Below, one piece after another: positions 1-33,429 of a stretch of 33,429 bases of DNA. The notes under the pieces are model-generated. The model ran no database searches. It saw only the letters and a program-made list of their open reading frames with translations, and was not told the origin of the DNA. A program made the translations under genes and the position numbers. This DNA comes from a virus: IMG/VR virus record IMGVR_UViG_3300027801_000087, positions 1-33,429 of that record. The stretch is one strand, 5' to 3'. Position 1 is the stretch's first letter; every line of letters begins with the position of its first letter.

Positions 1-2
1 TA

Positions 3-122
3 TACCTTTTTACAGATGACCCAATATACTATTATCAGGGTGTTGCATTACCTCTTGCACTATGTTCAATACTATGGTTGATACCATGTTATCAATGGTA
101 TGAAGAACATATTGAAATGTGA
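3..122 (+). CDS. C-terminal fragment of a putative membrane protein (5' end outside window)
   Basis: An open frame enters from the left edge and ends at TGA 120-122, giving about 39 residues. It holds a hydrophobic stretch (VALPLALCSILWLIPC) that could be one membrane segment, followed by a short acidic tail ending HIEM. It is the only plus-strand frame here that looks coding, and it converges on the leftward operon with only 24 bases between the two stop codons. No function can be assigned. With so little sequence it could also be chance; the competing minus-strand frames here are broken into pieces of 25 residues or fewer. Confidence 0.4.
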   Translation, partial: YLFTDDPIYYYQGVALPLALCSILWLIPCYQWYEEHIEM

Positions 123-146
123 ACTATCGGCTATTCTCAATGTCTA

Positions 147-503
147 TCATAACCACCATTTCCCTTCCCAAGGCCCAGATGTTTTCTGTTCTAATGATAC
201 CTTTAACATTTCCATAAAAGTATACAGTTTAACGTCCTTTACGTTGCCTGTCTTATAGTATATATCTTTAGGAATCAGTAATTCTTTTCCTGTTGCTACG
301 TCTATAACAAAAGAATCGTTTATTAGAATAAAAGCATGGCCGTATTCTATACCCTTTACATTATTACCTACACCAGTTACAGTAGCGTGTGCTAATTTAG
401 CACTATCACCCATTTCGTGTCCTTTTGTTGTCATCCAGTCATAAGCATCACGGTAACAAGTACCGCCATCTTTCTCACCTTTAATGATATTATACCAATT
501 CAT
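147..503 (-). CDS. Candidate papain/NlpC-like cysteine hydrolase, last gene of the structural operon
   Basis: This 118-residue protein has a possible Cys-His-Asp catalytic layout: C16 in GGTCYRDA at the start of a helix, H56 in EYGHAFIL, and D68 in SFVIDVATGK, followed by a conserved-looking IPKDIYY. Small phage proteins with the pattern NCY..A, then GHAW.., then V.D..NG...YY are common beside tail fibre genes and look like stripped-down papain-fold enzymes. The assignment comes from recalled motif order, not from a search. The start ATG (503) follows GAGTGATTTA, and the gene begins 4 bases after the stop of the upstream gene. Possible roles are cell-envelope cleavage during entry or lysis, or processing of a tail protein. 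It could instead be a non-enzymatic relative; the substrate is unknown. Confidence 0.55.
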   Translation of the reverse strand: MNWYNIIKGEKDGGTCYRDAYDWMTTKGHEMGDSAKLAHATVTGVGNNVKGIEYGHAFILINDSFVIDVATGKELLIPKDIYYKTGNVKDVKLYTFMEMLKVSLEQKTSGPWEGKWWL

Positions 504-507
504 TAAA

Positions 508-849
508 TCACTCTACAATACTTGTTTGTGTCTGTGGAGTATGTATTCTACCTAGCGGGTGACTACTAAAGAAAGTAGGTTGTGCCGGATAATATTTACC
601 ATAACCAAATGGTTTATCTCCGTCTAAATAAGTTTCTAAATCTTCAGGGAAGTCTAGTAGTGCTTGTCTATATACTGTTAACTGTGTTTGTCTAGCAGTA
701 GTTAAGGCATTAAATACTAAAGGTTTACTTTGATACCAATCTACAAAGGTTTCCATAACCCAATTTCTACCTGCTCTTACCATATCCCATAGTTCTGCAT
801 CTGTTGGTGCAGGGCCATATTTATATCCGTCTTCATTATATTCTGTCAT
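508..849 (-). CDS. Tail fibre assembly-like protein
   Basis: This 113-residue protein lies directly downstream of the giant fibre gene, the usual place for a fibre assembly chaperone or XkdW-like protein. The middle reads DWYQSKP..., then TVYRQALLDFPEDLETY, which resembles the 'W..YR..LRD..' core of many such small phage proteins. The N-terminus has APTDAELWDMVRAGRNW, a predicted helix. The C-terminus (SHPLGRIHTPQTQTSIVE) looks unstructured. The start ATG (849) follows AGGTGATTAA, a strong archaeal-style ribosome binding site. The likely role is to help fold, trimerise or attach the long fibre. The family call rests on position and a short motif only. Confidence 0.5.
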   Translation of the reverse strand: MTEYNEDGYKYGPAPTDAELWDMVRAGRNWVMETFVDWYQSKPLVFNALTTARQTQLTVYRQALLDFPEDLETYLDGDKPFGYGKYYPAQPTFFSSHPLGRIHTPQTQTSIVE

Positions 850-858
850 TTAATCACC

Positions 859-3800
859 TCAACTTAGTTCAAATCTAAATGTAACTCTTACTCTACCTAT
901 TTGGTTTAGAGAACTATAAGTTGAACCAGCCGCATCATGTAATGTTAAATTGAATGTATCTGCATCTGCAAAAGAAACATCAGGAGTAAAACTCTTTTGA
1001 ACATGTGCTCCACCACTACCACTCATATTAAATGTATAATCTGTGGCAATTTCTGAACCGTTTTTATCAATTCTTATTTTGAAGTTATTTGAGCCAACCT
1101 CTGCTCCTACATTTCCTATCCAAAAGTGCATTTCTTTAAGAACACATGCTTTAGGTAGGATTACTTCTGTTCCTATTGTTCCTGAATCCGTGTTAGTATT
1201 GTTATTCATACCTGCACCGAAAGAGAATCTTTTACCATTTCTAAGTGCATCAGTAAAGTATTGGTCGTTCCATTCAGCAACCATATAGAAATCACTACTA
1301 CCACCACCACCACCGGCATTTGCATCAACATATGCTTTTACATTTCCTTGAGTGCATAATTTAGTATCTGATGTACCTAGAGAATCATTGTTTTCAATTG
1401 TAGTGACTCTTACTCCACTGCCTCCTATTCTGAGACCGCTATCGGTCAAGTCTAATCTAGTTGTATTATTTGTTTTGAAAGTTTGAGTATCTGTTCCAAA
1501 AGTCATGTTGTTGTTAGTGTCATTTTGATGAATAATACTTGTACCGATTGTCACTGACCCTGCTGTTACATAATTAGCCGCAGTTAATGTTCCTGAAGTT
1601 GTATCGCTGGCATTATTCTTTAAGAAAGCATCATCTACATTGAAAGTAGTACCACTCAAAGTTAGATTAGTACCGCCTGAATAGGTTGTATTAGTATCAG
1701 TATTAGTAATTGCTCCTGACGCAGCACCAAGATAACCCCATTGTGTTGCTGAGATTGTTGAAGAACCTATGTTTTTTAATTGAGTAATTTCTCCTGATGC
1801 TAAATCATCGGTGAGGGCGTAATTGTTTGCACTAGCAGCAATAGCATCCAATTTAGTTTTTAGTGTAGTAGTAAAGTTCTGTTGTGTTAAGCCACCTGCA
1901 CCAACCGAATATGTGGTATTAGTGTAATTATTAGCATGAACCGTTCCTGCACCATCAACCGTTAAATCAACAGTAGCGGTAGCCGAGGCAGCAATAGCAT
2001 CCAATTTAGTTTTTAGTGTAGTAGTAAAGTTTTGTTGAGTCAATCCACCAGCACCAACAGAATAAGTTGTATTAGTCGGTGTAGCCCAAGTTAATCCACC
2101 TGTATTACCAGATTGTTTCGATAAGAATTGACCATTACTACCAGTGTTTGAAATCTTTAGATTTGCTTCATCAACTACGCTACTTGCTATTGTTAATGCT
2201 GTTGCTCCTGTAACTTCTCCGGTATGTGCTGTGTGGCTAAATGCTGTACCTGAAAGTGTAACGCCTGAACCTGCACTATATGTTGTGTTAGTGTTTGTTG
2301 TCTTTGCACTCCAACTAAATGAACCATCTGCATCCGAAGTTAAAACATATCCTGATGTTCCATTGCCAGAAACATTCAGTTGGTCTGCACCTATACCATT
2401 ATCAGAAATCTTGAAAGTTAAATCGAATGGGTCTTCATTAGAACCAGGAGATACATCTGTAAAGTTTATGTCAAGACCAGCACCTTCAACAAACTTTAAC
2501 TCTCTATTATGAGCCATAGTAACTTGTGTACCATCTCCATCATGTATGTCAAAGGTGGTTAATTGATTAGTGTTAGTGTTAGTAGTGTAACTAGGAGTAG
2601 CCCATACAGCAGTTCCACTTGAAGTATATTTCAAGAATTGGCCAGAAGCACCACCAGTAGGAATATGTTTGTTACCTGCTGTTGTTGGATGAGTGTAAAC
2701 AGTATTGGGTGTTGTAACTGAACCACCTAAAGATATTGCTACACCGTTAATTGTTACACTACTATTAGTTAATGCACTATTAGCAATGTTGCTTAGAGTA
2801 TTATTACTTGCATTAATTGTTTTATTGGTTAGAGTTTGTGATGCTATTAATTGCACAATGTTACTATTTGTAATAGAAGTAATCTTAGTAGCGGTGGCCG
2901 CATTTCCAGTTGTACTCTGATTAGCCGTAACATAACTGTAAGATAATATCTTATCTTGTATTGCAGCAGATGTCATCAGTTCAGTATTAACATCGTTAAA
3001 CCCACTCCCTGAATCTTGAATAGTCGCAATCGCAACTGTTCCTGAATCCGATTCATCAAAAGTCCAATTACCTGTTGTGGTAAAACCGGCAGCAGTAATT
3101 ACACCCGAAGTTGCATCATTGGCATTATTCTTTAAGAAAGCATCATCGACATTTAATGTGTTTCCACTTAATGTCATATTAGTCCCTGCTGCTCTTTGGG
3201 TGTTAGTGTCCGTGTTAGCAGAACTCAAAGTTACTGCATCTCCACTTGTAGTAATAGTCATACCACCAGCCGCTACTAATGTTAGAGTATCAGTTGCTGA
3301 ATCAGCCGCAGCAGTTGTTTGCCCACTTACTGCTACATTGCTGAAAGCATTCTGATTGTTCTCTCCGCCAGCACCCGCCGCTATCCAAGTAAATCCTGTT
3401 GTAGCGTGGTCATAACTTAAAAGATAATTATCTTGACTTGAGCCTGGTGTGTTAGTAGCCTTTAATTTTGGTTCTAATATTGAGTTATCTGCAATCCTTG
3501 CAGCAGCAAAAGTACCACTTGTAATTTTAGACGTTGCTAAACTTGGTATTCTTGCATCTGCCAAAGCACCACTTGTAATTTTAGATGCTGCTAAACTTGG
3601 TATTCTATCTACATGGAATGACCCACTGGTTACTTTGGATGCTCCTAAACTAGGTATTCTAGCATCTAAAAAAGTACCACTGGTAATCTTTGAAGTAGCA
3701 AGGTTTGGTATTCTAGCATCTACTAAAGTTCCACTTGTTATCTTTGATGCTGCTAAAACAGGGATATGTGATGCTGAAAGATTCGGTGTAAATGTTGTAC

Positions 3801-6800
3801 CGGATAATGTTAATCCACTACCTGCTGAATATGTCGTATCTTGTGTTGGTATTGTAAACGTAGCGTTTGGTATAGTTACTGTTTTATTACTGGTAGCAAC
3901 AGCAGATTTTAAAATCATATCAATGTTGTCACTATTAACTCCTTCAAACACTACTCCATTAGATACAGAAGTAGTTAGTACATTGGCAGTAGTTGTAGTG
4001 CCTGTTACTATTACATTTCCAGGGAAAGTAGTGGTTGTTCCATCATCACCTATCTGTAATGCAGTACCAAAACCGCTAGCAAGTCTAGTCTTTAAAACAG
4101 ACTCAGAAACGTTAACATCAGTGTTAGTTACCTTAGCATTGTTAGCAGTAATATGGTCGCGCTGCGTAGTTGTAATACCTACCTTTGCTGTATTGGCAGA
4201 TATAGCAGAAGTCTGTCCTGAACTTATTCCTGTCTTTGCAGTATTGTTACTTATAGCAGTGGCTTGAGTGGATGTTATACCCGTTTTGGCTGTATTATTA
4301 GAAATAGCAGTCGCTTGTGTTGATGTTATTCCTGTTTTAGCCGTGTTAGTATTAACTGCTGATGCGGCAGTAAAACTTATTTTATCATTATTAGCAGTTA
4401 TATGACCTGCTTGAGTAGAGGTTATTCCTGCCTTTGCATTGTTAGCAGTTATATGACCTGCTTGAGTAGTTGTTATGCCTGTTTTAGAAGTATTAGCAGT
4501 TATAGCACTAGACTGGCTTGAAGATATACCTGTCTTTGCGGTATTAGCAGTAATGGCAGAAGTCTGTCCTGAAGTTATACCTGTTTTAGAAGTGTTAGCA
4601 GTAATGGCAGATGTTTGACCACTTGTTATACCTGTTTTTGATGTGTTTGCTGATATAGCGTTTGATTGAGCAGTAGATATACCTGTCTTTGCTGTATTAG
4701 CCGTTATAGCAGATGATTGACCACTTGTTATTCCTGTTTTAGCGGTATTGGTAGCAATAGTATTAACAATAGAAGATGTGAAATTGACGCTAGTTAACCC
4801 ATTATTACCTACTGAATATGTAGTATCATTATCAGCAGCCCAACTTAAGTTACCAGAACCATCATTCTTCAATATAGTATTAGCACCGCCTTGTGCAGCA
4901 GGGAGTGTGATACCGTAACTTGCTGTTATAGTAGCATGAGGTATTATTGAAACAAAATGAGATTCATCTGAATCAGCAAATGATATTCCTTCTCCTTGAG
5001 CATTAACAATAATTTTCTTTTGTGTAGTTATGTCTGTATCTCTAAAAGATGCTACTAGAGTTCTACCACCACTACCCGCAGTAGATGTATTTCCATAAAT
5101 ATGAACTTCTCCGTTTGCTGCTCTATTTTCTATTGCTACTGTATTGGAACTAGCAGTCATAAAGTTTCTAGCAGTACCTCCAGAGTCTACATATTGGAAT
5201 ACAGCCTCTCCACCACTAGCACCGCCTTCTGTTTGAAAATCAAACTTCATAGAACTTGGCCCAATTGTAACACTAGCGTTAGCCGAATCAGTATCTTTGA
5301 ATAAGAAACTTCCTTGTGCCTTTTCAAATATTAAATCAGCATTACCTATTGCCTTTATTTTATGGCCATTAGCATCTAAATCTCCACCTAATTGTGGTGT
5401 AGTATCCGCGGCTAAACTTGATATACCGCCTGATTCAGATGGAGGTACAACCCATGTTCCATCTTGTCTAAGATACTTATTAGCATGTGTGCTATTACCA
5501 CTCGCAACTAAACCAGAAGCATAACTGTTACTTGCTCCCATTACTGAGTATTGAGTGTTAGTATAATTGTTTGCATGAACTACACCTGTACCATCTGACG
5601 TTAAATCAACAGGTATTGAAGTATTACCTGCTAACGCATCTCCTGAGCCTGAGCCTACTGCAAGATTGCTTGTTCCTGCTCCAATATCTGACCTTGCTTC
5701 TGCATCTGTTCTTGTGGTAATAGTATGTGCTCCAGTATTATCAGTTACTATTTTCAAAAACTTTGTTTGGCTATTACCTAAATTACTTACCCCTAGTAAT
5801 GCTTTACCCAAATTAGTTGCTCCAGATAATTGGCTGTTACCTACCGATATTGCTCCTTCATGTTGAGTTACACTTGCTTGTGAAATTTCAGAATTAGCCC
5901 AAGTTCCAGAATTATGAACGTAAGTTTTACTGATGGCAGTCCCTTGCCAATTTCCCGTAGTTATTGTTCCAACCGTTGTTAATGATGAAGAAGTTACTCC
6001 ACCTGGTAATGCATTTCCTGTTAATGTACCTGCTGCTGCTGTAACAGTTATGTTAGAACCACCGTGGAATGATACACCATTAATTTCAACAGGTTCATTT
6101 AGTCGGCTTGCAACAGGTACGACAACCTTCCATCCATTACCACTAGTACCTGTTGCAACTATGCCACTAATTCCTACTGCATTAGCCCTATACTGTTTAA
6201 TTTGTTCTTCTACAACTCCATTAACAGTACTAGTTCTAAACCATACATCACCTATTGTAACTGATGTTGGTGGGGTGTCAGCATAGAATACTTTTGGTTT
6301 AGCACTATTCGATGTTATTGCGGTTGCTTGTCCAGATGTAATTCCTGTTTTACCTGTATTCGTAGAAACCGCAGTTTCTAAGTTACTGATGTTTGGTATT
6401 TCTATTGTTCCTGTAAGAGTAGGATTATTAAACATAGTTGCCTTACTTTCATTGTCAACATTACCTAAACCAACATTAGCAGCAGTAGTTCCAGCCTGAA
6501 TAGAAGCAGCACTTACATTAGTTACACTTCCTAATCCTACCATACCCTTTGTTATGCCTCCCACAGTTCCTGTAAAAGTAGGAGAGGCTATTGTAGCCTT
6601 CAGATTTAATGCCGTTTGTTGAGCAGTAGATACAGGTTTAGCACTATCAGCAGTATTGTTTACACTTCCTAATCCTACATCACCAGCCGAAGCAGCACTA
6701 AGAGTGTCTGATTGAATAGTTGCTTGGCTTGCGTTGGTTACACTTCCTAATCCTACATCACCCTTTACTAATCCTAACGCTCCTTTACCTATTGATACTG

Positions 6801-9570
6801 CAACCCAATTACTACTACCTGTTGCTGATGCTCTATACATCTTATTATTATCATTTGAATCAATCCATAAATCTCCAACAGCAGTAGCAGTAGGAGCATT
6901 ATCAGCAACAAAAGTTTCAGTCTGTCTTGTGTTTGCTACATTACCTAAACCAACATCTGATGCACTCGCAGCCGATAAAGTATCCGATTGAATAGTTGCT
7001 TGACTAACATTAGTTACATTACCAAGACCTACATTTTCTGCTGTTGTACCTGCTCTCATAGCGGCAGTAGTTATATCTGAAACATTAGTTAATCCTACCA
7101 TTGCTTTAGTAATACCACCTACTGTACCTGAAAAAGTAGGGCTTGCAATATTAGCCTTTAATGCAATAGCAGTAGCAGAAGCGGAAGAAACGGGTTTAGC
7201 AGAATCAGAAGTATTTTCTACATTACCTAAGTCTACATCTGATTTAGTAATTGCAGCAATAGTAGCAGATTGAATAGCAGATTGACTAACATCTGTTACA
7301 TTACCTAAACCTATGGTGGTTTTATTGATAGTAACTTCTACCCATTCACCTGCTGTAACAGCATCAGAACCAACACTAGCAGCATGATATATTTTATTAT
7401 TATCATTAGTGTCTATCCATAAATCTCCAACAGCCGTTGAAGTAGGTATTGCATCTTGCTTGAATGTTTTAGTCTTGGTAGCCATTTGCGTTACAATAGT
7501 AGCAGCAAAATCATCATCGTCATTTAATGCTTCTGATAATTCAACTAATGTATCCATACTATCTGGAGCACCACCAATCAAAGCAGTTATTTTAGCCTGT
7601 GCTAAAGTATTAATTTGTGCATCAGTTCTAACTGTTTTTACTGTGTTTGCATCAACTGCACTTTTCAAGTCACTAATTCCAGGAAGGACTATTGTTCCTG
7701 TTAAAGTAGGATTAGTAAACATAGTTGCTTTACTTTCATTAGTTACACTACCCAAACCAACATCACTAGCAGTAGTATTTGAATTAAGTAAGGTGGTTAG
7801 TGCTGTTAATCCTGTTCCACCTCTTACAGCAGGTATAGTTCCAGTAGTGATTTTACTAGCATTCAAATTAGGCACGTTAGCCTCTACTATTTCTCCTCTA
7901 ATAACAGCAGATGTTTTATTTTCTACATCTGGTAATCCAATATTTGCTTTTGTTGTACCTGCTCTGATATCGGCTGCACTTAAGTTAGTTACATTACTTA
8001 ATCCTACATTAGAAGCAGTAGTGCCTGAACGAATATCAGCAGCAGAAAGGTTAGTTACACTGCCTAGTCCTACATTAGAAGCAGTAGTACCTGCTCTAAT
8101 TGTTGCTGTGGAATCATTATCTACATTTGCTAGACCAACTGTTGTTTTATTGAACCCAACTAAAACCCATTCTCCTGACGCAACTTCATCTGCTCCTACT
8201 GATTCAGAAACATACAATTTATTGTTATCATTAGTATCATACCATTGGTCGCCTATTGCGGTTGCAGTAGGTGGCTCATTTTGTTTGAATGTACTTATTT
8301 GCTTTTTATTCAATACATTTCCAAGCCCTACATCTGACGCACTAGCCGCAGATAACGTAGCAGACTGTATTGCTGATTGGCTTACATTAGTTACATTTCC
8401 TAATCCTACATCCGATGCACTAGCAGCAGAAAGAATATCTGTCTGTAATGTGGAAGATGACTTATTATCTACACTACCAAGCCCTACATTTGCTTTAGTA
8501 GTGTTTGTATTTAATAGCGTAGTTAATGCTGATAATCCTGTACCTCCTCTATTAGCAGGTAATATCCCCGTAGCGATTTTACTAGAATCTAAATTAGGTA
8601 TGTTGCTCGCTATTATTTCACTTCTAATTGTAGCAGATGATTTATCGTCTGCATTAGGTAGCCCTACATCTTCTTTAACAAAGGACATAGCGGATTTTAA
8701 TTGTGCATATGTTAATCCTTTTACATGATTAGTACCTGCTAATAATACATCATTAGTAGCAACTAATTCTTCTAACTTTAATGTATTAGTATTTGCTTTA
8801 CCAAAAGTTAATGCATTTTGTTTAGCATTCCAAGTACCTGATGATGCAATAAAAGCATCACCAAGATTACCTGAAGTTATTAATCCAGCAGACATATTTG
8901 GTTGTGTACCTGTTAATTGTGTATAGTTTACAGATGCCCCAGATAAAGCAAGAGTACCTGTCGTAGAAGGAAGAGTTAGAGTTGTTTCTGTACCTGATAC
9001 TGTTTTAGTAATAGTACCTTCTTTATTAATTCTGAGAGTTTCAGTGCCATTATTAACCGCAGAAAATTCAGAGTTTAGTTTATCCATTCCTAAAAATTGT
9101 ATCTTTCTACCTGTTACATTGTTACCTAATGCTTTTGATATTTGTACTGCTGCAACAGGGATATCTCCTAGAAGTGGTAATGCTCCATCTACAATTGTTG
9201 CGCCTAATGCAGTGCTTCCTCTAAACGCTATTGTATTATTAAGAGCAATTACAATTAAACCAAACCAATCATTTGAGGCGTTCTTAGCCCATGTTGGTTC
9301 TTGAGCAGATACAGCAGAAAGAGTACGGTATTTACCATCTCTAAAATATTTAATTTCGGTCAAAGCATATGTGCTATATGTAGACCCCGTACCAATCGTT
9401 ATGTTTCCACCAGAAACTACGAAGCAACCAGCACTAGCAATATTCAGCGTGTTAATTAAATTAGCGTTTAAGGTATCTGTTCCATCCTTTAGTCTATCAT
9501 CAGCGTTAGTATTAGCACTACCGGTAATGGCAGATGATAGTGTACTGATAAATTTCGGGTTATTAGGCAT
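859..9570 (-). CDS. Giant repetitive tail fibre (2903 residues)
   Basis: This protein probably makes the host-contacting fibre. The first ~200 residues look globular and include a wall-type segment TLTLPSTTGTLALSG. Residues ~300-1080 hold roughly twenty copies of a VGLG(N/S)V(T/D)N unit mixed with GGTGL..LTTLLN units. Four copies of a GD.W.D(T/S)NDNNK.Y module lie near residues 447, 718, 905 and, in altered form, 1110. Residues ~1600-1815 are about twelve 17-residue NTAKTGIT repeats, and residues ~1930-2030 are five 18-residue ASKITSGT..DARIP repeats. The last ~150 residues after a GGGGGSS linker are non-repetitive and beta-rich, a likely receptor-binding tip ending VRVTFRFELS. Its start ATG overlaps the previous stop (TAATG). 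These repeat types are familiar from marine phage fibres and suggest a long, probably trimeric, shaft. Confidence 0.85.
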   Translation of the reverse strand: MPNNPKFISTLSSAITGSANTNADDRLKDGTDTLNANLINTLNIASAGCFVVSGGNITIGTGSTYSTYALTEIKYFRDGKYRTLSAVSAQEPTWAKNASNDWFGLIVIALNNTIAFRGSTALGATIVDGALPLLGDIPVAAVQISKALGNNVTGRKIQFLGMDKLNSEFSAVNNGTETLRINKEGTITKTVSGTETTLTLPSTTGTLALSGASVNYTQLTGTQPNMSAGLITSGNLGDAFIASSGTWNAKQNALTFGKANTNTLKLEELVATNDVLLAGTNHVKGLTYAQLKSAMSFVKEDVGLPNADDKSSATIRSEIIASNIPNLDSSKIATGILPANRGGTGLSALTTLLNTNTTKANVGLGSVDNKSSSTLQTDILSAASASDVGLGNVTNVSQSAIQSATLSAASASDVGLGNVLNKKQISTFKQNEPPTATAIGDQWYDTNDNNKLYVSESVGADEVASGEWVLVGFNKTTVGLANVDNDSTATIRAGTTASNVGLGSVTNLSAADIRSGTTASNVGLSNVTNLSAADIRAGTTKANIGLPDVENKTSAVIRGEIVEANVPNLNASKITTGTIPAVRGGTGLTALTTLLNSNTTASDVGLGSVTNESKATMFTNPTLTGTIVLPGISDLKSAVDANTVKTVRTDAQINTLAQAKITALIGGAPDSMDTLVELSEALNDDDDFAATIVTQMATKTKTFKQDAIPTSTAVGDLWIDTNDNNKIYHAASVGSDAVTAGEWVEVTINKTTIGLGNVTDVSQSAIQSATIAAITKSDVDLGNVENTSDSAKPVSSASATAIALKANIASPTFSGTVGGITKAMVGLTNVSDITTAAMRAGTTAENVGLGNVTNVSQATIQSDTLSAASASDVGLGNVANTRQTETFVADNAPTATAVGDLWIDSNDNNKMYRASATGSSNWVAVSIGKGALGLVKGDVGLGSVTNASQATIQSDTLSAASAGDVGLGSVNNTADSAKPVSTAQQTALNLKATIASPTFTGTVGGITKGMVGLGSVTNVSAASIQAGTTAANVGLGNVDNESKATMFNNPTLTGTIEIPNISNLETAVSTNTGKTGITSGQATAITSNSAKPKVFYADTPPTSVTIGDVWFRTSTVNGVVEEQIKQYRANAVGISGIVATGTSGNGWKVVVPVASRLNEPVEINGVSFHGGSNITVTAAAGTLTGNALPGGVTSSSLTTVGTITTGNWQGTAISKTYVHNSGTWANSEISQASVTQHEGAISVGNSQLSGATNLGKALLGVSNLGNSQTKFLKIVTDNTGAHTITTRTDAEARSDIGAGTSNLAVGSGSGDALAGNTSIPVDLTSDGTGVVHANNYTNTQYSVMGASNSYASGLVASGNSTHANKYLRQDGTWVVPPSESGGISSLAADTTPQLGGDLDANGHKIKAIGNADLIFEKAQGSFLFKDTDSANASVTIGPSSMKFDFQTEGGASGGEAVFQYVDSGGTARNFMTASSNTVAIENRAANGEVHIYGNTSTAGSGGRTLVASFRDTDITTQKKIIVNAQGEGISFADSDESHFVSIIPHATITASYGITLPAAQGGANTILKNDGSGNLSWAADNDTTYSVGNNGLTSVNFTSSIVNTIATNTAKTGITSGQSSAITANTAKTGISTAQSNAISANTSKTGITSGQTSAITANTSKTGITSGQTSAITANTAKTGISSSQSSAITANTSKTGITTTQAGHITANNAKAGITSTQAGHITANNDKISFTAASAVNTNTAKTGITSTQATAISNNTAKTGITSTQATAISNNTAKTGISSGQTSAISANTAKVGITTTQRDHITANNAKVTNTDVNVSESVLKTRLASGFGTALQIGDDGTTTTFPGNVIVTGTTTTANVLTTSVSNGVVFEGVNSDNIDMILKSAVATSNKTVTIPNATFTIPTQDTTYSAGSGLTLSGTTFTPNLSASHIPVLAASKITSGTLVDARIPNLATSKITSGTFLDARIPSLGASKVTSGSFHVDRIPSLAASKITSGALADARIPSLATSKITSGTFAAARIADNSILEPKLKATNTPGSSQDNYLLSYDHATTGFTWIAAGAGGENNQNAFSNVAVSGQTTAAADSATDTLTLVAAGGMTITTSGDAVTLSSANTDTNTQRAAGTNMTLSGNTLNVDDAFLKNNANDATSGVITAAGFTTTGNWTFDESDSGTVAIATIQDSGSGFNDVNTELMTSAAIQDKILSYSYVTANQSTTGNAATATKITSITNSNIVQLIASQTLTNKTINASNNTLSNIANSALTNSSVTINGVAISLGGSVTTPNTVYTHPTTAGNKHIPTGGASGQFLKYTSSGTAVWATPSYTTNTNTNQLTTFDIHDGDGTQVTMAHNRELKFVEGAGLDINFTDVSPGSNEDPFDLTFKISDNGIGADQLNVSGNGTSGYVLTSDADGSFSWSAKTTNTNTTYSAGSGVTLSGTAFSHTAHTGEVTGATALTIASSVVDEANLKISNTGSNGQFLSKQSGNTGGLTWATPTNTTYSVGAGGLTQQNFTTTLKTKLDAIAASATATVDLTVDGAGTVHANNYTNTTYSVGAGGLTQQNFTTTLKTKLDAIAASANNYALTDDLASGEITQLKNIGSSTISATQWGYLGAASGAITNTDTNTTYSGGTNLTLSGTTFNVDDAFLKNNASDTTSGTLTAANYVTAGSVTIGTSIIHQNDTNNNMTFGTDTQTFKTNNTTRLDLTDSGLRIGGSGVRVTTIENNDSLGTSDTKLCTQGNVKAYVDANAGGGGGSSDFYMVAEWNDQYFTDALRNGKRFSFGAGMNNNTNTDSGTIGTEVILPKACVLKEMHFWIGNVGAEVGSNNFKIRIDKNGSEIATDYTFNMSGSGGAHVQKSFTPDVSFADADTFNLTLHDAAGSTYSSLNQIGRVRVTFRFELS
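1835..2031 (-). repeat. Pair of identical 44-bp direct repeats within the fibre gene
   Basis: Positions 1835-1878 and 1988-2031 are identical over 44 bases, 153 bases apart. Both encode the same QQNF..LKTKLDAIAAS segment. The repeat unit itself is larger (about 51 codons, TNTTYSVGAGGLTQQNF..), but the identity at the DNA level points to a recent duplication or gene conversion rather than only selection on protein. Confidence 0.85.
3480..3770 (-). repeat. Five 54-bp (18-residue) tandem repeats in the fibre gene
   Basis: Tandem coding units of the form LAASKITSGT..DARIPS appear five times with period 18 residues. Alternating A/T/G at positions 2-3 and variable residues after SGT show that the copies have diverged. 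A shortened ASKI.TG..P..RGGTGL form occurs again twice further upstream in the same protein, so this looks like an amplified version of a more general fibre motif. Confidence 0.85.
4130..4765 (-). repeat. About twelve 51-bp (17-residue) tandem repeats in the fibre gene
   Basis: Units of the form NTAKTGITSGQSSAITA repeat about twelve times with period 17 residues. One unit (NNDKISFTAASAVNT) is shortened and breaks the register, and the copies are degenerate at the DNA level. The same repeat style is known from cyanophage and other marine phage fibres. The regular N-T-x-K-T-G-I spacing suggests a repeating shaft fold in a trimer. Confidence 0.85.
6400..8700 (-). repeat. Dispersed VGLGNV-type coding repeats in the fibre N-terminal half
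   Basis: About twenty copies of a short unit, core VGLG(N/S)V(T/D)N with following S/A-rich residues such as ASAASDVGLGNV, are spread over this stretch, separated by GD.W.DTNDNNK modules. Copies share short DNA words (for example tacattacctaaacc) but none is long and identical. They are protein-level repeats of a fibre shaft, not a CRISPR or integrative element. Confidence 0.8.
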
Positions 9571-9947
9571 TATGCCAACTCCATTCTAAAGGTAAAACTA
9601 ATAGTTTCACTTGCGGCGAGTGGGCCAATAGGCTTAAAATTAACTCTACTTAACATAGTACCTGCATGGTTAAACAGGCCAATTTCCGATATTACATTAG
9701 ATGCTAATTCTGCACCTGTTAAGGTTATGTCGTAAATTAATGTCTTACCTACTCTTGTTGGTGACACCTCCTTCTTATATGTAGAATCTCCAATGGCGAC
9801 ACCGCTAGTTGATGTTAATATGCTTCTATCTAAAGTAGTCTGAGATGTAGAAGTATTATCTCCCCCGTCACCAATATCAATATATTTAAATTGGTTAGCG
9901 GCTATTGCTAAATCTAATAATGCTTTTTTCCCTGCGTCTACTATCAT
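9570..9947 (-). CDS. Tail-collar-like fibre connector protein
   Basis: This 125-residue protein sits between the hub and the giant fibre. Its pattern (IVDAGKKALLDLAIA at the N-terminus, KYIDIGDGGDN near residue 30, NVISEIGLFNHAGTMLSRVNF near residue 90, ending FRMELA) is that of small phage proteins related to the N-terminal part of tail-collar fibres, which attach fibres to the baseplate or tail tip. The C-terminal strand FTFRMELA resembles the end of the downstream fibre (VTFRFELS), suggesting a shared beta-sandwich ending. The start ATG (9947) has GGGG upstream and begins 3 bases after the hub stop. The role as an adaptor is inferred from family resemblance and position. Confidence 0.6.
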   Translation of the reverse strand: MIVDAGKKALLDLAIAANQFKYIDIGDGGDNTSTSQTTLDRSILTSTSGVAIGDSTYKKEVSPTRVGKTLIYDITLTGAELASNVISEIGLFNHAGTMLSRVNFKPIGPLAASETISFTFRMELA

Positions 9948-9949
9948 AA

Positions 9950-12900
9950 CTATACCCCTGATGATGTCCCTGATGATTGTGTGCCGTAACTAATGTTAGA
10001 AGAATACCCAATAGGTACACCATAACCCATACTGTTACCGATGCTTGAAGTTATTATATATGTTAACGATTGTTCTCTAATTGTAATTACATCTCTAATA
10101 AATTGAGTTCTTAATTCTACGGTACTGTTTGATGTAAATAGATTTGTGAATCCATCATCTTGACTTGAGTGTAGTTCTGTTAACCTTTCTGCTATTGTTT
10201 TACTAAAAGTGCCTACTGTTATATTGGCTATTTTGGCCATTGCATCTTCTATCTCAAATACAATATAATCATCAGCAGGTATGTTATGGTTAGGGAAATC
10301 TAATGAAATTAAATCTCCTGGCCTCATGGTTTCATACCCTTTTCTTTGCATTTTTAACGTGATTTTCTTTGCCGGTGTGTTATGTAGTTCTAATATCTGC
10401 TCGGCCTTAACTTTTGCTTCTTTAACATCCTTTATATTTGAATCTATATGCTTCAATGTAATTGTGTTATCAGCATAGGGGTCTTCTATACTAGCCTTAA
10501 CGTTGTCCCCTATAACTATTACTTTTGTTGCAGTATCAAAAAGGCTCTCATTATTTTCTACGGAGATTAAATTAGCCCCTGTATTATACTTTAAAGAAAA
10601 CTTACGCTTTGTACTGTAATTATCTATATCCTGTAAATCAATTTTGTTATTATTAAAGGTGTACTCTAAACCTGCTTTAGCGGCTAAGAAATTAAGGCTT
10701 TTAAATACCGTACTTTCATTAAAATTAGTAGTTAAAACGAATGGTTTCTTTGTATATAATGTTAATTCATCATATGTAGAAGGGGTATGATATAAATCAT
10801 ATGTTCCATCTCCATCCATATCTTTGATTGTTATTATTTTACTGCTTATACTTGCTATCTGCCCTATGAAATTAGCATCCTGTGTATAAATAAAATCATT
10901 ATTTACCAGTCCCTTAGCATTATCAACTAAAGTTATTTCTGAACCGCTAACTGACTCTACAATATTTCCAGTATATGTTACATTTTTATCTTTTAAATCA
11001 ATGTCTACATCATTTTCCTCTAATATTTCTTCTATCGCAGTAGTTGCATCTGTACCAAATGACACACTTACTCCTAAATGTAATTTAGTTGGTGTATTTG
11101 TTATCTGTGACGGTGATGTAATAGTAAATACTTCACCAAAAGAAACCATACCTATACCATTTAAACTACCATCATAATTAAATCTAATTTTACTATCGCC
11201 TGATAATCCTAAGTCAACGTTCAAAGATTTTCTTTCACTATTTTTACCATCAGTAACATAACAATCATATGTTTTTCCATGAGTAAACAATGTTTCTACG
11301 CTAGATACATCTCTTCTTTCTACATAATTATTAGCAGTATCTATATCAGCAAGTAAGTGCATTGAATATACACCCTCGCTATATTCATTACCTATACCTG
11401 CACCACCTGTTAATAGATTAGAAGTATCTTTGTTATACTGCAATCCTGTATCATACATTTTATTAATATCAAAATATTCAGGTGTATCTTTAAATGTAGT
11501 ATCTGCTACTCTCATTAATCTAAAAGTAGCACCATGAGCACTAATAGTTAATGCTTTATCTAACACAATAGAATGTTGTGTTCTAGTTACACTATTAGCA
11601 CTTACAGCAGACACAGAGTGAGATGATATTTTACCTATGTATACAGGTGTTCCCTCACTGTCTGTACTACGTAAAACAACCTTTGCACTTTGAATATGAG
11701 AAGGCGGTGTACTGATTAAGTCTGTTGCTAATGAATCTGTTGTATCTGTTACAGAAGTATAATCTCTAATAAGCCCAGTTAAAATATTTCCAGTCTTTCC
11801 TGAGTATGATATAATCTCATCTGAAACAAATGTACCTCTCGAATGAGTAAAAGTACCATTAACAGAAATAATTCCCTTATTAGGGAATAGAGTACCATCA
11901 TATAAAGTCATACTGGTAGAAGTACTGGACATTGAACTAGCAAGGGTATTAGAAGCATTTATTGGTAAACTACCTTCATTTGTTTTATCAGACACTAAAT
12001 AATAACCTGTTAAATTATTTACAAATGCTAACCAGTTATGTATAGAGTTATCATTCATATGAAATGTTAACGTTGACCCTGATAACGTTGCTCCTTTAGA
12101 AGCAAGAGTATTACCAGTAACACCAAGAAGATTAATCTTAGGTTTTAAATACATTTGAGCATTAAATAATTCACCACTATTTACATCATTAGCCTGATGG
12201 TGACTTGTTCTACTTGCCGCTGTTCTACCTTCTTCATGGGCAAGTGGTCTTTGTATCGTTCTAGTCCCAACAAATGCTGCATTTTTACCTTTTCTTTTAA
12301 TCATTACATTTGGGCCATGTTGGTCTTGGTCATTTTCCGCAGTTGAAGGGTCAAACGCTGTATACTCAGTTAAAGAAGCCAAATCTAAAGGAGCACTTGA
12401 ATCGTCTAAATTGTATTCCATAGCATCAAAACTGTTTTGTATATCTCTAAAGAGAGCAGTGCAATTATCATATACATGCCCTGTACCCATAAGATACTTT
12501 CTTGGTTTATTTGTTTGCCCTGACACACTAGACGCAGAATCAAATGTTTCTTGTGCTAATGCAGACATAACTCTGGATATATGGTAATAAGGTGGAGCAG
12601 CAATAGTAGAACCACTAGTACTACTAGATTGGTCATGGAAGTTAGACCTCTGATATTCCCATTGTTCGGTATCATGCCATGCAGATATAGCATAGTTTTT
12701 CTTATTTGTAGAGTTTTTATTTCTATCTACTCTTGATATTAAAGGCATTAATACATTTTGAGGGTCAAATGCTCCTGAAAGTATATTATAATCAAAATAA
12801 TCTTTATCTATTGGTTCTCTAGCAAGATATACGTTAGTCATTTTTATGGAGTCTTCTGCTAATGAGTCTATACCATTTCCTGTATCTGAATAAAGATTGA

Positions 12901-15900
12901 ATGGCATTAATCCAGGCCAACGATGGTTTAGAATTGGAATGTTATTAGGTGCACCTAGACTCAAGGTGTTTGATAAAGTAGTTGTAGATTCTTGTCGCAA
13001 TACATATAGAGGCATATTAGCACTAGACTCTGCCAATAGCAACCAGTCACCAGATGGTGATATGGGTGATGAGCCATATGTAGATACATTAGATGTTCCT
13101 TTGTATATTGCTATTATGTTTCCACTTGCAGCATTATACAGTATATCATTAGGAACAAATGTAACTGTTTGTCTATTAGAGGTAGATGGTGTATTAGTGT
13201 CTGTCTTAAAGAATAACTCTCCTTCATTATAATCTGTATCTACATATGTAATTGCAGCACCATTCCCTGTGGTTGGTTGAATTGGTTCACTAAATCTCCA
13301 ATATTGAAAATTAGGTAACGTAGGTATCTTAGATGTTTTAGGCATATTTTCTGCGTCTACTGGATTAAAATGCCAATCATATGTTGCTTCTACTAATCTC
13401 ATTACACCCCATCTTTTTATTGCATTACTTGTTATAGAAGAAGCATTTATTTTAGCAGTTTGAAAGTTACTATCTTTAGATAATACTTCTTTTGTATCGC
13501 CTGTATAATTAGTATGGGTTACTGTGTTACCCGTTGTTTCTGGCGTTTCCAGTAACATACCATATGACGAGAATGATTTGGCACTGTAACCAATATGATT
13601 ATGTCTTAATTTAGATTCAGGATATATATCCCCAATTGCCATTAATTCATAGTTTTTTACCTTGGGGTCTATGTTTATTAATTTAACACTACCATTAGTG
13701 TGTACAGAAGTAGGGCCGTCACCTGCTAACATAGATGGTGTTAATTTTAAATTGCCAGCATTTGTATGGCTAGAACCACCACTCATATCACCACCTGCAT
13801 ATACTAAACTATCAACAGTAAGACCATTAATGAATTGTCTTGGTGGTGTTATCTCAGAATTATCTGATAGTTTAAATGGGTAGTTTGAGATATTATCTTT
13901 GTAAAACTGTGAGTAGTTAGCATCTATAATGTTACTGCCTTCTATAGGCTGTGTTCCTTTAGTTAACAAAAGGTCTAACTCTGCTGTGGTATATGATGAG
14001 CCATCATACCCTTTGATACTATATGCTGGAGAAGCAGCCATAATAGGTAACGCATTTAATTCATTATAGATAGAACGATGTGAGTCATTTATGTTAACTT
14101 TAGACAGTGTACCTGATGTAAACTTTTGTAAATCTTGATATCTAAATGTTAAATCGTGGGTATAATTAGCACCAGTATGTTCATAATTTAACCTGTGTAT
14201 AAATCCTCCATTTGGGATATTCCTATTTAAAAAATATAAATATGCGTCATTCTCTTGACTGAACCTAGTATCGCTAGGGTTTTTCTCTATGCTTGCTAAT
14301 ACAACTGGGAAGTTAGGAGCAACTGTCAACGTGGTGTCTGAACCTGACTGTTCAGTTATATCTAAAATACTATAATAATTATGTGAAGAAGGAATCATTT
14401 TATTTATTTCTGTTACTATGGGAGTACTTTCATCTCCTATCTTAAATGCAAACTTAGAATCATTGTTTTTAATTCCTTTAACTTCAGTTACATCAAACCC
14501 TAATGATTTATTTTCATGGTAATTACCATTAGAAGAAGAATAGGAAAGGTTCTTTGTTGATTGGCTTCTATCAGCAGCATACGTTAATTCATCCCCATCA
14601 ATAAATACCATTCCTTTATCTCCAGCAGATATTAAATCTGTCGGATTAGACGAAGCAGTAGGGTTTACACTTAATGCTTTAAATCCAGTTAGCATAAATT
14701 TGTTTGTAGTGTCGTTACTAAGACTAACTGCCTTTATATTTCCAGGTGTAGATAGGTAAATAAGTGAGTTATCCATCATTGTTACTGTGTTTCCAGATAT
14801 ACTGTTTACCTCTCCTATTAATTCCATTGTTGCATATTTAAATAATAAATCATATTTCTTGAGACTACTAGCAGCAGCACTAGTAAATTGATTGCTTGTA
14901 GTTATTATATTTCCTGCTACTGCTATTGTTAATGTTTTAGTAAACATAGGCACTAGACTAGAATGAAGTACATCGCTAGTATATTTTAGATTTTTATTTA
15001 TAGTATTATTCAATAGTTTAGATAGTCTATCTCTACCTGATATTTTGTATGTTATCATACCTCCTTCGTTTCTAGGTTCAGTATTTTCGACTGTGCCATT
15101 GAATACTTCTTCGTCTATTGCAAAATTGCCAATTACATAGTTAATGAATGAAGGATTGTTCGTAGCAGATATAGAACTAGGAATATAAAATTGCTTATTA
15201 GGTTCTTTTAGTTGTATTTGGTTATTAATAGAATTACCATAATCAATAGGTATATCTAATCCAGCAAACTCTCCAGATAAAAAGATTAATTTGTTATCAT
15301 TCAATGTAGACTTTTCTTTTGATATAGTATTTCCATTGATGGTTAGTCTTTTGAATGTATTACTAACATAATGGGCTTCAGTATCAATAGGTAAATCCCC
15401 AACAAGTGCACCATTCCAATTATTAATATAGATAGTGCTTGCTGTAAATGTAGAAATAGATGACATATCAGAATAAATTAACTCTCTATCTCCTTTAGAT
15501 TTATTTACTGTTAATGTCTGGTTCTTATTAGTTACACTAGGGTTAGCGATAGCGGATACCATATATGATACATCTTTAACTATAAGTGCATCTCCTACTT
15601 TAATAAAATCATCATCTCTACAATCAAAGTTTTCTCTTATTTGATTTAATGTGATTTTGTATCCTCCTACACTACTACTTGTTGCTGTATATGGTAATTT
15701 ATATAATCCAATTATACCTGTCTTTAATGGGTTTCTAATAATTAATGGCATATTTTTCTTAAGTTTTAAGAACTGAACACCGGCTTGGTCAAAAGTAGTT
15801 ACTTCAGCAAGTTGAGTCGCCTTATTTCTAGGGTAGTTAACCACGGTATTTATTATAGAAGTAACTCCATTGTTCTTTAAATTAGAAGATTGGTAATGCA

Positions 15901-17284
15901 TGTATTTTATCGGGCCTGTTAAGTTAGCATGAACATGAGTGTAATTAACATTATTACTATAATTAGCATGATTAGAGTTTCTATCATGTGCATTTCTTAA
16001 CAGGTTAGGAAATGCTAATTTCCAACTGATAGGGTCAAAAGCACTAGCAGAATCAGTCTCATAATTTGTTTCTGCTTTATCCTTTACTTTCTGGTTATCT
16101 ACTATTACCGCATCTAATCCTTTTGACCCAATATCATTAATTATAGTCCCGTATTCAGGTTCAGTTAAGAACACACTTTGGCATACTGTTCTCCCGTAAT
16201 ATATAGTTGCAGCAGACTGTCCTCCTGTAACATCAGTAGCAGTAGGAATGTCATATTTTACATCGTCTAATGTAGGAGTACTATTATGATAGGTAACTAA
16301 ATTTCCTAGATTCTTTTTTACCCCTCCTATATCGGCCCACACAGTGTGACCATGAAATACATTTGAGTTTAAATAAGTGGTATTAATCGTGTTAGTGTGA
16401 TAAGTACCGGCACTATTATTCAACGCAATACCTCCAAATGAAGTCCAATTCTTAAAGAATCTACAACTGGTTAATTGATACTTTGTACTGTAATCTAAGT
16501 GTGTTTTTTTGGTTAATCTATCTTCATAAAAGTACCATGTAGGTCTACTTACTTCATTACTAACATCATATTTATCGGATAGAATAGAATTGGAAGCAGT
16601 ACTATTACCTCTAACTCCATATGATACAGCCACTACACTGGTGTTTGTTTTTAATGGGCCTTGATATATCTCATATGATGTTCCGTTAGGAACTGGTGAA
16701 GGATATCTAGGCTCAAACTCTATCCCATCTCCATAATTATCAAATTGAATAATATCTTTAATTTTAGCAAAGTGTGGTCTTATACTAACAACACCATCAT
16801 TACCTGTAACTTCTGGATTTATTAAAACAAAGTAATCCCTCTCGTTTATATCCATGTTTAATCCAGAACTTCCTACTGCTAATACTCCTGTTGATGCTGT
16901 TTTTAACCTTAATCTATTAGACTTAGTTGCTTGTAAGTTTGAAGCATGTTTACTTATGTGGTTTACATCAGTTACTGTATCTGAATAACCTGCGGGATGT
17001 ATTCTATTGACTAGACCTGTATCTAAATTACCGCTAATCATAGGTTCAACATTAGTGTTTACATCATATGGTGATTTTCTAATTTCATAAAAGTTAGCAG
17101 AAACCCCACCTATACCTGCGGTATCACCCGAAGATGGTATACCTGGGTTTTTAATTATAGGGTTTACAGAAGTTTCATAAAAAGCAATGTTAGGATATGG
17201 CGCATCTCTATTTGCATATGTATGATTCAAAGTTTGTGATTGGGTTTTACCTGCATTTAAAACATAGTAATAGTTTTCTGCCAT
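9950..17284 (-). CDS. Giant tail hub / tail-tip protein (2444 residues)
   Basis: Two separated regions look like parts of a tail hub (Tal or gp27-type) protein. Around residues 720-760 is F.G.VENTEPRNEGGMITYKISGRDRLSKLL, the usual 'isGrDr...LL' segment. Near residues 2190-2350 come LNFLAAKAGLEYTFNNNKIDL, then a beta region with SLFDTATKVIVIG and MRPGDLISLDFP, which resembles the end of hub proteins. Between them lie some 1400 residues of unrelated Asn/Ser/Thr-rich sequence, and before them ~650 residues of unknown nature. No lysozyme or peptidase active site is obvious. It begins on a TAATG overlap with the LamG gene and has GGTGAT upstream. The hub call is moderate; the insertion reading is inference. 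Confidence 0.6.
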   Translation of the reverse strand: MAENYYYVLNAGKTQSQTLNHTYANRDAPYPNIAFYETSVNPIIKNPGIPSSGDTAGIGGVSANFYEIRKSPYDVNTNVEPMISGNLDTGLVNRIHPAGYSDTVTDVNHISKHASNLQATKSNRLRLKTASTGVLAVGSSGLNMDINERDYFVLINPEVTGNDGVVSIRPHFAKIKDIIQFDNYGDGIEFEPRYPSPVPNGTSYEIYQGPLKTNTSVVAVSYGVRGNSTASNSILSDKYDVSNEVSRPTWYFYEDRLTKKTHLDYSTKYQLTSCRFFKNWTSFGGIALNNSAGTYHTNTINTTYLNSNVFHGHTVWADIGGVKKNLGNLVTYHNSTPTLDDVKYDIPTATDVTGGQSAATIYYGRTVCQSVFLTEPEYGTIINDIGSKGLDAVIVDNQKVKDKAETNYETDSASAFDPISWKLAFPNLLRNAHDRNSNHANYSNNVNYTHVHANLTGPIKYMHYQSSNLKNNGVTSIINTVVNYPRNKATQLAEVTTFDQAGVQFLKLKKNMPLIIRNPLKTGIIGLYKLPYTATSSSVGGYKITLNQIRENFDCRDDDFIKVGDALIVKDVSYMVSAIANPSVTNKNQTLTVNKSKGDRELIYSDMSSISTFTASTIYINNWNGALVGDLPIDTEAHYVSNTFKRLTINGNTISKEKSTLNDNKLIFLSGEFAGLDIPIDYGNSINNQIQLKEPNKQFYIPSSISATNNPSFINYVIGNFAIDEEVFNGTVENTEPRNEGGMITYKISGRDRLSKLLNNTINKNLKYTSDVLHSSLVPMFTKTLTIAVAGNIITTSNQFTSAAASSLKKYDLLFKYATMELIGEVNSISGNTVTMMDNSLIYLSTPGNIKAVSLSNDTTNKFMLTGFKALSVNPTASSNPTDLISAGDKGMVFIDGDELTYAADRSQSTKNLSYSSSNGNYHENKSLGFDVTEVKGIKNNDSKFAFKIGDESTPIVTEINKMIPSSHNYYSILDITEQSGSDTTLTVAPNFPVVLASIEKNPSDTRFSQENDAYLYFLNRNIPNGGFIHRLNYEHTGANYTHDLTFRYQDLQKFTSGTLSKVNINDSHRSIYNELNALPIMAASPAYSIKGYDGSSYTTAELDLLLTKGTQPIEGSNIIDANYSQFYKDNISNYPFKLSDNSEITPPRQFINGLTVDSLVYAGGDMSGGSSHTNAGNLKLTPSMLAGDGPTSVHTNGSVKLINIDPKVKNYELMAIGDIYPESKLRHNHIGYSAKSFSSYGMLLETPETTGNTVTHTNYTGDTKEVLSKDSNFQTAKINASSITSNAIKRWGVMRLVEATYDWHFNPVDAENMPKTSKIPTLPNFQYWRFSEPIQPTTGNGAAITYVDTDYNEGELFFKTDTNTPSTSNRQTVTFVPNDILYNAASGNIIAIYKGTSNVSTYGSSPISPSGDWLLLAESSANMPLYVLRQESTTTLSNTLSLGAPNNIPILNHRWPGLMPFNLYSDTGNGIDSLAEDSIKMTNVYLAREPIDKDYFDYNILSGAFDPQNVLMPLISRVDRNKNSTNKKNYAISAWHDTEQWEYQRSNFHDQSSSTSGSTIAAPPYYHISRVMSALAQETFDSASSVSGQTNKPRKYLMGTGHVYDNCTALFRDIQNSFDAMEYNLDDSSAPLDLASLTEYTAFDPSTAENDQDQHGPNVMIKRKGKNAAFVGTRTIQRPLAHEEGRTAASRTSHHQANDVNSGELFNAQMYLKPKINLLGVTGNTLASKGATLSGSTLTFHMNDNSIHNWLAFVNNLTGYYLVSDKTNEGSLPINASNTLASSMSSTSTSMTLYDGTLFPNKGIISVNGTFTHSRGTFVSDEIISYSGKTGNILTGLIRDYTSVTDTTDSLATDLISTPPSHIQSAKVVLRSTDSEGTPVYIGKISSHSVSAVSANSVTRTQHSIVLDKALTISAHGATFRLMRVADTTFKDTPEYFDINKMYDTGLQYNKDTSNLLTGGAGIGNEYSEGVYSMHLLADIDTANNYVERRDVSSVETLFTHGKTYDCYVTDGKNSERKSLNVDLGLSGDSKIRFNYDGSLNGIGMVSFGEVFTITSPSQITNTPTKLHLGVSVSFGTDATTAIEEILEENDVDIDLKDKNVTYTGNIVESVSGSEITLVDNAKGLVNNDFIYTQDANFIGQIASISSKIITIKDMDGDGTYDLYHTPSTYDELTLYTKKPFVLTTNFNESTVFKSLNFLAAKAGLEYTFNNNKIDLQDIDNYSTKRKFSLKYNTGANLISVENNESLFDTATKVIVIGDNVKASIEDPYADNTITLKHIDSNIKDVKEAKVKAEQILELHNTPAKKITLKMQRKGYETMRPGDLISLDFPNHNIPADDYIVFEIEDAMAKIANITVGTFSKTIAERLTELHSSQDDGFTNLFTSNSTVELRTQFIRDVITIREQSLTYIITSSIGNSMGYGVPIGYSSNISYGTQSSGTSSGV

Positions 17285-19947
17285 TACTCATCACCAAACC
17301 TATAATAGAATATTATATCAGAATAACCAGGGCTTAAGGTAGCATAATTAATAGTCGGCTCTTGTCTTTTATACATTGCTATCTCATATAACTCACCCAT
17401 GAACTGAGTGTTCTTATTAGTTCCATCATTTCCTATATAACAATCAGATGGTGCAAATGAGAACCCATTACTAAACGTAATTTTACTAGATTTAACTAAT
17501 TTATTGTTAAGGAATATTCTAACATGTCCATTACTGCTTAATATACATGATACCTTAATCATAGATTCTAAATATAATGCTTCTCTTGGTTGAGAGGCAT
17601 AAACCGTACTTGTTACTGGGTTAACTGCTGTGCCTGTTAGTGTCATTACTGTACCAGTAGAAGATGCTACAGTACCAATAAGTTTACCATTAGAATTATA
17701 TAATTCTTCTTTTTCTCCTATTTGGGAAGTTTCACCCGCAGTCACAATAACATTATTTCCTCCTGTTGTAACCCATGATGTTACAGAAATATTACTTATT
17801 GAATTAGATATTGAATAGTTTGAACCAAAGCCTACTTGAACCTTTACTATATTATTACTCGATGGATTAGTTGCAGTAATAGTTCCATTATGTCCATTGA
17901 CACTATTAATAGCAGCAACTAAGTTGTTTGCTGTGATTGTTGTTGATGCCCCTATCTCAAAGAATACATATGTGTTATCTGTTGTAGCAGTACTTTCATT
18001 TATTGATGCTTTATATTTTTTTACTAATCCAACAGAATTTGCTAATGTTATTGCATTAGTTGGGTTAGCACTATTTACTCCTCCACTAAGACCACTTACT
18101 GAAACGTTACTTAATGGCCCTTCATTTGATATTGCTTTATCACCCGATGTACCTGCTGTGCCTTGAGTTAAAGGAATAGTAGTACCACTTTGAGAACCTG
18201 CCGTTATATCTAATGCAGTTACACTATTAAACGCAGTAATAAAATTATTAATGTATCCGCTTGGTTCATATACATAAGCAACAAAAGTATTCCCACCATA
18301 ACTAAAAGTAGATGCATTATTTATTCCTGATTTAGTCTGGTGAACAGGATGAAACTTAGTAACTACGTTATTACTATCTTGTACTTGTATATACTTACTA
18401 GGTTGAGATGCAGCCTCTCCGCCAGACCAATTACTAGTAGATAATACAGTAGACATGTTTGATGTGTTGGTTAATGTGTAAGAGGATACACCTGCTGAAT
18501 CATCCGTTAACGTCAAGACATCAGAAGAACCAACACTAGCAGTTATTCCTGTATTCCCATTCGTATGATTAATGGCTACTGCTAATTGTTGTAGAGTGGC
18601 ATTAGCATTAGCCCGTTTTTCAAAAACAATAATACTTACACCGCTTCTAGTAATCTGTTGCCCTGAAAAGTAATCACTAGAATTAGGATATGGATGATAC
18701 CTTCTAGTTCTCCCATTTTCAACTACTGTAATATAATTGTTAGTCACTACATTTTCTGCTGTTCCACCACTTATCTGTGTTCTAACAATACCTGAAGCCA
18801 TACCTGCACCAATAGTTAACACACCATTTGCACCTGTTCTATTCGGTGTTGTACCTGTAATTGCCGTAACAAATGTAGCAACAATTGCTGGAGGATTTAC
18901 CGATTCATCTAGTGGGTCTGCCCCTACTGTTACTGTACCTGACCAACCAGCATTATACGCATTAACACCAGCAACAAACTGTACCAAAGTGAGTTCAGCA
19001 GAAGCAGCGTTTCTATATGTTCGTGAATTTGCAGGCCAATAAAGTGTATTTAAAAATCCATTACTATCTACAACCCAAGTAGGAGATGAACCATCACCAG
19101 AAAACCATTTAGTTACTGTACTGTCTTGATTTGTTACTTGTATATATTCAGTAGAAGTAGTAGAAGCAGTAGCGATTGATGGATTAGCCCCAAATTTAAT
19201 TGCGCCTGTACCAACGGTAGGTAATGTATCTACTGAAAAATTGTTATTGTTTGCTGTTATTGTAGCAGTAGCAGATTGTGCAGGATAATAAGTTTCAGGA
19301 GCACCTGTCATTGTTATTGTTCCTGTTGCTGCAACTGACGTTATGTTAGTTTGTAGTGTGTTGCTCCCAATTGTAATAGTAGTGTGTGGTGAAACATTAG
19401 TTGCTGTGGATGATATCTTTCTTAATGTGGTAGCATCACCAGAATCATAATAACTATTTGCATCTGTATAACTAAATAATCTATTAGTTCCTGATATTAC
19501 TGTGTCTGTTTCTACAACAGCAGAACCATCTGCAAATGCAGCCACTATTTTATACTCAGCAGGTCTATTTATATTAGAACCGGCAGTATTTTGTAAGTAT
19601 AATGAGAACTTAGTATTATGAAATAACATCATCTTATGGGTTAGCCTGTTTGTATTAAAGTAATCATAACTTTGATAGTTATCAGGATTAGAAGCACCTA
19701 CTCCTAAACTCGGCACAGTTTTTATTGAGTCTAAAACGCCATAACTTGATGCAGTCTTACTACCATATCCATTAATATCATATGGTGTAATAATAGCCTC
19801 TATTGCAAACTCATCTAATCCCCAATGTCCCTGCCTATTAGTTAAAGCAGTAGTAGAAGTATTATAATCAAGATATTTCTGTTGAATGTGACCATCACAT
19901 AGCACTGGAAATACCAGTGATTTTGTATCTCCTACATATACTCCCAT
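17284..19947 (-). CDS. LamG/concanavalin-like tail protein interrupted by repeat modules
   Basis: This 887-residue protein ends in a clear LamG-like half: near residues 800-870 are HVRIFLNNKLVKSS, then CYIGNDGT..., then GELYEIAMYKR. The N-terminal 120 residues hold the expected early strands (LDEFAIEAIITPYDIN... and MMLFHNTKFSLYLQN). Between them are roughly 650 residues made of about four modules of a YIQV.(D/N)..VTKF type, each followed by a helix such as LVAAINSVNG and a beta stretch with T.T..S. So the jelly-roll appears split by insertions. LamG folds bind carbohydrates or proteins, so a surface-binding role at the tail tip is likely. The ATG at 19947 follows AAGTGATAGAC; a GTG three codons upstream is possible but lacks a good site. 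Confidence 0.65.
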   Translation of the reverse strand: MGVYVGDTKSLVFPVLCDGHIQQKYLDYNTSTTALTNRQGHWGLDEFAIEAIITPYDINGYGSKTASSYGVLDSIKTVPSLGVGASNPDNYQSYDYFNTNRLTHKMMLFHNTKFSLYLQNTAGSNINRPAEYKIVAAFADGSAVVETDTVISGTNRLFSYTDANSYYDSGDATTLRKISSTATNVSPHTTITIGSNTLQTNITSVAATGTITMTGAPETYYPAQSATATITANNNNFSVDTLPTVGTGAIKFGANPSIATASTTSTEYIQVTNQDSTVTKWFSGDGSSPTWVVDSNGFLNTLYWPANSRTYRNAASAELTLVQFVAGVNAYNAGWSGTVTVGADPLDESVNPPAIVATFVTAITGTTPNRTGANGVLTIGAGMASGIVRTQISGGTAENVVTNNYITVVENGRTRRYHPYPNSSDYFSGQQITRSGVSIIVFEKRANANATLQQLAVAINHTNGNTGITASVGSSDVLTLTDDSAGVSSYTLTNTSNMSTVLSTSNWSGGEAASQPSKYIQVQDSNNVVTKFHPVHQTKSGINNASTFSYGGNTFVAYVYEPSGYINNFITAFNSVTALDITAGSQSGTTIPLTQGTAGTSGDKAISNEGPLSNVSVSGLSGGVNSANPTNAITLANSVGLVKKYKASINESTATTDNTYVFFEIGASTTITANNLVAAINSVNGHNGTITATNPSSNNIVKVQVGFGSNYSISNSISNISVTSWVTTGGNNVIVTAGETSQIGEKEELYNSNGKLIGTVASSTGTVMTLTGTAVNPVTSTVYASQPREALYLESMIKVSCILSSNGHVRIFLNNKLVKSSKITFSNGFSFAPSDCYIGNDGTNKNTQFMGELYEIAMYKRQEPTINYATLSPGYSDIIFYYRFGDE

Positions 19948-19956
19948 GTCTATCAC

Positions 19957-20727
19957 TTAAAATGCGGAGTTAATGAAATCAGATATAGCAGTTGCTGCTG
20001 ATGTAAAGGAGAGATTGAATGTAACTGCCGGTGTATCTTGACCATTAAATGAACAATCAAAATTATTAAGATAGCCAGTAATTCCAGGTATTTCAGTTTC
20101 CGTCACTGCATTACCGTCATCATCTGTTACTGTTTTTAATATTTCATCTGGAAAATCAGTCGCTCCAAAAGACAGTTTAAAGCCAGTTGAAGTCTGTGGA
20201 ATATCATAGTTTCTATTAGCCCATGTAAATGGTATTAACGGTAACTCAGTTGTTTCGGCATTTTCAGATGTGTCGTTTCTATATTTAAAATCGGTATCTA
20301 CTCTACTAGGAATTAATATAATTAATTTAGATAGGTTTTGGTCTTCATGTAAAAATGATGAATCAATATAGGAGTGTAATAGTTGTGCAATTTCATGTGC
20401 TGTCATTCTAACATCTACTACCTTCGCACCATGTTTATTTTGTTTAGTTATTCTTTGGTCTAAAATTACTCCTGCCATAGTTATTGTTTTACTAGCCATA
20501 CCTGCATCAAGAGCAAGTGTTTGTGCCTCTCCTGATATTATACCAGAAAAAGGAATAGGTATTGCTAATGATTGTTTATTTGTAGATATACTTAATTCAG
20601 TGGTCAACAAACCTATTCTATTTGTTGAAAACCCAGTATTTATTGTGTCACCAGATGCCCTTCTACCTAGTTCTAACATAACAAAGTTTTGATATCCACC
20701 GTCTAAATTAGTAAAGTTTCTTGTCAT
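19957..20727 (-). CDS. Tail protein in distal-tail (Dit) position
   Basis: This 256-residue protein lies between the tape measure and tail-tip genes, where siphoviruses encode their distal tail protein. It has a beta-rich first half (SLAIPIPFSGIISGEAQTL, then KTITMAGVILDQRI) and a short helix (VRMTAHEIAQLLHSYI). The C-terminal half has a W..R.YDIPQTSTG.KLSFG segment followed by an acidic turn and more strands, ending in a helix. I do not recognise a specific family. The start ATG (20727) follows GGGTGG and lies just after the tape measure stop codon (GGC TAA G ATG). A GTG three codons upstream is possible but would overlap. Dit is a positional inference. Confidence 0.5.
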   Translation of the reverse strand: MTRNFTNLDGGYQNFVMLELGRRASGDTINTGFSTNRIGLLTTELSISTNKQSLAIPIPFSGIISGEAQTLALDAGMASKTITMAGVILDQRITKQNKHGAKVVDVRMTAHEIAQLLHSYIDSSFLHEDQNLSKLIILIPSRVDTDFKYRNDTSENAETTELPLIPFTWANRNYDIPQTSTGFKLSFGATDFPDEILKTVTDDDGNAVTETEIPGITGYLNNFDCSFNGQDTPAVTFNLSFTSAATAISDFINSAF

Positions 20728-20728
20728 C

Positions 20729-22201
20729 TTAGCCACCCATTGTCATTGTTCCTCTAGTGTTCATCCTTAAGTTAATTTCTCTAGCAACCTTATTTGCTAT
20801 ATCTCTTATTTCAGAATCAGAAGCACCTAACCTTCCATTGATATGAATGTGAATTGCATTCCCACCTGGGCCTGTTCCATTTGGGTGTACTCTTGAGCCT
20901 TTAGGTAAAGACACTATCTCTGGGCCTCTTTCACCTACTACAACAGGGCCACCTGGAGTTATACCTCCATTAGCAAACCCAGGTAAACGCTTAAGGACAG
21001 TATTTTTTAATACATCATATAAACCAGTAACTATACCTCCAACTATTGATACTGCTAAGGATATTAATAATGCTCCAATACCCAATAGAATGCTTGTACT
21101 CATTTTTACTAATCCCCACATTATTCCGAAAACAAGTGCATCAATTGCACCTATTATGTCTCCCTCCCATATAGCCGTTAGTAAATCCCATACACCGTAA
21201 AGTACGCTCATTACACCTGAGAAAAATATTTCTGTTATTTTAAGGGAATCATTAAATTTTGTCATCATACCTGATAGTATTGGCCATGCTTTTTTGATTA
21301 TAGCAACCATTACTATTATGCCAATTAATACTACTGCACCATACATGGCAAATGTCCCTAGTGCTGCTAATGAGAGACCTGCTAATTTAGGTATTAGTCG
21401 AAACATACCCTTGAAATTTTTCCATCCTGCTGCTGCTTTCTTTCCTATGGCATCACCTATCTCCGTTGCCCTTTGCATAAATGCTTGCTTTTTATCATTA
21501 CGTTTTGCATATTTAATTAATTCTTTACTCTGCTTATGCATCCAACGTAGTGACTTAGGAACTTTTACTGAGTCTTTAGCAGTTCCCATGAACGAACTTT
21601 TATAGTCAATGATATTATTTCCTTTTTTGAAATCATTTCTCCTATCAGGTTCAAGACCTGCACCTATATTACCAGGTGCGTCTTTCATATACTGCTTTGC
21701 CATATTCCCATAATACTTCAGGTGTCCTCCTTGGTCAACAATGTCTTGTGCCCTCTGTGCTTTTTTTGCTAAGTCTGTATATAAGGCAATACCTTCTTTT
21801 ATGGCTATTGCCTCATCTTTATGTTTAGCAAACAGTCCATCATATACTTCATCCCCAACTAGGTTTTCACCACTTCCTAAAATTAGTGCGGCTTTAAATA
21901 AGTTGAATGATGCAGTAATGTTTTTAGTTGAGTCTGCTAATTTCTTTTGCATTTTAAAAGTCTCTAGCATCTCCTTGTTTTGTTTTTTCTGACCATCAGT
22001 AATTAATTCTGCGACATTCATTACTGCTCTTAGTCTTGCTTGTATTTTCCACAATAATGAACCTGATGCTATTCTAGCAAATACAGTCCATTGTTTATTA
22101 CCTGCTTTACCTAGTGAACCGAACTTAGTTAAAGCCCCTGCTAAAACATCATCTAATGCTTCAATGTCATCAGCAATAGTTTTAAGTTCTTTTTTAGCCA
22201 T
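20729..22201 (-). CDS. Tail tape measure protein (short)
   Basis: This 490-residue protein follows the frameshifted chaperone, as tape measures usually do. The C-terminal part carries the hallmark FANGGITPGGP.VVGERGPEI segment near residues 407-425, with SLPKGSRVHPN after it. Two hydrophobic regions (residues ~270-300 and ~362-390) could insert in the host membrane for DNA entry. The N-terminal 250 residues are helical and charged (KELKTIADDIEALDDVL...). Tape measure length scales with tail length at about 1.5 angstrom per residue, so the tail would be near 70 nm, short for the size of its fibre. The ATG follows AAGTGATGTCGT and starts seven bases after the chaperone fusion stop. Confidence 0.85.
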   Translation of the reverse strand: MAKKELKTIADDIEALDDVLAGALTKFGSLGKAGNKQWTVFARIASGSLLWKIQARLRAVMNVAELITDGQKKQNKEMLETFKMQKKLADSTKNITASFNLFKAALILGSGENLVGDEVYDGLFAKHKDEAIAIKEGIALYTDLAKKAQRAQDIVDQGGHLKYYGNMAKQYMKDAPGNIGAGLEPDRRNDFKKGNNIIDYKSSFMGTAKDSVKVPKSLRWMHKQSKELIKYAKRNDKKQAFMQRATEIGDAIGKKAAAGWKNFKGMFRLIPKLAGLSLAALGTFAMYGAVVLIGIIVMVAIIKKAWPILSGMMTKFNDSLKITEIFFSGVMSVLYGVWDLLTAIWEGDIIGAIDALVFGIMWGLVKMSTSILLGIGALLISLAVSIVGGIVTGLYDVLKNTVLKRLPGFANGGITPGGPVVVGERGPEIVSLPKGSRVHPNGTGPGGNAIHIHINGRLGASDSEIRDIANKVAREINLRMNTRGTMTMGG

Positions 22202-22207
22202 ACGACA

Positions 22208-22761
22208 TCACTTTGCATTTCTTTGTATTTCTTCACTTTCTGCTTTCTTTGCTTCTACATGCATTGTTAACATGTCTATTAATATGGTTGCGGGTGTTTG
22301 ATAAGCAGTCATTGGGTCAACATTAAACGCTTGACAATAAGAGTATAATGCTACTTTAGACCCAGTAAGCGGGCTAACTTGCCCTCCTTTGAATGCCTTT
22401 CTATATTCTAATTTCCCGTATCAGCCCCTAATATATCTTCAAAGGGATTAGGTAGTATATCTTTTAATTGACTACCTATGTAAGGTGATAGTCGCATTAG
22501 TTCTAGTGAACTTAATGTGGGTTCAGTTTTTTCAATGAAGTTATTAATCATAAACTTATACATAGCGTTTAAGTCTAACTCCATTCCTTGGTTTGCATCT
22601 AGTTTCATTATACTAGATAACGCTTGTTCTACTTGAAGCCATGTAGGTTCTTTAACCCACACCTTCAATATATCATCTGATTCTGCGTCTACGTTCAGAT
22701 GATGACATTTTGTTTCTACTGCGGCAAATAGCCTGCTCTTATCGTTTACTATATTTTCCAT
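22208..22761 (-). CDS. Tail assembly chaperone, -1 frameshift fusion product (gpGT-like)
   Basis: If ribosomes slip back one base at GGGAAAT (22411-22417), just before the TAG that ends the short chaperone, translation continues for 67 codons to TGA 22208-22210. The extension begins LEYRKAFKGGQVSPLTG, contains YQTPATILIDMLTMHVEAKK and ends EIQRNAK. It has no good start of its own (first ATG only after half its length) and fills exactly the space before the tape measure gene. Tail assembly chaperones of many long-tailed phages (lambda G and GT) use this arrangement to make a minor, longer product that loads the tape measure. The resulting fusion would be 184 residues. Slippage is inferred from sequence and position. 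Confidence 0.75.
22408..22761 (-). CDS. Tail assembly chaperone, short form (gpG-like)
   Basis: This 117-residue, mostly helical acidic protein sits between the tail tube and tape measure genes. Recognisable parts are VWVKEPTWLQVEQALSSIM, then YKFMINNFIEKTEPTLSS and LSPYIGSQLKDILPNPF, typical of small chaperones that bind the tape measure. It ends GADTGN followed by TAG, with a slippery heptamer directly before the stop. I chose ATG 22761 because AAGGTGG lies 8 bases upstream; a TTG eleven codons earlier lacks such a site. Identity rests on position plus the frameshift signal, since these proteins diverge fast in sequence. Confidence 0.75.
   Translation of the reverse strand: MENIVNDKSRLFAAVETKCHHLNVDAESDDILKVWVKEPTWLQVEQALSSIMKLDANQGMELDLNAMYKFMINNFIEKTEPTLSSLELMRLSPYIGSQLKDILPNPFEDILGADTGN
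22411..22417 (-). promoter_or_regulatory. Slippery heptamer for -1 frameshifting (GGGAAAT)
   Basis: On the minus strand the zero frame reads ACG GGA AAT TAG, so the heptamer is G GGA AAT. A one-base backward slip re-pairs the tRNAs as GGG AAA, and reading resumes at TTA. Lambda uses GGGAAAG for the same purpose. The stop codon immediately after the heptamer would pause the ribosome at the slip site. No strong downstream hairpin was evident by eye. Confidence 0.7.
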
Positions 22762-22786
22762 TTTCTTTTCCACCTTCAATTCTATT

Positions 22787-22809
22787 ACTAACAAACTTAC
22801 AATGTTAGT
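22787..22809. other. Inverted repeat, 7-bp arms with 9-base spacer
   Basis: ACTAACA at 22787-22793 is the exact reverse complement of TGTTAGT at 22803-22809. It lies in the longest untranslated gap of the operon (about 65 bases), just upstream of the chaperone ribosome binding site. In RNA it would form a modest hairpin. It lacks a U tract, so it is not a typical bacterial terminator; it could be an mRNA processing or stability element, or chance. Confidence 0.35.
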
Positions 22810-22826
22810 GGAGTATAAACGTCAAC

Positions 22827-22961
22827 CTAAATTAATTTTAGGCCTCCTACGATGGCTATTTTACTGCCACCGATGTTGCGTAAGACCCACCTATTTGTAG
22901 AATCTCGCATAATTTTCGCCACCATCATATCTAAAACGTTCATTTTTCTATTTTTTAGCAT
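22827..22961 (-). CDS. Possible small tail-operon protein (44 residues)
   Basis: A short frame starts with ATG 22961, ten bases after AAGGATAA at the end of the tail tube gene, and ends TAG 22827. It reads MLKNRKMNVLDMMVAKIM, then RDSTNRWVLRNIGGSKIAIV and GGLKLI. The NRWVLRNIGG part looks like real protein, and the spacing fits the operon. It could not be linked to a family. With only 44 codons chance is not excluded; the alternative is that the gap is untranslated leader for the chaperone gene. Confidence 0.4.
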   Translation of the reverse strand: MLKNRKMNVLDMMVAKIMRDSTNRWVLRNIGGSKIAIVGGLKLI

Positions 22962-22969
22962 TAGGACAA

Positions 22970-25147
22970 TTATCCTTGTATTATCCATTTTCCTGTGTAC
23001 GTGCATGTCGAAAGATTCCTAGGTTGTAAAGTTACTGCAACTTCAAGAGCACCTTTGTCATCTGGAAATGGGATGTCTACATTTGATGTCAGATAATCTT
23101 TTAATTTTATTATTATCTTATCACTTGGATTAGAATCTTTCTCAAACTCTAATTCTATATCTCCAAATTCAGATGTTGTTGAGCCAGAACTACTTGTTGT
23201 GCTAGTAGTTTCATTTTCATTTCTTAGTTCTTCCCACATTTTTCTATCTGTTATCAGTAAAGTTAGTTGTACTTCGTAAGTTCTTTGACCTGCTGTTGTA
23301 GCAGAAGTAATAGTTCTATCATAATTACCAATGAATCTTTGTGCCGTTAATGAATTATTTATTGCTATACTTCCATTCTTAACTCTACCTAGAGTTTGAC
23401 CGAACACCTTGATACTACCATCAGAAAACATAAATGGTTTTGTATCATCTGCTGTTAGAGTACCACCAGGCAATGCCTTTCTATTGAATAAATTGATATT
23501 AGTAACTCCTGCTTTTGGAATATAATTATCCCCTGCATCGTGTGCCTTTCTACTCATAGCATCAACTGTCATTTTAACGTCTTGCCCTTCTTCAAAGTTC
23601 ATAGTTAAACTATTTACTACCATTCCTGTATATACTCTACTAAAATGTCTTCTAAAATCATCAGTTGTGTCCTGTGTTGCATACGAAATATTTCCTTTTT
23701 CTGCTGTAACTTCTAAAGCAAATGAAGGTAAATCACCAGAATTGCTTTCACTAAAAGTATATGTTAGTGGCCCTGTTATTTGTTTATATGAAAGTGCTGT
23801 ATCGGTTGATGCTAATGGAGGCAATATTGCACCATCCTTTACTCGGTGTATTTTTGTACCAGTAGTCAATCCATATGCTGCATTTGCAATTAATGTACTG
23901 TTTAAAGTATTGCCTCCATTTATAGTAACGTCACTATAACTCATTGCACCCAATGCATAGTATAACCACATGCCATTACTAGCAGATACATCAATACTAG
24001 CATTACCTAGAGTTTCAGCACCTTTGTATTGATAGTTAAAGTTTCTAGTTCCACCTAGAGCCATGTTTAATTGTTTCATTTCAGCCTCTACTGTTGGTGG
24101 AGTAATTGTGTTAACTAATCCTAACCAGTTATCTGCTAATAGATTTACAGCCGTAGCACTACCAATAGTTGTAGTAAATGTAGCATTAGTTGTACCTGTA
24201 ATTGCAGTAATTGCTGGTGCAGGGCTGTATGCATTTCCGGGTGCAGTTATAGTTGCTGATTCTATTTCACCACCAATAACTAATTCTGCTTTTGTTAATG
24301 GGTGTGAACTACCTGTTAAGACAACCGTACTAGCAGTAAAACCGCCATTAGAAGATTCAACAGTTATTACATCACCTGTATATGTAGCAGTTAGTCCTAT
24401 CTGTGCATTAATTTTAGTAGTTAGTTTTGAAGCAACTGTACCTGCTGCATCACCGCTATCTATTGTATTCACTTCAACATATGATGTTGTACCTCCAATG
24501 GTAGGTACAGTAGAAGTACCAGCATCATCAATATCAAACCAAAATGTATAAATTAATGTAGTTCCAGATGCAGCCTTTATAGTAAAAGATTTACCGTCAT
24601 AATTACTTCCGTTTTCTGCTGTACAAGTCAATGTGTTTTTATGTTTAGTAAGAGCATATGTTCCAGTAGCACCAGAACCACTACCACCACCAGTAAATGT
24701 TAATGATTGCGTTGCTGAAAAAGGAATACCTGCACCATCATCAACAATAGTCACGGACGTAACTCCTGAACCTGTAATTGCAGTAGTTGCTGGTGCTAAA
24801 ACTGGCGCACCATATGATAATATTGTACACTCCCATATATGAGTAGCGACACTCGATAGCGCATGATTAAACACTATTGTATTTTCAGTATTTGATTTAA
24901 TAACTAGATTAAATGCTTTATTTAAAGCAGCAGCATTAGCATCATAGCCTGTTAATTTAGCAACACATCCTTTGTATATATCAGGCACTAATCTCTTAGC
25001 ATTTGTAACAGTCCAAGTCAAGGTTTTTTGGGCGTTTGTTGTACTAATTTTACCGCTTGCTCCTACTAACTCTGACAATTCAAAGTCCATTTCAGGTATC
25101 ATTGTTGCCGTTAATCCTGCGCCTGTGTATACTTCATTTATAACCAT
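22970..25147 (-). CDS. Major tail tube protein with inserted surface domain (725 residues)
   Basis: The protein looks like a tail tube subunit with a large insertion. The tube-like parts are the first ~110 residues and residues ~345-725, the latter with LNMALGGTRNFNYQYKGAE.., ASNGMWLYYALGA, KHNIS-type strands and a late FEEGQDVKMTVDAM segment. Residues ~115-340 are low in charge and made of two 'VTIVDDGAGIPFS..TFTGGG' type units (the second is TITAPGNAYSPAPAITAITG) flanking a module with a helix (AGTVASKLTTKINAQIG) and TGDVITVESSNGG. The insert probably projects from the tube surface. Normal tube proteins have about 150-400 residues. The ATG follows AAAGGTGATTAA, a strong site. The call is from position and overall pattern. 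Confidence 0.65.
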   Translation of the reverse strand: MVINEVYTGAGLTATMIPEMDFELSELVGASGKISTTNAQKTLTWTVTNAKRLVPDIYKGCVAKLTGYDANAAALNKAFNLVIKSNTENTIVFNHALSSVATHIWECTILSYGAPVLAPATTAITGSGVTSVTIVDDGAGIPFSATQSLTFTGGGSGSGATGTYALTKHKNTLTCTAENGSNYDGKSFTIKAASGTTLIYTFWFDIDDAGTSTVPTIGGTTSYVEVNTIDSGDAAGTVASKLTTKINAQIGLTATYTGDVITVESSNGGFTASTVVLTGSSHPLTKAELVIGGEIESATITAPGNAYSPAPAITAITGTTNATFTTTIGSATAVNLLADNWLGLVNTITPPTVEAEMKQLNMALGGTRNFNYQYKGAETLGNASIDVSASNGMWLYYALGAMSYSDVTINGGNTLNSTLIANAAYGLTTGTKIHRVKDGAILPPLASTDTALSYKQITGPLTYTFSESNSGDLPSFALEVTAEKGNISYATQDTTDDFRRHFSRVYTGMVVNSLTMNFEEGQDVKMTVDAMSRKAHDAGDNYIPKAGVTNINLFNRKALPGGTLTADDTKPFMFSDGSIKVFGQTLGRVKNGSIAINNSLTAQRFIGNYDRTITSATTAGQRTYEVQLTLLITDRKMWEELRNENETTSTTSSSGSTTSEFGDIELEFEKDSNPSDKIIIKLKDYLTSNVDIPFPDDKGALEVAVTLQPRNLSTCTYTGKWIIQG

Positions 25148-25157
25148 TTAATCACCT

Positions 25158-25661
25158 TTATGTTGTTCTTCCAAACCTTTTCATTGTAACAGACATCTTA
25201 TAACCTAATAGTCGCTTATTCCTATCATTAGCCTCACTTCTGCCTGTAATGTCTATTAATTCGGCTGTGTAAGTGTTGCTCCCCACAATAACCTTCGGTC
25301 TAAGCCCGTTCCTCTCTATGATGTGTCGGACTATTTGATATAAACTTTGCAGTCGTTGACGGGAAAATGTCAAGTCTGCCCAGTCTTTCTGATGTAGCAC
25401 TCTAAGATGAATAGTAAAACTATACTCTTCGTTTCTTACTGACCAATCAATTGTTGGGTGGCTTATACTAGCACTATCCTCATAGACAATAATAATCGCC
25501 TTTTCATCTGCATCTACTCTTCTTCCTTTCTGTGGTTCAAGGGAACGAACATCAATAAAATTAATTGCACTAGCAGCCGGCTTGTGTTCATCTATACCTG
25601 CACTACGTGAAGTTGACCAGTTATCTTCTAATAATTTTAAAACAAAAGTAACTTCATCCAT
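25158..25661 (-). CDS. Tail terminator / completion-like protein
   Basis: This 167-residue protein precedes the tail tube gene, the position of the tail terminator or completion protein that caps the tube and joins it to the head. It starts MDEVTFVLKLLEDNW, a common opening for this group, has a strand-rich middle (AIIIVYEDSASISHPTIDW, then EEYSFTIHLRVLH), a helix (RQRLQSLYQIVRHIIER) and ends with GYKMSVTMKRFGR. The ATG at 25661 has AAAGGTGA ten bases upstream and overlaps the previous stop (ATGGATGA). A GTG five codons upstream would clash with that site. Family identity is inferred from order and pattern. Confidence 0.6.
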   Translation of the reverse strand: MDEVTFVLKLLEDNWSTSRSAGIDEHKPAASAINFIDVRSLEPQKGRRVDADEKAIIIVYEDSASISHPTIDWSVRNEEYSFTIHLRVLHQKDWADLTFSRQRLQSLYQIVRHIIERNGLRPKVIVGSNTYTAELIDITGRSEANDRNKRLLGYKMSVTMKRFGRTT

Positions 25662-25872
25662 TGCCAAATAACTCACCTTTCTTTATCATATTATTGAGAG
25701 ATTTTTCTGTATATATACGCATTATTTCAGCAGTTTCTTCTTTAATAAATTTAGCAGTTATATGGTCAGAAGTAGGTATTCCTAACTCCATCTCTAACCT
25801 TTTTCTATTTTCCCACTTTTCTTCACAACGTTCAATTTGCCTAATTAGTTCTGCTTTCAATAACTCACTCAT
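25654..25872 (-). CDS. Small helical protein between adaptor and terminator genes
   Basis: This 72-residue protein is charged and helical (LLKAELIRQIERCEEKWENR, then FIKEETAEIMRIYTEKSLNNMI). It overlaps the adaptor stop on one side and the terminator start on the other, so it is almost surely translated as part of the connector set. I chose ATG 25872; a TTG three codons earlier is possible. It could be a head-tail joining component or a small chaperone. I do not recognise a family. Confidence 0.6.
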   Translation of the reverse strand: MSELLKAELIRQIERCEEKWENRKRLEMELGIPTSDHITAKFIKEETAEIMRIYTEKSLNNMIKKGELFGNG

Positions 25873-25873
25873 A

Positions 25874-26965
25874 TTAATCAATCAGATATATCAAGTTCTT
25901 TTTACCATCGAGTATTGCGTTAGCCTCGGTAGTTAGTATTTCATGTTTCTTACCAATATCAATGTTACCTGCATCAGCAATTAATATTGTGTTGTCGTCA
26001 GTTACTAACACTTCTGCCGCTACTAATTTAGTAGTTGCTTCGTGTATTGAAGAAGGTACTCTACTGCTACCTCTCTCATATGTAACTCTAATAGAATGAT
26101 TTGACGTATAAGGATAGTTAGTTCTGAAGAACATCTTCCCTTCATCGTTAATCATCCAATAGTCATCATTTCTACCACTTGTTTGGTTATCTACGAAAGC
26201 ATAACTTGTTGTGTCAGAACCAATCGTTTGATTTAAAGTGCATATTGTGCCTGCATCAGAAGGTAGCCTAGAAGAAATAAAGACCCCTTTCTTGTCCTCT
26301 GTTGGACAAGCATAGAAAAAATCAGATATATTTCTTGTATCGTTTGTGTCTCTTGTTTGTTTTTTAGCACTTTGTCCTGTAAATGCTGCTGTCTTTGAAG
26401 GATAGATTTCATTAATTGCTGAACATATCTCTAACACAGTAGTTTTTTGTCCAAAATGGTCATAAAAACCATTCAAATCATTATCATTTAATGTAAAAGT
26501 AAGTCCACCAACGGTAAATACTAGTTTATACACTTGGTCATTTGAACTTGGTGTTAGAGGTGGTGTGTAAGTACAAGATGCTGATGCCAAATCAACATAT
26601 GTATCTCCTTGCCAAACTTCTAATCTCAATATCTTTCTAACTTTTTCACTACCTAATTGTATAAAACCAACATAGTCTTTACTAGGTCTAACAGGGTATG
26701 CTCCTTGTTGATATGGGTCAAAGTTATGTACTTCTTTCTCTACAATTTCTGGCCTATAAGAGACTTTTAATTTATCGTCAATTCTTCCTTCTGTTCTTTT
26801 AATTATCTTACCTATCGCTGCTCTATCTGGAGTAGTTAAATCTGTAAAAGCACCGCATTGTAACAAATCCGATACATCAGTATGAGTAGTATAGTATCCT
26901 ATACCCTGCGAATAGTTTGATGTTACACCTACAATATAGTCACTTTCTGATTTTAATTTACTCAT
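25874..26965 (-). CDS. Head-tail connector/adaptor-like protein
   Basis: The 363-residue protein begins with a helical part (HTDVSDLLQCGAFTDLTTP, then IGKIIKRTEGRIDDKL) typical of gp6-type head-tail adaptors that dock under the portal. The C-terminus returns to helices (EATTKLVAAEVLVTDDN, then EANAILDG), as in these adaptors. Residues ~120-270 are a beta-rich insertion with a helix (TTVLEICSAINEIYP) and KGVFISSRLPSDAGTICTLN, similar in style to the modules in the tail tube and LamG proteins. It starts on an ATGA overlap with the gene before, with AGGGTGTTACA upstream. Usual adaptors have about 100-200 residues. Confidence 0.6.
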   Translation of the reverse strand: MSKLKSESDYIVGVTSNYSQGIGYYTTHTDVSDLLQCGAFTDLTTPDRAAIGKIIKRTEGRIDDKLKVSYRPEIVEKEVHNFDPYQQGAYPVRPSKDYVGFIQLGSEKVRKILRLEVWQGDTYVDLASASCTYTPPLTPSSNDQVYKLVFTVGGLTFTLNDNDLNGFYDHFGQKTTVLEICSAINEIYPSKTAAFTGQSAKKQTRDTNDTRNISDFFYACPTEDKKGVFISSRLPSDAGTICTLNQTIGSDTTSYAFVDNQTSGRNDDYWMINDEGKMFFRTNYPYTSNHSIRVTYERGSSRVPSSIHEATTKLVAAEVLVTDDNTILIADAGNIDIGKKHEILTTEANAILDGKKNLIYLID

Positions 26966-28878
26966 TGTAACACCCTCTCTAAACTAGACATTTGTTTTTT
27001 AATATAATATAACATAGTATTTGTTTTAGGATTAATATACATTGGTTGCCCTCCGGCATCTATTCTTCCTCTCAATGGGCTTTCTCCTTTAGGGACAATA
27101 GGTTTAGCATAGTTAGAAAATTTAAGTTTCTTAGCCCTTTCGCCACTCCTAGATTCCGGTCTTCTTTCAACCCAATCTTTAAACGCATATTCTGTTGATG
27201 TAACATATGATACACTCTTTAATCTAAACACATCCCATACTTTATCTAATAGATATTTAGAGTTACCTCTAACATCAGAATCATCGTCATTAAGTAACTC
27301 TTCTCTATCTGCCTTTTCTTGGTCTGTACCATGAACTACTACTAGTTCTATTCTTAATACTCCTACCTTCTTAGGTACTAATGCTAAGTCTAATTTTTGT
27401 TTAAGTTCTCTTGAATTAATAGCACCATTTAATAAATCAATAGATACTTGGTCAGGAGTTTTCCAACTATCATTTTTAAATAATTTTTTATCTGATTGTT
27501 TACTATGTACAATAGGTAATGTCCTTCTGCTCATGTTTTCTGTTATCTTTCTTCTTGTTGTAGTTGCTTCTTTTTCTCTAAGTGCTGATTCAAATTCGGT
27601 TCTACCTACTGGTATTTTTAGATTTGATTTAAACTCTACAACATCGCTAATTAACTGTCTCTCTTTTGCGTTAAATCCTCTTTTACCTGGTATTTTACCA
27701 TCATCTATTAATGCATCATATGCATCATATGTCATTAAATTAAAGTCGGCTAACTTTTCCGCTAAATTTCCAACCTCATCCATTTGACCTTCTCTTATTC
27801 TAGCAACAACTTCTTCTGCATCCATATCACCACTAGTTACTTCATCTTCATACTTAAATTCGCCATCAGCAAGTAATGCATTCCAAGCAAGTTTAAGATT
27901 TAATTCCTCTAATGTGTCTTCTTCTTCAGAAGATAAAGGATAGTCAGAATGAGGCTTATATGATACTACTTCTCTATAATTATACTCTTCATCTTCCGAT
28001 ATACCAAATTTTTTATTATCTATACTATCTGGTATATCTAAAAATTCGTTTTTTATTATTAACTCTAGTGATTTTTTAACCTTGTTTGCCCTTGCCATTG
28101 CTTCAGCCAATGCTTCGTCTGTGTTAGTATTGGACTTGGGTTTTTTAGTTTTTGAGTTTTTTGAACCCCTTAGAACTTCAGGCGTTATCCCCGCTTCCAT
28201 AAATAATTTATTAAATACACCTTTGAAATCAATGTTAATTTCATACGTCTGCTCTTGAACAGTACTTTTGTTTCTTGCATTAGGCAATTCTATTTGTGTA
28301 CTTACTGGATTACTAACTACTACTTTCGTAAAATCATCTATTGAGTTTAATGCCTCAGTATATTTTGCCCCTTTATCTGCTGCTTGCCATATCTTTTTGC
28401 TTTCTATTCCTTTAGTATGTGCAGATAGTAAATGGTCTGTACCTAATTCATTATTGACTTCTGATAATTTGACACTCTTACCTTCATCTAATAATCCTTG
28501 CTTTAGTGCTCTATCTATCTGAGTATAATCACCCACATATTTTTTTAAATGAATCAATAATTCTTCTGCTGTTAAATCTTTAATAGCATCCCAAGCATAC
28601 TTTATGTGTTGCCTATATTCCTCTTCATCGAATTCTATATCTTTATCTGTTTCAGATATTTTATTCATAAACCCAGGCTTTAAAAAATAAGTTAGGTTAT
28701 CCTCTATCTCATTATAATTATTATCACTAAATGGGGATGATAGATACTTTAACATTAGAATAAATAGAGGGTGGTTTGAAGCATCCCCTGATTTCATACT
28801 ATCTTCAAGTTCTATAACTTGGTTTACTGTGTAGTCTCTTCTATCATACCTAATAGTTTCGGGGATAGTAATCGTCAT
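26962..28878 (-). CDS. Unrecognised charged 638-residue structural-operon protein
   Basis: I do not recognise this protein. It is hydrophilic, mostly helical, acidic in its first two thirds and basic toward its end. Visible pieces are an opening TITIPETIRYDRRDYTVNQV, a low-complexity basic patch near residue 235 (SKNSKTKKPKSNTNTDEALA), a helical acidic stretch (YPLSSEEEDTLEELNLKLAW) and a C-terminal RGRIDAGGQPMYINPKTNTM segment that looks like a zinc-free beta hairpin. No membrane segment or signal peptide is seen. Its place just before the head-tail adaptor makes a virion or head-assembly role likely. A portal was considered but no portal pattern is apparent. The ATG has GAGGGG upstream. Confidence 0.6.
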   Translation of the reverse strand: MTITIPETIRYDRRDYTVNQVIELEDSMKSGDASNHPLFILMLKYLSSPFSDNNYNEIEDNLTYFLKPGFMNKISETDKDIEFDEEEYRQHIKYAWDAIKDLTAEELLIHLKKYVGDYTQIDRALKQGLLDEGKSVKLSEVNNELGTDHLLSAHTKGIESKKIWQAADKGAKYTEALNSIDDFTKVVVSNPVSTQIELPNARNKSTVQEQTYEINIDFKGVFNKLFMEAGITPEVLRGSKNSKTKKPKSNTNTDEALAEAMARANKVKKSLELIIKNEFLDIPDSIDNKKFGISEDEEYNYREVVSYKPHSDYPLSSEEEDTLEELNLKLAWNALLADGEFKYEDEVTSGDMDAEEVVARIREGQMDEVGNLAEKLADFNLMTYDAYDALIDDGKIPGKRGFNAKERQLISDVVEFKSNLKIPVGRTEFESALREKEATTTRRKITENMSRRTLPIVHSKQSDKKLFKNDSWKTPDQVSIDLLNGAINSRELKQKLDLALVPKKVGVLRIELVVVHGTDQEKADREELLNDDDSDVRGNSKYLLDKVWDVFRLKSVSYVTSTEYAFKDWVERRPESRSGERAKKLKFSNYAKPIVPKGESPLRGRIDAGGQPMYINPKTNTMLYYIKKQMSSLERVLQ

Positions 28879-28887
28879 CTAAACCCC

Positions 28888-29643
28888 TCATGCTAACCAT
28901 GCCGCCCATGCAGCACCTTTAGATATCATTTTACCTAAACCAAGACCACTTCCTGGTGGTGTATAACTTGGCTGTCCTGTTGCAGGGTCAATCCAGTAAG
29001 CGTTACCCATAGTGTCATAACCACTAGGGGCTACTGGAAAACCTGATGGATTGTTCATGGCATTTTGTTGTTGCATCATCATATTGTTTGCTTGTACCAT
29101 TGGATTGCCACCAGTAATTTGTGAAGGGTTCATTCCTCCACCATTAGGTGCACCCATACCTTGTTGAGGTAGTGCCTGTTGTTGATATTGTTGTTGATAT
29201 TGTTGTGTTGGTTGCTGATATTGTGCTTGTGGGGGGACAGCAGGATTAAACCCTTGAGTTTCTAAATACTGTTGTCTAGCCATTTTTCTTTGAACTATAA
29301 CTTCTGTATTAACAGCAGCAGCAAGTAAAGTTTGTACATCTAAAGTTATGTTAGCCTCAGTAACTGCTTCATATGCTCTTAAGCAATCTGTGTGAATTAT
29401 CATTTCTCCACTTGCTCCCTGTGTTAATTTTAACTGTGCAAGTAATTGGCTAACTACTCTTTCACAAGTGTCTTCCATAAGTTTTTCTAATGCCATTAAG
29501 AAGCCTTCTCCATGATATTCAAAGAATTCTTCTACATGATTAGTTTGTAAAGTTAATAGATTATTGGTTGCCTTAAAGTTAGCAGCAGCCTGTGCATCTA
29601 TTGCTTGCACTATATTGTTGTTGCTAGTTCCTAATAATCCCAT
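28888..29643 (-). CDS. Q-rich low-complexity protein
   Basis: This 251-residue protein has a helical, non-repetitive first 140 residues (VEEFFEYHGEGFLMALEKLM, then ERVVSQLLAQLKLTQGAS) and a disordered second half with repeated QQYQQ units, Met/Asn/Gly-rich stretches and a WIDPATGQPSY segment, ending in a hydrophobic GKMISKGAAWAAWLA. I chose ATG 29643, just after the TAA of the previous gene and preceded by AAGGAG. The preceding membrane protein also has a short Q/N-rich tail, so the two may share an assembly. No family is recognised; a scaffold-like or internal virion role is possible. Confidence 0.6.
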   Translation of the reverse strand: MGLLGTSNNNIVQAIDAQAAANFKATNNLLTLQTNHVEEFFEYHGEGFLMALEKLMEDTCERVVSQLLAQLKLTQGASGEMIIHTDCLRAYEAVTEANITLDVQTLLAAAVNTEVIVQRKMARQQYLETQGFNPAVPPQAQYQQPTQQYQQQYQQQALPQQGMGAPNGGGMNPSQITGGNPMVQANNMMMQQQNAMNNPSGFPVAPSGYDTMGNAYWIDPATGQPSYTPPGSGLGLGKMISKGAAWAAWLA

Positions 29644-29644
29644 T

Positions 29645-30343
29645 TTATTCAACTCCTTCTTCAAACATGGCTGCTATTGACTGTTGGACTGCTGCCTGTG
29701 GTTTAATTGTTGTCCCTTCTGTCATTAGTGCCAGTACTCTGTTATTAATTGCATGGCTTTCCATTGTTATTCTAAATAGTTCATCCTCTGCGGTCTCAAC
29801 TGACATTTGAGGTGGGCGTATTGTCCAACCTCTAGCAGATAATGTTTCGATATCTGATTGCCTTAATGAAGTTAGTGGCCCAGAGGCTAATATGTTAGGC
29901 ACTCTTGGTTTAGGAATATATGCACTAAATGATAGTCCATGTTCTTCTGCTATCATTTGTTGCTCTAGCATTTCATATTGTTTATGCAATTGAGAATGCT
30001 TTTCACAATATGTACCTCTCATTGGATATCCTTTCTTTACTTTGTGTAAAGGAATGGAAGGTCTACCTGGGTCTGATGCTTCCCACATCTTATGAGTACC
30101 ACATATTACACATCTATCTCTAGTATTGAATTTAAATCCATAAGGAAGTTTGAACATAGATTTCTTTTCTGGCCATAAAATATTAACCATTTCTTTCATT
30201 TGTTTTTTAGGTTTAGTACTCTTGTAATCATATTTCATTACTGAACCAGGTGCTCTAGCATACTTTGTTGGTGGTAAAAATGAATTAGCCACAGTTGCAT
30301 TACTTGCTCCGATTAAACTTGGGGGTTGGTATGTCATTGTCAT
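29645..30343 (-). CDS. Zinc-finger-like protein
   Basis: This 232-residue protein has a candidate metal site: C78-x2-C81 (CVICGTH) and C113-x2-H116 (TYCEKH), separated by 31 residues; H84 and H100 lie between. The pattern suggests a zinc finger that stabilises a small fold or binds nucleic acid or protein. The N-terminus is Pro/Ser-rich (PPSLIGASNATVANSFLPP) and basic (KSTKPKKQMKEM). After the finger comes a helix (HSQLHKQYEMLEQQMIAEE) and a segment LRQSDIETLSARGWTIRPP. I chose ATG 30343 because AAGGAGATGAATAAT precedes it; an upstream ATG at 30379 would lie inside the coding frame of the microprotein. No family is recognised. Confidence 0.65.
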   Translation of the reverse strand: MTMTYQPPSLIGASNATVANSFLPPTKYARAPGSVMKYDYKSTKPKKQMKEMVNILWPEKKSMFKLPYGFKFNTRDRCVICGTHKMWEASDPGRPSIPLHKVKKGYPMRGTYCEKHSQLHKQYEMLEQQMIAEEHGLSFSAYIPKPRVPNILASGPLTSLRQSDIETLSARGWTIRPPQMSVETAEDELFRITMESHAINNRVLALMTEGTTIKPQAAVQQSIAAMFEEGVE

Positions 30344-30348
30344 ATTAT

Positions 30349-30435
30349 TCATCTCCTTTGGCAAACAATACAAGAACATATTGTTAAAACATAGTTATTT
30401 TGCGAGCAGTTATCTGTTATTAATTGTGTATTCAT
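30349..30435 (-). CDS. 28-residue Cys-rich microprotein
   Basis: A tiny frame reads MNTQLITDNCSQNNY, then VLTICSCIVCQRR, with Cys at 10, 20, 22 and 25 (CxCxxC). Its start ATG is 8 bases after AGGTGA, and that site overlaps the TAG of the GTPase gene (TAGGTGA), while its own TGA overlaps the ribosome binding site of the zinc-finger gene. This tight coupling is the main evidence that it is translated. The cysteines could bind a metal or form disulphides. It might instead act only as a leader that links translation of the GTPase and zinc-finger genes. Confidence 0.55.
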   Translation of the reverse strand: MNTQLITDNCSQNNYVLTICSCIVCQRR

Positions 30436-30445
30436 TTTTTTTCAC

Positions 30446-31114
30446 CTAGTAGTCTTCTATCATTGTTGTTATTCCTCTATATACCATTTCCGATTCTGAT
30501 TTTGCACTTATTATATATTTATGTGTTGGTATTCCTCTATCATTTAATCTCTGCATTCCATCTTGAAACGCTTCAAATATAGGGTGTTTTTGTATGTCAT
30601 TATATTGGTATGTGTCTTTCCATAAGTCAAACTTATTCGCCCAAACTCCAACTGCTATTGGGTAGTCATTTGGTTTCTTTTTATTTCGTTTATTTATAAC
30701 ATCCCAATGTTTTGAAGTTATACAATCTACTAAAAATTTCCAACACAGTTGTTGCTCTATGTCTATGTGCTTGGCTAAATGTCTATCATCAATCATAAAA
30801 ATAATATATCTTACTTTTCTATTTTTCATGTCTATTAGCCAGTCGCCCCAGTATAATGATTCACCTCCTATGTCTGATGTTTTTATTGTATGTGTGTCCC
30901 CATCTATTTTAATCGTTTTTCTTAGTGCTTTATGTGCTCCAACAGTTCTCTGTTTAATTATTGGTACATCTCCTCTAGTTCTTAATTGATGGTGTAGTGT
31001 TGTTTTACCTACTTTTGTTGCTCCATAAACACCAAATGCATGGGGGTTTATTTTTTTCCAAAATGAAGAAATCTGTTCTACAATTATTATTGCAAAACCC
31101 GCCATTACCGACAT
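30446..31114 (-). CDS. Ras/Arf-like small GTPase
   Basis: This 222-residue protein has the canonical small GTPase motifs: G1 GATKVGKTT (residues 31-39), a G2 candidate T57 in QRTVG, G3 DIGGE (81-85), G4 NKFD (160-163) and G5 ISAKS (202-206). The GKTT P-loop and the DxGG form recall Arf, SRP-receptor-beta and Rag families more than translational GTPases. Where Arf has Gln after DVGG this protein has Glu (E85), which may lower or alter hydrolysis. The N-terminus (VMAGFAIIIVEQISSFWKKI) is hydrophobic then amphipathic, a possible membrane anchor. Upstream lie two membrane-protein genes, and GAGGAAT before the ATG overlaps the stop of the nearer one. GTP binding is well supported; partner and role are unknown. 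Confidence 0.85.
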   Translation of the reverse strand: MSVMAGFAIIIVEQISSFWKKINPHAFGVYGATKVGKTTLHHQLRTRGDVPIIKQRTVGAHKALRKTIKIDGDTHTIKTSDIGGESLYWGDWLIDMKNRKVRYIIFMIDDRHLAKHIDIEQQLCWKFLVDCITSKHWDVINKRNKKKPNDYPIAVGVWANKFDLWKDTYQYNDIQKHPIFEAFQDGMQRLNDRGIPTHKYIISAKSESEMVYRGITTMIEDY

Positions 31115-31123
31115 AAATATTCC

Positions 31124-31348
31124 TCAGAATAGATGGTGATAGAAACTCCAAAAGCCCTCCCATAGTTCAGAATATATGTTTACCCCAAACACAGGAAGTA
31201 GATGGCCTAACATAAATCCAGACACTGTTGATATTATTCCCCAAAAATAAAACCTTGCACGTAAAAACCATACATCTGCTGAATGCGCTCTTTGCATATC
31301 ATATGCTAGAGCAGTCTCATCCATTCCAAATGCTATGGCTTCCAACAT
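31124..31348 (-). CDS. Small single-pass membrane protein next to the GTPase
   Basis: This 74-residue protein has one clear hydrophobic segment (residues 33-54, FYFWGIISTVSGFMLGHLLPVF), an amphipathic N-terminal stretch with charged residues (MDETALAYDMQRAHSADVW) and an aromatic tail (ELWEGFWSFYHHLF). The ATG follows AAGTGATTTT, and its TGA overlaps the GTPase ribosome binding site, so the two are translationally coupled. It could be a GTPase receptor or anchor, a holin-like protein, or a virion membrane component. No family recognised. Confidence 0.65.
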   Translation of the reverse strand: MLEAIAFGMDETALAYDMQRAHSADVWFLRARFYFWGIISTVSGFMLGHLLPVFGVNIYSELWEGFWSFYHHLF

Positions 31349-31356
31349 AAAATCAC

Positions 31357-31770
31357 TTACTGTTCAAGCCTTGCCAGAAAGGAAGGCTTAATCTCCTGTT
31401 GGTTAACTTGGACTGTACCTGTTGTTGGTAACTGTGGTGACATGTTATAACCCCACTGTTGGTTATACTGTTGTAGACTAGTTCTTACTCTTTCTCTCTG
31501 TTGTTCATCTCTGGCTCTCTTAGCCCAATATGATGCTATCTTTCTATCTAATAACGTCATTTCTATATAGTCATTTAATACTAAATCAAACACTGCTTTC
31601 ATTACAAGTATTCCTCCAATAGTCATCAATCCGAAAACTACTGCATGAGCATAATGAGAGAATGCAAGCAGACTCCCGAACTCAGCGTAAAAGAATACAT
31701 TTACTCCACATATTGCTCCTACGAACAATATAGTCATCACTAATTTGGTATCTTTACCTAATGCTGGCAT
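31357..31770 (-). CDS. Two-pass membrane protein with Q-rich tail
   Basis: This 137-residue protein has two hydrophobic segments (residues ~10-28 and ~42-64: VMTILFVGAICGVNVFFYAE and VVFGLMTIGGILVMKAVFDL), then a charged helical region (LDRKIASYWAKRARDEQQRE) and a Gln/Asn-rich tail (QQYNQQWGYNM). The two-helix hairpin followed by a soluble helix resembles holin-like or membrane-scaffold proteins, but no family is recognised. ATG 31770 follows AGGAGAAAAAT, and only 8 bases separate it from the next gene. It likely acts with the neighbouring membrane protein and GTPase. Confidence 0.65.
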   Translation of the reverse strand: MPALGKDTKLVMTILFVGAICGVNVFFYAEFGSLLAFSHYAHAVVFGLMTIGGILVMKAVFDLVLNDYIEMTLLDRKIASYWAKRARDEQQRERVRTSLQQYNQQWGYNMSPQLPTTGTVQVNQQEIKPSFLARLEQ

Positions 31771-31781
31771 ATATTTTTCTC

Positions 31782-32096
31782 CTAGTTATATTGGGCAGAA
31801 ACTGAAACATTTATTTTCGTTCCTGCGCCACTAACTAGGATATATAATCCATCACTAATTACACAGCCATGCATATCAAAATCAAGATTTGTTTTTAATG
31901 CGCCTATATGTACTCGATGAATTAATTTACCAGAATTTGATGTTCCATCATAAAAATCTACAGTCATTGCGGCTGCTTGATTATTACTAACCTTAAATGA
32001 AACTATTTTGTTTCTACCATTCAACAGTTGTACATCCTGGTTTTCATTTGCACTAGTAAATGCGTGCATCTTAGTTGTTAATGCTCCACTACTCAT
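31782..32096 (-). CDS. Small beta-sandwich protein, possible virion surface protein
   Basis: This 104-residue protein is beta-rich, with alternating polar and hydrophobic residues (IVSFKVSNNQAAAMTVDFYD, then KLIHRVHIGALKTNLDF) and a C-terminal GLYILVSGAGTKINVSVSAQY. The form is common in marine viruses next to capsid or tail genes, where such proteins are usually of unknown function or decorate the virion. The ATG follows GGGAGGACTGATATT. Its place between the capsid genes and the membrane block suggests a capsid-associated role. No named family can be given with confidence. Confidence 0.55.
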   Translation of the reverse strand: MSSGALTTKMHAFTSANENQDVQLLNGRNKIVSFKVSNNQAAAMTVDFYDGTSNSGKLIHRVHIGALKTNLDFDMHGCVISDGLYILVSGAGTKINVSVSAQYN

Positions 32097-32139
32097 AATA
32101 TCAGTCCTCCCTCATCTAATTCACATCATGCTACACTTA

Positions 32140-32544
32140 TTAAAGTTCTGAATCTTTTAATTTCTTTTTCAGAACCATTGGTTTTGTTGCCGGTTTAACT
32201 GGTTGCTTTATTTTTAACCCCTTGCTTTCCTTTGCAATGTCCGGTACTAAACCTTTGATTTTACTGGATATTATTGCTTTTTTTGCTTTTGGTTTAAACA
32301 TTTTATCTAATGTTTCATTTAGTGTTTTACCTTTAAACTCTCTTTGTAGCCATTTGTATTGGGTACTACTGCAAGTATTGAGTGTCGCTCTATCTAAAGC
32401 ATCGAATGTAATTTTAAAATTATTATCATTTAGATAAACTAACGCAATTTTTGCATCTACGGTTACTGTTTCCTTTGGGGATATTGTACCGCCTTTAACT
32501 AAAGAACGTGAACGCTCTTTTCCTATGTATTGTAATTTTGCCAT
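32140..32544 (-). CDS. Basic head-region protein of unknown function
   Basis: This 134-residue protein has a short folded-looking N-terminal part (KLQYIGKERSRSLVKGGTIS, then KIALVYLNDNNFKITFDA) and a long Lys-rich C-terminal half (FKPKAKKAIISSKIKGLV, then KPATKPMVLKKKLKDSEL). The basic tail could contact DNA or the acidic inner capsid. I chose ATG 32544, preceded by AAGGTGAAAAAT; an ATG 13 codons upstream lacks a site. I do not recognise the family. Placement beside capsid genes suggests a head completion or internal virion protein. Confidence 0.55.
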   Translation of the reverse strand: MAKLQYIGKERSRSLVKGGTISPKETVTVDAKIALVYLNDNNFKITFDALDRATLNTCSSTQYKWLQREFKGKTLNETLDKMFKPKAKKAIISSKIKGLVPDIAKESKGLKIKQPVKPATKPMVLKKKLKDSEL

Positions 32545-32617
32545 ATTTTTCACCTTGTAAAGTCGTAACCAATGACCTCCCATCTAAGGGAGGCCAAAGG
32601 TCACATTACTACTCATT

Positions 32618-32953
32618 TCAGAGTATTCCGTAAACACGAACTCTAACCATGCCTTCATCACCAGTAGTACCGATTTGGGTAGCACCAATATTTAGGGCAA
32701 TTTTAAAACTTGTACCTGTTAAATATTCGCCAGTATCAAGAAGTACTGCTGATGCGGTGTGAGTTAATTCTTCACAACCTGTCACCAAAACAGCATTAAT
32801 ACGACTTAAGCCAAGTGAAGCAGCCGTTACGGTTACTCCTCCTGCCTCATAGGCGGTTATATCTAAACTAGCATCCACAAGATATTCATCACCATGTACT
32901 CTTGGTGTGGTCATACCTTTATGGTCTGCTAACAACTTAACTATTACTGTCAT
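32618..32953 (-). CDS. Decoration-like capsid accessory protein
   Basis: This 111-residue protein directly follows the capsid gene, the usual place for a decoration or head-stabilising protein. It is beta-rich: TVIVKLLADHKG, then GGVTVTAASLGLSRINAVL and ALNIGATQIGTTGDEGMVRV, ending VRVYGIL. ATG 32953 follows GAGGTTATTAAGT and lies 12 bases past the capsid stop; a start five codons upstream would overlap the capsid gene without a good site. Other small beta proteins of virions are possible. Confidence 0.55.
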   Translation of the reverse strand: MTVIVKLLADHKGMTTPRVHGDEYLVDASLDITAYEAGGVTVTAASLGLSRINAVLVTGCEELTHTASAVLLDTGEYLTGTSFKIALNIGATQIGTTGDEGMVRVRVYGIL

Positions 32954-32964
32954 ACTTAATAACC

Positions 32965-33429
32965 TCAAGCACTCGTTACGTTCGTAATTTTACCTTGTCC
33001 CTTAAAGAAAGAACAACCAGTTTCAGCAATTGTACGATACATTGCTTGATTACCGAGTGTTCCTACACCGAATGGGTTTCCGTTGTCAATTCCATCCTCA
33101 TAGTATTGGGTTGGTTTTAACACAGATAGCCATAGATGGTCTGTATCAAGTATAAGCAAATCGCTTAGTTTGTTTGAACCATTTCCGGTTTTAGGCATGT
33201 CTTTGCATGGTATCAAAGGTATATCGTAGTAAGTAGCAACTCTAAATCCTACTTCTGTACCTTTTACTCCACGAACTCCGCCATGTGTTGGTATTATTTC
33301 TTTACGGTCTAAGAATCTTTCTTGACTTTGTAGCAAGTCACCTAGATGCTGAATAGTATCATATCCAGTTAAGATAACTTTTGGGCTACCGCCATTTTCT
33401 CTTAGTGACCTTAACATAGCGTTAAGTAT
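32965..33429 (-). CDS. Major capsid protein, HK97-like, C-terminal part (5' end outside window)
   Basis: The frame runs in from the right edge without a start and gives the last ~154 residues. Features that fit an HK97-fold capsid are the helix-rich start of the fragment (ILNAMLRSLRENGGSPKVIL), then the HLGDLLQSQERFLDRKEI spine-like helix, a beta region (GFRVATYYDIPLIPC), SDLLILDTDHLWLSVLKP, and a C-terminal AMYRTIAETGCSFFKGQGKI. That ending, with 'Y.T...C....GKI' style, is common in capsid proteins of tailed archaeal and bacterial viruses. Gene position, before small virion proteins and tail genes, agrees. The call is from pattern, not a search; the rest of the gene and probably protease and portal lie beyond the right edge. 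Confidence 0.7.
   Translation of the reverse strand: MLNAMLRSLRENGGSPKVILTGYDTIQHLGDLLQSQERFLDRKEIIPTHGGVRGVKGTEVGFRVATYYDIPLIPCKDMPKTGNGSNKLSDLLILDTDHLWLSVLKPTQYYEDGIDNGNPFGVGTLGNQAMYRTIAETGCSFFKGQGKITNVTSA

Follow-up and report, generated by a model that had tools for sequence, protein, structure and literature searches.

In this analysis of a viral window, by which we mean the whole 33,429-nt stretch of IMGVR_UViG_3300027801_000087, we found that a predicted Arf-like small GTPase is encoded within a block of five genes which, in related viruses, are either all present or all absent, and whose position between the minor capsid and the connector genes was fixed in every relative. We tentatively read this block, with a confidence that falls somewhat short of even, as a GTP-switched membrane-docking device that would be used late, for the assembly or maturation of heads at the membrane; the reading draws on analogy with known membrane GTPases. 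The structural genes of the window lie on the minus strand throughout and, in the 5'->3' direction, follow the order MCP C-terminus, p116, p147, p104, tm137 (a 137-aa membrane protein), tm74 (a 74-aa membrane protein), GTPase, Cys ORF, p244, p258, p638 and connector-like gene (Table 1). The placement of the GTPase amid capsid and connector genes, as it had been described in the original prediction, was borne out by both borders. The MCP fragment matched the C-terminus of the HVTV-1 major capsid protein (28%, E 4e-11), while our reading of the product at the other border as the head-tail connector comes from the position of its gene. In the halovirus HVTV-1, a cultivated relative, just four small genes, with no GTPase among them, separate the MCP gene from gene 125. 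One of these, gene 124 (L052 10632-10964), directly precedes the connector gene and encodes one N-terminal hydrophobic helix; a membrane protein at the connector-adjacent place may predate the GTPase block. No Rfam match was obtained within positions 28500-33429, and PADLOC gave no meaningful match.

Table 1. Coordinates of the head gene cluster in the window, in 5'->3' order of the minus strand.
Feature	Position	Strand	Basis
HK97-type major capsid protein (MCP), C-terminal part, cut by the window end	32965..33429	-	HVTV-1 MCP match
p104, small structural protein, upstream border of the block	31782..32096	-	
tm137, two-helix membrane protein with charged C-terminal part	31357..31770	-	hydropathy
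tm74, single-pass membrane protein, 74 aa	31124..31348	-	hydropathy and family consensus
Arf-like small GTPase, 222 aa (predicted)	30446..31114	-	motifs, AF2 model, structural matches
Cys4 microprotein, 28 aa (NCS...C.C..C), translationally coupled, between GTPase and p244	30349..30435	-	
p244, zinc-finger-like; likely start 30343 (232 aa), open frame beginning at 30379	29645..30343	-	
p258, Q/N-rich protein, fifth all-or-none member of the block	28888..29664	-	
p638, large fast-evolving protein before the connector	26962..28878	-	
Connector-like protein, downstream border of the block	25874..26965	-	matches HVTV-1 gene 125

The GTPase motifs G31-T39, T57, D81-IGGE85, N160KFD163 and S203AK205 were found exactly at the residues that had been predicted. 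Among 159 full-length homologues, G31, G36, K37, T38, T39, T57, D81, G83, G84, N160, K161, D163, S203, A204 and K205 were invariant. Residue 85, where Ras and Arf have their catalytic Gln, was Glu in 140 and Gln in 19 of these 159 homologues, and Glu in 132 and Gln in 45 of a larger set of 177 distinct sequences. Purifying selection was strong (median dN/dS 0.05, close pairs), and the level of conservation was near that of the MCP, portal and terminase: among shared proteins, the GTPase ranked sixth, near the MCP, when the related genomes G003 and G009 were compared, and third when G003 was compared with G007. Several hundred IMG/VR contigs of these abundant marine viruses carry the gene; scanning IMG/VR with a single sequence yielded 35 relatives, and each profile scan yielded 371 to 399. 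Neither the PDB nor phage records contained a match to the GTPase when searched with the single sequence. Judged by its sequence, the protein looks functional, and GTPase activity is predicted. Its layout comprises a hydrophobic N-terminal helix (residues 3-22) followed by a G domain (residues 25-222), with no C-terminal lipid motif. The helix was strongly hydrophobic in every homologue (mean H 0.84) with a moment of 0.32, which is closer to what is expected of a membrane-embedded helix than of a strongly amphipathic one; because the hydrophobicity is so high and the moment only 0.32, it may be a permanent anchor rather than a switch.

The AF2 model that was built with an alignment of 74 sequences reached a pLDDT of 78.7 and a pTM of 0.79 (26 close homologues gave a pLDDT of 57) and comprised the N-terminal helix and the full Ras/Arf G-domain topology, with low confidence at the P-loop residues 35-37. 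The G-domain fold with its nucleotide-pocket elements was thereby recovered in the model, and all 1000 of the 1000 aligned chains had Z >= 5. The top rows of VIA-align, the more careful of the two aligners, were Arf/Arl proteins (Arf6, Arl1 and Arf1, Z 16.5 to 15.0), with a RagA-like Loki (Asgard) GTPase within one Z unit of them; the best match was Arf6 2a5f (Z 16.5, rmsd 2.5 A over 161 residues), and the top matches included membrane-bound Arf1 (8s5c, 2ksq). Asgard ArfR was also among the matches (8ouk, Z 15.2; 8oum, Z 15.0). Foldseek placed Rab first, its Rab and Ras matches having E values of about 1e-8, and a PDB-wide sequence ranking placed KRas first at E 0.04, which is too weak for classification. 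The weak Pfam matches of the family were to MMR_HSR1, Roc, SRPRB, Arf and Ras; the Arf model matched 19 of 74 members, and MMR_HSR1, Roc and SRPRB did equally well or better. Comparison with small-GTPase profiles, which had been proposed as a check, returned weak matches and did not single out one subfamily; in sequence, the protein resembles known GTPase families only in the twilight range. The G1-G5 motifs and the modelled G-domain fold together place the predicted protein in the Ras superfamily of small GTPases, and it is Arf-like in its modelled fold and layout, although we do not assign it to the Arf family itself.

The genes upstream of the GTPase encode membrane proteins. Hydropathy analysis revealed two hydrophobic segments in tm137 (residues 10-28 and 43-61) and one in tm74, whose family carries the motif YD..RAHSAD.WFL. 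Both a two-helix protein and a 71-75-aa protein were found upstream of the GTPase in all 170 distinct loci that had enough upstream sequence to be checked; the exceptions to the automatic rule, in which the membrane genes were displaced by an inserted gene or fell below the hydropathy threshold, were read by eye, and both genes were present in all of them. The single-pass membrane protein that had been noted before the GTPase is tm74, which directly precedes it in most relatives, with a tagged gene intervening in some; tm137 keeps its place in the gene order of the relatives. The overlapping ribosome binding sites that had been reported were also recovered: the GTPase has an SD-like GAGG that overlaps the tm74 stop codon, the microprotein has an SD overlapping the stop of the GTPase, and the AGGAG of the following gene overlaps that of the microprotein. 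Pfam, PHROGs and NCBIfam gave no confident family for tm74, tm137 or p244, nor did Pfam and PHROGs for p258.

The 28-aa Cys-rich microprotein, which at first seemed to be the weakest claim, is real and conserved. The motif NC[ST]..C.C..C occurred 22 times in the six frames of 177 loci (2.2 Mb), each of the 22 being directly after the GTPase, while it occurred in 0 of 35,400 shuffles; the codons of its Cys, Asn and Ser show synonymous changes. Its relatives are ORFs of 19-33 aa such as MITDNCSMGMLCQCKECKERNK, whose starts coincide with the GTPase stop or follow it closely and which end at the start of p244. Because many relatives lack it, the microprotein is an accessory part. In p244, C90, C93 and C125 were invariant in 75 of 75 sequences and H128 in 74 of 74; counting p244 with these three Cys and one His alongside the microprotein, two likely zinc binders follow the GTPase.

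The distribution of the block was assessed using the MCP as bait, blind to the GTPase, which was found in 64 of the 64 loci that extended far enough, the other 16 ending too early. Wider MCP searches reached HVTV-1-type viruses and sister marine clades and provided 94 loci with both the MCP and the connector. Of these, 50 contained the GTPase, tm74, tm137, p244 and p258 together and 44 contained none of the five, and no locus had only some of them; the related contigs are not independent, and counts are on distinct sequences where so given, the distinct MCPs behind this result being 43 for carriers and 40 for non-carriers. The original prediction of a three-gene block held in that the genes are kept together, and fell short in extent, as at least two more genes, p244 and p258, also belong to it. 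The outcome that would have spoken against a system, namely genes that are not kept together combined with a model lacking a GTP fold, was examined and did not occur. When 68 MCP sequences were placed in a tree, the carriers formed one group (support 98/100), which corresponds to one change, and a single gain of the block inside the head gene cluster of one Magrovirales-type clade explains the pattern.

Eight large GTPase-less contigs, five of which are 86-94 kb long, gave no match anywhere in a GTPase search, in which two carriers that were searched alongside did match. The 88-kb GTPase-less contig G013 has 40 reciprocal best hits with the carrier G003, including the terminase, portal, protease, MCP, p116, connector, tail and replication proteins, and none of the five block families was found anywhere in it. 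Because so much is common to both, they are the same kind of virus and differ in the block. The earlier statement that standard tailed-virus assembly needs no GTPase agrees with these sister genomes, and since genomes of 86-94 kb lack it, the GTPase is not a general requirement of tailed virions. No GTPase was found at the same place in the GTPase-less relatives; two P-loop-like strings in the 44 loci were rejected as likely due to chance. At the position of p638, these loci encode a protein of 577-1027 aa, for which hhalign detected no homology with p638.

The related contigs of 93-96 kb contain, by inspection, a split family-B polymerase and TFB-, PCNA- and RFC-like ORFs, with GroEL in some of them. 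Magrovirales have been described as tailed viruses of 90-110 kb with a split PolB, TFB, PCNA, RFC and GroEL and with opposed morphogenesis and replication blocks, and they are associated with Poseidoniales archaea (PMC10768690, PMC12999244). The related contigs match this description, the window itself being a 33-kb fragment; the family-level placement and the Poseidoniales host are taken from the magrovirus literature. The only matches in the genome collection were two contigs of the GTDB set that had been binned in a Maricaulis MAG (L108, L109; NZMJ01000101.1, NZMJ01000024.1), and these were not taken as evidence for a host, as they are most simply binned virus contigs or contamination. The family-B DNA polymerase is one 816-aa ORF in G013 (L348-L352) and is split in two in the carriers G003 and G009. 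One relative, IMGVR_UViG_3300021958_000021 (L162), is a contig of 184,733 bases, approximately twice the usual length, and is either a larger virus or a misassembly. We found no report of a magrovirus GTPase and no description of the module in the literature searched, although an earlier annotation in the main 2017/2025 magrovirus papers is possible.

Arf/Arl proteins and Asgard ArfR share with the viral GTPase the G-domain fold, an N-terminal helix before the domain, the DxGG(Q/E) switch II, the T(V/I)G switch I and the lack of a C-terminal lipid motif. Unlike them, the viral protein, at about 20% identity and with the switch II Gln mostly replaced by Glu, belongs to a tailed virus that supplies membrane partners of its own; among prokaryotes, ArfR was described as exclusive to Asgard archaea (PMC12554972). 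In Haloferax volcanii, the small GTPase ArvA, which has an N-terminal amphipathic helix and an Arf1-like fold, drives vesicle budding together with ArvB and the zinc-ribbon protein ArvC (PMC10927574). The viral module resembles this Arv (OapA/B/C) system of Haloferax and other archaea in its N-helix small GTPase, Arf1-like fold, MMR_HSR1 annotation and zinc-binding operon partner, ArvA having been compared by description. ArvB (PF09846) and ArvC (PF09845), however, had no match in seven viral records, while the Haloferax volcanii control matched, and the viral partners are instead two membrane proteins, p244 and p258, of which p244 is a different, Cys3His protein and not ArvC. Because ArvB and ArvC are absent, the module does not count as an Arv system, though its mode of action may be similar; by analogy, Arf and ArvA would be the closest in working principle. 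In SRPRB, too, a membrane helix at the N-terminus precedes an Arf-like G domain, and PF09439 weakly matched 34 of 74 members, with the window GTPase scoring 14.3 bits, below the cut-off of 25; the viral capsid context sets the two apart, and no SRP receptor alpha partner was seen. Giant eukaryotic viruses also encode Ras-superfamily GTPases, which were the closest viral structures among the 50 matches listed, but these are host-like Rab/Ran/Ras genes; no prokaryotic virus was recognisable by name among those 50. The T4 gp40-type portal-assembly chaperone would be comparable as a head-operon membrane protein that aids head initiation at the cytoplasmic membrane, but gp40 is not a GTPase.

We infer that the block is a lineage-specific, late-expressed membrane module. 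Under the docking reading, the GTPase would be a membrane switch whose GTP state exposes or inserts the N-terminal helix, and the GTP-bound form would assemble with tm137 and tm74 at the inner surface of the host's cytoplasmic membrane. The candidate regulators or adaptors would be p244 and the Cys4 microprotein, and p258 would be a candidate link to the prohead or portal. Such a device would concentrate head assembly or maturation at the membrane, possibly remodelling it for release, and GTP hydrolysis would free the particle; this is the working mode as it is thought to operate for Arf and haloarchaeal ArvA, here in a viral morphogenesis operon. Membrane-docked head assembly is favoured over egress, entry and host control because the block always lies between the minor capsid and connector genes. 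It should be said against it that a late membrane module could also serve egress or host control and that the sister clade assembles without the GTPase. Egress, which we regard as rather unlikely, would have the GTPase and the two membrane proteins deform or open the host membrane at the end of infection through vesiculation, budding or a holin-like lesion, as a viral counterpart of ArvA budding, with the head-gene position merely reflecting late transcription. The holin-like size of the small two-helix protein, the ArvA precedent for small-GTPase membrane budding in Euryarchaeota, the late-strand location and co-inheritance of all five genes and the fact that the searches of window proteins turned up no known lysis gene are all in line with it, but the fixed place of the block, p258 and p244 as obligate companions, the lack of a holin family match and the absence of ArvB and ArvC are not.

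An entry component, in which the GTPase and membrane proteins are packaged in or on the head and form or gate a genome channel in the membrane of a new host, is a weaker candidate that we consider unlikely; the block is encoded between the head decoration and connector genes, and the genes inserted between tm74 and the GTPase in some relatives bear a packaging-signal-like MWK[DN]ILK tag, but all five block proteins lack this tag and tail and tape-measure genes are present as usual. It is less likely still that the GTPase mimics a host Ras/Arf-type GTPase and thereby blocks or redirects vesiculation, division, polarity or superinfection. The Arf/ArvA-like fold would suit such a factor, and membrane partners are typical of exclusion systems; host-takeover genes, however, are usually fast-evolving and mobile, while this GTPase is about as conserved as the MCP and portal, is never found outside the head cluster and comes without a meaningful PADLOC match. 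Three features speak for a role in morphogenesis or at the membrane rather than for a mimic of host trafficking: the fixed place in the head cluster, the level of conservation and the all-or-none linkage of the five genes. From the original interpretation, the Ras/Arf-type GTPase, the conserved block and the virion gene cluster were upheld, while its two hypotheses, a membrane anchor for virion assembly or genome release and a mimic acting on the host, are both candidates. That these are unrelated passenger genes with a degenerate, non-functional GTPase is hardly credible: the twilight-level similarity and the mostly substituted switch II Gln could be read in this way, but purifying selection and motif invariance contradict it, as does the all-or-none pattern in 94 loci.

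Tailed-virus assembly is regarded as cytosolic and ATP-driven. The block suggests that in these viruses of marine archaea the host membrane is the docking site for assembly or exit, a mode that is not known in other tailed viruses. It is conceivable, though we hold this with more doubt than belief, that an Arf-type GTPase membrane machine with its own receptors and zinc-binding regulators was acquired, became fixed and is essential for virion morphogenesis or release. If true, this would be the first GTP-driven membrane step in the tailed-virus life cycle and possibly a non-Asgard branch of Arf-like membrane remodelling. The finding bears on the way in which tailed viruses of archaea encounter the host membrane and depart from it, which can now be tested with defined proteins, and adds a viral GTPase to the debate on Arf-like membrane switches beyond Asgard archaea and eukaryotes.

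Other proteins of these viruses share a short tag, M-x(0-2)-W-x-x-[ILVM]-[ILVM]-K, at the N-terminus of 14-16 proteins per genome, all of which are on the morphogenesis strand and otherwise have different bodies (e.g., MTWEDILKK, MSWFNILKG and MWKNILKN), with 0-1 internal occurrences per genome. It was seen in the window at 147..503(-) and in G003 (L037-L041), G009 (L042-L046), G007 and G013, and it has the look of a signal that targets or packages head proteins, similar in concept to the T4 capsid-targeting sequence. The one or two genes (96-183 aa) that are inserted between tm74 and the GTPase at L113, L114, L117, L134, L138, L159, L162, L170 and L183 are all MWxxILK-tagged and differ in their bodies, as though cargo genes bearing the tag moved about inside the structural operon. 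Finally, the window encodes a late protein of 2903 aa at 859..9570(-) with long runs of near-repeats (NTAKTGITSGQSSAI, VGLGNVTNVSQ), which is probably a tail fibre with a tandem-repeat shaft.
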